Part shown: positions 1-64,000 of the stretch, one piece after another
Position numbering within the stretch: position 1 is the first letter of the stretch
Layout of the letters: each line of letters opens with the position of its first letter
Origin: Limnoperna fortunei
Taxonomy: Eukaryota > Mollusca > Bivalvia > Mytilida > Modiolidae
Length of the DNA stretch: 64,000 nucleotides
Assembly (NCBI GenBank): GCA_944474755.1
Contig: OX104113.1
Coordinates: 17,795,563-17,859,562, forward strand
Direction: 5' to 3'
Translations under genes and position numbers: made by a program
Notes under the pieces: generated by a model
Seen by the model: the letters and a program-made list of their open reading frames with translations, nothing else
Told to the model about the DNA's origin: nothing
Database searches by the model: none

Positions 1-1890
1 TACCATTATGTACCCACTAACTAACCCACCGAACCATTAACCTGACAGATGTCAAACCATACCATTATGTACCCACTAAACATTAACCTGACAGATGTCA
101 AACCATCCCAGTATGTACCCACTAACCCACCAAACCATTAACCTGACAGATGTCATACCATACCAGTATGTACCCACTAACCCACCAAACCATTAACCTG
201 ACAGTTGTCAAACCATACCATTATGTTAACACTCAACCACAGAACCATTAACCTTACAGATGTCAAACCATACCAGTATGTACCCACTAACCATTAACCT
301 GACAGTTGTCAAACCATACCAGTATGTACCCACTAACCATTAACCTGACAGTTGTCAAACCATACCAGTATGTACCCACTAACCCACAAAACCATTAACT
401 TGGCAGATGTCAAACCATCCCAGTATGTACCCACTAACCCACTAAACCATTAACCTGACAGATGTCAAACCATACCAGTATGTACCCACTAACCCACCAA
501 ACCATTAACCTGACAGATGTCAAACCATACCAGTATGTACCCACTAACCCACAAAACCATTAACTTGGCAGATGTCAAACCATCCCAGTATGTACCCACT
601 AACCCACCAAACCATTAACCTGACAGATGTCAAACCATACCAGTATGTACCCACTAACCCACTAAACCATTAACTTGGCAGATGTCAAACCATCCCAGTA
701 TGTACCCACTAACCCACTAAACCATTAACCTGACAGATGTCAAACCATACCATTATGTACCCACTAAACATTAACCTGACAGATGTCAAACCATACCATT
801 ATGTACCCACTAACCATTAACCTTACAGATGTCAAACCATACCAGTATGTACCCACTAACCCACCAAACCATTAACCTGACAGATGTCAAACCATACCAG
901 TATGTACCCACTAACCCACTAAACCATTAACTTGGCAGATGTCAAACCATCCCAGTATGTACCAACTAACCCACCAAACCATTAACTTGGCAGATGTCAA
1001 ACCCTCCCAGTATGTACCCACTAACCCACTAAACCATTAACCTGACAGATGTCAAACCATACCATTATGTACCCACTAAACATTAACCTGACAGATGTCA
1101 AACCATACCATTATGTACCCACTAACTAACCCACCGAACCATTAACCTGACAGATGTCAAACCATACCAGTATGTACCCACTAAACATTAACCTGACAGA
1201 TGTCAAACCATACCAGTATGTACCCACTAACCCACCGAACCATTAACCTGACAGATGTCAAACCATACCAGTATGTACCCACTAACCCACCAAACCATTA
1301 ACCTGACAGATGTCAAACCATACCATTATGTTAACACTCAACCACAGAACCATTAACCTGACAGATGTCAAACCATACCAGTATGTACCCACTAACCCAC
1401 CAAACCATTAACCTGACAGATGTCAAACCATCCCAGTATGTACCCACTAACCCACAAAACCATTAACCTGACAGATGGCATACCATACCAGTATGTACCC
1501 ACTAAACATTAACCTGACAGATGTCAAACCATACCAGTATGTACCTACTAACCCACTGAACCATTAACCTGACAGATGTCAAACCATACCAGTATGTACC
1601 TACTAACCCACTAAACCATTAACCTGACAGATGTCAAACCATACCAGTATGTACCCACTAACCCACTAAACCATTAACCTGACAGATGTCAAACCATACC
1701 AGTATGTACCCACTAACCCACCAAACCATTAACCTTACAGATGTCAAACCATACCAGTATGTACCCACTAACCCACCAAACCATCAACTTGGCAGATGTC
1801 ATACCATACCAGTATGTACCCACTAACCATTAACCTGACAGATGTCAAACCATACCATTATGTTAATACTCACCCACAGAACCATTAAAT
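1..1890. repeat. 55-bp satellite array, open at left edge
   Basis: Head-to-tail copies of an approximately 55-bp unit containing CATTAACCTGACAGATGTC and CATACCAGTATGTACCCAC fill the left edge. Shorter units of about 41-46 bp lack the AACCCACC segment, and a few copies read GTTAACACTCAACCACAG instead. The left boundary is outside the window and the last recognisable copy decays near 1890. Each unit carries a plus-strand GTATGT that resembles a splice donor, but no open frame joins it to the exon at 2105, so I treat the array as non-coding satellite DNA. Confidence 0.95.
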
Positions 1891-2104
1891 TTATGACAAT
1901 CAAAATAGGTGTAGTTTTACCAACATCTAAGTCTTACCTAGCAGCAAATACCATAAGATCACATGTCACACTCAACTCTTTTTTAATGATTCCATCTTTG
2001 TCCCATTTCATATCTACTTTAAGTAGTTCTTGTTGACACTTCTTTAAATGGCGCACAGTTTTCTACAAGAAATTTGTACATAAATAATGTAATTTTTGTT
2101 GCAG

Positions 2105-2166
2105 ATACTGACTTGATCAAGCAGACTATTAGCCCAGCTGAAGGCAAGAATGATTATAGTTCTTAA
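2105..2166 (+). CDS. possible last exon of an unidentified plus-strand gene
   Basis: A good acceptor (TTTTTGTTGCAG, ending at 2104) is followed by a 20-codon open stretch ending in TAA at 2164-2166. With two leading bases it encodes DTDLIKQTISPAEGKNDYSS (first codon completed from the previous exon). The mix of charged and small residues looks like a coding C-terminus rather than random AT-rich sequence. Upstream exons would lie beyond the satellite, outside the window. No family can be named and no clear polyadenylation signal was found, so the call rests only on the acceptor and frame. Confidence 0.35.
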
Positions 2167-2329
2167 ACAAAAACCCAGATTTTATAATGAAGCAATGTCA
2201 TACATGTATTTTCCACATATAAATTTGTATAGAATCAAAATGTGATCATAACAATACAAAATGTGATCATAACAAATGTAAATACTAGAAAAACTGTGAG
2301 CAATGCTCATTTTTTAATACTCACTACTT

Positions 2330-3986
2330 CCCAATTATGTAGTCCATGTTTTGCTATGGGAAACCCCAAATATCATTCAGATTAAAATGTAAAATCTAAG
2401 GTGCACAATGACAATATGTTACAAAGATTCTGTGAAAGTTTAAGTTCCATGCTGTGATGTCGATGGAATTGTGGATTAGAGACAGGGACCCTATAAGTTC
2501 ATAATTTGCTATGGGAAACCCCAACTAGAGTAAAAACACCTGTGAGCAATGCTCACCATTGATACCCCCCGCTTCACAATTACTTTGAAAATTCAGGTGT
2601 TCTTAATTATGAAATTGAAACTTTATCTTGTTAAACGTGAAGGCGAAATTGCAGATAATACATGTAACCCTCCCCAATCCCCCAAAGAATGGCATCCCTA
2701 TGTCAATGACAAAGTCCATGTTTTTCTATGGCAAACCTCCAATAATATTCTGATAAAAATGTTTAATATCCAATGCACAATGGCAATATGTGACCAAGAT
2801 TCTGTATAAGTTTCAACAAATTCCATTCAGTGGTGTAGGAGGAATTGTAAATAAAAGATGGGTATCCCATTATGTCCATTACAAACTCCATGTTTTTCTA
2901 TGGGAAACCCCAAATATCATTCCGATCAAAATGTTAAATATCTCCTGCACAATGGCACTATGTGACATGGATTCTGTGTAAGTTTCAACAAATTCCATTC
3001 AGTGGTGTAGGAATGAGTTGCACATAAGAGATGGGTATCCCTTATGTCCATGACAAAGTCCATGTTTTTCTATGGGAAATCCCAAATATCATTCCAATCG
3101 AAATGTTATATATCTAGTGCACAGTGGCAATATGTGACAACATTCTGTGTAAGTTTCATCAAATTCCATTTATTGGTGTAGGAGGAGTCGCACATAAGAA
3201 ATGGGTATCCCCTTTTGTCAATGACAGTCCATGTTTTTCTATGGGAAACCCCAAATATCATTCCGATCAAAATAATAAATATCTCCTGCACAATGGCACT
3301 ATGTGACAAGGATTCTGTGTAAGTTTCAACAAATTCCATTCAGTGGTGTAGGAGGAGTTGCACATAAGACATGAGGACCCCCTTAGGTCAATGACAATGT
3401 CCATGTTTTTCTATGGGAAACCCCAAATATCGATCCGATCAAAATGTTTAATATCTCCTGCACAATGGCACTATGTGACAAGGATGCTGTGTAAGTTTCT
3501 TTAAATTCCATTCAGTGGTGTAGGAGGAGTTGCACATAAGAGATGAGGTCCCCCTTAGGTCAATGAAAATGTCCATGTTTTTCTATGGGAAACCCCAAAT
3601 ATCGATCCGATCAAAATGTTTAATATCTCCTGCACAATGGCACTATGTAACAAGCATTCTGTGTAAGTTTCATTAAATTCCATTCAGTGGTGTAGGAGGA
3701 GTTGCACATAAGAGATAGGGACCCCCTTAGGTCAATGACAAAGTCCATGTTTTTCTATGGGAAACCCCAAATATCATTCCGATCAAAATGTTAAATATCT
3801 CCTGCACAATGGCACTATGAGACAAAGATTCTGTGTAAGTTTCATCAAATTCCTTTCAGTGGTGTAGGAGGAGTTGCAAATAATAGAAAGTGTAACGGAC
3901 GGACGGACGGAAGGACGGACGGAAGGACGGATGGACGGACACCATGAACACTATATACCCCCCGCTTTTCAAGCGGGGGGTATAAA
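2330..3986 (+). mobile_element. pearl-like non-autonomous element with 170-bp tandem core
   Basis: About nine tandem copies of a roughly 170-bp core run from 2340 to 3885, each with CCATGTTTTTCTATGGGAAA, ATCATTCCGATCAAAATG and ATTCAGTGGTGTAGGAGGAG. They are followed by a GGAC/GGAA microsatellite (3896-3940) and a terminal hairpin with arms ATACCCCCCGCTT and AAGCGGGGGGTAT (about 3955-3983). The order tandem core, ACGG-type microsatellite, short 3' region matches the pearl elements described in bivalves, thought to be non-autonomous Helitron relatives. Open frames inside the core are by-products of the repeat. Family assignment is from architecture, not alignment. Confidence 0.75.
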
Positions 3987-4331
3987 TATCATTCTGATCA
4001 AAAGGGTAAAATCAGACACAAAATTGCACTTTGTGACAAAGATTCTGTGAAAATTTAATTAAAGTCCATGCAGTCTATGTTATACTATGTGCAACATCAC
4101 AAATAATTCTGATCAAAATGTAAAATATAAGGTTCATAAAGGCATTTTTGTGTGACAAAGCTTCTATAAAGTTGAAATAAATTTCATGCATTGGTGTAGG
4201 TGTAGGGAGGAGATGGGATACACCTAAGTGTAATGGATGGATGGACAGACCTTCCTCATAATACAAGTAGTATTTTGTATTATTATACCTTTCAAGTGGC
4301 AGGTATAATAATATAAAATACTACTTGACTT
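3987..4331 (+). mobile_element. older copy of the same repeat with a long 3' hairpin
   Basis: Two decayed cores (ATTCTGATCAAAA, TGACAAAGATTCTGTGAAA, GCATTGGTGTAGG) are followed by a short GGAT/GGAC run (4229-4250). A near-perfect hairpin at about 4264-4329 closes it: the left arm starts CAAGTAGTATTTTGTATTAT and the right arm ends AATATAAAATACTACTTG, around a loop containing TTCAAGTGGC. It has the same layout as the element to its left but is more diverged. Confidence 0.6.
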
Positions 4332-4535
4332 ATGAGAAAGATGTGTCAAAATACTTCACATTGAATTAAGTATTCACACAAAGTGAAGGAAAGCTTAGAA
4401 TGGGCACATAATAATGGGATCAGCCTTGTAAATATATATCTTAAGTCACATAAATAAAAACATTTATATACATGTGAACATCCAAAAAAAGACAATTTTT
4501 AATCCCAATAATGATAATACATGACCATGAAGTAG

Positions 4536-4667
4536 TTATGTTTCTTTACTGCTTACAAAATATGTTTCTTTATTATTGCTTGCTAACAATAATTTGTATT
4601 CTGAAGACTTTAAAGTATTCACGTTTAGATAATAAATCTCTGCAGCAGAATCAATAACCAGTGTCAA
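4536..4667 (-). CDS. possible terminal exon of the ankyrin/GH20-like gene
   Basis: An acceptor CTGTTTTACCTGTTGACAG ends at 4668 and is followed by 43 open codons in the phase required by exon 20 (phase 0), stopping with TAA at 4536-4538. The peptide begins LTLVIDSAAEIYYLNVNTL. If real, the protein ends at 823 residues. The tail is low-complexity and I do not recognise it as a GH20 C-terminal helix, so the true last exon may instead lie further left, in or beyond the repeats. Confidence 0.25.
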   Translation of the reverse strand: MTLVIDSAAEIYYLNVNTLKSSEYKLLLASNNKETYFVSSKET

Positions 4668-4854
4668 CTGTCAACAGGTAAAACAGGGGAGATAAACCAA
4701 GCACAAACCTCACAATTACATACAGGACATTAAATCCCTAAAATCTGACGTAAACACAAATAATCAAAAGGATATAAATTACTTAGAAAGTCACAAACAA
4801 ATTTAAATGGAGGAGTCAAACCAGTTAAAATGGATCCCCTCATTAATATTATAC

Positions 4855-4961
4855 CTGTATTGCTTCAGGTGACAAATGTTCCATTGGTACCGAGTCAGGA
4901 TTAAATAAAAACTGAAATAATGTGGAACCATGTTCATCTGGTAACTTCTGAACATCGCTAG
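4855..4961 (-). CDS. ankyrin/GH20-like gene, exon 20
   Basis: The acceptor TTATTTCAG precedes and CAG|GTATAA follows. It encodes a segment starting SDVQKLPDEHGSTLFQF and ending EHLSPEAIQ, beyond the barrel. It enters in phase 1 and leaves in phase 0, so a further exon is needed. Confidence 0.8.
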
Positions 4962-7900
4962 CTGAAATAAATTAGTAACATCAAAATATCTAACAATCTA
5001 CAGAATTAATTTGATGGTTTGTTTTGAACTCTTCAGATATATAGCTCAATACAGCCCTCATAAAAAAAAACTATGGAAACATTTAAATGATGTGTATTGA
5101 AAATAAACAAATGTGACCTATTTACTTGGTTTTGTTTGTATTTGTCACAACTCTTTGGTACATTTTATGTATGCCACTCTTTCTCATTTGATTAATATCA
5201 TTTTTATCCTCTAATACATTGGAGATTTTAATCAACAAAAATCAAGTAACAAAAATGTTAAAAACAAGTTTAATTGATTTTTTTAGTGTTGTTTAAATGG
5301 TGGTTTTAAGCCAATTTCAGCAATTTTCAGACATGGCATCTTTTTTTTCTGGGAGCAAAAGTTGGAGTACCCAGTGAGAACACACAACAAGCAGCAGGAC
5401 TTCATCCCATAAAGTCGAAACCCCATTGTTTATATGATGGCTACCTAGACCACTCTGCCATGGAGGCAGAAAAGTCTACTTGAATATATGTATGTTATAC
5501 AAACCCTTTTGACCTCTAGAGCAGCGGACAAGATATGTTTCAGCTCTTCCTAGTTCCACTATCAAATGACCAACAGTGTTTGAGGTGTCATGAAAGATAT
5601 GACGATTTAGAAGTTCTCCTAAGTTGCCATATAAATATTCCTGTTGATACATAAAACAAAAATAAGTCAGCAACTGTTTTATGCAGTAAAAACTACAGTG
5701 GGGTTTAGTGTAGTCAATTTTAAATGATATTGATTTATTCCGTCACATTTCAAATATAACACTCCACTAATGAATTAATTTCATAAATATATTTTTTAAA
5801 CATTCGTTAAATTAGAAGTATGCTCTTCTGTTATGTCCAACTCAAAGAATCTGACCTGAAAATCATTGTTTTTTTTCTACATTAGACCCAAGAGTCATTA
5901 CCTGGTTTTAGATTTGCTTTCATATTTATACACAAAAAAACCTCAAACAAATATACTACCATAAAAAGCCATGTATATCTTGTCCTCATCCCTTTCTTGG
6001 ACCAGAAAATTGCAGAATATTTTTTAAATGCATGTACTATCCACACAAACAAGTTTCCCAAAACCTCTCAAGATGAAGACATCAGAGTCTGACTTGGCCA
6101 TGCTTTTTAAAAATTTTTACTGTACTAATACAAGTTTTATTTTAATCCCTCAAAGATTGCAATCAAAACATCGATCTTCAATAACTTGTGGTTACGTAAC
6201 GATGTCTTTGCATTACATGCAAAAAAGGTTAGACATCCGCTATTTTTGTATCTGTTTAAATTTTTATTCGTCCTTTACAATTACTATCATATTAGTAAAA
6301 ATTAATATCCATACAACTATACATATGGAAGTTTAAAAAGATATCCTGTTATAATATTGCATTATAATACAGCATTTAACACGACAACAAAATGGGGACC
6401 ACAGTGACAAAAATCAATGGGACAATAAAAACCTCTACCAAGTTAGTTTTTACATATCATCTGTATCTATAAAGTTATCAAATCTAAATGAGCTTACCTG
6501 TTATTATTATTATATTGTTCAATGTAATTTTTTTAATACTTTGTTTTTAATCTCATTTATCATTGTATTGGTAAATCAAATCTACTTCATTTTATCTACT
6601 GGTTTCTGAGAGATGCAAATGTAACATGTTCATAAAGATAAACAGTTGAGGATGTATTACCACTGATGGAAAAAGCTCCTATATCTGTTCAAACTAATAA
6701 AAGCTTAATTAGAAGCCAATGTCACTCCCATGGTTAACAGATGAACTTCAAAACAGTTCAATCAATGTTAAAATGAAATAGATATTGTATGCATTCCATG
6801 CTTTTTAGCTAAAAATCTCAACAATGTTTAATTTGTGAGGATACTCACCTGATGACAGTCTGAGTTCCATGACAGTCCAGCCAGTACTAGAAAACCAGGC
6901 CAAGCAAATGGCTGATGGGTCAGGTGACCTTTACCTGACCAGTTACAAACAACTACACCTAAAGCTCCATGGGCATCCCCACATTTCACTGCAGTGAAGA
7001 TGTTATTAATAGCTGCCTCTGGACATCCTGCTAAACTGGATAAAAATGAACACCAAATAAAAATCATTGTAATAATAGGATAAACTGACTCCTATATTGC
7101 CAACATTTATTCCCCAAAATGTCTTTCCCTTCTAATGATTAACTATTAAATATTAAAAAAATTGACCGCACATTACAAATAAGTGCTGGAATTATTTTTT
7201 TTCACAAAAATGTAAACCTCACCCCTTTCAATTACCTTTAAGTGTTGTTTTTTCATGGTGATTTATTTTTCGCTATATTCCCGGTAAAACTTGGAACAAG
7301 AAAATAATAAAGCTCAAAATATTAGGATAAACAATAGATTATTCATTCTGATTAAGGAGCACAAAAATTACATCATACATTACGCCAAAATAATCTCACA
7401 CAATTTGTTAACAAAAACGCTAAATTTTCCCCATGTGAAAAAAACACTTATATGGTACTGTCATAACAAATTTGCAGTATTTAAAAAACAACTTAAAAGC
7501 ACCCCAAAAATCAGAAAATCTTTTAAAATCTGGACATTTGTTCCTATGAACATGCAAAAGAAAGGTTTTATATCATGCAAAATTACATACATATTTTTCT
7601 TGGTCTCAAAAGACATAAATATTTTTACTACAAAGTTGTCTAATCATTACTAACCTATTCCAGGCAGATGTTCCTGGACACATGATGTAACTCACCCTAT
7701 ATACTAACCTATTCCAGGCAGATGTTCCTGGACACATGATGTAACTCACCCTATATACTAACCTATTCCAGGCAGATGTTCCTGGACACATGATGTAACT
7801 CACCCTATATACTAACCTATTCCAGGCAGATGTTCCTGGACACATGATGTAACTCACCCTATATACTAACCTATTCCAGGCAGATGTTCCTGGACACATG

Positions 7901-10900
7901 ATGTAACTCACCCTATATACTAACCTATTCCAGGCAGATGTTCCTGGACACATGATGTAACTCACCCTATATACTAACCTATTCCAGGCAGATGTTCCTG
8001 GACACATGATGTAACTCACCCTATATACTAACCTATTCCAGGCAGATGTTCCTGGACACATGATGTAACTCACCCTATATACTAACCTATTCCAGGCAGA
8101 TGTTCCTGGACACATGATGTAACTCACCCTATATACTAACCTATTCCAGGCAGATGTTCCTGGACACATGATGTAACTCACCCTATATACTAACCTATTC
8201 CAGGCAGATGTTCCTGGACACATGATGTAACTCACCCTATATACTAACCTATTCCAGGCAGATGTTCCTGGACACATGATGTAACTCACCCTATATACTA
8301 ACCTATTCCAGGCAGATGTTCCTGGACACATGATGTAACTCACCCTATATACTAACCTATTCCAGGCAGATGTTCCTGGACACATGATGTAACTCACCCT
8401 ATATACTAACCTATTCCAGGCAGATGTTCCTGGACACATGATGTAACTCACCCTATATACTAACCTATTCCAGGCAGATGTTCCTGGACACATGATGTAA
8501 CTCACCCTATATACTAACCTATTCCAGGCAGATGTTCCTGGACACATGATGTAACTCACCCTATATACTAACCTATTCCAGGCAGATGTTCCTGGACACA
8601 TGATGTAACTCACCCTATATACTAACCTATTCCAGGCAGATGTTCCTGGACACATGATGTAACTCACCCTATATACTAACCTATTCCAGGCAGATGTTCC
8701 TGGACACATGATGTAACTCACCCTATATACTAACCTATTCCAGGCAGATGTTCCTGGACACATGATGTAACTCACCCTATATACTAACCTATTCCAGGCA
8801 GATGTTCCTGGACACATGATGTAACTCACCCTATATACTAACCTATTCCAGGCAGATGTTCCTGGACACATGATGTAACTCACCCTATATACTAACCTAT
8901 TCCAGGCAGATGTTCCTGGACACATGATGTAACTCACCCTATATACTAACCTATTCCAGGCAGATGTTCCTGGACACATGATGTAACTCACCCTATATAC
9001 TAACCTATTCCAGGCAGATGTTCCTGGACACATGATGTAACTCACCCTATATACTAACCTATTCCAGGCAGATGTTCCTGGACACATGATGTAACTCACC
9101 CTATATACTAACCTATTCCAGGCAGATGTTCCTGGACACATGATGTAACTCACCCTATATACTAACCTATTCCAGGCAGATGTTCCTGGACACATGATGT
9201 AACTCACCCTATATACTAACCTATTCCAGGCAGATGTTCCTGGACACATGATGTAACTCACCCTATATACTAACCTATTCCAGGCAGATGTTCCTGGACA
9301 CATGATGTAACTCACCCTATATACTAACCTATTCCAGGCAGATGTTCCTGGACACATGATGTAACTCACCCTATATACTAACCTATTCCAGGCAGATGTT
9401 CCTGGACACATGATGTAACTCACCCTATATACTAACCTATTCCAGGCAGATGTTCCTGGACACATGATGTAACTCACCCTATATACTAACCTATTCCAGG
9501 CAGATGTTCCTGGACACATGATGTAACTCACCCTATATACTAACCTATTCCAGGCAGATGTTCCTGGACACATGATGTAACTCACCCTATATACTAACCT
9601 ATTCCAGGCAGATGTTCCTGGACACATGATGTAACTCACCCTATATACTAACCTATTCCAGACAGATGTTCCTGGACACATGATGTAACTCACCCTATAT
9701 ACTAACCTATTCCAGGCAGATGTTCCTGGACACATGATGTAACTCACCCTATATACTAACCTATTCCAGGCAGATGTTCCTGGACACATGATGTAACTCA
9801 CCCTATATACTAACCTATTCCAGGCAGATGTTCCTGGACACATGATGTAACTCACCCTATATACTAACCTATTCCAGGCAGATGTTCCTGGACACATGAT
9901 GTAACTCACCCTATATACTAACCTATTCCAGGCAGATGTTCCTGGACACATGATGTAACTCACCCTATATACTAACCTATTCCAGACAGATGTTCCTGGA
10001 CACATGATGTAACTCACCCTATATACTAACCTATTCCAGGCAGATGTTCCTGGACACATGATGTAACTCACCCTGTAAAAGTAGCAAAACAGTGTATAAA
10101 TTAGTATACTAATAATATACTAATCTATTTTCCAAAGACACAGACAAGCATGCTTAATCACACTTAGTGTACGAATTGCAGAACAGTATAAGACTGTTGC
10201 AAGTTTAACATTATTAAAATAAGTTCAATCATGTCAAATCAACTCCTAATTAAACACAAGGAAATAGTACCTTCCCTGATAACTCCTAATTAAACACAAG
10301 GAAATAGTACCTTCACTGTACAATTTTAACATATAATCAGTAAAAAATCTATAGAAATGTAGACAGTTGTATCAAATGGCTTTCAGTGTATTGTATAGGA
10401 AACAATTTTATATATTGCTTGTTCTTGGTTCTGAATCCTACTTGTTACAATTATTTGGAAAATAGTTTAAACCAATAGCTTTTTATATGGACTGAGGAGA
10501 CATAAAAGACAAATAATCAAATAAGAAATGTTTATACTTACCCATGATTAGATAATGGTGAACAAAACCTTTGGAAATCATAATCTGCCTACAAATTGAG
10601 ATGAAAAATTCTAAAGCAGTTTATATAATCATTACAATGGTGACGGAGATGATTGATTATAGCCCAATTAACATTATTTTAGCTACCTACATTTAAAACT
10701 AGAACAAGTTAACCATTTTTAATAATCTATTACATTCAGAGTTCATTGACAGTCTCCCACAATTTTATTTGCAAGTCAGAAGGACTGAGGGAGAAAAAGG
10801 TTGTTTAATGGCTAGCAAGCAAATATTTAAGTTAAAAGTATGTGCAATAGTTTAAATGTCACTGGTTTTACCTCAACAAGAAAAGAATTTAACCAAATGA

Positions 10901-13900
10901 TCTTCACTCCTTGTGAGAACACTTCAAAGTACACCACAGGGCTGGTTAGATTGTGTAAGGGGTAGTCCATTACACCACAAGGGTGGTCAAATTGTGTATG
11001 GGCTATTCTAAATAGTTACTGGTCATTAATATGGAAGGATGGGATGGAATTAGACCCACAAAAGTTTTTCTTATACTGTTTCTTCACTATCAAATGGGCT
11101 TAAGAATAATGACAACCCAAAACTCATTTAAAAACAGTACTATCTTTAAAAAAGATATTCGACGCATTTAACTCTTAGAGATGTATGTAAAGTACAATGG
11201 AAACTGAACAAACAACAACAATAAGAAAAAAAACACTTTAAAAAATGTATCAAACGAAAGAAAGAGACAAGAAACAGTGACGTTTTCTCTCATTAATGTG
11301 TGTGTGTGTGGGTGTGTGTGTGTGTGTGTGGGGGGGGGTTGTTAAATAATTAACGTGCTGCGAACTGTATCCAATTAAAATAAGGCTAAGAAGGTTGCTG
11401 CATTGATGTATTAATCATTGACTTTAAAAAAAGGGTATTACCAAAAGCAGACTTTGCAATTAGAGTTCCGTCTCCTGTCTGCGCGTGAATGACGACGGAC
11501 GCAAAGAAAGAAGATATATAGACATTAATGGCTTTAAAAATCATAGAGCTAACAATAAACATATTGAAATATCCTCAATGAAAAGCTATTTCATAAATTG
11601 AAGACCACAAGGGTAAATAAAAGAAATATAAACTTTCTATGTTTTTTTCTTTAGATGTTGCATATATATTTACTGGAAAAATTAGTTAACATTTTAAAAC
11701 TTCAAAACAGCACATATTTTTTTTAAAAGAAATTTCATAAGCAAATATGTACTTACATGCATCAAGTATTATTCATTACAGTTTGCGATTTTATTAATTT
11801 AACTATCTTTTAAAATGGGAACTTCAAAGTAAAACATGTACGCTATTCGGCCAAAAATAGGGGGGAGATAAATAATTGCAACGGAACCATCAGCTAATTT
11901 TATCCTCAATTCTATGTGTATAGTAAACAATACATGTCTTATCGAACCACTGCGTCTCATGTAAGTTATTTGGTGTTCCGATAATTACCAATGACTTAAT
12001 TACCTTTGTGTAGAATCATTTTTATGACAATAATTTCACGATAGAGAGAGAGAGATTGCGTGTGAAGGCGGTAAAATCAAGAAAATATGGCATATATATA
12101 TACCAGCGTAATGATTGTTTATAGATAAGATGGTCAACAAAGCAAATAATAATTCTACCACAGACGAAATGCACAAAAAATACACGACGCATAGTTTTAT
12201 TTAATTCTTTCAGTTCCAAATGGCATTCTTTGGCATAAAATTATTTTCTAAAGTTTAATTACAACTACCAATTTTTTTTAAAACACCAGTCTGTTGGAAT
12301 AATAATTGAGAAATGCAAATAGGGCTACTTTTCACTGACAGTAAAATATAGTAGATTATTCGAACGCAGAGATTTTTTACTATTTTTGTCCAATCAGAAT
12401 GCAAGTTTGTCTTCAATTATAGTAAGTTACCATGGGTAAGCGTCTTTTAGTTCAAAGGTCACAATTCGAAAATATACCGACTGTGTCGGAAAAAAACCCT
12501 TAATGTCTAAATACAGTCGAACTTCAGTAGCTCGAACTCGGATGGCTCGAACACCCGGGATTTCTCGAACACCTATCCAAGTACGGAACTTTCCCCCTAT
12601 ATAATCAATGTTAATATTACTTCGATTTCTCGAACACCGATTTCTCGAAAACTCGAACTAAATCAGCAGTCCCAATACTAAAAATTCATTGAAAAAACCA
12701 TGAATAACTCGAACTAAAATTATTGACAGCTTGCATGACTAATTGGTCATAAAAGGTGTAAAGATCGAAGCCATACCTGTAAAATGCCAAGCTTGATCTT
12801 TAATGATATAATCCCTAATAATTAACCTAATTTTATCAATTTGTATTTATGTACTCCTTTGTAGGCAAATTTGTTGAAGTAGGTTTTAATTAATTTTAAA
12901 TGTGCGCCAATAAATTGCTATCAAATCCGAATCGAGGCCATTGACATATTTGTTTAATTGTATTTGGTTTAATTGTATTTGGTTTAAACATCTCTACTGT
13001 TATGTAACTCATGCTTTCTCCACTCCCCCTGAAATCCCAACTGATAAATAATGAACACAATAGTTCACAGTCTACTGCATTGCCAAGTGCACAGTATTTT
13101 TTAAAGATGGGGCCTCAGTGGCCGAGTGGTTAAGGTAGTTCGTCTACTGATGATCTCGCGGTCTGTCAACACTGAGGTTGCGGGTTCGAGTCTCACTGCG
13201 ACTGAGGTTGCGGGTTCGAGTCTCACTGCGGGCAGGGTGTACCCGACTCCAATCTTAATTGACAAGGATTGCCAGTTTTCCTACCGAAGGTCGGGGGTTC
13301 TCTCCGGGTACTCCGGCTTCCTCCCCCAATAAAAACTGGACGCCATGAGATAGCTGAAAAATTGCTTTATTTGTTTTATGATGTTTAATGATGTTTAACG
13401 CCACGTTAAACATCATTAAACAAATAAACAAACAATATTTTTTAAAGATAACTTATGCTCCAAATTACTGTAAACATACTGTACCTGAATACCATATTCA
13501 CTAATGACAACATGAGGTGGTAGATGCATAAGGAGTTCTGAATCCATGCCATGCAGAGGGTAACCACAAATATTAAGAATCTGATCCCGACGAATTGGTA
13601 AAAGTTTAACAGCATCTAATACTTCCAGCAATCCATTATCTGTCTCGATTACAAAGCTACTCAGTCGTGGACCAAGACTTATAAATCTGTTAAAAAATAT
13701 AAATAAATATATATATCTATATTTATTTCAAGTTAATTTTCGTAATTCAGTGTCCAAATATTAATTATTTTTACCTTGAGCAATGTTTGGTAATACACTG
13801 CAAACATATATTTTGCTGTACAAAAAAGGTATACAAATAAATACCAAATAAAGTCTGCTATCCTTGTCCTCATGCACTTCCAACATAAAGCATTCTGTTC

Positions 13901-16900
13901 TGGATCATAACAAATACAATATTTGTTCATGATGTCATGAAACCACCAGAGTATTTTAACCCAGAAATTTGCCAAACATACTTTTTTCAACCTTTTTCTG
14001 AATAAAATGTTTGTTATCGTTTCAGGATAAAAACAATATTTGTACATATAACTACATTGTTTGAACACATATATTTTATTTGCACTTACTGTGACAGGCA
14101 AGATATTTTTTCATTGAATCTAAGTTTTGTTAAAACACATTACAAGTTTTTTGGTTTTGATCCTTTTTTCCATCTTGTTTGTTGGACAGTGTTATTAGAA
14201 AGAGAGCATGCATGGTCTTTTTCTGACAAAATTAGGCTAAAATAAGTAAAAAATTGAAGATACCAGAATAGAAGTAGATGATGGACAGACTATGAGGGCA
14301 ATAGATGATGGACAGCCTATAATAGGAAATGGATGACAGACAGATTAAAAGGACAATATATGATAGACAGACTATGAGGGCAATAGATGATTGACAGAGT
14401 ATGAGGGCAATAGATGATGGACAGACTAATAGGTTCTTTCATATGTTTTTGGGAAAGACTGGTTGATCTGTCACGAGTGATAGAAATTTTATGTCTTTTC
14501 GCAAGTGGAGCGCCACGGAACTCATCTGTGTGCGTGAGCTCATCTGTGCTGGGTCATCTGTATCAGAAATCTGCCATTTACGGAAGAATGATTGTAATAG
14601 GTGATTAGACTAGGAGGGCAATAGATGATGGACAGACTATGAAGGCATTAGATGATGGACAGCCTATGAGGGCAATAGATGATGGACAGACTATGAGGGC
14701 AATAGATGATGGACAGACTATGAAGGCAATAGATGATCGACAGACTATGAGGGCAATAGATTTTTTTTATTTTTTATTTTTTTAAGAGGAAAAAAAAATA
14801 AAAAAATAAAAAAATAAATAAATAAAAAATAAAAAAAAATTAAAAATATAAAATGTCTTACTAACAACCATACATACATGTATTTCCTCTCTCACTCACC
14901 ATACATTCCATGTTTTTGCTGACTTGCCTTACCAACTATTAATACAACTATAGGTAAATTATAAAGTTATATAATTAATACATATTATGTTCAATAGATG
15001 CAATAGGGCAATAGATGATGGACAGACTATGAGTGCAATAGATGATGGACAGACTATGAGGGCAATAGATGGACAGACTATGAAGGCATTAGATGAATGA
15101 CAGACTATGATATCAATAGATGATGGACAGACTACAAGGCAATAGATGATGGACAGACTATGAGGGCAATAGATGATGGACAGACTATGAAGGCAATAGA
15201 TGATGGACAGACTATGAGGGCAATAGATGATGGACAGACTATGAGGGCAATAGATGATGGACAGACTATGAAGGCAAAAAATGATGGACAGACTATGAGG
15301 GTAAAAGATGATGGACAGACTATGAGAGCAATAGATGATGAACAGACTATGAGGGCAATAGATGATGGACAGAATATGGTGGCAATAGATGATGGACAGA
15401 CTATGAGTGCAATAGATGATGGACAGACTATGAGGGCAATAGATGGACAGACTATGAAGGCATTAGATGAATGACAGACTATGAGGGTAAAAGATGATGG
15501 ACAGACTATGAGAGCAATAGATGATGTACAGACTAAGAGAGCAATAGATGATGGACAGACTATAAGGGCAATAGATGATGGACAGACTATGAAGGCACTA
15601 GATGATGGACAGACTATGAGGGCAATAGATGATCTGTAAGGTACTCTAACTTACTGTGTATCTGAGAAACATGTCAAAAATTCTTCAACAGTAGAATACA
15701 AATCATCAATATCATCAAACTGAATTTGTGGTGCCACCTCTATCACAGGGACTAGCTGAATACCAACACCAGTACAATACTCTACCAGATCTAGTAATTC
15801 ACTAAAATATTTAAAAATATTCATACTGAGCATAAACATTTTATTGATATGAGAAAAAAAAAAGAAACCTACAAGGAAATTGTGCATGATGAGCAGAAGA
15901 TAAATCATTTACACAGCTTGAATTATTTTGTATCTCCTTACTCTACTGAATTTCACTTTAAACATTTTGTTTCTAATGATAACTCAAACCTTGCAATGAA
16001 TGTTTAAACCTTTATGAATTAACGTGTAAAATATAATGGATAACACAAATACTTGTAAAATACTAGCTACAATAATGTAGCTCCTTTTTTTTCTTCTTAT
16101 GGACGGAGCTACAGAGGTCCCTTGTAAAATACTAGCTACAATAATGTAGCTCCTTTTTTTTTTTTTGATGGACGGAGATACAGAGGTCCCATTACTCGTA
16201 ATGGAGCAAAAACACTCTTGGGATTTACACATATTTTCCCCTATTTAACCTCTGTATTTATTTAATAAATATGTTTTTCTTTCCTCCGCCATTCATCTGA
16301 CATGTCTACAATGTCTAATTAAATAATTTTAACACTTTTTCGTAATCATGGCATTGTTGACATAACTAGATACCAGTGAGATGGTACCCATCTCTGTGGG
16401 CCCTTGAGGTCAAAGTCAAAGGTCATCAACCATGGTATGCGACACATCGCCTTGATATTATCTACCCACAATCCAAATATCAAAAGCCTACCTCAAAAGA
16501 TAAAGAAGTTACAACTGGGACATGAATTAGAAAGCAATAATGTGACCTTAAGGTCAAAGTTCAAGGTCAAAGGTTATCAACCACGGTATGCGACACATCG
16601 CCTTGATATTATCTACCTACATTCCAAATATCAAAAGCCTACCTCAAAAGATAAAAAAGTTACAGCCCGGACATGAATTTGTCATACAGAAAGCAATAAT
16701 GTGACCTTAAGGTCAAAGTTCAAGGTCAAAGGTTATCAACTACGGTATGCGACACATCGCCTTGATATTGTCTACCTACATTCCAAATATCAAAAGCCTA
16801 CCTCAAAAGATTAAAAAGTTACAGCCCGGACATGAATTTGTCATACAGAAAGCAATAATGTGACCTCAAGGTCAAAGTTCAAGGTCAAAGGTTATCAACC

Positions 16901-19900
16901 ACAGTATGCGACACATTGCCTTGATATTATCTACCTACATTCCAAATATCAAAAGCCTACCTCAAAAGATAAAAAAGTTACAGCCCAGACACAATTAGTT
17001 CGGAAGGACGGCGCAACGCACAGACGGACGGACAGACTGATCACTATAAGGCGTCTGCCACAAAGTGGCCGGGCCCTAATTAAAATTGTGGAGTGTAAAA
17101 TTTCTGAATCGTATCGGTAAAATTTGTAATAAGGGGACATAATCATAATGCAATGAATACAGCTGAAATCATCCAGAATGATATTTTTTTACCAAATAGA
17201 TTCCGATTTTATCAAAATTATGCACTTCCGGAATTCATATTTTGTCAACAATTCCATGATTACGAATAAAGTGATAAAACTAATGCATACGATGTTGTGG
17301 AAATATCAGTTAAACTGCAAATACATAAAAAAGTATGTAGCAAACTAAGGAAACAGTTTAATTCCTTATAATATGAATAAAACCCCCGGGTGTGTATCAC
17401 TCCCGTGCTGCTCCATTACGAGTAATGGGACTGCTTTGTAGCTCCGTGCATTGAAAAAAAAAAGGAGCTACATTATTGTAGCTAGTAAGATACCACTAAC
17501 ATATGTACACTGTGATGGTTAACACTAATACACATAAATGTAAACTGTAATGAAAACACTCATACCTGTATCTTTTTGGATAAAACTTATACATGTACCT
17601 TTTAGAATATGCTATCTGCCATGTAGCACCTGGTAACTTCATAAATCTACAAAATAACTGTAGCTGCAAGAAAGATATTGTATTAAAAAAATTAGCAAAT
17701 ACTACAGCATTCTGTAAAATATCAGAACAAAAGTACAAACCAGACACACAATATTTCTAAATAGAAATTATCTGAATAGCTTAACATAATGAAAGCCATA
17801 TTGTTGAGATCGCTCTTAGAATAGTTTCCCAAACAGAAACATTCAATTAAATCAACATACAATAGATCAGTTTTCACTTTGTGTGACCTCAGATACATTG
17901 TTAGATATGCTTTCTGCTGTCTTATGATTTAATTGTTTTGATATAACCCAAACTGGGATAATATTTAAATTATTTCACTTCACACATCATGCCAAAAATT
18001 CCATATTATTGAAAAATTTTTTTTTAAATAAGACGACTTACTAAGTTTATTTTGAGTCCAGCTAAATTGTTGATCATTTTCTGTAAGGTTTCCTAGAATA
18101 AAAGAAATGAATATTAGTATATTAATCTATTTTTAAAAAAATCTAATTTTGAACATTTCCACAGACAAGCATGTTTCACCACACTACATTTTCCAGGCTA
18201 CAAATTGCCAACCAGTATAAGACAGTTGTAAGTTTGAAATTATTAGACCATTGTTTAAGTTACATCTTTTTAATAGATGCCTTCATATACAAAAATATGT
18301 TACTTGATAACTGACAATATATATATTTATTATACCTTACTTAAAATTTTATATTAAAAACGAACACTTATTACTAACAATACTTTTATTTCCCTAAAGG
18401 AGAACCTTTTTAATAGTTCTTTGATTACATTTCCAGTAGTTTATCATACTTTTAGATGCATGGCCTACTGAAATTGATTGGAATTTCACTGATTACTTTT
18501 CAAGTGATTTTCCATACAACTTCAACCAAATTCATGATAACTTGACTTATATATACTGTAATATTTTTAGTATATTATTCAAAATATATTCAGAATAATA
18601 AAACAGTTAATGAACAGCACCTCTAGATAAAGCAATTTTATTTGTTTTTCAATACTGTACTATTTCTGCCTGCTGCCACATCAGGGGAAATAATAGTCAG
18701 TGTTTCGAGACCAATAAAATATAGCCCTTAAGCAACTTTAATATCTGTACAATAAATAAGTTTTTTTAAGGAACTAAAAGAATACTTGATCAGGGGCAAA
18801 GAAGGAACACTATGCCTACCACATATTTAACATATCTGTTTCACATACATGTACAGGAGAAAAGATGCCACGTTACTTATAATTTTGCAAGTGCCTTCCA
18901 AATTCTCTAGACTGTCGGACTCAAATTCACAACCCCAGTGTTGACATGCTGGTGATCAATAAGAGATGGCCAAGTATTGAGACCACTCTACCACCAAGGC
19001 CTATAATCCCAAATAAATCAATTAATCAATTATTACATAGTTGGGTAACCTCCCTTGGGAACAATCCAGGAGCACTCCTCTGTAGTGTAAGTCTGGCCAA
19101 TCATCAACCTGAAGATAAAAAATCAAATTACTAGTAAATCTAAACATGAAATGTACCATGATCTAACATGATCAATGAAACGTTTATATAACAATAACTT
19201 TACTAACATGAACATATTTGTCTATTGGACTTTCTTTAGATTTTTTTTTTGAGGAAATAAAGACATGAATGAATGAATGAATCTACTCCTGAACAAAAAA
19301 TGATAAACAAAAATGTCTGATAAAAATTAATAGAAAGTATGGGAAATGTGTCTCCTTTTCCACACCCAAAATTAATTAATTACAACTCAAACATCATATG
19401 CTAGCATACATTTGTATTTAATGTGTTACAGTACAGTAAAACCTTTTAAAACCGGCCCCTGAATAAACCGGTTCCCTGTCGATTCCGGTCGAAAATTTAG
19501 GTCCCATTTTTTCCCCTTAAAGTCCTTCGTTAATTTAACCTGTATAAACCGGACCTCGTGTATTCCGAATTACGACCATTATGTCCAGTCCCAATACACA
19601 TTTCCCAATTAAAATTTACCTGTTTAAACCGAATAATGTACATGACCAGATGTATTTATTTAATCAATTGATAGCTATCAAAACAAGGTAATTTACATGA
19701 CTTGTGAGGTCTCCTTGAGGGCGTATTTAATTAATGAACCAAAGCGTACAACAAAGGTGAATTGTTTTCAAAACCATTAATTTAATTTTTCATAATTTGC
19801 ATTATTTTCAAAAGTGAATCCTATTAATGAACCGATGTTTTAGATAGATGTGATTCGTTTTCAAAACCAATAATTTCAAAAGTAAAAATGGAGAGCGGAA

Positions 19901-22900
19901 ATTTGACGATGAAGTAACATGTCGTCGCCAACGATCTCGTAAAGAATTAATTCTGAGGATATCTAACGCCACATAGCATACATGATAAACTTTGCAAACA
20001 GTAAAGATTATCGTTACCTGTAGTTTCATTTGCTTATGCAATCACTAACAGAGGACACTATCGTGCGAAGAAAAACGGAGAAAAGACAAGGAACCCCTGA
20101 CATGTATTTTGCGGTAAACTATTGAATAATTATTATTCTCGTATATATCAATAAAATATCTGTGTGTATTATAAGTTTTATTTCATATAATACATTTTAT
20201 TACATTTCTTTCGTGTATTCCGTTGCATATAAAACGAGTGTGCATCAAAGGTGTCCGTAGTCTTTTAAACCCCCCCCTTTTTTATCTTTACTTCCGGTGA
20301 TTTTCCAAATCCGAACAAACCGGTCCACTGTCCAAACCGGCCATATTGTTCGGTCCCATAGGTAGCCGGTTTATACAGGTTTTACTGTATATAGAAAGTC
20401 TATACTTCAGACACCCTAATGTAACTTGATTAAGGAATATTGGCCCAGCTTACCAACAATGACATGAGTTGATACAAAGTAGATAACTTACCAACAATGC
20501 TGGTATAACTATTTCTCCATTGTCCTGATACAATGACATGAGTTGATACAAAGTAGATAACTTTCCAACAATGCTGGTATAACTATTTCTCCATTGTCCT
20601 GATACAACAACATGAGTTGATACAAAGTAGATAACTTACCAACAATGCTGGTATAACTATTTCTCCATTGTCCTGATACAATGACATGAGTTGATACAAA
20701 GTAGATAACTTACCAACAATGCTGGTATAACTATTTCTCCATTATCCTGATACAGTGACATGAGTTGATACAATGTGGAAAACTTACCAACAATTCAGTT
20801 ATAACGATTTCTTGTATTAACCTGATACAACAACATGAGTTGATACAATGTAGATAACTTACCAACAATGCTGGTATAACTATTTCTCCATTATTCTGAT
20901 ACAATGACATGAGTTGATACAAAGTAGATAACTTACTAACAATGCTGGTATAACTATTTCTCCATTCTCCTGATACAATGACATAAGTTGATACAAAGTA
21001 GATAACTTACCAACAATGCTGGTATAACTTTTTCTCCATAATCCTGATACAATGACATGAGTTGATACAAAGTAGATAACTTACCAACAATGCTGGTATA
21101 ACTATTTCTCCATAATCCTGATACAATGACATGAGTTGATACAAAGTAGATAACTTACCAACAATGCTGGTATAACTATTTCTCCATAATCCTGATACAA
21201 TGACATGAGTTGATACAAAGTAGATAACTTACCAACAATGCTGGTATAACTATTTCTCCATAATCCTGATACAATGACATGAGTTGATACAAAGTAGATA
21301 ACTTACCAACAATGCTGGTATAACTATTTCTCCATTATCCTGATACAGTGACATGAGTTGATACAAAGTAGATAACTTACCAACAATGCTGGTATAACTA
21401 TTTCTCCATAATCCTGATACAATGACATGAGTTGATACAAAGTAGATAACTTTCCAACAATGCTGGTATAACTATTTCTCCATAATCCTGATACAATGAC
21501 ATGAGTTGATACAAAGTAGATAACTTACCAACAATGCTGGTATAACTATTTCTCCATAATCCTGATACAATGACATGAGTTGATACAAAGTAGATAACTT
21601 TCCAACAATGCTGGTATAACTATTTCTCCATAATCCTGATACAATGACACGAGTTGATACAAAGTAGATAACTTACCAACAATGCTGGTATAACTATTTC
21701 TCCATTATCCTGATACAGTGACATGAGTTGATACAAAGTAGATAACTTACCAACAATGCTGGTATAACTATTTCTCCATAATCCTGATACAATGACATGA
21801 GTTGATACAAAGTAGATAACTTACCAACAATGCTGGTATAACTATTTCACCATTATCCTGATACAGTGACATGAGTTGATACAAAGTAGATAACTTACCA
21901 ACAATGCTGGTATAACTATTTCTCCATTGTCCTGATACAATGACATGAGTTGATACAAAGTAGATAACTTACCAACAATGCTGGTATAACTATTTCTCCA
22001 TTGTCCTGATACAATGACATGAGTTGATACAAAGTAGATAACTTACCAACAATGCTGGTATAACTATTTCTCCATTATCCTGATACAATGACATGAGTTG
22101 ATACAAAGTAGATAACTTACCAACAATGCTGGTATAACTATTTCTCCATTGTCCTGATACAATGACATGAGTTGATACAATGTAGATATTGCACAATGCA
22201 AACTGCTGTAATCACTACACAACATCCTAATCTGAAATTAAAATACAATTATCGATGACTTATTGTAAAAATATATTCTAATTTAAAGGTTAACATGGAC
22301 CAGCACTGTCGTGCTGGCTCAGAAAACAGGAAGTAGATAACGGACTGATCTGGAAAGCGGAGGCACGGTACAACTCATCATGCTAAAGCTGTGTACCAAA
22401 TTTGAAATCAATCCCTTTAGTAGAAGCCATGAAATCTGTTACAAAAGTTTGCACCACACTGACAGACGGACAAGATGATTGCAATATAGGCCTCTCTTTT
22501 TATGAGTGGGGGTTATAATTATTTTAAGTTCAGTGACATTTTTATATTTTGGAAAATTTTAACAAAATGCCAAATAATGAATTTATTAATATAAATATTG
22601 TTTCATGTAATGTGAAATGAGGGAACTAGTTATTATGATTTCAACTGGAATTTGAATTTAATAATAATGTTGAGTACTGAAGTCCAAGAGTCAAAAGCAA
22701 TCAGATTTAGGTTTGCATGATCTTTGACCTAATGACCTGTACCCGTGATATAGTAAGTTTTCATAATTTGTGATAAATGATCTGTCCTTGGGAAATAGAA
22801 AATGTGTTCAACCTTGACCAACTGACCTATAATTGGAATAAAGAAAGTGTGCATAAACTTTGACCTACTGACCTGCCCCTGTGATATAGTAAGTTTGTAT

Positions 22901-25900
22901 GTCCCTTGAGCAGGACACAGCTTACTGTTGACATGGCACTGTAGATGAGGTACTCTGGTGTCACTAAGGCTACTAAGTATATTAATCTTCATGTCTAAGC
23001 CTATAGACGTAAAACTGGACTTCCTCACTTTCATTATTTTCATTATCTGTATTGAATCTGAAAACGATTAAATAGAACAAAATTTTTTTTTTAAGGCAAT
23101 GACTCCTATAAGATGCCATCAGACAATTTCTGAAAAATTAAATAATTTATAGGCTTTGTCCTTTAGGTTAATTCAGTAATTTACAGTTTTAATCTAGCTG
23201 TAATAGCCCTAAATTTATAATGCAAAAAATGACTTTTTTGCCAAAATTTGTCTTTAAAAGGCAATCTGACATTTTTGGACTAAGTAATGATTTAAAGTAC
23301 ACTCTAGCTGTTATAGTTTTTAGGTGACTTTTCAAGAAGTCATTATACCTTCAGACTTATAGGAACTTCTGAAGAGCTTAATGTGCTGATCAATTTGAGG
23401 TAAATGTTTTTCACTATAGCTAATATAATTTTTGAGATGTGGACCAAAAAGGTGGTCTATTTTTAATAACAGTGGCCATCTTTGTCCATCAACACCCTGG
23501 TTAAAAATTTGAAACTAGGTACAACAAGTGTGGACACAGAAAAACGTCTCGCCTGCATTCCGCATCAGTAACGAAAATAAATTTCGTCATAAGCATTACG
23601 TAAATAGCATTAAATATCAGCAGCGGCCTGTATACAAAATATTGTCACCATACCCTGCATAGTTACAGGGGAACAGCCGTAACCCAAAAATTTTAACGTA
23701 GTCACTGGACCGTGAAATTGAGGTCAAGGTCAGGTGGAACCTACCAGACAGTCATGTACTATTCATCAGCAACCTATACACCAAATATTGTCATCCTACC
23801 ATGCGTAGTTACAGAGGAACTGTCGTAACCCCAAATCTTTAACGTAGTCGCTGGACCGTGAAATTGAGGTCAAGGTCAGGTGACACCTACCAGACAGTCA
23901 TGTACTAGTCATCAGCAACCTATACACCAAAATATTGTCATCCTACCATGTGTAGTTACAGAGGAACTGTCGTAACCCAAAAACTTTAACGTAGTCGCTG
24001 GACCGTGAAATTGAGGTCAAGGTCAGGTGACACCTACCAGACAGTCATGTACTAGTCATCAGCAACCTATACACCAAATATTGTCATCCTACCATGCGTA
24101 GTTACAGAGGAACTGTCGTAACCCAAAAACTTTAACGTAGTCGCTGGACCGTGAGATTGAGGTCAAGGTCAGGTGACACCTACCAGACAGTCATGTACTA
24201 GTCATCAGCAACCTATACACCAAATATTGTCATCCTACCATGTGTAGTTACAGAGGAACTGTCGTAACCCAAAAACTTTAACGTAGTCGCTGGACCGTGA
24301 AATTGAGGTCAAGGTCAGGTGACACCTACCAGACAGTCATGTACTAGTCATCAGCAACCTATACACCAAATATTGTCATCCTACCATGCGTAGTTACAGA
24401 GGAACTGTCGTAACCCAAAAACTTTAACGTAGTCGCTGGACCGTGAAATTGAGGTCAAGGTCAGGTGACAGGTGACTGACTGGCAAGTACTCATCATAAG
24501 CTACCTCTGAACCAAATTTGATGGACCTAGGGCTTGGGCTTACAAAGATATGAAGCAAGATGTCAAGTGTTTACGCCGCCGCCGCCGCCGCCGCCGGATT
24601 CCCATACATATGTCTCGCCTCCAGCGACTTTCGTCGCAGGCGAGACAAAAACAACAAGTGTGGACTGTGAGCACGCTCACAAAGCGATACCCCAGCTTTG
24701 CTTTCAAGTCCAATTATCTCCCCTTAATGATATCCAAGGTCAATTAAAATCCTTCATGGATATCTACATAAAATGTACTTACTTTAAGCTAAGTTTCATT
24801 AAATTTCATCAAGCGGTTCAGGAGGAGTTGTGCTTACAAGGGATGTGGACAGATGGACAGACAGACAGGGTGATTCCTATTTACCCCCAAACAAGTTTGC
24901 GGGTTGTATAAAGATTGTGGCCAAGTTGAAAAAAATTGGCTAACTGGTTTCAGAGATGATTTTTGACAAAGTTTACGATGAATTGTGAATGACCAATGAA
25001 TGCCAAGTGATGGCATAAGTTATAATGCAAAACATATTTCTTCATTAATTTTTCCTGTTCCAACTATAAACTAGGATAAATTTTAATAATCAAAGTGCAG
25101 ACTGCACCGAAGGAAAGGTTGCTTGGCAATTATGAAATGAGATTCCTGCCTCATATTGACGGGCAATAAAACAAACCAATGTAAAATAAATCAGGTATAT
25201 TTAGAAACATATTAGATATAAATTTAAAAGACTAGAAAAAAACTTTGCAATCCTCATAATACTGATAGCCCCAGCTACCCTATGTCTTGAATGGCAATGC
25301 CCAGGGCTCCAAAAATTGTTTTGCTCAAACTGTAAATAATCAGGTGCACAATTCCACCATATGACAAAGGATTCTGCAAAAGTTTCATCAAATCCCACTC
25401 AGTGGTGCAAGTAGTTGTAGATAAGAGATAGGTATTCCCTACATCAAAGAATGGCAAGTCAATGTTTGCTATGGAAAATCCTAAATATCATTCCAATCAA
25501 AATATAAAATATCAGGTGTACAATAGCACTATGTGACAAAGAGTCCATCAAAATCCATTCAGTGAAACAATACAATTGAAGATGCTTTTGTCATAAATTT
25601 TATAAATACAGTAAAACTTCGAACTCCGATGGCTCGAACACCACCGATTTCTCCAACTGTTTTTAAAGTCCCGACATTTATTTCTATATATGTTAGTACA
25701 AAAAACCCTGGTTTTTCGAACATCGATTTCTCGAAAACTCGAACTCATTTATAGGTCCATTTGATAGTAAACTCATGTAAGTCACCATCAATAACTCGAA
25801 CTAAAATTATAAGCGTCAGTGCGAAGCAATTAACTTCAGTTACAAAGGACGTTGATAACAGAAGCCATAACAATTAATACAGGTATGTCAATTAAAAAAT

Positions 25901-28900
25901 AATAGATAATAATTATGTCATGACTGGTGATTAGTTTGAAAAGGCAAATAGACATTAATTGTTTCTTTAATTGAAAATATGAAATTTACCAAGCGGATTA
26001 TCAAATCAACGAAAATATTCCAATTAAAAATCATTTACGACTTTTGTTGACAACTGTGGTTAAATTGATATTTTAAAAAACCAAATATTAAAGCTAAAAT
26101 AATTTCTGAAAAATGTGATGGCAATAAATATTGTTGAAATTATTTACTTAATTTAACTGTGATGGATATACCGATGGATGTACAGGGTTTTTGCGCAGTA
26201 GCGGAAGTAAATAGTAAGCGATGTAGCAATTTCAAATTTCACAAACTATTACACCTAAAATTACTTTATTCGTGTCAAAATTCGTGAAATAAACATCTAC
26301 ATACATTCAAAACAAATTTTAGTTCCCAAAAACAACCATACCGTGTGTAGGAAAATTAACGAGCAACTTATAAACAAAAATCAGTCATGGTACGGAACAG
26401 ATATATTTTCAGAAGTTGTTCAACTTCGGTGGCTCGAACAACCGATAACTCGAACTATTTTTGGCGACCCCAGCGAGTTCAAGTTATCGAAGTTCTACTG
26501 TATATTAATAAATAAGACAAAATTGCTGCTGCCAATTTCAGACATAAAAATCGCACCTGTTATATGGTTGGAATATAACTTGCATCAAATACATGTACAT
26601 ACATATAAATGTCACCTATAAATGTAAGTGATGGCATAAGCTTCTAAAATATTCAAAACTAAAATAATTTATTTCTGTAATACTCTAGGGCTTCAGTTGC
26701 CGGGTGATAAATGTAGTATTCATCTACTATTGATCGATTGCCTGTCATCACTTGTTTGAATCTTACAGTGGCCAGGGTGTACTCAACTTCAATCTTGATT
26801 GACAATTATTAAAAGACTCCTACAATCTGCTTTCTCCTTCAATAAAAACAGGACGCCCAAATATAGTTGAAAAATTGCTGAAAGTGGTATTAAACAATTA
26901 CAACACAGGGATCTGTGCAAGACAATTTACATGTGCTTTCGAATGATACTGGGTCGATTTTGTTATATCGGTTCAAACACACTATAACAAGATCGACCCA
27001 GTATTATTCAAAAGCGCATGTAAATCACTTTTTATAAATCCCCCGGATTAAAACAAACAAAAACGACTGTACAAGGTTTTCAAATGGACAATAATCGCTT
27101 GCTCCAAGTTAACCCCATTCTAATTTTGGTCAAAATTAACCTTGGAAAATCGCTCTATCAAATTAAAAAACAGCATTTCAAAATGCTGAACAAATGTAGA
27201 AAAATAATTGCTGATTTCAATTTGCACCTTTTTGGATCTACATAAGGAACATAAGATCGACCATACGCGCTAAGAGGTTTTATTTGTCAATCAAAAAACT
27301 TCTGCTAAAACACACTGACTTGATCACATCTTCCTTTGTTTTAAGGAACACACAAAATGAAGAAAAATATATTGTTCTGACTTTCATTTAATTAGATACT
27401 TAAAGCATAAAAATGCAACATCATCTGAAACGACGGCAATTTTGTGAGGTAAACATACATGGAAAATTGGTATGTTTTTTGGCTTGTTACGATGGGTGGT
27501 GACCAATTTCGACTTGTGTAACGAGAAATATTAATGGTTCAGCATGAATTACCAATTATAAAAATTAGTCAAAAGGAGCGGAAACAAATTGTGTCAGCTT
27601 TTACTACGGTATGGAATAATGTAGCGACATAGTGAGTGCAATTGATCACCGATGTCGAATAATCCACTTACTATTCTTGTGTCACAAAGACCAAAATATC
27701 TTTTTCAATACATTTTTATTAGTTAGAAATTGTTATAATTTTAAATATACTTGTATTTTATTTACAAAACTTCTACATGCCATTCTCCCAACCTTAAAAA
27801 ATTTTATAGATGGCACCACTCTGCAAATCTGTACATGGACAAAGCACCCACTTTTGTGTTGATTTTCATTTAATTAAATATGTAAAAAATAGAATGCAAA
27901 ACCATATGAAACGACGACCACACGATGGCACACAATAATCATTTAGTCACTTCAATCATAATAACGTCGTCAAATATTATTAGACTGGTGCCACTGTCAG
28001 TACTACATTTGTCGGTTCAGTGAACAGCTATCGCGAGGACTGCCAAATATCGCGCTGATTTCCAAAACCAAAATGTGTAACGAGTCTGTCTCTTGCGGAT
28101 GAACATGGAATATTAGTTTAAATCGTAATAGTAGTTATCAATTATACAGTAAATGAGACATAATATGAAAGGACATGTATAGTAAAGTTGTTCAAGATAA
28201 ATGTGGTGCACCGATTCATGTAATTGATAGATTCCTCCAATGTGACCTATATTTTACGAGCGTATGGTTTTATTACATGCCGGTCGCAGTAGTTTCTATG
28301 TATGTTTCTACGCAACCTTCCCAAAAAACATAAACTGTTATGTAATTATAGACCTCAGTATGAAAAAAGGAACAACTATTTCAAACAGAAAAGGTATGAA
28401 AAAGAATTCATTTGTTCACGATAAGAGTAAGTTCTAGATACAATAATTGGCAAGCAGTAAAAAGAAGATATATAAATTAATACATATATACTCAAACCTC
28501 ACACCTTTTAAAAGTTTGCAAAAATAAGTATGTGAAAAATACACATAAAAGCATCCGATATAATACTGCTTACTTTCAGCTGGTCCACCTGATACATAAA
28601 CAGGCAGGTTTTGATTGATGACAAATGGTTTACTGTCTTGTTGCACAATACTCTGGGGCTGTGGCCAAAGCAAACTTAACTTCTCTTCCGTAACCACAGG
28701 ATGTGGGGGTTGTATCACATCATCAAATGATACTGTTTTCTAAAATATAATTAGAACTGTTCATTATCTGGGATTAACATGTTCCATTATAATGGTTAGA
28801 GTTAACAAGTTTATTCTTAACTGTGTTATCATAATTGTTTAGAATAGATTTCATATATGTAAGTAATTTATGTATTTGTGTATAGTTATAACTTTCATAG

Positions 28901-31900
28901 CACATTTTGACAAGATTTACCATGAAAGATGGTGTCTTCAGTTCAGGTGATCCTGGTTCAGATCCATTAGCTGATGTTCCATTCATATGAGGGACAAATG
29001 TCCCGATATCTGACTTCAATGACAGTTTTCCTAAATCTGGAATATAAAATTACACTTTACATAATGTTCCAATGCACAAAGACTGACTTTTGAGGAATGC
29101 TTGTAATCCCTCCCATGGAAGACAAATGACTCTGAGCTTTCTTGATATATTTGTAAGCTAGTTTTATTCAAGCTGTTACATCTTTTAAGTTACAGGGAAG
29201 AAACTAAAAAAAATGTTCTCAAAAATTATCATTTAAGGACAATATAACCCTTACAAGAACTCATCAGACATTTTTTGAAATGATTTTTCATTTAGGTTAT
29301 TTTGGTAATTTACCACTTTACTACAGCTGATTTTCAATTTTATTACACTGAACTGATAATTTTGTCCGAAATCGTCTTTAGAGCAATAATTCTAACAAAA
29401 AGTAATCTGACAGTTTTGGAAGAAGTGAGTCATTTGTAGCCCTTGACTTTCTTTTTAAATTTACAGTTTCACTCGAGCTGCAATAGCACTTCAGTTATGA
29501 GCAAAAACTACAAAATTCATAAATAATTGTTATTAATAAAATGCAATAACTAAAAGGAATTAACAGTTATTATTCAATGTATTAAAGAGTGAAGATGAAT
29601 CTTTCAAGGAACTTCGGTAATGGTGAGATAATAAATAGATTTGTTAACATCTAATTTTATGTCTTCAATATAAAAGCTTTAAACATGATTTCAATTTAGT
29701 ATGGCTGCAGTACAAAAAACGTGAATTCCTTATTTTGGATCCCCTTAACTGGTTTAGTTGTTTGTTCAAAGCCAGTAGTTTATGCTCTGGTCTTTGTAAT
29801 TTTGTTTTTGTAATGGTTGCTCTGTGTCAGTTGATTAATTGAATTGTTTGGTCTGATCTATCTCCTCTTTATATAATTTATTAAAACTTATTTGTAAATT
29901 TAAACTGACATTTTAAAAAAAACCCAAAGTAATCTTAATTCTCAAGTAATGGTAAAAAACTCTAATAATAAATGTACCAAATTCTTCCTCAATGTTAATT
30001 AATGGTGGAGGATTTTCCAATGCATGAAGTATCTCTGTCTTAGAACCAGCCAGTTCTTTGCATGTTTTCCCTTTTTCTTTCCTGTTGACCAATAATATGA
30101 CATACAGTAAAACACATGTACAATCTGCATTCTGTAGTTGATGAATAGAGTAGCAGTTTTATCTATAAGGTCATTTATAACATTTAAGCGACTTTTGATG
30201 ACCAGCTTATCTAGAGCAACTGCATAAATTAATAAGTAGAATAAAAAAGTTGACTTAATAGGAGACGGCAAAATATGACAATTTGATATGTTGTTCTTCA
30301 AATAGAAGGAAACATATTTGACTTTTAATGTTTTATTATATTTTCAATGGTTACGTTTCTAGAGTGGATTAAAGGTGGTAAACATTTTGTAAATGGGCCT
30401 CCATATTGACAATAATTACAACCTGTGACTATAAAGGTACAGTAGGATTGGTCTTTCCATTAAAAAATGATAAATAATCCAGTTTAAAAGATGTTTTTCT
30501 GTGTTTGCTCTTAGAAGACTATAAAGATTGTGGTGATATCTTATGACTACCTAACCCACCTTTTCCCCTTTTTTCTGGGTACTCCAGCTTCCTCTACCAA
30601 TATAACTGGATGCTATGATATAGCTGAAAAATTGCTTAGTGGCTTTAACCATTATTAAAAAAAAACCAAATTTTGTTATAAAAATCGATCAAAGAGAGAA
30701 ATGGCCAGATTTTGTTAAACAGGAAATAGGTGAGCGACAGACCTGAAATCGAATCCTACTTTATGTGAGGCCATGCTGATGCAACATACCAAATTTCAAG
30801 AGAATGTGATTAGTAGTTGCTGAGGAAACTGTAATGAAAATTTTCCTAGTTTGACCCTTGAAACAGTATAAGTTTGCTCGGAAAACAGGAAGTAGATAAC
30901 TGACTAACCTGGAAAGAGGAGGCACGGTACAACTCATCATGCAAAAACTGTCCAGCAAATTTGAAATCAATCCGAGAAGCAGAGAAAACTGTTACGAAAA
31001 TTTTTTCCCTGCCAGCCCGCCCAACATTCACCATCATATAACCCCGATTTTCACTCTGTGAAATCTGGCCAAATATACTTCCCCTCTAGAACCTCAAATT
31101 CCAATTTGTAAATCTTAACATCACATGATGATGCTAAGAAAAACATTGCACATGGCTACATGGGATGTGCATACGACAAATCAAATTAAGTTTAAAATAA
31201 TTAATAATGAGAACTGATGAAATCTTTGTCATGTCTGGGTTTTGGTTCTATATATAAATGGGGAAGAAGTCATGTGTATCAAAAGCAGAACTAAAAATAA
31301 CCCAGCTATCGAAAAAAACCTAAAGGTTGCGTTGAGAAATTAAAATTTGTGGTGCTTGTACAGTATTTACGCATATAAAAAGTAATTTTTATTACAAGTA
31401 ATCAAAATAATACAACATGTTCTAAACATGGAGTGAAGGTAATATTTTAAACAAAGTATATAAATATATTCCATTTTGCTATTATGTGTTGAATAGTCAG
31501 ATTCAGAAATATTTTATTTTGAAAGTTCTCTTCTATAACTGGCATAATCTGATAAAATAATGCAGGGTGAAAGTACAGTAGTCCCCCTCTTATACGATCC
31601 CTTCGCCAGCGACCACTCGCTTTATCCGGCCAAAACCCTGATGCATTAAGTGTTTCTAACGTAAAATTACCTGTCGCGAACGACCACCCCTCAAACGCGA
31701 CCAGCGACCACGTTTTTTTGACACAACAACGTAAATTTCCCTCACGAACGACCATTTTCATTGACCGGATGTTTATTTTGGAAGTCTCGAATAGAACGAG
31801 ATTTGGTTTTATTATCGTAAACCAGTTCGGAAACAGTTCAACAACCGGTAAACAAAATGTCGAAATCGTGCAAAAGAAAGGTTTTTAAGCTGGATTAAAG

Positions 31901-34900
31901 GGGAAAACAAGTAATTAGTGTAGCTCAGTTTGATTTCGGCATTACGGACATCGGGTTTATTACAAGAAGACTGAAATATTCAACAAGGAGATAATAATAC
32001 AATGTACCAAGACAATCATAAATCAAAATTTACTACAAACGATGTCAAAAACTTGGGAAACTGGAACAGAGAAAAACCTGGATTTTTCCAAATTAGACGG
32101 AACCTTAATAAACTACGAAGTGGAACCTGGGCAGACAATAAAAGTGATAAAAACAAAGATAATGCAGATGAAACAGGAACAGAAAACATTCACTTTTAAG
32201 ACGACTTGGAATTGTTATATTATCATTACACATTTTGAACAGATAAAAACTGCATGAATTCTTTTTATTTTTATTTATACTGAATAATAAAATACAAATA
32301 TTTATTTTGTGTGATTCTTAATCACTTCACAGCTTTTGCTGCTAATCAACGGACCAAGCTCTATAGATAGACCTGTATAAATTGTATCCCCTCAAGAAAG
32401 ACCACCCCCATTATAAGACCACTTTCATGACTCAGATGGGGTGGTCTTATAAGAGGGGGACTACTGTAATAGTTTTCAATTTAATTCATATTTTGGCCTA
32501 TCATATTAATGGATATACATGGATAATATTTCAAAGAAAAATTGAAAATTACGATCATCTAATTGAAGATCTAATCAATAAGAACCATGTTACATTTAAA
32601 CTATACTCAAAGCAACATTGTACCAAATGATCTTCAAGGTTGTGTGTACATAGCCTACTAAAGTAGAAATCTTAAATTTGGTGAGAAACTTGTTACACAT
32701 GTCGGGTTTCTTGCTTGAATCAGGCATATAAAATGTAATCTTGAATGATCTGCGTTTAAAAGTTCAACCATCTGCTTTGGATACTTTTGGATTTTTAGTC
32801 ATTTGGCTGTCCAGTGATTTCTAGTACTGCCATCTGGCCATTAGATAGTTCACTAGATAGTGGACTTCCATTTGTGCACTGTTTACATGGTAAACTCACT
32901 TTAGAAACTTTAGTGTTGAAAATAAAACAAAACATTAAATGGCAAATGTGTTTCTTTTTATTTGAAGAACAACATATCAAATTTTCAATTCTTTGTGAAG
33001 TTTCCCATTAAATATGGAACTTATATTAGAATTAGCTATACTTGGCAATCATACCAATAAAACATTGTTTGTTCTTCATATGAATAACACATTTTTAGTA
33101 TGATGGTCCTAAGTGCAATGAAAAGATGTGAATTGCTTGATAGTTTGAATGGAAATTTATGCCACTTTCAGCAAATTTTTAGCTATTTTCTATTGGGATG
33201 TAAGCAAGAGTATCCAGTAAGTAATAATTGTCAATTAAGGTTGGAGACTAGCATACCTTGCCTCAAGTCAAGCTGACAACCCCAATATTGACATGTGGGT
33301 GATTAATGTAGGTGGCTAACTACCAATGCCACTGGTGGAATGATCCCCAAGACAAATAGCGCTGTAAAAATACTAACCCAGACTGCACAGTAAGTGATGA
33401 ATCTGCTCCATAGGCAAGTAACTCATTAACCACCTCAACATCACCTCTTTTTACAGCATCATGTAATGGTGTGTAACCTTTACTGTTCACAGCATTTACA
33501 TCTGCTCCTCTGGCTGCAATAATAATTTCATTACATTTTTTAACAAAATTAAAGAACAAATATAAAAACTACTTAGTTTCAGTACAAGTAATGTTTTTTT
33601 TAAGAAGCAGTCCAATTAAGAATTAAGAATTTTCAAAAATTTGTTATCATACTATAAAAGATGTTTTTTTTTAACTTTGTATGACATATAAATAAATTAA
33701 TACTTTTTTTCTTCTAATACTGGCTGCTCAGGTAAAACAGATATTTATTATCTTGCATATTTCAATTTAAACATATAATACATATATCTATCATGTATTC
33801 ATTAGAATTTACATCTAATATTATCTTGATGTAAATGATAAATCATTCTGAAATATTTGTCTACTTTGGTGTTTACAACTAAATATCCAAAATAAAAAAT
33901 AATTGGCTGTCACATAAGACGGGGGTCTTTATACAGAGGTCACGATGTTTGCATACCAGTCAACACAGTTATTTTTGTCAGTTTTTGAAAGAGTGAATTG
34001 TAGAACTGTATTGTTTGTTTTATTAAGTAAAAAGTAAGATATGACATTTATTTTATATTAAAATGAAAGTACAAAATACATGTAGACAACAATTATTAGC
34101 GTTTATATTTCCGATTGTATTAACCCATGTCAACTTTATTCCCCATTCATCTGTTATATTTTTCTTTGTACAGGTTTCACCGTTTTCCTTGTGTTTTAAC
34201 AATATTCTCTATGAGAAAGTGCAAGTCGTTTTTAAAATCAATACAGCGGTTCACATTGATTATTCCCCTTTTGTAAAACAATAAACACAACCTTTGGAGA
34301 AACATCAGCATTTTCAACCCAAATGGCAAAATCGAATACTGACATTGACGACTATTAAAATTTACAGGGCAATCTGAACTTCGCTTACAAGATGATAAAA
34401 ACAATTTTGATTGCTTCAAAATCTAAATTTAATGTTTCGAAGAAACTTAATTATGAATCTTCTTTTCGTCTGAGGGTTTATTGTTTAATGACTTTAACAG
34501 TTGTGATAGTAGTTTTTAGAAACGAACGAAAAAATTAGTCGTTAGTCACGTAAGACAGTGTCGTTATATAAAGGTAAAATGAATGGGAAAATGCTATGGA
34601 GGAATAAATACAGTCACATAGCAGAGGAAGTCGTTATAGGGAGGTGGTAGCTAAAACAGGTTTGACTGTAGTGAGAATTTGTATTATTATGACAAAGAGT
34701 TACCTCCTATCTATAATTTTGCTTCATTACCTCCCTTTACACAAAACTTAATAATTTGTCAAATGGGTTGTTACTATACAATGTTTAATGCCAAGTGCAC
34801 AAAAACTTTTGGATTATGCATTCTTTCATATTTTTTCTTGCAGCTAAAATGGTGTTGGTCACACAAAATGTTCATTTACTAGGACACTTGATTTGATTAT

Positions 34901-37900
34901 TTGATGGATTATAAAAACTTTATATTTTTTTATCTGTACTTATAACAGAAGCATTTAAGTACATATGAAAATGTAATGACTATGACCTTACCATGATTAA
35001 TTTTTTGCTACACTTTAAGATACAATAAAAAACAAATGAAAAAAGTAAAAGGCTTAAATAGTGTATGTGTTACTTTAAAAAACAAATATTTATAATTTTG
35101 AAGTTTTAAACAAATGATTTATACATTAAAATTTAACATAAAGTTTTTGTTTTATCAAACTAAATATAATAGAACAAGAAAACCAAAGTTTTTTTTTATA
35201 CATGTACTAATAAAAATGTAGAAAATTTAAACCTAATTATTTGTTAACGGTTTGGGAGATAAAATTGTTAAAGACTATTTTGTATCTATTTATACAAGCA
35301 ACAATCTAAGCATTAATCTAGCTCAATGCTTCAATGATCATCAAACTTACAACAAAGACACTGTAATATGTCCCTATTAGCAAATGATGCTGCCCAGTGA
35401 AGTGGTGTACTCTGACTTTCATCACTGTCATGGAGATTGACATCCACACCTGCTGCTAGTAACTGACACACTCTACCAACACTGTCAAATATCAATCAGT
35501 TTATTAAGTATTATAAATCAAAGAACACACTGCACAGCTGGAAAGGCTGTTTACAAGTATTGAATGTGGAACTATCTCCAGCAGACGACTGGCTTCTTCA
35601 TACAAGTCATTTTTTTTTCACTTGAACCTCAAGGCAATTGACATCAGTTGATCTTGATTGATATAAAGTAAAAAATTGAATTGTAAAATTAATTGAAGTA
35701 AAGGTTTATCATAACCATTAGAATAAAAAGACCATCAAAATGCCCAAGTTTGTATTTGTTCTAGAGGAAAGACAACTGTATTCCATGATTGTGTCTTCCA
35801 TGTTCTTTACATGTTTTACTTTGAGTTTACGAAACTTTCACCAATTTTTTCAGGTCTATTATTAAGTCCAGATTATGACCCATATACCCATATGTTAAAA
35901 AAAATCAATCTATGATTATCATCATTAAACATGAATTATTAAGCCAGCTAATTATGAATCATTGATCTTGAATTCATTTTCACAAGTCATAATCATCTTA
36001 AGGTTAGCTGACTAAAATCTTAGATTATATGTCATAATCCTAGATTATAGCGTGTCACAAGTTTTACAAGTAATCAATTATGGCCAGATAAGCATAAGAC
36101 ACAGAATACTATTTTTGAATATAATTCATGAACATTTATTTATTTAATTTTAATAAATGGTAGTTTTCATAAGGTCCTGTTAAAAATCCAAGGTCTGTAA
36201 CAAAGGTTGTCAATGGCCAAAGGCTTCAAGGACACAGTTACAGACCTTAGATCAATAGCCAGCATATTCAATGGTGACAGGTTTTCTTCTGGATTCCCGC
36301 TTCCTTCTGTAATAAAAACTGAACATGACGTAGCTACAAAATGGCCGAAAGAGGCATAAAACCTCTAACAGACATGTGTTGTCTGCTTTCCTTTTAGCAG
36401 ATTATATCTAGTACAATAATGTTAACACCCAGTATGATCATACTTGGAATGAGCTGTGGCTTGTAACAGTTCTTCATTGAAGACTTTAGTAATATTTGGT
36501 GTAGCAGCCAAATCTACTGCTGTCTGTCCATGAGTGTTGTGTATACCTGGATCACTACCAGAGGACAGTAACGTTCTTACTATGTCAATCTTTCCCAGCT
36601 ATAATCACAACAGCAAATGCATGTTTAGAATATTACCAACATTTTTATATTGTAACTTTATACATACAGATATGATATGTATAATGCCATTGAGTCATAT
36701 TAGAGTAAAACGCTTTCAGTAAGTTTTGGTGAATATTTCAATAGTAAAAGTCTTCTGGTTTTTTTTTACTGTTACAATGATTTTCATTTCTGTCTTAATC
36801 CTGTCAATTTGTTCTTACAGTCTATATTTTTTTTAGCAGAGACCAACGTCTTTCAAATTTTCTTAAATTTAGATGAGATATTAAAGTTATTACATTTTTT
36901 TTTTTTACTTTTATTGAGATCCGTGTAGAAATAATGATATTATAAAACTGTAGAAGTACCTTAGATGCTACATGTAGTAATGTTCCATCTTCACAATAAC
37001 AATCATTTAATACACTTCCTATTATATGGTGCTGATCATCATCTGGAAAATACATCAAATTTGTGTATAATGAACAAAAACCTAAACATCTGCAATTGTG
37101 CATTGCACTACTTTAACTCAATGACTCATCTCTTTCCTCCCATTTTTAGCAAATTTCCACACCACCAAACCAAATTCACAAATAATTTTTTTTTATAGGA
37201 AATTAAAAAGTCTTGTGCAGCAGATCTATATAAATGGAAGTAACCTCACAATGTTTGCCAGAAAACATTGATGCACAAGGACATTCAAAACAAAGTTATT
37301 AAATATTTGACAATGTACTAGTAATAAACATAATAATCAATCACACTTCCTGAATCTTAAACATGAACAAACATGATAACTCATGCCAAAAGGCAGTGAG
37401 ATTTATCTGATGTTAGGATATTATGTATACTAGAGGCTCTCAAGACTTGCCAAAAAGCCTTTTCAGTATACATCACTTTTTTGCAAATTTAGATTTTTAG
37501 TAAAGACAGTTTTTTAGAACTTGCTGTTTCTATGTATGTTGCATCTCCAATCAGCAGCTACATTTGTAAACTCAAAATTATCAGAGAACTCACTATCCCA
37601 ACTTCATTTCTGAGGGATATGTTGTTAATGTGAAGGACAGTTTTTGAGAAGAAGCTGTTTGTATGTTTATCCCATAAATTTCTATGTTAAGATAAGCATC
37701 AGCAATCTTGGATTTAGGATCTGCACTCTCAAGTTTAAAACTCTGTAGAGGACAATCTAAGATACATTTCTACTGTATCATAATTCTCTCGGCTACATGT
37801 AAGTGGTTTGTCGAGAAACAAATTATTATTAAATATTAGCTGATCAGAATGGATTACCAGCACTGGCAGCCATATTGAATTTCCAATCAGCACAAAAAAA

Positions 37901-39341
37901 ACCCAAACTCAAAATTATAACAAAAACTATTCCCTGCTATTTTTTTTTAATAATTTCTTTTAATTGTGAGGAAGTTCCTATGGGGTCCCATGCTAAACTG
38001 TGTTCCACAGTGGTGACCATCTTGAATTTTGAATCTGTACAAAAACTTAAACATTGTAGGGGCTGATTCAAGGTACATTTCTGCAATATTACAAATAAAT
38101 CTGTCAAACAGTTTATGAGAAAAAATTTCTAATTCAGCCAATCAGAACATTTTAAGGGATTTAGCAGCCGTGTTAAATAATTGATGAGCACTGTACCAAA
38201 AACTCAAACTATGTTAATAAACATTCCACCCGTTTGGTTCCAATTGATGACTTTCCAATTTAAAAAAAACGCCACCTAGTGTCCACTTCCGGTACTAAAA
38301 ACTGCGGCTACAGCCGCAGTTCGTCCTGTTGAAACCTTTTGAAATGGACAATCGTCTTTAATCAATTTTCACGCTTCAGCTGAATGACAGGTGTCAATAT
38401 CTGAGTGAGGAAGGTTATTAAAACCGCCTGCTGTGTAAATGTGATCATTAATTAATTAACCAATGTTCATTACCCTATTTACCTGATGCAAATTGGAGGT
38501 AGAACCCCAACTGTTTTATAGCTTGAATAAACTATCTTACCAGTGACATCCGTGTTGTATTCAAACTCACCTGTTGCCTATGGCTATAGTAACATCTACT
38601 AATAAGGTTAATTAGATGAAAAATTAAATTGGCATAGACAAACAATATAAAAACAATCCAAAACCTTTATTTCAATATCATAGTCTTTTAGTAATGATAG
38701 CCGTAGTTTTTTTAACAGGAAGTAAAAGGGGAGATAAATCATGTTAAACTGGAAATGGGTCAATTGGCCAAGTAGTTCTGGAGAAGATGATTGATATGTG
38801 AAATGTTGACAGCCAAAGATTATGATGCCCCCACAGACAGACATAGCTTACCTCATGTAAAAAATAAAAACTTAAAAATTGGAGAAAATCATTCCCTATT
38901 GCATCTTTCTAATCAAACAATCGTGGGCAAATGTTATATCTGCCAACAATGAACTTCTTCAAAAAGAAAAATGAGGATTTAAAGACATGTGGCATGTACT
39001 ATGAGCACCTTTAACATGTAACATTTTACTTTTTGGGCTTAACCCGTTGGCGGATGAATTTTGGTCAAATTGTAACTTATAAATGAGTACCAGTCAATTA
39101 TCTGCCACCTTACTATGAGCTATAATTAAAGATTTAATTATTAATATTGGTATTGTCATTGGGAAGGCATAGTAATACTATTATAGATTCCAAAAGAATT
39201 TTCTCTTAAGATAAGTGTTTCGACAGTTAACGAATAAATCGTACTTTGCTCAATTGTAGATATAAATGCACGCAAAATATCTGTTCTATCACTTGCAACA
39301 GCAATATGTAACTGTTGGATAATTTCTGATTTTTCAGTCAT
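4855..39341 (-). CDS. ankyrin-repeat / GH20 hexosaminidase-like fusion protein, 20+ exons
   Basis: Twenty exons join in consistent phase into 780 codons; 3' end uncertain. Exons, 5' to 3': 39245-39341, 36960-37042, 36444-36598, 35351-35481, 33378-33513, 29978-30081, 28921-29036, 28574-28739, 22873-23057, 22121-22231, 19037-19108, 18042-18092, 17599-17663, 15655-15801, 13485-13686, 10542-10588, 10031-10072, 6849-7035, 5505-5640, 4855-4961. Residues 1-235 carry four to five ankyrin repeats (TPLHWAA, TPLHDAV). Residues about 290-428 resemble the GH20 N-terminal domain (LLWPQPQS). Residues 430-700 resemble a GH20 barrel: HYRGVLLDCSQGRLP (strand 1), LKINLLQLFCR (2), GIQLVPVIEV (3), FISLGPRLSSF (4), CPGTSAWN (7), GVVVCNWSG (8). 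The strand-4 Asp-Glu pair of active GH20 enzymes is replaced by GPRLSS, so catalysis is doubtful. No signal peptide is visible, and ankyrin repeats suggest an intracellular binding protein (inference). Confidence 0.85.
5285..5465 (-). mobile_element. degenerate SINE copy
   Basis: Reading the minus strand, remnants of the local tRNA-derived SINE can be seen: the pattern GCAATTTTCAGACATGGCAT, TGGAGTACCCAGTG and a GGCTACCTAGACCACTCTGCC head. All parts are heavily mutated. It lies in the intron after exon 19. Confidence 0.45.
5505..5640 (-). CDS. ankyrin/GH20-like gene, exon 19
   Basis: The acceptor TGTATCAACAG precedes and the donor AAAGG|GTTTGT follows. The encoded segment (NLGELLNRHIFHD, then LIVELGRAETYLVRCSRG) looks helical, like the C-terminal helix of a GH20 barrel. 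It runs from phase 0 to phase 1. Confidence 0.85.
5660..6840. other. intron 18, no further feature seen
   Basis: AT-rich intronic sequence with short A/T runs. Open frames here are short and unlike protein, and no repeat family was recognised. Confidence 0.6.
6849..7035 (-). CDS. ankyrin/GH20-like gene, exon 18 (barrel strand 8)
   Basis: The acceptor TTTTTATCCAG precedes and CATCAG|GTGAGT follows. The 62 codons include LAGCPEAAINNIFTAV, GDAHGALGVVVCNWSGKG and AWPGFLVLAGLSWN. The GVVVCNW stretch fits the last strand and tryptophan of a GH20 barrel. The first codon is completed by the microexon upstream, giving CPGTSAWNSLAG across the junction. Confidence 0.9.
7655..10072 (-). repeat. 54-bp minisatellite, 45 copies, made of a microexon and its splice sites
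   Basis: The unit on the minus strand is a 42-nt copy of exon 17 followed by GTTAGTATATAG. The span from the first exon base to the last donor is 2418 nt, exactly 44 x 54 + 42. Copies are almost identical; I found only two with an Ala-to-Val change (near 9661 and 9985). Because 54 is divisible by three, the whole array is open and would encode VSYIMCPGTSAWNRLVYR over and over if not spliced. Every unit has a donor GTTAGT, an internal GTGAGT and an AG (TATATAG) before the exon copy. It is part of the ankyrin/GH20-like gene, not a separate gene. Confidence 0.97.
10031..10072 (-). CDS. ankyrin/GH20-like gene, exon 17 (42-nt microexon, barrel strand 7)
   Basis: This is the first copy of the array and the only one preceded by a normal acceptor (TTGCTACTTTTACAG). 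It encodes VSYIMCPGTSAWN plus split codons at both ends, in phase with exons 16 and 18. The CPGTSxWN segment fits strand 7 of a GH20 barrel with its active-site tryptophan. The donor AATAG|GTTAGT at 10030 is repeated 44 more times downstream. Confidence 0.85.
   Translation of the reverse strand, partial: GELHHVSRNICLE
10095..10220. repeat. dispersed repeat shared with 18112-18250
   Basis: The stretch with ATACTAATCTATTTT, ACAGACAAGCATG and CAGTATAAGACTGTTGCAAG matches 18112-18250 (ATATTAATCTATTTTT, ACAGACAAGCATG, CAGTATAAGACAGTTGTAAG). Both lie just upstream of an exon-proximal region in introns of the same gene. A 40-bp direct repeat (AACTCCTAATTAAACACAAG) follows at 10240-10317. Confidence 0.55.
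10542..10588 (-). CDS. ankyrin/GH20-like gene, exon 16
   Basis: The acceptor TCAATTTGTAG precedes and CATGG|GTAAGT follows. It encodes ADYDFQRFCSPLSNHG, the loop between barrel strands 6 and 7. It leaves phase 2, which the single G at the start of the microexon completes. Confidence 0.85.
10600..12510. other. intron 15, left part, no gene seen
   Basis: AT-rich sequence with a GT microsatellite and G run (about 11298-11338) and a short GA run (12043-12053). Two related 60-bp stretches with ACCACAAGGGTGGTCAAATT lie at 10930-11010. No exon or recognisable mobile element was found. Confidence 0.55.
12512..12960 (+). mobile_element. truncated Tigger/pogo-like element (CTCGAAC family)
   Basis: It starts TACAGTCGAACTTCAGTAG, then repeats of CTCGAAC and GATTTCTCGAACACC. 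It matches the left half of the element at 25609-26500 (both contain AATAACTCGAACTAAAATTA). No matching right terminus is present, so the copy is 3'-truncated. Confidence 0.6.
13109..13432 (+). mobile_element. tRNA-derived SINE with a duplicated B-box segment
   Basis: The head reads like a Ser/Leu-type tRNA: A box TGGCCGAGTGGTTAAGG and B box GGTTCGAGTC. A 30-bp piece spanning the B box is duplicated in tandem (13171-13200 and 13201-13230). The body has GACAAGGATTGCCAGTTTTC and ACTGGACGCCATGAGATAGC, the conserved 3' module of this family, and ends in an AAACAAATAAACAAAC tail. The 3' end also contains an inverted repeat around GTTTAACGCCACGTTAAAC. It is not a functional tRNA gene because of the fused body and the duplication. 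Confidence 0.9.
13485..13686 (-). CDS. ankyrin/GH20-like gene, exon 15 (barrel strands 4-6)
   Basis: The acceptor TTTTTTAACAG precedes and ATTCAG|GTACAG follows. It encodes FISLGPRLSSFVIE, LNICGYPLHGMDS and LPPHVVISEYGIQ. The first stretch sits where active GH20 enzymes have GxDE, but neither the Asp nor the Glu is present there. Confidence 0.9.
14276..15632. repeat. 27-bp minisatellite beside the exon 14 donor
   Basis: The unit GATGATGGACAGACTATGAG + GGCAATA is repeated about 35 times, broken by an unrelated 14425-14600 segment and by an A/T-rich block at 14764-15000. Since 27 is divisible by three, runs of copies stay open on the plus strand (MRAIDDGQT repeats at 15160-15474), but nothing indicates expression. 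On the minus strand it lies in intron 14, starting about 20 bases past the donor of exon 14. Confidence 0.9.
15655..15801 (-). CDS. ankyrin/GH20-like gene, exon 14 (barrel strand 3)
   Basis: The acceptor AAATATTTTAG precedes and ATACACA|GTAAGT follows. It encodes ELLDLVEYCTGVGIQLVPVI and a downstream acidic helix (DDIDDLYSTVEEFL). GIQLVPVIEV matches the GIxLIPxI strand of GH20 barrels. Confidence 0.9.
16050..17495. mobile_element. terminal-inverted-repeat element with a nested pearl-like repeat
   Basis: The left end (16055-16205) has ACTAGCTACAATAATGTAGC, a T run, GGACGGAG and CCCATTACTCGTAATGGAGC. The right end (17401-17490) is its inverse: GCTCCATTACGAGTAATGGG, an A run and GGAGCTACATTATTGTAGCT. 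The left arm contains a 65-bp tandem duplication. Between them lies a pearl-like repeat (16390-17085). Confidence 0.65.
16390..17085 (+). mobile_element. pearl-like element, 160-bp tandem core
   Basis: Four tandem cores of about 160 bp share AAGGTCAAAGTTCAAGGTCA, GCGACACATCGCCTTGATAT and CAAAAGCCTACCTCAAAAGA. They are followed by ACAGACGGACGGACAG and a 3' end with GGCGTCTGCCACAAAGTGGC. The order matches the element at 2330-3986, with a different core. Confidence 0.7.
17599..17663 (-). CDS. ankyrin/GH20-like gene, exon 13
   Basis: The acceptor ATCTTTCTTGCAG precedes and AAAAG|GTACAT follows. It encodes LQLFCRFMKLPGATWQIAYS, continuing barrel strand 2 from exon 12 and leading to strand 3. Confidence 0.85.
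18042..18092 (-). CDS. ankyrin/GH20-like gene, exon 12
   Basis: A 51-nt exon between CTTTTATTCTAG and TTA|GTAAGT. It encodes ETLQKMINNLAGLKINL, the helix and start of strand 2 of a GH20 barrel. Confidence 0.88.
18112..18250. repeat. dispersed repeat, partner of 10095-10220
   Basis: It shares ACAGACAAGCATG, a CACTACA-like segment and CAGTATAAGAC with the copy in intron 16. It lies directly upstream of exon 12. Confidence 0.5.
18900..19010 (-). mobile_element. SINE head fragment
   Basis: On the minus strand, GGCCTTGGTGGTAGAGTGG, TGATCACCAGCATGTCAACA and CTGGGGTTGTGAATTTGAGT are a mutated tRNA-like head of the local SINE. Its body is absent. Exon 11 begins within 30 bases. Confidence 0.5.
19037..19108 (-). 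CDS. ankyrin/GH20-like gene, exon 11 (barrel strand 1)
   Basis: A 72-nt exon between TTTTTTATCTTCAG and AACTAT|GTAATA. It encodes VDDWPDLHYRGVLLDCSQGR followed by LPNY. The YRGVLLD motif is the typical first strand of GH20 barrels, including the substrate-binding arginine. Confidence 0.88.
19434..20387. mobile_element. Tigger/pogo-like non-autonomous DNA transposon, 954 bp
   Basis: It is flanked by TA on both sides. Terminal inverted repeats begin CAGTAAAACCTTTTAAAACC on the left and (reverse complement) CAGTAAAACCTGTATAAACC on the right. Subterminal CCGG-rich copies (AACCGGCC, AAACCGGT) recur at both ends. No transposase frame is left. TA target duplication and CAGT termini fit the Tc1/mariner-pogo group. 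Confidence 0.8.
20449..22185 (-). repeat. 74-bp minisatellite, about 23 copies of the exon 10 end with its donor
   Basis: On the minus strand each unit carries the last 60 bases of exon 10 and 14 intronic bases: TTGTATCAACTCATGTCATT through CCAGCATTGTTG|GTAAGT, then TATCTACT. The donor recurs every 74 bases. No acceptor is contained, and 74 is not a multiple of three. Copies differ by scattered substitutions, more than in the 54-bp array, so this array is older. Confidence 0.95.
22121..22231 (-). CDS. ankyrin/GH20-like gene, exon 10
   Basis: The acceptor TTTAATTTCAG precedes and TTGTTG|GTAAGT follows. It encodes IRMLCSDYSSLHCAISTLYQ, then DNGEIVIPALL. This matches the end of the GH20 N-terminal domain (AxxTLxQL ... 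IP). The donor shown is the first of about 23 tandem copies; later ones would add out-of-frame sequence. Confidence 0.88.
22295..22520 (+). repeat. dispersed repeat with GACAGACGGACA tail
   Basis: It contains CAGGAAGTAGATAACGGACT, GGAGGCACGGTACAACTCAT and CAAATTTGAAATCAATCC, followed by CTGACAGACGGACAAG. A related, less complete copy lies at 30870-31030. The tail resembles the ACGG segment of the pearl-like elements. Confidence 0.55.
22873..23057 (-). CDS. ankyrin/GH20-like gene, exon 9
   Basis: The acceptor AATCGTTTTCAG precedes and GGGCAG|GTCAGT follows. Its 61 codons include SSFTSIGLDMKINILSSL and KLCPAQGTYKLTISQGQ, part of the GH20 N-terminal domain. Phase enters 1 and leaves 0. Confidence 0.8.
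23080..23420. repeat. dispersed repeat related to 29225-29500
   Basis: Both stretches share ATCAGACA, TTTAGGTTA, GGTAATTTAC-type and AATCTGACA...TTTTGGA blocks in the same order. They look like decayed copies of one intronic repeat family. Confidence 0.4.
23515..24645 (+). mobile_element. pearl-like element with 146-bp core and CCG run
   Basis: It begins ACAACAAGTGTGGACACAG. Six cores of 146 bp (23615-24475) carry CCTATACACCAAATATTGTC, TTAACGTAGTCGCTGGACCG and AATTGAGGTCAAGGTCAGG. These are followed by a CCG run (24573-24597) and a hairpin with arms GTCTCGCCT and AGGCGAGAC (24611-24645). The GTCTCGCCTGC motif also occurs near the left end. Confidence 0.65.
24646..24912 (+). mobile_element. 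short pearl-like element abutting the previous one
   Basis: It starts ACAACAAGTGTGGACTGTG, the same 5' motif as the element to its left. One core follows (TTAAGCTAAGTTTCATTAAA, CAGGAGGAGTTGTG), then GGACAGATGGACAGACAGAC and a 3' end TACCCCCAAACAAGTTTGCG + GGTTGTATAA. It is a single-core relative of the 2330 element. Confidence 0.6.
25285..25575 (+). mobile_element. decayed pearl-like core fragment
   Basis: It contains ATTCTGCAAAAGTTTCATCA, CACTCAGTGGTGCAAG and ATCATTCCAATCAAAATA, matching cores of the 2330-3986 element in the same order, without microsatellite or hairpin. The Tigger-like element at 25609 follows directly. Confidence 0.6.
25609..26500. mobile_element. Tigger/pogo-like non-autonomous DNA transposon, 892 bp
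   Basis: It is flanked by TA. The left terminus CAGTAAAACTTCGAACTCCG pairs with the right terminus, whose reverse complement is CAGTAGAACTTCGATAACTT. Several CTCGAAC subterminal copies occur at both ends. No transposase frame remains. It belongs to the same family as the truncated copy at 12512. Confidence 0.8.
26687..26905 (+). mobile_element. degenerate SINE, nearly full length
   Basis: The tRNA-like head (GGGCTTCAGTTGCCGGGTG ... GTTTGAATCTTACAG) is followed by GTGTACTCAACTTCAATCTT and ACAGGACGCCCAAATATAGT. This is the same order as the SINE at 51697 but with many substitutions and a deletion. Confidence 0.75.
26926..27024. repeat. fold-back sequence, 41-nt arms
   Basis: The left arm starts TTTACATGTGCTTTCGAATG and the right arm ends TTCAAAAGCGCATGTAAA. 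The arms pair with about four mismatches around a 17-nt loop (ATCGGTTCAAACACACT). Confidence 0.75.
27340..28260. other. diverged direct duplication, no gene seen
   Basis: Two stretches about 480 bp apart share TTTCATTTAATTA, TGAAACGACG, TGTGTAACGAG and CAATTGATCACCGAT / GTAATTGATAG-type blocks in the same order. Between them I see no coding exon. It may be an old duplicated repeat within the intron after exon 8. Confidence 0.35.
28574..28739 (-). CDS. ankyrin/GH20-like gene, exon 8 (start of hexosaminidase domain 2)
   Basis: The acceptor TTATATTTTAG precedes and CTGAAA|GTAAGC follows. It encodes EEKLSLLWPQPQSIV and KPFVINQNLPVYVSGG. WPxPQ is the common opening of the GH20 N-terminal domain. 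Confidence 0.88.
28921..29036 (-). CDS. ankyrin/GH20-like gene, exon 7 (linker)
   Basis: The acceptor TTATATTCCAG precedes and TTCATG|GTAAAT follows. The 38 codons (LGKLSLKSDIGTFVPHMNG, then GSEPGSPELKTPSF) are Ser/Gly/Pro-rich and look like a flexible linker between the ankyrin region and the hexosaminidase-like part. Confidence 0.85.
29978..30081 (-). CDS. ankyrin/GH20-like gene, exon 6 (last ankyrin helix)
   Basis: The acceptor TTGGTCAACAG precedes and TTTG|GTACAT follows. It encodes KEKGKTCKELAGSKTEILHA and PPPLINIEEEF. GKTCKELA closes an ankyrin repeat. The split Gly codon joins exactly to exon 5. Confidence 0.85.
30545..30662 (+). mobile_element. SINE 3' fragment
   Basis: TCTGGGTACTCCAGCTTCCT, TAACTGGATGCTATGATATA and GCTGAAAAATTGCTTAGTGG form the 3' module of the local SINE, ending in an A-rich tail. 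The tRNA-like head is missing. Confidence 0.7.
31576..32466. mobile_element. Tigger/pogo-like DNA transposon remnant, 891 bp
   Basis: It is flanked by TA. The left terminus CAGTAGTCCCCCTCTTATAC pairs with the right terminus (reverse complement CAGTAGTCCCCCTCTTATAA). A short broken frame begins with ATG at 31857 (MSKSCKRKVFKLD, then stop); a basic start of this kind is common in pogo-type transposases, but the similarity is too short to be sure. Another small open piece (32002-32199) is unrecognised. Confidence 0.78.
33150..33345 (-). mobile_element. degenerate SINE
   Basis: On the minus strand the order is a GCATTGGTAGTTAGCCACC head, CATCAATATTGGGGTTGTC-like tRNA region (mutated), ATGCTAGTCTCCAACCTTAA and GCTGAAAGTGGCATAAAT. 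This matches the local SINE. It ends just before exon 5. Confidence 0.55.
33378..33513 (-). CDS. ankyrin/GH20-like gene, exon 5 (ankyrin repeat)
   Basis: The acceptor TTATTATTGCAG precedes and GTCTGG|GTTAGT follows. It encodes RGADVNAVNSKGYTPLHDAV and VVNELLAYGADSSL. This is a textbook ankyrin unit (GADVNxxxxxGxTPLHxA). Confidence 0.93.
33900..34668. mobile_element. partial DNA element with a pogo-like right end
   Basis: The right end CTAAAACAGGTTTGACTG is followed by TA. Subterminal motifs GTCACATAAGAC, GTCACGTAAGAC and GTCACATAGCAG recur at 33909, 34545 and 34614. No left terminus is present, so it is either truncated or old. Confidence 0.4.
35351..35481 (-). CDS. ankyrin/GH20-like gene, exon 4 (ankyrin repeat)
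   Basis: The acceptor ATATTTGACAG precedes and TTTGTT|GTAAGT follows. It encodes VGRVCQLLAAGVDVNLHDSD and STPLHWAASFANRDILQCLC, an ankyrin unit with a slightly longer loop. Confidence 0.92.
36265..36375 (+). mobile_element. SINE 3' fragment
   Basis: TTCTGGATTCCCGCTTCCTT, AATAAAAACTGAACATGACG and GTAGCTACAAAATGGCCGAA resemble the SINE 3' module with several substitutions. Confidence 0.5.
36444..36598 (-). CDS. ankyrin/GH20-like gene, exon 3 (ankyrin repeat)
   Basis: The acceptor GTTGTGATTATAG precedes and TTCCAA|GTATGA follows. It encodes LGKIDIVRTLLSSGSDPGIH and GQTAVDLAATPNITKVF, one and a half ankyrin units. Confidence 0.9.
36960..37042 (-). CDS. ankyrin/GH20-like gene, exon 2 (ankyrin repeat)
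   Basis: The acceptor TGTATTTTCCAG precedes and TCTAAG|GTACTT follows. It encodes DDQHHIIGSVLNDCYCEDGT followed by LLHVASK, the start of an ankyrin unit completed by exon 3. Confidence 0.88.
37430..38240. repeat. decayed dispersed repeat units in intron 1
   Basis: Related stretches contain CAGCCATATTGAATTTCCAATCAGCAC-like text in fragments (CCAATCAGCAG at 37547, CCAATCAGCAC at 37881, CCAATCAGAAC at 38138) and AAACTCAAAATTAT. They look like several old copies of one repeat. A small palindrome CTGCGGCTACAGCCGCAG lies nearby (38303-38320). Confidence 0.4.
39245..39341 (-). CDS. ankyrin/GH20-like gene, exon 1 with start codon
   Basis: ATG at 39341 opens MTEKSEIIQQLHIAVASDRT and DILRAFISTIEQ, an ankyrin-like helical cap. 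An in-frame TAA lies upstream (about 39379), which supports this start. The donor is A|GTACGA, a weaker site chosen because it gives the phase exon 2 needs. Confidence 0.7.
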
Positions 39342-39359
39342 AATTCGTGGTAAAATAAA

Positions 39360-39367
39360 CCGGAAGT
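39360..39367 (-). promoter_or_regulatory. ETS-type motif just upstream of the start codon
   Basis: CCGGAAGT lies about 20 bases upstream of the ATG of the ankyrin/GH20-like gene (read on the plus strand). ETS motifs of this kind are common at TATA-less housekeeping promoters. No TATA box was evident. Function is inferred. Confidence 0.35.
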
Positions 39368-39379
39368 CTAATACGCGGG

Positions 39380-40880
39380 CTGTTTATTTGGCAGCTTGTG
39401 ATCGAGTATGGGTATACACGGAAACGTTAATTGCCACGGAAGATTAGAACAAAGTAACCATATTTCAAAACAATACACACAAGCTTTCAGGAGTTTTTGA
39501 TCCAAACAACATAAATATTGTCGCTATTTCTAAAACCGCTGTTTAAGAAAACCACAGCTTAAAAAATATATTAAAGGAGTAAAGCTTCGTCTTTAAACAT
39601 TTACAAAATTTTGGCTTTGTTGTATTAACGACAAAACCTACAATTAACTTACCTTAAAATAGATTTGCCATACATCACTCTCAAAGGAAATTATTAACAT
39701 TCCACATTAAATAAAGAGTAAAAACAAACAACCAAAATAATGGATACGTACATAAGCCCAACAAAGCAAGAAAATTGTTTGGTTATTCAGTTACAAAAGA
39801 AGTTACTTTCGCTTGGGATGGTATATACTCACTTACAAGTGGGCTTTTATTTGATATTATTGTTATTCCGATTATTATAAAAATTATCGAAAATTGAGGC
39901 CTACAAAGTGTAAAAATGAGTAAAACAAATCAATCAATTAAAATTAATTTTTTCACTTGCTCTCCCACCCCTTTTATTAATTTGTCGATGCGTTGTAAGC
40001 GACCAACAACAAAAAAGGGGGGGGGGGGGGAGGAAGTGAAAGATTTAATTTTATTTAGATTGAAAACAAATAAATATACACCTGAACTTGAAACACAGCT
40101 TGCTTACCAGTTAAGAATTTGCCGAGAAAAATAAAACCTTACTTTTGTAGAGATATAGGCTTAAATATTATATGTAAGTGTAAAAAATCGAATAGTGCAT
40201 ATTTTCTAAACAAAAACCTTTAAGTGTGGCTATTTATATATATTTGGATAGGATGAAAAAACAGCGAAATTTATTTGCGAGTAAATAAATTTTGCTATGT
40301 GCTTTTAAAATTTTTTTATCTTAGCGTCCCGTACGTAGGACGTACACTGTTTGGATATGACATTGATTCTTCATATTCCCTTTGAGTTCGAGCTTGGTCA
40401 TTTTTCTGATCTTATTGTTAATCTCATTTGATTTGTGGTGCTCTTAAGGTATCAACAGTTTTGGATGTATGATATCAACCATACTGTGGCGAGTTGTTTT
40501 GACGGGAAAATAATAACAGCTTGTTTGTATTAAAAGCTGCGACTATATTATGTTTCTGTATCTCCGAATCCTGCTATAAAGAATTTTTATTAAATACAAA
40601 AGTTAAATTAAACGACAAAAATGAGCTATGCTCAATAATTAACGAATGCAAAGAACGTGTTTAGCTCTGTTTCTGTTTTGATTAATTCTAATGTGGCTCA
40701 CTTGAGCTTTGTCTTCCAGATGGGGAGAGACCGCATATGTTAATCGCGCTGTGCGTGAATTTGGTTCAAATGTATAATTCACTTTGAAATTGTGATAAAA
40801 TTTAAGCTGACATTAACACACTTATCTGCCAAAGACGGAGTTCTAATCTCTGTCCTTGGAATAAACGAGTTTTTGAAAAT
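39380..40880. other. intergenic stretch, no gene seen
   Basis: AT-rich sequence with an A9-G11 run at about 40010-40030. No supported exon or recognised mobile element lies between the ankyrin/GH20-like gene start and the retrotransposon tail. Confidence 0.55.
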
Positions 40881-43800
40881 ACAAAGACAAAGACAAAGAC
40901 AAAGATATTTTATTTAAGTCTCACCTCTTATATACATTTATACATAAAGCAACATTAAAAGATAAACTTATGATAAAAGATAAAACAAAGAGCCACTCTT
41001 AAAAGAGTTATGAGAGACTGTTATTTAAAAATAAATATACACATAGTTTCGAAACTTTAAGTTTAAAAAGTAAATCATTATTAAAATAATAATAATTACC
41101 CATACAATGATTTTCTACGTTCCATTAAAATACAATGGCAGATTTTGGCGGTATAAAAATACATACTATTATTATTGAATAAAAACACAAATTTTTCATC
41201 ATCAGACATTTCTAAAAACTCTTCATTAACTTGAATTGCTTTTTCATACAAATCATTACGTAATTCTTGATATAAAGGACATTGTAATAATACATGTTTC
41301 TCATCTTCAAGTAAATTATTATGTAAACAACAGTCGTAAAAACATATTCTATCTTCAAGATTTACCCCTTGATATCTGCCAGTTTCTACTTTTAACGGTG
41401 CAACACCACACCTAAATTTAGAAAATGCACTTTTATATTTACCAGGTATATTATTACATAAATATGCCTCTTTACCAAATTCATTTTTAAATAATCTATA
41501 AGTTCTCAGTTTACTTCTTTCATTTGCACATAAATCAAGGTGCCATTTATCTTTATACATGTCAAAACTTCTCTTTTCTATATCTTTAATAACATATTTA
41601 TTAATAATAAATTCTACATTACACATATATGACAAATCAAGTTCTCTAAATTTACTATGAACTCTAAAATTCCAATTTTTTATTTTACTATTGGAACATT
41701 TATTTGACCATAAAAATATTTTTTTATTTAATCTTTCATTTTCCATTTTTGTAAACCTTGACCATGTTCTAAAAATACATGTCCATTGCTTAATTACACA
41801 TGGCATCCAACCCATATCACCATATAAAGCTAAGTTTGGGGTGTACTTTCCTACCCCCATAAAAAACCTCATTGCTCTATTTTTTACAGAATTAATACAA
41901 CTAAAGTCTTTTGAGCCCCATACACTTGCTCCATATTCAATAACTGACATAACAAGAGAATCAAAAAGTTTTGTAAAAACCGAATGTTCAAAGCCACCAT
42001 TAGCTTTACATTTTGAAATAAGTAAACCAAGTGACCTGCTTGCAGATTTTGCTACTGCTTTTGCTGTTTCATTATAATTCAAAAAATCGTTTAAAACTAT
42101 ACCAAGATAAGTGTATCTATCAACAATACCAATATGTTTACTGTCAAAAGAAAAAATAAAATTTGTCCTGTTAACTGATGGTGTTCTGAAATGCATAATT
42201 TTGGATTTATCTAAATTGACAACTAAATCATTTAAAGAACACCATTCTTTAAGAGTATCCAATAAAATTTGCAGGTCATGTTCATTTTCTGCTAACAATG
42301 CAACATCATCTGCATATAACAATATTGAAACAACGTCATCACCTACATTTATACCAATATTTAGTCTTTTTATATCATCTACAAGACTGTTTATAAAAAT
42401 ATTAAATAACAGGGGCGATAAAATACAACCTTGTTTTAAACCTGAAGTAACTTCAAACCATTCAGTTAAATTACCGTTAAGTTTAACACATGACTGAACA
42501 TGATTATAAATAGAATGTAATGCTTTTAACATTTTTGTGCTTATACCTAATGATTCTAATTTTAAAAATAACAAATTTCTATTAACCCAGTCATATGCTT
42601 TTTTAAAGTCTATGAATGCAACAAAAGTAGACTGCTTTTTTAACTTTCTAGTTTCTATGATAGATGTTAAAGAGCATAAATGGTCTATAGTACTGCGATT
42701 CTTTCTAAAACCATTTTGTTCGTCGTTTATAATTCCAAGTTCATCGAGCTTATACGTAAGTCTAGAGTTCAATACACCACAATACAGCTTATACGATGAT
42801 GGGGCAAGTGTTATTCCTCTATAGGACATCGGATCTCTAGGGTCAGTATTAGATGACTTTGGAATTGGCGTAATTACTCCCTTATTCCATACATCAGGAA
42901 CTTTACCAGATTCAAAACATATGTTAAATATTCGGGTTAAAGCATTCAAAGCAGTTGTATTTCTATATAATTCAACTTGAATATCATCAAAGCCGGGCGA
43001 TTTACCATTTTTAGATAATTTTAACACATTAAAAACCTCCTCTGATGTAATAGCACAATCTAAATAATCATCATTAATTATATTATCTTCATTTACATTA
43101 TACATAATATTACTATGATTTTGATTTAGAATATCACAAAAATCACTTTTCCATTTATTCAAAATTAATTTTTCGTCATAACAAACTGAGCCATCATTTA
43201 ACTTAATTTCCATAGGAATTTTATTTTGACGTTCACTTCCAACCCCAATTTTTCCGATTTTTCTCCAAAATTCTTTTGGATTTCCACTAGAATTCACAAG
43301 CTCTTCTTGCATTGAATGCCAATATTTACGCTTTGATTGATTTACTAATTTATCGAATTCTTTTCTCGTTTGTACATATATGTGACGTAGTTCCTTTTTG
43401 CGGTTCTTCTGTTTGCACTTTGTCCATTCAGTTTCCGTTCGACATACGGCGTTCCAGAGTGTTGTCAATTCCGCGTTCCACCACGGTTTTTGGCATTTTC
43501 TCGATTTATTCCTCGAGCTACTTAAAAGTACAGTTCGTTGCGGCAGTTTTTTCGACATTTCCGCTTTCAAAACGTCAACAAAATCAATATACATATTGTC
43601 AATAGCCGTTTGAGTGACTTCAGCTACCTCCAACTCAGATAGAATTTTATTAATATTTGATGTGACGTTCTCATCGGTTAACCAGTCGTGCGGTATATTA
43701 CGTGTGTCAAATTTAATCTTTTTCTTCTCGTTACGATCAGTATTTTCAACAAATCCAAAATCTAAAGTTAGTGTCCAAGACAATAAAGAGTGATCTGGAA

Positions 43801-44311
43801 CAATCTTTCGTAAATCAATTTTATCTGCAATATCGATTCTTTGAATAAGGTCAGAGATTCGAATAACGTTGAAATCTTTAAAACGACTTAATAGTTCGTA
43901 TGGAGTGACACAATAATCCACCACGCTACTACCTCTCGTCGAGACAAAAGTATAGTCATTTTTAACCATATTTCTACCATTTAATATACAGCAGTTTACA
44001 TCAATAAGGAAGTCACAAAAAATACCTCCATAAGAGTTATGCTGAAAGTCAATAACGTGTCTTTCCGGTAGTATATCGACTCCTTCGATGAAATCCTGAA
44101 AATCAGAACATCGGCTGTTAAAGTCGCCACACAAATAAAAATTATTTCCATCTGGAATCGTGTATATCTGAGTCATTAATATATCTAAAAACTCGTGTAT
44201 GTTCACAGCGCGGGAAGAGTTTTCCGGCGGTAGATACACAACGCATGTATAGAAAGTATTCGATGAATTATGCTTATCAATAAATTGTATCCATAAAATA
44301 CATTGTTACAG
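40881..44311 (-). mobile_element. 5'-truncated non-LTR retrotransposon (LINE)
   Basis: It comprises the coding frame described below, a short 3' region (40906-41095) and a 3' tail of TTTGTC repeats at 40881-40905. Short-repeat tails are typical of LINE 3' ends. The endonuclease N-terminus is missing, as expected for target-primed reverse transcription that stopped early. No convincing target-site duplication could be fixed by eye. Confidence 0.9.
41096..44305 (-). CDS. LINE ORF2: endonuclease (partial) and reverse transcriptase
   Basis: An uninterrupted frame of about 1069 codons runs from 44305 to the stop at 41096; upstream of 44305 an in-frame TAA marks the truncation. It opens inside an APE-type endonuclease (FYTCVVYLPPENSS, YLCGDFNSRCSDF, DYTFVSTRGSSVVDYC). 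The reverse transcriptase follows: SPGFDDIQVELY, FVAFIDFKKAYDWVNR, GLKQGCILSPLLFNIFIN and the catalytic LLYADDVALLAEN. A C-terminal Cys/His cluster (ICFYDCC ... DEKHVLLQCPLY) is typical of several LINE clades. There is no frameshift or stop in the retained part, so the insertion is young. Opposite-strand frames here are shadows. Clade is not assigned. Confidence 0.93.
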   Translation of the reverse strand, partial: QCILWIQFIDKHNSSNTFYTCVVYLPPENSSRAVNIHEFLDILMTQIYTIPDGNNFYLCGDFNSRCSDFQDFIEGVDILPERHVIDFQHNSYGGIFCDFLIDVNCCILNGRNMVKNDYTFVSTRGSSVVDYCVTPYELLSRFKDFNVIRISDLIQRIDIADKIDLRKIVPDHSLLSWTLTLDFGFVENTDRNEKKKIKFDTRNIPHDWLTDENVTSNINKILSELEVAEVTQTAIDNMYIDFVDVLKAEMSKKLPQRTVLLSSSRNKSRKCQKPWWNAELTTLWNAVCRTETEWTKCKQKNRKKELRHIYVQTRKEFDKLVNQSKRKYWHSMQEELVNSSGNPKEFWRKIGKIGVGSERQNKIPMEIKLNDGSVCYDEKLILNKWKSDFCDILNQNHSNIMYNVNEDNIINDDYLDCAITSEEVFNVLKLSKNGKSPGFDDIQVELYRNTTALNALTRIFNICFESGKVPDVWNKGVITPIPKSSNTDPRDPMSYRGITLAPSSYKLYCGVLNSRLTYKLDELGIINDEQNGFRKNRSTIDHLCSLTSIIETRKLKKQSTFVAFIDFKKAYDWVNRNLLFLKLESLGISTKMLKALHSIYNHVQSCVKLNGNLTEWFEVTSGLKQGCILSPLLFNIFINSLVDDIKRLNIGINVGDDVVSILLYADDVALLAENEHDLQILLDTLKEWCSLNDLVVNLDKSKIMHFRTPSVNRTNFIFSFDSKHIGIVDRYTYLGIVLNDFLNYNETAKAVAKSASRSLGLLISKCKANGGFEHSVFTKLFDSLVMSVIEYGASVWGSKDFSCINSVKNRAMRFFMGVGKYTPNLALYGDMGWMPCVIKQWTCIFRTWSRFTKMENERLNKKIFLWSNKCSNSKIKNWNFRVHSKFRELDLSYMCNVEFIINKYVIKDIEKRSFDMYKDKWHLDLCANERSKLRTYRLFKNEFGKEAYLCNNIPGKYKSAFSKFRCGVAPLKVETGRYQGVNLEDRICFYDCCLHNNLLEDEKHVLLQCPLYQELRNDLYEKAIQVNEEFLEMSDDEKFVFLFNNNSMYFYTAKICHCILMERRKSLYG

Positions 44312-44319
44312 TATATATA

Positions 44320-45900
44320 ATGAAAACTTGAGTTTGATTTCCTTTGTTTTCGCAAACAAAGTGGCTCAGTGGGTAGCGCCACCAGGACATTTAAGGTCTA
44401 ATATAGTAATACAAAACGTATTTCTCGATTACGTTCGGCTAGTGGCTTTTACCTAAGACGATTTATTATCTGTGACACTACTTTTACGGTTGTTATCAAT
44501 TTTCACAAATCTTGCAGCACGACACACTTTCTAATAAACTGATATCTTTTTTTTCAGGTGTGAAACCCAAAACATGATTCATATCAAAATATAAAGTATC
44601 AGGTTAATTATAGTCGTTTCGTACTACCGGTATGTCCATTTCGTACGGTAAAAAAAAACATTTCTTACCATGACCGCTTCGTACCATAATTAAATTCCAA
44701 CAGTGAACATGTACTTTCAACTGACAATTTCATACCATTTGTATCATATGTAATTTTCCATGTTAAATTCGTGGACCTTCTAGTTACAGTTAAGTACCAC
44801 AACCATACACCCAAAGACAGGATCGGTCAAATTGTGCTTTTCTTCCGGCATGTTTTCCTAGTATATCTCCCGTCTGCTGATGCATCTTTGCTTACTTCTA
44901 TTTTTCAATCTGGTTCTGGAGGTGGTCGAAAGCTGGAACGACTTATATACTCGTGGCACAGAAAGCACAGAGCTATAAGTTTACTAAAAAAAAATTAAAA
45001 CATGCATTTTTTTTTATTTTCAGTGATATTTACTATTAGCCAGTTTAAATTTGATCAGAAATAGTGATTTCATTGTCGTGTGTCAATACATATGTAAGCG
45101 ATAAAGTCCTGGTAAAATTAGTCTGGGCAGACCAAATGTTTAATATTTCCAAGAAATTTAGTACAAACAAAGACAAATTTTTATTTGAAGTAGGTGCACT
45201 AATAACAAAAAGCAACCATAAGCTCTTATGAGCTTTTTCACCGACACACAGTACATAAATGTGCACCAAGGAGATGCTACATGTACCTACATATACATGC
45301 TACATATATTCATGGACCGTCTATACCAGATTTTCCCTAATACATTAGCCATATACTCGTACACATAAACTGAACCTCATCAAACACAGAGGTTAAGATT
45401 ACATGGTAGGGAATCATAAATAGAAAGTTTCCAATCACACATAAAAAGGATAAAATACTTTGAAGATTATTTAAAACAACAATATTGAATAAAATGATAC
45501 AGTAGAAATTGCAATTTAAATATAGGAATAAAATATTAAGCAATTATGAAAATAGTCGAGTTGTGGCATCATTTGACGTTAAGGACGTTTTTTGACGTTA
45601 TAAAAGGACGTTATTAGAATAGGGAATTCCGACACTAAAATTATTGAGGAAATAAACATGCATTTTTTTATAATTATTATAATTAATTATCAATTAAAAT
45701 TATAATAAAATTATTTATTAATTAAATTATTTCAACTTTAAATGTATTCACAGTTAACGCTTTTATTTACTAACGGATTATTTGACTGCTATGTACAATA
45801 CCAATACCAATACCATTTTGTTATACCATGCAAAATCAAAATTGTAATTTATGAAGCCCATCAAAGAAATGTTGTATTATAAAATATAAATCCAATCCGG
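44320..45900. other. intergenic, no gene seen
   Basis: AT-rich sequence. A phrase near 44355 (GTGGCTCAGTGGGTAGCGCC) resembles a tRNA A-box but has no B box. GTACGG-rich text lies at 44620-44700. Upstream of the glutaredoxin gene I could not pick out a TATA box. Confidence 0.45.
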
Positions 45901-45917
45901 AGCATACACACACAAAT

Positions 45918-45926
45918 ATGAGATGA
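45918..45926 (+). promoter_or_regulatory. minimal upstream ORF overlapping the glutaredoxin start
   Basis: ATGAGATGA places an upstream ATG-AGA-TGA mini-ORF whose stop overlaps the main ATG (45923). If the transcript includes it, ribosomes would terminate on the start codon and could reinitiate there. Confidence 0.4.
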
Positions 45927-46190
45927 ATCGTTTCCTAAGAAAGTCACTTTATTTATTTAATACAGAGAACAGATTAACATACTGTCGTCTTTTAAGAAAC
46001 TACTCACAGAAAACTGGAACTAAAGAACACATAGATGGTCTTGTCAAAGACAAAAAGGTCGTGGTATTCATGAAAGGTACTCCAGATGCTCCCAGATGTG
46101 GATTCAGCAACGGGGTAGTACAGATTCTGAAATTTCATGGTGTTAATTTTGAGGCACATGACGTTCTTGCAGATGAAGACTTGAGAAAAG
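45923..46190 (+). CDS. GLRX5: GLRX5 exon 1
   Basis: It encodes the presequence and the CGFS half of the domain, ending [11 protein letters not shown]. The donor AAAAG|GTATCA is confirmed by phase and by the conserved continuation in exon 2. Confidence 0.95.
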
Positions 46191-47923
46191 GTATCATAGC
46201 TTGCTTTTGACTGAGTAATGTGAATGTCCTTGGAATTAATTATGACCTGTTTAAAGATCGCAGCAAGTAATTTGTATAAATTATCTCAATTAAAAGTTTA
46301 TTGAAGCTTGAATACACTTTATTTATATAATGTTCATCTTAACCTTTTGTTAGAAGTCACTAAGGCCTTTGGTGGCCTATTGGTTAAGGTAGTTAGTCAT
46401 CTACTATTGATCACATTGCTTGTCAACACTGAGGTTGAGGGTTTGAGTCTCACTGAGATCAGTGTGCCCCTGATTCCAATTTTTGTCCAAGTATTGCAAG
46501 TTTTCCTACAGCAGGTAGTGGTTTTTTCGTTCTCCTCCAATAAAAACGTGGATGTTTTATTTAGTCTAAAGGAAAAACATTGTATATACTAGTAAAGTTA
46601 CAAATTTTATAGGGTAGCAGTACCTCTGCATGTCTGCGTTGAAACAAATTTCCATAAAACTTGTTAAGAAAACAAATATGGTATTAGACGCCCATTTTTC
46701 ATCCTTTTCATGAATACAAAGGTAGGGTTCCCAGGGCTTGACACAAAGAAATGCTCAGTGCATTCCATGTGACAGCCCTTTAATTGTGAGGTTTTCAAGT
46801 TATAATGTGGAAAGCCAAACCATTGGCCTTGGAAAAAAATCACATACAAATAAAACAGCACATAATATTACCTAAAAAATGAAAACAAAGATTAGCTCTA
46901 TGAGCTCTTATATTTGAAAAACCATAAAAAACAAATCTATACAAGGAGTGAAAATGAAAAATAAATCCCATAAAAAGAACAGCAAATAAAACCTTCCCTA
47001 AGTGACAAAAAAATTTGGCCTTTTGCTTTTCATACCCTTTTATCTGGAAATCCATTAAATTGGAACAAATCACTCATTATCTGTTAACATACATTACAAA
47101 GATTCCAATGAATAGATACCAATTAAGATCTTATAAGAAGGCCTCATTTGCCCCATGGTTAATGTAGTTAGTCATCTAGTATTGATTATCAAAGATAACA
47201 AAGATTGCCAGTTTTCCTACCACAGGTTGGTTTTTTTACAGGTAATTTGGCCTTCTTCCCCAAATAAAATTGGATGGCCCAATAGAGCTGAAAAAATGTT
47301 GTGCTAACAAAGATCTGCTAAAACATAAATATTACTACAATTTTTAAAACTCAGATTTGTAGCTTTTTAAAACCCTTATCTCATTCAATAAGAAGAAAAA
47401 AACATAAGAAGTCCAAAATGGTTTAATTGAGTGTTTTTGAAGTTTTTAATTAAAAAAGGGTAAAAGAGAACTCTAAAACAATTCATTGGCAAAAAATAAA
47501 ATCAAGTCCTTCATTTAATCTTTATGTACAATAATTCTTAAAATTGAAGCAATGCATTTCCAAAAATCAAGGAAAAAATAATAAAATAAAAATCTTTGCT
47601 GTAAAATTGTAAATAAATAACTCCTCGAAATTTCAGAACTTTGGTAATTGTATGTATAAGAAAGGACAGAAATAGTAATAAATGTTTATACTTGATTTGA
47701 TTGGTCATCTGAGTCTCAGTTTTGGATTTCTTAACATAAACATTTTTATTTTATAGGAATTAAAGATTACAGTAGTTGGCCAACAATACCACAGGTTTAC
47801 TTTAATGGAGAGTTTGTTGGTGGATGTGATCTGATGTTAGAAATGCATAAAAATGGAGAACTTGTTGAAGAACTTAAAAAAATTGGCATAAAATCTGCTT
47901 TAGTAGACCAGAAAGATTCCTAA
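45923..47923 (+). CDS. GLRX5: mitochondrial monothiol glutaredoxin 5
   Basis: Two exons (45923-46190 and 47757-47923) encode 144 residues. GLRX5 binds and transfers [2Fe-2S] clusters in mitochondrial iron-sulfur assembly. The N-terminal ~30 residues are Arg/Leu-rich with few acids ([21 protein letters not shown]), fitting a mitochondrial presequence. The fold follows: [20 protein letters not shown] with the CGFS active site and the glutathione-binding lysine, then [20 protein letters not shown] with the cis-Pro (TIP) and GGCD motifs. Length and motif order are normal. The intron is 1566 bp with GT (AAAAG|GTATCA) and AG (TTTTATAG|GAATT), phase 1. AATAAA signals lie at 47966 and 48030-48050. 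Confidence 0.97.
46362..46565 (+). mobile_element. SINE in the GLRX5 intron
   Basis: The head GGTGGCCTATTGGTTAAGG, B-box-like GAGGGTTTGAGTCTCACTG and body AAGTATTGCAAGTTTTCCTA show the local tRNA-derived SINE. The 3' module is shortened (AATAAAAACGTGGATG). Confidence 0.75.
47140..47310 (+). mobile_element. degenerate SINE in the GLRX5 intron
   Basis: GAAGGCCTCATTTGCCCCATGG-like head text, AAAGATTGCCAGTTTTCCTA and AATAAAATTGGATGGCCCAA retain the SINE order. The middle of the tRNA-like part is deleted. Confidence 0.65.
47757..47923 (+). CDS. GLRX5: GLRX5 exon 2
   Basis: It completes the thioredoxin fold ([37 protein letters not shown]) and stops with TAA at 47921. The last helix matches the family. 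Confidence 0.95.
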
Positions 47924-48214
47924 CAATTTATTTTAATTTCAAATTGTATTTTAAAGTTTTGGAGAATAAAATACAAAAGAATGCCACTATTATAACAAAT
48001 ATAACCCCACAATTTTGTGGTATTTTGTTGAATAAATAAGAGTCTGAATAAATGATACTTAATTTACTTAATTTATCTTCTTCTTCTTTTAAGCAATAGG
48101 CAATTCATGAATAGTTACACTACACATCTATGTTTTGGTCTTAACAGGAAGATGACTTGTTAATACATGCAGTAGCATTCTGTCCCTTCAGGATAGTACC
48201 TTTTCCACACCTTA

Positions 48215-49080
48215 GTTTTGCCCTGATTGTGGCAGTCATCTTTACAGTAGCTAAAATCGTTTCCTTACTCTGGCATGGGAGGTAATTTACTGACAGTAAC
48301 ACTTGATATCTTCTTTTTGCCATGATTGTGGCCATCAACTTTACAGTAGCTAACATCGTTTCCTTACTCTGGCATGGGAGGTAATTTACTGACAGTAAAA
48401 CTTGATATCTTCTTTTTGCCCTGCTTGTGGCCATCAACTTTCCAGTAGCTAACATTGTTTCCTTACTTTGGCATGGGAGGTAATTTACTGACAGTAACAC
48501 TTGATATCTTCTTTTTGCCCTGATTGCGGCCATCAACTTTACAGTAGCTAACATCGTTTCCTTACTCTGGCATGGGAGGTAATTAACTGACAGTAACACT
48601 TGATATCTTCATTTTGCCCTGATTGTTGCAGTCAACTTTACAATAGCTAATATCTATTCCTTTCTCTGGCATGGGATGTAATTTACAGACATTTACACTT
48701 GATATCTTCATTTTGCCCTGATTGTTGCAGTCAACTTTACAATAGATAATATCTATCCCTTTCTCTGGCATGGGAGGTAATTTACAGACATTTACACTGG
48801 ATATCTTCATTTTGCCCTGATTGTTGCAGTCAACTTTACAATAGCTAATATCTATTCCTTTCCCTGGCATGGGAGGTAATTTACAGACATCTTCATTTTG
48901 CCCTGATTGTTGCAATCTACAATAGCTTATATCTATTCCTTTCTCTGGCATGGGAGGTAATTTACTGACAGTAACACTTGATATCTTCTTTTTGCCATGA
49001 TTGTGGCCATCAACTTTACAGTAGCTAACATCGTTTCCTTACTCTGGCATGGGAGGTAATTTACAGGCATTAACACTTAA
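48215..49080. repeat. 99-bp tandem array, about nine copies
   Basis: Copies share TGGCATGGGAGGTAATTTAC, ACACTTGATATCTTC and TTTTGCCCTGATTGTGG. Spacing is 99 bp except one shorter unit near 48890-48950. As 99 is divisible by three, long minus-strand frames result (48141-48951), but they carry stops between blocks and look incidental. Related, more decayed text (CACTTAATATC, TTTGCTCTGACTG, GGAGCTAATTCAAGGGC) continues to about 49850. Confidence 0.9.
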
Positions 49081-49859
49081 TATCTTCTTTTTGCTCTCAT
49101 TGTGAGGTTATTCCCAATAGTAAAATGATATCCCTTTTTGCCAAGGGAGTTACACCTAGGACAGCAATTCAAGGACATTAACACTCTGGGTAAGCCTCTT
49201 GTAAACAGTGGCACAGTATATCTACTCTAAGCAGCATAACAAATTGTAGATAGATTCACTTTACACCTACCTCTGTCAGAGTGAACCCATTCACAGAAAG
49301 AACATTCCATATTATCGTTTTGCTCTGACTGAGAAAGCCCAGCTTGCTAAACTAACCATTATCTATTTTCGCTCTGACAGGGGAGCTAATTCAAGGGCAA
49401 ATATAACCCGTATTTTGTCTTTGATTCGAGATGTAAAAGTAACACAGAATATTGACCCTTTTTAGGACAAGCAAGGCATTTCCACAGTAAACATCACTAT
49501 TTTTTGCTTTGATTTGAGATCCAACATGCTAAAGCTACATTAAACATGGACCACTTGTGACAACGAAGGCATATTTAAAGACAGTGATACCCCATAGCTT
49601 CATTTTTCTCTCTTTGTGCAGAGGCAAATTGTTAAGGAAACTCAGAATATTTATCCTGACTGTGATATGGATATGCTTCTCTAAAGGCAATAACACCAAA
49701 TATTTTCGTTTTGCAAGGTAAACTGTTATGAGTATTGACCACTTGTTGTGACAAAAGGCATGTTTACAGACAGTAGCATGCCATATCTTTAATCTCTCTG
49801 GCTGAAAGGGCAACGTTGAAGGTAATACTGTACATCTATACCTCATAACTGGCTAACAA

Positions 49860-51340
49860 AAACACCCGAAACCTAATTTTTGGTAATCGTCTACAGTTGT
49901 GGAAAGGAAGGAAGCTCCTAAAATAGTTACAACACTGAAGTATATTTAGAACACTGATTTACAAATATAATTCCATAGTAGACGTGAATGAATCCTGCCT
50001 GTAGATTTTATAGTGCGTGCTTACATTTTAACTCCACTTGCACACTACTGTGTTCTGGAAAGACTTGTTCTTGTTTATTTCTTTAAGTAGCTGTTTTTAT
50101 AGTATGAATGATCAGATTATTTTTAGCATTAAAATTTTTAGTCGTGTTATTTTAAGTTGTGGTGCTATTGTGACATGCAATCAATGCATATTCATAAGGC
50201 ATTGAAGTTTTATTGAAACATGGAATTTATTAATAATTTTAACATAAGCACAGTAAAGCATTTCACCGACTATCAACAATAAAAATACATAACATGGAAA
50301 CCGTCAGTAACACATATGACACCCACTAAAACAATATCGAGGGTCAATCACATGACATATGTATAGCAGTAATTATACCAGCACAATCGGCACATATATC
50401 AATCCAGCAAGCACAAAAAGCATCAGTTTATTATATGATAAATATCTAGTAAAAAAGCCAAAAGCACAATTGTTTAACCATCAGACAAAAACTGAACAGA
50501 TAAACTAATGATTTGCATTAGCCATATCATTGTAGTGTTTGAAATAAGAAAGCTTTATTTTCATTCGGCACAATATACAACAATATAACACAAGCCATAT
50601 AGAGCTTTTTACCGAATCAGAACACACAACACACTATCCAAAGACACATAAGGCAAACGTAACAATACTATAAATGTATGCGTAAAACATACATACAATG
50701 CAACAGTAAGACATAAGACAATATATATGACAACACAAAGACATACATTTATATTTTAGGCATATAAAAGCAATAGCACAATAAAACTAGCAGAGGTTAA
50801 AAGTGTTAATGACATAAAGTAAAAGCACAGATAAGAGAGCATTATGTAACTATATAGTAACATGCTATTAAAATTCTAAAACGCACCATGAGAGCATATA
50901 CATGTGATAAGCATAATACAATACTGTTATTTACTCCTTTAAGACTGGATTTTAATCATTTTCCAGAGTTTAGTCAATGGTTCTCACTATGGAACTATTA
51001 CCGTTTCACAAAAACATTGTATAAGTCATATACTAAAAGTATTTATGTGTCGATTTTTTTTTCAAAACCGAACATTGCAGCTTAGCTTTGATCTTTACTA
51101 CTGTCACGATGTTTCAATTTACACATTTTAGCAATTATGGGACTGCTGGCACGCTAATATGTACTGTAAATCGCATCGCTCACATCTCTCCTGCTATTTG
51201 CGTCCGGTTTGTGTTTACTGTGACAAAACACTCAGCATAATAGTTGAGTTGCACAAAGCTAAGTAATCCTTTGAAAAAACTAGAACGAGATTGCTTTGTT
51301 CAGCATATCAAATCATCTACAATGTCATCAAAAATACCAC
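49860..51340. other. intergenic, no gene seen
   Basis: AT-rich sequence rich in ACACAA, ATACAT and AAGCACA runs (50220-50880). I see no exon, hairpin or known repeat here. Confidence 0.5.
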
Positions 51341-51346
51341 ATTCGT

Positions 51347-51653
51347 AGCAAGCGGTACGACCGGTACAGTTCGGACCGTACCACTTTAAATTTCTGGTAC
51401 GGAAAACCGTACCAGTTTTTTTTTGGTAAATTGAAATAAAAAATGATATAAGAATTTCATTACATATACTCTTTAATTTGTGAAATGTTCAACATAAATC
51501 TACTTTAAAAAAAACTTTCAATATAAAACAGCAACCGTTACGAGCGCAATTTGGTAAGTGATAAATAATAGCACACGGAAAACCCCTATCTATATTTAAA
51601 CATTCAAGGTAAACGCTTAACCGACCGTACCACTATTTTTCTGGGTGCTACGC
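51347..51653. mobile_element. possible MITE with CGTAGCA ends
   Basis: The left end CGTAGCAAGCGGTACGACCG is matched by an inverted right end TGCTACG, with GTACCACT repeated near both ends. The terminal match is short, so this is tentative. Confidence 0.35.
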
Positions 51654-51696
51654 CTATGTATACCAAAGTTACACAGTTTATTACTCCAGACGCGTA

Positions 51697-51957
51697 GGGC
51701 CTCCGTGGCCGAGTAGGTTAAGGTAGTTCGTCTACTATTGATCACGTGGTCTGTCAACACTGATATTGCGGGATCGATTCTCAATGCAGGCAGGGTGTAC
51801 TCGACTCCAATCTTAATTGACAAGGATTGCCAGTTTTCCTCCCGCAGGTCGGGGGTTCTCTTCAGATACTCCGGCTTCTCCCCCCAAAAAACTGGACGCC
51901 ATGATATAGCTGAAATGCTGAAAGTGGCGTTAAAACACCATTCAAACTAACAAACAA
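51697..51957 (+). mobile_element. tRNA-derived SINE, near full length
   Basis: The head GGGCCTCCGTGGCCGAGTAG + GTTAAGG, a B-box region (GCGGGATCGATTCTC, one base off consensus) and body ACTCCAATCTTAATTGACAA, AACTGGACGCCATGATATAG and GTGGCGTTAAAACACCATTC are all present. It ends in AACAAACAAACG. It is one of the best-preserved copies in the window. Confidence 0.92.
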
Positions 51958-52058
51958 ACGAACTCCAGACGCTCGTTTGGTCAATCAGGACTAATCATAA
52001 TACGTATTAGAATGTACAAAACACTATGTAGACAAAGATCACTTCATACTGAAACTGT

Positions 52059-53036
52059 TCAACTTGTTACATTTTGCATATTCTCTGCATTATCTCTCGT
52101 ATGGTTCAAACATTTTTTACCCGTGAACATTTTAACAACTTCTCTTCGAAATATGGATCCAGTAAGACAGTAAAGCAAAAAATTTGAACAGTTGTCCACG
52201 TATTGCAAGACGTCAAGTATATCAAACACCTGATACAAAAGTTCTTCATTATCATTGGTATACCAATACTCAAATCCAATGAGGAAAATACCGACTGGTG
52301 ACGTAAAAATAACAAAGAAGATGTTTAACATTATCAATACAACCGTCATTGACGAAAAGCGTGAAGATCGAGAATTCGGTCCGTTATTGGAGGATGTGGT
52401 TGAAGATATACAAAGTTCGACTTTTCTTCTTGAATGCAAAACCCGAACTATTATTAAAATGTTTCCTGTAATCATTAAAATAGTCGGAATTACAGAATAA
52501 AAAGCAAAGTCAATTATTGGCCAATATCGCCCCATAAAGAACTCGTAATCGCTGTCGACAAACACGCATACTCTTTGCGTTACATTAAATTCTGATTCTT
52601 CACCAGCTCGATGACCGTATAACAGATGGCCGTTTGCTAATAAAATTACTGTTATAAGTATTATTATGATAATTCTGGCTGAACGCTTGGTCACTTTTAT
52701 TTTTGCTCTTTGTGGTATCCACGTGTGCTGCACTCTTTGAACAGTAAACGAAATTCTGATCCACGCTGAACAGTGAAGTGATGAATAAGTAAGCCATTTG
52801 TGAATACCACATATTTCTGGAACATGTGAACGAATTTCTACGCCGGTAAAGAAGAAGATGACTTTCCTCAGAAGTCCAGTATATATAACGACGGTGTCTG
52901 TAATAGCTAAGAAGTGTAAGTATACTGAACTTACTAAGTTACTAAACACACTTTTGCGGAGAACAAACATGGTCACAACATTTCCAAACGTTCCGAAAAA
53001 CAACAATATTAGTGATATCGCTGCCTCAACACTCAT
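52059..53036 (-). CDS. intronless rhodopsin-class GPCR, orphan peptide-receptor type
   Basis: A single 325-codon exon starts at ATG 53036 with an in-frame TAA just upstream. Seven hydrophobic segments are visible: TM1 about 5-26 (FFGTFGNVVTMFVL), TM2 38-62 (LHFLAITD, keeping the LAxxD), TM3 76-100, TM4 123-141, TM5 175-203, TM6 232-255 and TM7 270-293 (NCSNFLLYCLTG). Cysteines at about 76 (EICGIH) and 161 (RVCVF) can form the usual TM3-loop bridge. The DRY motif reads VQR, and NPxxY reads NFLLYC, a TM7 form seen in FMRFamide-receptor-like families. The N-terminus is very short. Intronless receptors of this type are expanded in molluscs; the ligand cannot be named. Confidence 0.88.
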   Translation of the reverse strand: MSVEAAISLILLFFGTFGNVVTMFVLRKSVFSNLVSSVYLHFLAITDTVVIYTGLLRKVIFFFTGVEIRSHVPEICGIHKWLTYSSLHCSAWIRISFTVQRVQHTWIPQRAKIKVTKRSARIIIIILITVILLANGHLLYGHRAGEESEFNVTQRVCVFVDSDYEFFMGRYWPIIDFAFYSVIPTILMITGNILIIVRVLHSRRKVELCISSTTSSNNGPNSRSSRFSSMTVVLIMLNIFFVIFTSPVGIFLIGFEYWYTNDNEELLYQVFDILDVLQYVDNCSNFLLYCLTGSIFRREVVKMFTGKKCLNHTRDNAENMQNVTS

Positions 53037-53075
53037 AATGGATTACACAGATAGTCCGTTTTAATATTTTATGAA

Positions 53076-53325
53076 AACTGATCTGTGATTTATACTTTTG
53101 CAGAATGCTAGCAGAAAGCTGGTCTGTATAGAAGGCTAGTAGAAAACTGGTCTGTGATTTATTTTGTTGTAGAAGACTAGCAGAAACAGGCCTGTCTAGA
53201 AAACTAGCAGAATACTGGTCTGTGATTTATACTGTTGTAGAACACTAGCAGAAGATAAGTCTGTTTGGAAAATTAGCAGAAACCTGGTCGTGATTTATAC
53301 TGCTGTAGAAGACTACACATGTTCA
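53076..53325. repeat. about 70-bp tandem repeat upstream of the GPCR
   Basis: Four imperfect units carry GGTCTGTGATTTATACT, TGTAGAAGACTAGCAGAAA and CTGTCTAGAAAACTAGCAG. The array lies in the immediate 5' flank of the GPCR, about 40 bases from its start codon, so it may be part of the 5' untranslated or promoter region. Confidence 0.75.
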
Positions 53326-53329
53326 GCTG

Positions 53330-54630
53330 TTTAAACAAGATTATGAACGGTGATGGGCATGTGTTTAAACAATTGACAGTCTGCAAATTCCATGCACTTC
53401 CGTGAATACTTTTTTTACTTTGGGCACGATATTAAGACGTCACGATTGGAATTATGAAATTCTTGACCTTTTTCTGCAATTTTGACTTTAAGTCTATTTC
53501 AAATACCTTATCGGCTGTAAACTGTCAAATCTTAACTATTAGCATCAAGTGCTCTTACAGTCTGGTTAAAGTCAATAAGGAATTAAAAAGAATGAGAAAA
53601 AATGAGATAAGAAACTTTGATCGAATTAAAAGCGGTCAGTAAATTTACAAAAATGCAGGTCTGTCTCTTATCTAGAACACACTTTGTTGAAACATAGCAT
53701 TTTAAAACAAAACAGTAGAAAAACCCATTGATATTACGAGAAAGTTCCGTTATGTTATATTTACATGTTGGATAATTAAAATTCATCCTGCTCGACAAAG
53801 GCGTAGATCCATAAACGCAAGCACGCCATGGCGTACACGTAAAAAACTATAAAATGTAATAAAACAAAAAATTAACGTAAGCAATGAAAGGTGTTGGTTT
53901 TGATAGCGCCCGATGTCTTTTTCCTTAGATCCAGCACTTTTAAGTGTGGTATTGGAAAATGCTGTTCTACATACAATCGAATTGGTACTAGTGTGTGCAT
54001 TTAAACCTCAACACTACCCACATACTGGCCAAAAACATCTCAAAATTTGACCACTGTGAATTTTTAGGGAAATCCTAATGTGAATTCCGTGATTTTAAGG
54101 CACGTTAAAAAGTAGAAACAAATGTCTAGAATGCAGTCTTTTGCATAATTTTTTCTCCCAGATCACCGTCAACGAGGACGTATTAGATATTGTTTGAGCA
54201 TTTGTAAAAGCGAAAAAGTACCCCAAGTCGATCAAATCTTGAAGTCCTAAGCAATAAAACAAAACCAAAGAACACAAATAAAAAACACAGAACAAAACAA
54301 CACACTAACAAAAGCCAGCGTCACGAACTTTAAAGAAAAGAAAAGTGAACTCAGGTGCTCCGAAAGAGTAGGCAGTTCCTGCCTGTTACAACACACCCGT
54401 CGTGTTGCCAGCAGTCAATTCAGGGTATTTCCGGTAAAGAAACATATTAAACAAACTCAACGATAACCCTACATCGGTAATTATTGAGAGACAGTTTATA
54501 TCTTCATGTATAGTTGTTGGTAAACCATGGTACTAACTTTTTGACTATATCGAAACTACATGTACATATAGCAATGTTCGTTTGGGGAAAAGGTGTTAGT
54601 TGTAAAAGACATAAGGTAAACAGTACACTT
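53330..54630. other. intergenic, no gene seen
   Basis: AT-rich sequence without a supported exon or identified repeat. Short open frames here do not resemble proteins. Confidence 0.5.
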
Positions 54631-54636
54631 GCATTT

Positions 54637-54898
54637 TGTTTGTTTGTTTGATGGTGTTTAACGCCACTTTCAGCAATTTTTCAGCTATATCATGGCGTCC
54701 AGTTTTTATTGGGGGAGGAAGCCGGAGTACCGGAGAAAACCCCCGACCTGCGATAGGAAAACTGGCAATCCTTGTCAATTAAGATTGGAGTCGAGTACAC
54801 CCTGCCTGCAGTGAGAATCGAACCCGCAATCTCAGTGTTGACAGACCACGTGTTCAATAGTAGACGAACTACCTTGACCACTCGGCCAACGAGGTCCC
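54637..54898 (-). mobile_element. tRNA-derived SINE, near full length
   Basis: On the minus strand it starts GGGACCTCGTTGGCCGAGTG, has GATTGCGGGTTCGATTCTC as the B box, continues with ACTCCAATCTTAATTGACAA and AAACTGGACGCCATGATATA, and ends in ACAAACAAA. The well-kept boxes suggest a young copy. Confidence 0.92.
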
Positions 54899-54909
54899 TC
54901 ACTTGCATT

Positions 54910-56890
54910 TTAAACGTATTATGACATTGGGATGAATCGATCAAGGTAAACTAACGAACCGAGTGAAAATGGAACAAGAAAATCACTTCGATAAAAATTC
55001 AGGAAATGAAACCCCCATGTGAAAGCTATCATCAATGATATTGACAACCCGTCTAAACAGTTCACTACTGTTCAACAGGGCAGTCCAAGACCTGTAAGAC
55101 GACATGATGTAACGGGAACAGTTGACATTTTCAAACTATTAATGGATGCTACTGTTTTCAGCAACAAGGCTTACCTGTTGGGTACTATGACTTAAAGTAT
55201 TTTCCAGCAAACGTTGGGACTCAATAGAGTTTGAGAGCGAGGGAAAAATACGTTTATTATTACAACTTCTGCTTTAGTGTCGGACATGTATCAGGATACA
55301 AAATTGAAATAAGTGATGTTCTGTCTCGTGTTCAGATCGACTGCTTCCCGGAAGCTCTCAAGTTATGAAACTGCTAATCAAAAGTGGAATGATGCGATTG
55401 CAGGTAATACTGAGAACTTGACTTGATTTAATATCGTTAGAGATTTGTGTTGTTCAATTTGCAAGGCTTTATCTTTTGTTTCTTTGGACATTTTGATATT
55501 GTTTTCATTTCTTAAAGTAACCTTATTCCACAATAAAATTGTATCTGAGCGGAATTAAGTACTAACTAGTATATGCGAAAAAATTACAAAGTCCCATTCT
55601 GAAAATGGTAGTCCTTTATATAAACTTTCTTATGTATTAAATTATTATTTTTTTTTAAATAAACATTATGAATCGTCAAAGAAGAGATGTTTTCTCGTCT
55701 GCTGTTGATATGTTTTATGTTCTAGGCTTTTTAAATGGATTTACGAGATATGAAGAATTGCCATTATCATATAAACAAATTCGACCCTTCTGTAAATCTA
55801 TGTATTGGTTATATTTTATTTCATAAAGATCCAATAGTTTTAAAACTAAAACAACTTAAAACAGATCCCACGGAACAACTCTTTAATTGCACAAATTCTA
55901 AAGCCTTACAAGACAATATTTTTTTATTGCATCAAGTATGTACTTATCGTTATGTGGCTTCATTTGTCACCTGTACAGTGTTCATACTGCCGTGACTGGC
56001 CTTCAGACAGCTATTGCAGATTGTCATCCTCATTCCGTCAGAGTAGCTCGAACAGTTTAGGAAGTTTGGATGTTTTACAAAGATTTGATGGTGCTCTTAT
56101 TCGTGTTCTTTAAATCCTGGAGTGTGAGTGTGTGTGTATGTGGGGGGGGAGGGGGGTCATTCCATATTAGCTGAAGGGGATTCACTGATTATTAATTTTA
56201 CTTATTCACCTCAAGTGGGGTTACAATTTCAAAACGTTTTCATTCCTATTGTAGACCTTTTACTACTTCGCTTCTGATGATGTGAGCACTTTTCAAAGTA
56301 ATAATAAAGCAATTTATGAAATGGATAACCTTCAAGTATTAACTGATCAGTTAAAACTTATTAATAATTAACCCATATCATAGGGGAAGTGATACATCAC
56401 CATGTAAAATGGAGAAATTATTATAAAAAAAATGGTCCATTTTCTCATATACTATGCTTTGAAATTTGTCTTGGTTTAAAATTAAATGAAGATCTTATTG
56501 TTAAAATATAATGACCTTCTTTTGGTATCCAGTTATCCATCAGAATATTGATGATTACTAACTGCTGTCAGGTATTTTGGTGAACCAACACTAAATACAG
56601 GTAACAGATGTTTAGAAATACCATTTTAGCAATAAAGATACCAAGGTTAATTGAATTTACTAGGCCAGACATGTATTTCTTTGTATCACGACTCATAAGT
56701 GGCACTGAACCCAAACAATTTTTAAAATCTGAATGAATGAGATGTTGTAGAGCTTTTATATCCAAATTCCAAAACTTTATACCAAATCCGGCTGCTTCAA
56801 TCTGTTTTCTTTAAAGCTCTTCATCAGTAATATCTTCAATATTTAAATTTCAGCTACTCATGGATGACACAGGTGAATGACAACTTTTAA
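54910..56890. other. intergenic, possible decayed element
   Basis: Some stretches (54965-55090 and 55280-55420) look like broken coding text, with short phrases such as MEQENHFDKNSGNE ending in stops. No family is recognised. A GT/G-rich run lies at 56120-56155. The open frame 55735-55995 is not supported as a gene. Confidence 0.35.
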
Positions 56891-56929
56891 CTTGGTTCTC
56901 TTACAGTATACCCTATTACATTTTTCTAA

Positions 56930-57560
56930 GTTGCTAAGAGGGTATATATTAACCAATGACCTGAATGTTGAAGGTAAACAGTGACCTATGACTTATTTGA
57001 TATTTTGAAAAAGCTGCTATATACATGTATTGTCTTGTTCTGATAGTAAACATTAAGCAGATTATGTATTTCTTAGAATTTGCATGTTAAAATGAACCAA
57101 TTACTTGTATGTTGTTGCTTAGTAGGTAGATATTTGCCAATCATGAATATTTATGTGGTTTGGAAGAAGCTAAATAGAGACCAATGACTTGTATGTTGTT
57201 TATAATGAACCATTATGTACTGACTGATGTTTTGTTAGTTTTTGTGATTTCTGAGGGGTAGACTTTGACAAGACTTGTAAGTTAATGTGTTTTCTTAGAT
57301 AGTAAATATCAACCAAAGACTTGTATGTGATTCTAAAAAGTTAGATATTAACCAATGGCTGTGTTTTGATAAGGTTTTTAGGAAGATAAATATTGGCAAA
57401 TGCGTAGAATGTTTATGTGGTTTCAAAAAAAATTACATTGACCAATGACATGTTAGTTTATGTGGTTTTTGAGAAGGTAAATTTTGACCTGTTACGTTGT
57501 TTCAAAAAAGATAATGACCAATAACTTATCTATGTTTATGTTTATGTACTGTTAACTGTA
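56930..57560. repeat. degenerate tandem repeat, about 60-80 bp
   Basis: The phrase AACCAATGACTTGTATGTTG with variants, and AGAAGGTAAATATT, recurs at irregular spacing; more copies lie at 58370-58465. It is an old, decayed minisatellite. Confidence 0.6.
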
Positions 57561-58477
57561 AAGTGTTTGGGCTGTTTTCATTTTTGGCGATTACTGTGAT
57601 CGATCTACTATCTACTAAAAATTAAACCTAACAATTATATGTTTATTAGTCCATTGACAGAATGCTTTCACCTCTTCAAATTAAAGATTGTTTATATCCC
57701 CAACATGTCAATAACAAACATATTGAAAGATCTTGACAGTGATGTGGACCTTATTTTTGTCACAACTTGTGTGTGCTAATTTAAAATAATTTATTAAATG
57801 CTCATAATATAATTTTGTTATTTTCTCACTTGTCATTTTGTCCGATTACAACAATTTGTTTTCTGGAATGTATAACTTTCTCTTTGTATAACCTGTGCCA
57901 CAAAATTCCTTGACTGATGCCATCAGAAGTTAACGCAAGCACAGACATTATTTCCAGTAAATAAAAAATTCCAATGAAGTTTTTTTTTGGCGTAGCATTA
58001 GAATAGAGATAACTATCATGTATTTGAAAATTTGCCCGCATCAATGGGTGATTTGTTGGTCTGAAATATCCATTTATTACATGTCTCCAGTAAACTCAAT
58101 TTTCATCCATTAAATCACCAAGTGATTCCAGCAAAAAGTTATTTCTAGATCACCAAACCCAGTTAAACTAATATATGTATTCCATTTGATATAGAATAAT
58201 TATCTACAGACATAAAATATTTCATGAAAACCTTTATAGTACGATGTTGTTATACTTTACTATACGTATTTTTTGCTACCTCAGCTATTCACAAAACTAA
58301 AACTTGCATTTTTGATGGGGTCCCCATTGTGCAATAATAAATGCATGCAATAGAAATTCAGAGAATGTAAATATTTACCAATGTCAACCAATTTTTTTCT
58401 AAGAAAATTAATGTAAATAAGTTGTATTGACCAATGACTTGTATGTTGTTGCTAAGAAGGTAGATATTATACAATTA

Positions 58478-58612
58478 ATGACTTTGATATAGGTCACTAT
58501 CAGGATTTATCAGCCAGAGAAATGTAATATTCACCGAGCCGCTAGGCGAGGTGAATATACATTTTGAGGGCTGATAAATCCTGATAGAGACCGTATATCA
58601 AAGTCATTAATT
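58478..58612. repeat. fold-back element, 135 bp
   Basis: Outer arms CAATTAATGACTTTGATATA and TATATCAAAGTCATTAATTG are perfect inverses. Inner arms TCAGGATTTATCAGCC and GGCTGATAAATCCTGA, then ATTCACC and GGTGAAT, continue the stem. The centre is GAGCCGCTAGGCGA. Confidence 0.85.
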
Positions 58613-59129
58613 GTTTTATTACATGAATAAAACCACCATCTCCATTGATCTGAAAAACTGAGGATGTATATTCTATTGGAGCGCCTGCTTACATTTTGTA
58701 ATTGTTGTAATGTTAGTTACCCTTAATATGTTTTATTTAATACTGCATTTTGATATCAATTTGCTGATAATCCTGAAATTCCAGTTCCAAATATTGAGAA
58801 GAGTATAATTGAATGAATATATCGCAGAACCGACGTGTTGTTTACACGCACGATGTATGTATAGCTGACGTCATTGAATTGTGTGTGTGTACAATTAATA
58901 CAATCGATTTGATTGGACGACTGAATTTATTAAGACGGCTATTCTGATTGGCTAAAACATAAAAACCAGGTCGATATCGGATTCCGCTTGACTACTATGC
59001 AGCGGAATCGTGCAGCGTACAAACATTTTATGTAATTTTAGTACTGTTGCGATTTATCGTGACCCGAAAGTTGTTTTTTGACAAATCAAAACCACGCAAA
59101 ATTCTATTCATGTAATAATGTCAATTAGT

Positions 59130-59235
59130 GACTACAGAATTTACTCTGGTCAGCAGGTTTCATACTTGGCAAGGTGAAGCCCAGTCAGGTATAAAACCTA
59201 CTGACCATGGTAAATTTTATACCTACCACTAACTG
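59130..59235. repeat. second fold-back next to the first
   Basis: The left arm (TTAGTGACTACAGAATTTAC, TGGTCAGCAGGTTTCATAC) pairs with the right arm (GTATAAAACCTACTGACCA, ATTTTATACCTACCACTAAC). Short inverse segments TTACATGAATA (58619) and TATTCATGTAA (59106) link the two fold-backs into one possible 760-bp element. Confidence 0.65.
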
Positions 59236-59956
59236 ACTATGTAACAAATTTACCCAATCAATGAACTTAACTGATGTACATTATGCTTTTTGTTTTTTTA
59301 TTGAAAGTTCTTCCCCCATACCAGGTCATATGAAGACTCTTGTCCATTGTTGAATCTTTTTAGGTAAATTTTCTAAAAGATATTTCAGTTTGTAGTTTTA
59401 ATGGTTGTTTTATTGTTTTTTTTATTGGAATCAAACATTTTCCTGTTTTTGTGATGTTGTATGCCAACAAATTAGAAAAACCTCTTGACCATTTTTGTTT
59501 ACACAGAATGGGAACTGGAGAAGTGACTGGGTATTGCCAAAACAGTGACTGTGTATAGGAAATAACAGGCTGTCATGTGATTGCAAAAGAGACAAGGTAT
59601 TAGCCAATTTTTAGGCATTATTTTCAGAGGTGGGGTAATGTCCAAAGAATAATCCAACATGATGTGCTAAAATATTTAAGAGCAAGCACACTAACTGTCT
59701 AAAGTTTGAACTGTTAAACCATTCAGATGCTTTTTTATAACTATTCTTGCTCTAACATACTTGGTGGGGATGTAAAAGGAACAATTTTTAATGTCTTTGC
59801 TTTACACCAAATTTGTATAGCTCCAGATGAGAATGATAATAATTACACAATAATGGTAGTTGTATGACATACACAAGAAAGGCTTCAAAATAAACATAGA
59901 TAATTTTACCTTCTCTTTATTAGTTAAAACAATACATAAAGTGATAAAATGATTGA

Positions 59957-60249
59957 CTACACAAATGGGGTGCATTTCATACCGGTATTGATTAATATTT
60001 GCTGTATAGTTTCCACTAGACCATCGAAGTCCATAAAGTCTCTTGCTGAGTACAAATGGTCTCGTAATGGTAAGGACACTAACCTAGACAATTTGTCTCT
60101 ACCTTCTTGGTCTTTAATTCCTATCATCATTCCAAAGATTTCAGCTACATTTTGCAATGTCTTAGCTTCCTGCTCAACCTCTGTTTGTGGAGCACAGTTA
60201 TACATGCCGTCTGTCAACAAAAGAACTTGTTTCTTGACATTTGGTCGAC
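59957..60249 (-). CDS. TSP1-vWA gene, last exon
   Basis: The acceptor TTCATTTTGCAG precedes. It encodes RPNVKKQVLLLTDGMYNCAP and GRDKLSRLVSLPLRDHLYSA up to MKCTPFV and TAG. The LLLTDG strand is conserved in vWA domains. Confidence 0.9.
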
Positions 60250-62719
60250 CTGCAAAATGAAAATACTTAAGATTAATATTAATCAGAGATTGGAAATTAT
60301 ATAGAGAATTTTTCCAGAAATTCTTAACTACACATATTTAAGATATATACAAGATTTTACGATCCATAAATCATAAAGTAATTAGATTGTACATGAAAAT
60401 AATAATAATTCAGGTATTTGAATGTTTTTAACAAGAAAATAAAAGTCACTTCTATTGGTTCTGTATTGTGCTGGTGTAGTTACTCTTTTATGTTAATGTT
60501 GAATGAAATTCTTTAAAAGAATATTTAGCAAATATTTGGTGAGATATAAAAAGATTTAAAAAAAAATTAGGTGTGCTACAGTTAACTGCGAAAAATGTAA
60601 TGTCTAACCATACAAAAGGTCTATATGTCGCAGAACAACAATCAAATCAATTTAAATGTGACACTTTTTATGTCTTATTCTTTCCATTGTACTACTATAG
60701 GATTAAGACATGTTCTTGACAAGGTATTATATATTGTTGCTAAAGTAATTGTTGTACAGTATATAAATTACATATTTCTAAATAGAGTCACATAGTATAT
60801 TTTGACCCTAAGAAAACAAGGAGATGGGTAAAATATTGGATATAAAAAATATTTCATTTTTGATTTTAATAAACATAATCTGCATATTTAACATGGTTTA
60901 AGCTGGTGATAGTATTAAAATTGTCATCTCTGCTTCCTTTCCTCTCGGTGATTCAAGATTGTGACTTATTAGAAATATTCCTAAAATTTTTCTACATGAA
61001 ATTAGTTCTTAATATATTTATCCTCTGAAACATGAAAAACTAACGACTAGAATGGCAATGAACACCCAAAATGACACTAGTAAGTGAAAATGATAATAAT
61101 TTTACAAGATACCATGATAGTATTTAAAGAAATCTAAAACTATTTACCTTTATTTATATGGACCATTGCTCGCCGTAAGGCTAATTCTGTACACGTTGTT
61201 TGAGCCATGTACGGTGTTGATGCGAAGGCAGCCTGTAATTCTTTAAGGAGAGTGTGTTCACCGAAGAAGAATATGTCGCTCACATTGAATGAAAACTCTA
61301 AGAAACCCATTTGATTATATCCACTACCAGATTTAGGCTCGAATGGTTCTGGTGATGGGCACAGGAAGGATGCCAGTTTACCAAGGTTTTCTAATGCCTT
61401 TGTGAATGCGTCCTGTCCAATACTGCCAGATGAATCAAGTACGATAAGGATATCTCTGGAACCATTATAACCTCGTATGAATGACTTTATCATATTTTGA
61501 GCTGTTTTCTCAGGAGTTATTTCTGAAAGAAAAAAGTAATTAATATTAAGCCAATACAACTCAATTTTAACTTTTTTCCCTGTCTCACTAAAGATGTGAT
61601 ATGAAAGCAAGTAAGATTCAAAGTGCAACAATTTCTAGACTACTACAAATTCTGGTAAATCAATTAATAGTTGGAGGGTTAAGTATACATTTGAATTGAA
61701 TGGAGAATGCATTTTCATTCAAGATATTTGTACCCCTAAAAAAAAATGTGTCAGCAAATATTAAAAATATCCCATCCTAAGAACAGAACTGATATTATTT
61801 ATTAATACTGTTAGAAGCCTTCATTTTAAATTTGATATAAATAAGAGAAAGTTAATTTGACCATTTTCACTCCTAAACTAATTAACAGAATTCATAGTTT
61901 TCTAACGTGACCCAGATTATGTCAAAATTTAACTTGGTATAAAAATGATTAATTCAGTTAAGAAACTTAAGGAAACATTGTGCTAACAAGTTAATTTTGC
62001 CAATTTTTACATCTTTAATGGCCAAACATCCTATAATCATAATAAATTTTTTTTCCATTTTTAAATGTAAGATATTGTAAGTACAAAGGTTCAATACAAA
62101 TTGACTGGATTCTGTTTAGAAATCAAAGATTCATTTACATGTGCATCCTGTCTAGGACACATATACAAAGGTTTGAATAACGTGCATCCCTTAAGATGCA
62201 TAGAAAAGGGTTTCTATAACCTATCACTCTATTTCGCTGTGCTTATTCCTACAGACATTGGCCTTCCTCAGTTATGTTACAGAAATGCTTTTGTTTAGTG
62301 TGAAATGACCACAAAGTTCCCAAATCCATGGAAAAGAAACTGACTAAGTTTTTATGCTTTCTAGGTCCCTAACTCTTACAATCAGTGATAACATCGTCTA
62401 TTGAGATAATGTCTTATGTAATGATTCAGTATAAGTTGGTTTAAGCCTATTTAGAAATAAAGACACTAGTATGCAAATAAGGAAAAGTTATTAATCATTA
62501 GTCTGACACTCATAATTTAACACATTTATGTCAGAATTATTTTGAGAAAATAATGTATGTTTAAAATCAACATACCAGCTGGGGCCTCTTGTCTCAATTC
62601 TGGGCATTCATCACCACCATTGGCAGGTTGCTGGGTAACATCCCTCTTTCTGGACTTGGTGCCAAATCCAAATGGTTCACTCCATTCGCTCCAATGTCCA
62701 ACACGACAATCAAGCTTAA
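59957..62719 (-). CDS. TSP1-vWA domain protein, 3' part
   Basis: Three exons join in phase (62576-62719, 61148-61522, 59957-60249) and end with TAG at 59957; upstream exons lie outside the window. Exon a is a thrombospondin type-1 repeat (DCRVGHWSEWSEPFGFGTKS, PANGGDECPEL). The other two form one von Willebrand A domain: ILIVLDSSGSIGQDAFTKAL with the MIDAS DxSxS, TTCTELALRRAM, then VLLLTDGMYNC and a C-terminal helix GLVETIQQIL. The protein stops right after the vWA domain. Such TSP1/vWA combinations occur in extracellular matrix and secreted adhesion proteins of invertebrates, so a secreted or surface role is likely; the signal peptide is not in view. Confidence 0.88.
60260..61140. other. intron of the TSP1-vWA gene, nothing seen
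   Basis: AT-rich intronic sequence. I found no repeat or exon. Confidence 0.55.
61148..61522 (-). CDS. TSP1-vWA gene, vWA exon with MIDAS
   Basis: The acceptor TTTTTTCTTTCAG precedes and AAATAAAG|GTAAAT follows. It begins EITPEKTAQNMIKSFIRGYN, then the MIDAS strand (VLDSSGSIG) and a segment with NQMGFLEFSFNV. Its phase matches both neighbours. Confidence 0.92.
61530..62570. other. intron of the TSP1-vWA gene, nothing seen
   Basis: AT-rich sequence without a recognised repeat. The open frame at 62101-62298 on the plus strand has no support. Confidence 0.5.
62576..62719 (-). CDS. TSP1-vWA gene, thrombospondin type-1 exon
   Basis: The acceptor GCATATTTTAG precedes and CCAGCTG|GTATGT follows. 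WSEWSE and the RKR strand are conserved, but only two cysteines are present (DCRV and DECPEL); the usual CSxTCG cysteines are replaced by PFGFG. Confidence 0.88.
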
Positions 62720-63735
62720 CTAAAATATGCAAAGTTATGATTTAATTTAGATTTAACAAAGGAAATGAAAATTCAAACTGAGTGAGGAGTAGAGTTCGTA
62801 AAATTGTCAGTCTTGTTGGCCAAAAAATACCCGAATCAACAGGTGAAAAAGTAAATGTAGTTGGTTCATTTTTACTTCTATCTTCAGATGTACCTTAAAA
62901 AAGTTCTATTCTGGTTTTTGTTAGTTTTTATAGAAAAATACAAAAGCAGTTTAAGTTTTGTAAATGAAGGTAATACGGTTTGTCGCTGGTTCTTAACTAA
63001 AAAGGATATCATACACTCTGATGATGAAATGGATAGTGATACTGAAGATAATTTTGAACAAATTGAGGAAAATTAGTCTTTTATCATTGTTTGATTGTGA
63101 AGAAAAATGTCTGAAAATAATTTTTTAAAATATTTAAATAAGCCTAATTTTGTTTTCAGGATTAAATTTTTTGAGCTGCCAAAAAGTAAGACTATCAGAA
63201 AAGCTAGTTGTGCCAGTGCAAGACTGATGGGCCAAAAATCATTAACAAATTGTTAAAAGCTGAATTTAAAGGGAGAGCACATTCAGTATGTAATAATCTG
63301 AAAATTTCCACAATTAACCAGATGCCAATAAATGGTTTTTTTATGAAACTAATTAGTGATAAAATATTTCAAAGAAGGTGATGCCTTGAGGGCCCAAATC
63401 TTTAATAATCAGTTTACACTTTAATGTAAAACAGAAACATATCTTAATAATAGTATCCTTGACCATATACTTTATACATATAAAAGAGTGTATGAGGTCA
63501 TGAAATGGGGACAAAATCAGGATTTTGACAAAAATCGTTAAAATTTTGCAAAGTCTGAACATTACAATCACAGTTTTAATTTTTAGCCAAATCATGGGGG
63601 CCAAAAAAAGGCCCTTAATGCCCAATGTCCTTTATTTACTGTTAACTTGTTTTTATCCTGAAATATCCGTGGCTTGATGTAAATCAACCATTCAATTAAT
63701 CAAAAAGCCAAACAAAGCCATCCACTGCCAGCTTT
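62720..63735. other. upstream intron or intergenic, one odd reading frame
   Basis: No exon of the TSP1-vWA gene was found here. On the plus strand 62960-63076 reads GNTVCRWFLTKKDIIHSDDE followed by an acidic tail and TAG; it could be a remnant of a mobile-element protein, but I cannot name it. Confidence 0.35.
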
Positions 63736-63737
63736 TT

Positions 63738-64000
63738 TAGCTCACCTGACCCAAAGGGTCATGTGAGCTATTGTTATCACTTTGCGTCCGTCGTCGTCGG
63801 CGGCGGCGTCTGTAAACTTTTTACATTTAAATCTTCTTCTCTGAAACCACTTGGCCAATTGAAACCAAACTTGGCCATAATGTTCATTGGATGGACCTTT
63901 ACAAAGTTTGTGTTTTTTATTTTGATTGGTAAACCAATATGGCCGCCACCTCAAGACTTAGTTTAACATAGGACCCTATGGGAAAAAAGTTTTAAAAGGC
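63738..64000 (+). mobile_element. mollusc hairpin repeat (AGCTCACCTG family), cut by window edge
   Basis: A hairpin AGCTCACCTGACCC / GGGTCATGTGAGCT is followed by a GTCCGTCGTCGTCGGCGGCG stretch and CACTTGGCCAATTGAAACCA, ACTTGGCCATAATG and TATGGCCGCCACC. This is the layout of a very common dispersed repeat in bivalve and gastropod genomes. The 3' end is outside the window. Confidence 0.75.

Follow-up and report, generated by a model that had tools for sequence, protein, structure and literature searches.

A 45-copy tandem array across an exon-intron boundary in a Limnoperna fortunei gene resembles amphioxus mirages in structure

Host gene and its relatives

The window, by which we mean the whole stretch of 64,000 nucleotides analyzed here, carries on its minus strand a gene modeled from protein similarity, tblastn, and alignment as encoding ankyrin repeats and a GH20-like domain (1938..39341). 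Eighteen exons were found; some are missing, and the C-terminus falls outside the model. Against a 920-aa protein of Mytilus edulis, 582 of 727 aligned positions are identical (80% identity). Relatives of the host protein, as labeled by Pfam, carry ankyrin repeats followed by a GH20-like domain. Similarity of the host gene to GH20 is present, and one relative (P0002) has PF00728; two pieces of the host model had no Pfam match, and no true match in Pfam or PDB was obtained for pieces of the GH20-like part of the window. Matches of that part to RNase HII, with E about 0.01, were taken as chance. The catalytic Asp-Glu site appears as LDET or CDET in three prokaryotic or unnamed relatives and in none of the animal proteins, in an alignment that is gappy at this point. 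The mollusc ankyrin and GH20-like protein seemingly lacks the Asp-Glu of its prokaryotic relatives, and it is possibly a pseudoenzyme.

The start of a 27-nt array (15005-15655) lies 22 nt from the end of exon 15801-15655, directly after its donor, and a 55-nt array of about 34 copies (71-1888) lies just downstream of exon 2062-1938 and is not obviously exonic. Two further arrays, designated 1 and 2, span exon 3' ends and are described below.

A 45-copy array built from an exon and its donor

Array 1 (7655..10072, minus strand) consists of 45 tandem copies of a 42-nt exon followed by GTTAGTATATAG, so that the unit reads GGTGAGTTACATCATGTGTCCAGGAACATCTGCCTGGAATAG + GTTAGTATATAG. It runs from its first base at 10072 to its last exon base at 7655, and a script located 45 unit starts, every one spaced by 54 nt; the span of 2,418 nt, or 44 x 54 + 42, thus bears out the length and copy number given in a preliminary description of this locus. 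TRF reported 44.9 copies with 99% matches. Forty-two of the 45 units are identical. Units 2 and 8 have one C-to-T change in common, converting Ala to Val, and unit 45 departs from the repeat past GTTAGTA. When a 221-base query from the low-coordinate end of the array was searched against the genome of the species, all 22 matches fell inside array 1. The splice signals and open frame claimed for each unit are likewise present: GTTAGT occurs in 45 of 45 units, and the exon frame has no stops from end to end, compared with 89 stops in each of the other two frames. The arithmetic of 14 + 18n inserted residues, with a maximum of 806, is also correct.

Unit 1 (10031..10072), encoding VSYIMCPGTSAWN in phase 2-2, is the authentic exon according to the sequence and gene model, and it is single-copy in aligned relatives. 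It is preceded by the true acceptor with its T-rich tract (CTACTTTTACAG, 10073..10084) and followed by the first GTTAGT donor (10025..10030), which we infer to be the one used; 44 more copies of this donor recur every 54 nt. The gene model and protein alignment place a 47-nt exon upstream (ADYDFQRFCSPLSNHG, 10542..10588) and a 187-nt exon downstream (6849..7035, starting SLAGCPEAAINN). The exon joins fit, with ...NHG leading into VSYIMCPGTSAWN and then SLAGCPEAA..., and the acceptor TTTTACAG precedes 10072. Both edges of the 42-nt exon are in the same phase, and any copy number keeps the frame. Of the flanking introns, duplication is apparent for the donor side alone (GTTAGTA), and the internal "acceptors" of the array (GTTAGTATATAG) have no T-rich tract like the one seen at the true acceptor. 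Each unit also bears AGG/GTGAGT at the exon start, which is presumably closer to the donor consensus than the first donor GTTAGT. The first donor looks weak, and the 42-nt exon may be poorly defined.

The preliminary description had proposed inspecting the same locus in related species. At the protein level, the aligned relatives, Mytilus edulis among them, have the 42-nt segment once and lack any insert; in all, proteins of ten named molluscs have it once, as in GISYIMCPGTSAWNSLAGCPEA (Mytilus, Ostrea, Saccostrea, Tegillarca, Mizuhopecten, Mactra, Liolophura, Ruditapes, Mercenaria, and Mya). Among 93 proteins from two protein searches, one of which permitted lengths of about 520-1654 aa, none had more than one copy of the GT-x-x-W-N/T motif or the array's WNRLVY. 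An array-bearing protein was not found in the single search made for it. The 93 proteins include none from the source species, so the single copy is attested for its relatives.

A second array in the same gene

Array 2 (20456..22188, minus strand) contains 23.4 copies (TRF) of a 74-nt unit made of the last 66 nt of exon 22231-22121 plus 8 intron nt that include GTAAGT. The exon whose 3' end seeds it is an authentic 111-nt exon (22121..22231) identified by tblastn, gene model, and alignment, and the array is continuous with it. The idea that array 2 repeats a 33-nt microexon together with its acceptor and donor was rejected, because alignment with the Mercenaria protein shows one continuous 111-nt exon. 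The first donor is intact, and the unit length is not a multiple of three. A stop lies 54 nt past the first donor, and with each of donors 2-7 the frame of the 111-nt exon meets a stop after 55 codons; among donors 1-7, which were tested, the first alone yields the protein. In three later copies, GAAAGT replaces the donor.

Two arrays built alike thus sit in the host gene, of which array 1 is open and array 2 is blocked. The window has seven arrays of at least five copies (including 71-1888, just outside the modeled span); when these were placed randomly in the gene, 1.3% of trials put at least two of them across exon 3' ends.

Donor-bearing arrays across the genome

The published Limnoperna fortunei assembly is described in its report as 1.34 Gb in 309 scaffolds, the largest 115 Mb, with a GC content of 33.6-33.8% (PMC10541798). 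The genome that we searched comprises 1,335,373,924 bases in 285 contigs, with C1 at 115.44 Mb and a GC content of 33.5% in the window plus a 200-kb sample. Three copies of the donor word AGGTAAGT at spacings of 38-68 nt occur 6,257 times. Control words of equal base composition gave 2,562 (TGAATGGA), 699 (GATGAGTA), and 545 (the reverse of GATGAGTA) occurrences of the same pattern. The donor word by itself is no commoner, with 51,448 single occurrences vs 64,255 for TGAATGGA. Distinct arrays were counted by eye among the first 100 places listed per word. Within C1:0-10.23 Mb, these amount to 11 arrays for the donor word, 1 for TGAATGGA, and 2 for GATGAGTA; over the longer stretches that the first 100 places reach for the controls, TGAATGGA gave 4 arrays in 113 Mb and GATGAGTA gave 12 in about 354 Mb. 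The donor pattern is about twice as dense in the first 10 Mb of C1 as in the genome on average. Extrapolation by matches per array suggests about 690 donor arrays genome-wide vs about 100 and 84 control arrays, and the excess, extrapolated in both cases, is some 7- to 8-fold by matches per array and about 30-fold by listed-stretch density. Looser counts among the first 100 places gave no excess for words within 300 nt (donor, 8 of 77 loci; control, 10 of 74) and a modest one within 100 nt (8 of 79 vs 3 of 89); the donor excess appears at three or more copies with 38-68 nt spacing. Donor-bearing arrays seem to be in excess genome-wide, though with little or no excess in the looser count. In its exact form, the donor word AGGTAAGT picks up neither of the window arrays (AGGTTAGT and TGGTAAGT), so the scan is incomplete and does not serve as a recovery test.

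Nine of the 11 donor arrays of C1 begin in an exon-like frame that is open to the first donor, with the frame judged by eye; no exon was seen at the other two (L029 and L035). Significant database matches were obtained for five of the nine. Four of these match IFT172 (PDB, E 1.6e-11), STK11 (8e-14), DUF547 (6.9e-10), and DMAP1 (7.7e-8). Searches with L031, L032, L036, and L037 returned no significant match; L032 may be FN3 and L036 may be ASNSD1. The fifth matched array, at a kinase exon 6 kb from the STK11-matching array, has GCN2 (4.4e-17) and STK11 (6.1e-17) as its best PDB matches and was taken as part of the same STK11-like gene. At C1:6.84 Mb, two exon-end plus donor arrays (L038 and L039) lie about 6 kb apart, seemingly in one STK11-like gene.

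Over C1 and the initial 1.7 Mb of C2 (about 117 Mb), the acceptor word TTTTCAGG formed 13 arrays. Three of these fall in C1:0-10.23 Mb, two of them sharing one unit, and the same stretch has 11 donor arrays. The acceptor word had 820 matches vs 2,092 for the reversed word. A single acceptor word is a weak probe. Acceptor arrays appear to be rarer than donor arrays, a direction that would fit a simple filter: copies behind an exon would be removed if the first donor is taken, and copies ahead of it would risk inclusion. One of the 13 acceptor-word arrays, with a 68-nt unit at C1:111142218-111142769, repeats TTTTCAG and GTAAGT jointly with some 43 nt between them, and it resembles an entire exon flanked by its two splice signals.

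How much the open frame means

The preliminary description placed weight on array 1 having an in-frame, open unit. We cut 20,601 units from the exon ends and adjoining introns of the 17 host-gene exons with known frame; one third were multiples of three, and 22% were both multiples of three and open. The open frame of array 1 means little because about 22% of such units are open by expectation, and the weight placed on it is not justified. One open array of two in the host gene is unremarkable. Read-through meets a stop in 9 of 11 exon-end arrays (the two window arrays and nine elsewhere), within the first unit for eight of the blocked arrays and in the second for L031. The open ones are array 1, throughout, and L038, over the 149 nt examined; two of 11 fits the 22% expected. 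Of the seven arrays with an exon frame backed by a protein match, five meet a stop.

Relation to known systems

Amphioxus mirages are described as minisatellite-like duplications of exon-intron boundaries, first reported in Adh3, with units of 10-160 nt and AG/GT signals in many copies (PMC3087553). The accounts name Adh3, the globins BflGb6 and BflGb9, TnC, and PGBD5 as mirage genes, the last two being added by the second account (PMC3087553, PMC3902484). Haplotype and somatic length variation is reported, RT-PCR suggests normal splicing despite the mirages, and the repeats are proposed as a source of new introns (PMC3087553); both reports describe splicing as undisturbed (PMC3087553, PMC3902484). 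Arrays 1 and 2 are likewise direct tandem repeats across an exon-intron boundary, their unit lengths of 54 and 74 nt lie within the described range, and their splice signals are repeated, with the donor in every unit of array 1 and with the three GAAAGT copies noted above in array 2. By structure, we file array 1 as a mirage-type minisatellite. It differs from the amphioxus examples in that its unit holds an entire 42-nt exon, in its 45 copies, and in its bivalve host, and the genome scan suggests many such arrays here. Normal splicing and length variation are features of the amphioxus mirages, whereas the mussel array is known from the sequence of one assembly. Among the results listed by searches of open-access literature, in one case 20 of 3,787, no report used the name mirage for an organism other than amphioxus. 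The class itself is known from amphioxus; new here are the mussel host and the seeming excess of donor-bearing arrays.

Rogers, Gao and Lynch reportedly described intron gain by tandem duplication of AGGT segments, and Zhuo et al. reportedly trace introns in the human genome to tandem arrays. Potato RdRp is another described case of introns gained by tandem duplication (PMC4974935). These systems and ours have in common a duplicated segment with donor and acceptor signals, but no new intron is shown here, and the arrays appear within an existing intron. Internal tandem repeats in human genes reportedly modify gene structure as well; the common feature is tandem repeats that alter exon-intron structure, and theirs lie in paralogues within segmental duplications. 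Coding VNTRs of the mucin type have an in-frame repeat unit. The mussel unit is alike in this respect, but it crosses a splice donor, and its open frame is known from DNA.

Splicing of array 1

Array 1 is quite probably a mirage-type minisatellite in which the first donor is used and the other 44 copies leave with the intron. Tandem duplication would have started at the exon 3' boundary, taking in the exon and the first intron bases with the donor, and the array would have grown into the intron by slippage or unequal exchange. In the pre-mRNA, one true acceptor would stand before 10072, with the first donor (10030) 42 nt downstream; splicing from this donor to the exon starting at 7035 would give the conserved protein. 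The remaining 44 copies would be removed with the intron, and copy number would therefore be free to change. Most likely, then, array 1 is a harmless, fast-evolving repeat.

The preliminary description had offered two mechanisms, a length-variable splicing switch and constant use of the first donor. The second is the better supported: one-copy relatives, array 2, the stops in 9 of 11 arrays, splicing in amphioxus, and internal acceptors without a T-rich tract all point to it. For the switch, or an equivalent coding VNTR in which splicing would draw on several of the 45 donors and add 18-residue repeats to the protein, there is no positive evidence. Longer products are possible on paper, given a unit length divisible by three, an array free of stops in the exon frame, and matching exon edges that keep any copy number in frame. 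We nevertheless hold such products to be very unlikely, with units from this gene's exon ends open anyway in about 22% of cases, array 2 blocked for read-through, the segment single-copy in aligned relatives, and an array-bearing protein absent from the one search made for it. Splicing of copies to each other, or skipping of copies, would involve introns of 12 + 54k nt and yield rare isoforms or new introns. Each unit has a donor and an AG, and models of intron gain by tandem duplication have been published (PMC3087553, PMC4974935). The internal AGs, however, are without a T-rich tract, and a 12-nt intron is by general knowledge too short, so at least one unit would have to go; we consider this route very unlikely too. 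Even the copy number might be an assembly artefact, in that 42 identical units of 45 make exact counting hard and haplotype differences are expected for minisatellites. This is barely credible for an assembly reported to be HiFi-based with QV 53 (PMC10541798), in which 2.4 kb should fit one read and two variant units serve as internal landmarks.

Beyond the probable use of the first donor in array 1, the same exon-end habit in other genes of the mussel genome is the interesting part. We tentatively propose that splice donors could be preferred seeds of tandem amplification genome-wide, that mirage arrays may be present at several percent of exon 3' ends, and that array 1 might be one extreme member; the cause would be a bias of mutation toward exon-intron junctions, an advantage of additional U1-binding sites where introns are long and AT-rich, or a combination of the two. 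If exon-boundary minisatellites are common in a large invertebrate genome, they would be a steady source of extra splice sites, new introns, and gene-model errors, and would make it possible to test directly whether the spliceosome, offered many identical donors, chooses the first.

Other repeats were encountered during the scan. Clusters of TGAATGGA at C1:1.537, 2.135, and 2.187 Mb, with a spacing of about 172 nt, perhaps belong to the family of the 172-nt array at 2699-3887 of the window. Among 20 sampled 10-kb stretches, two (L013 and L017) consist almost entirely of tandem satellites, with 45- and 38-nt units.
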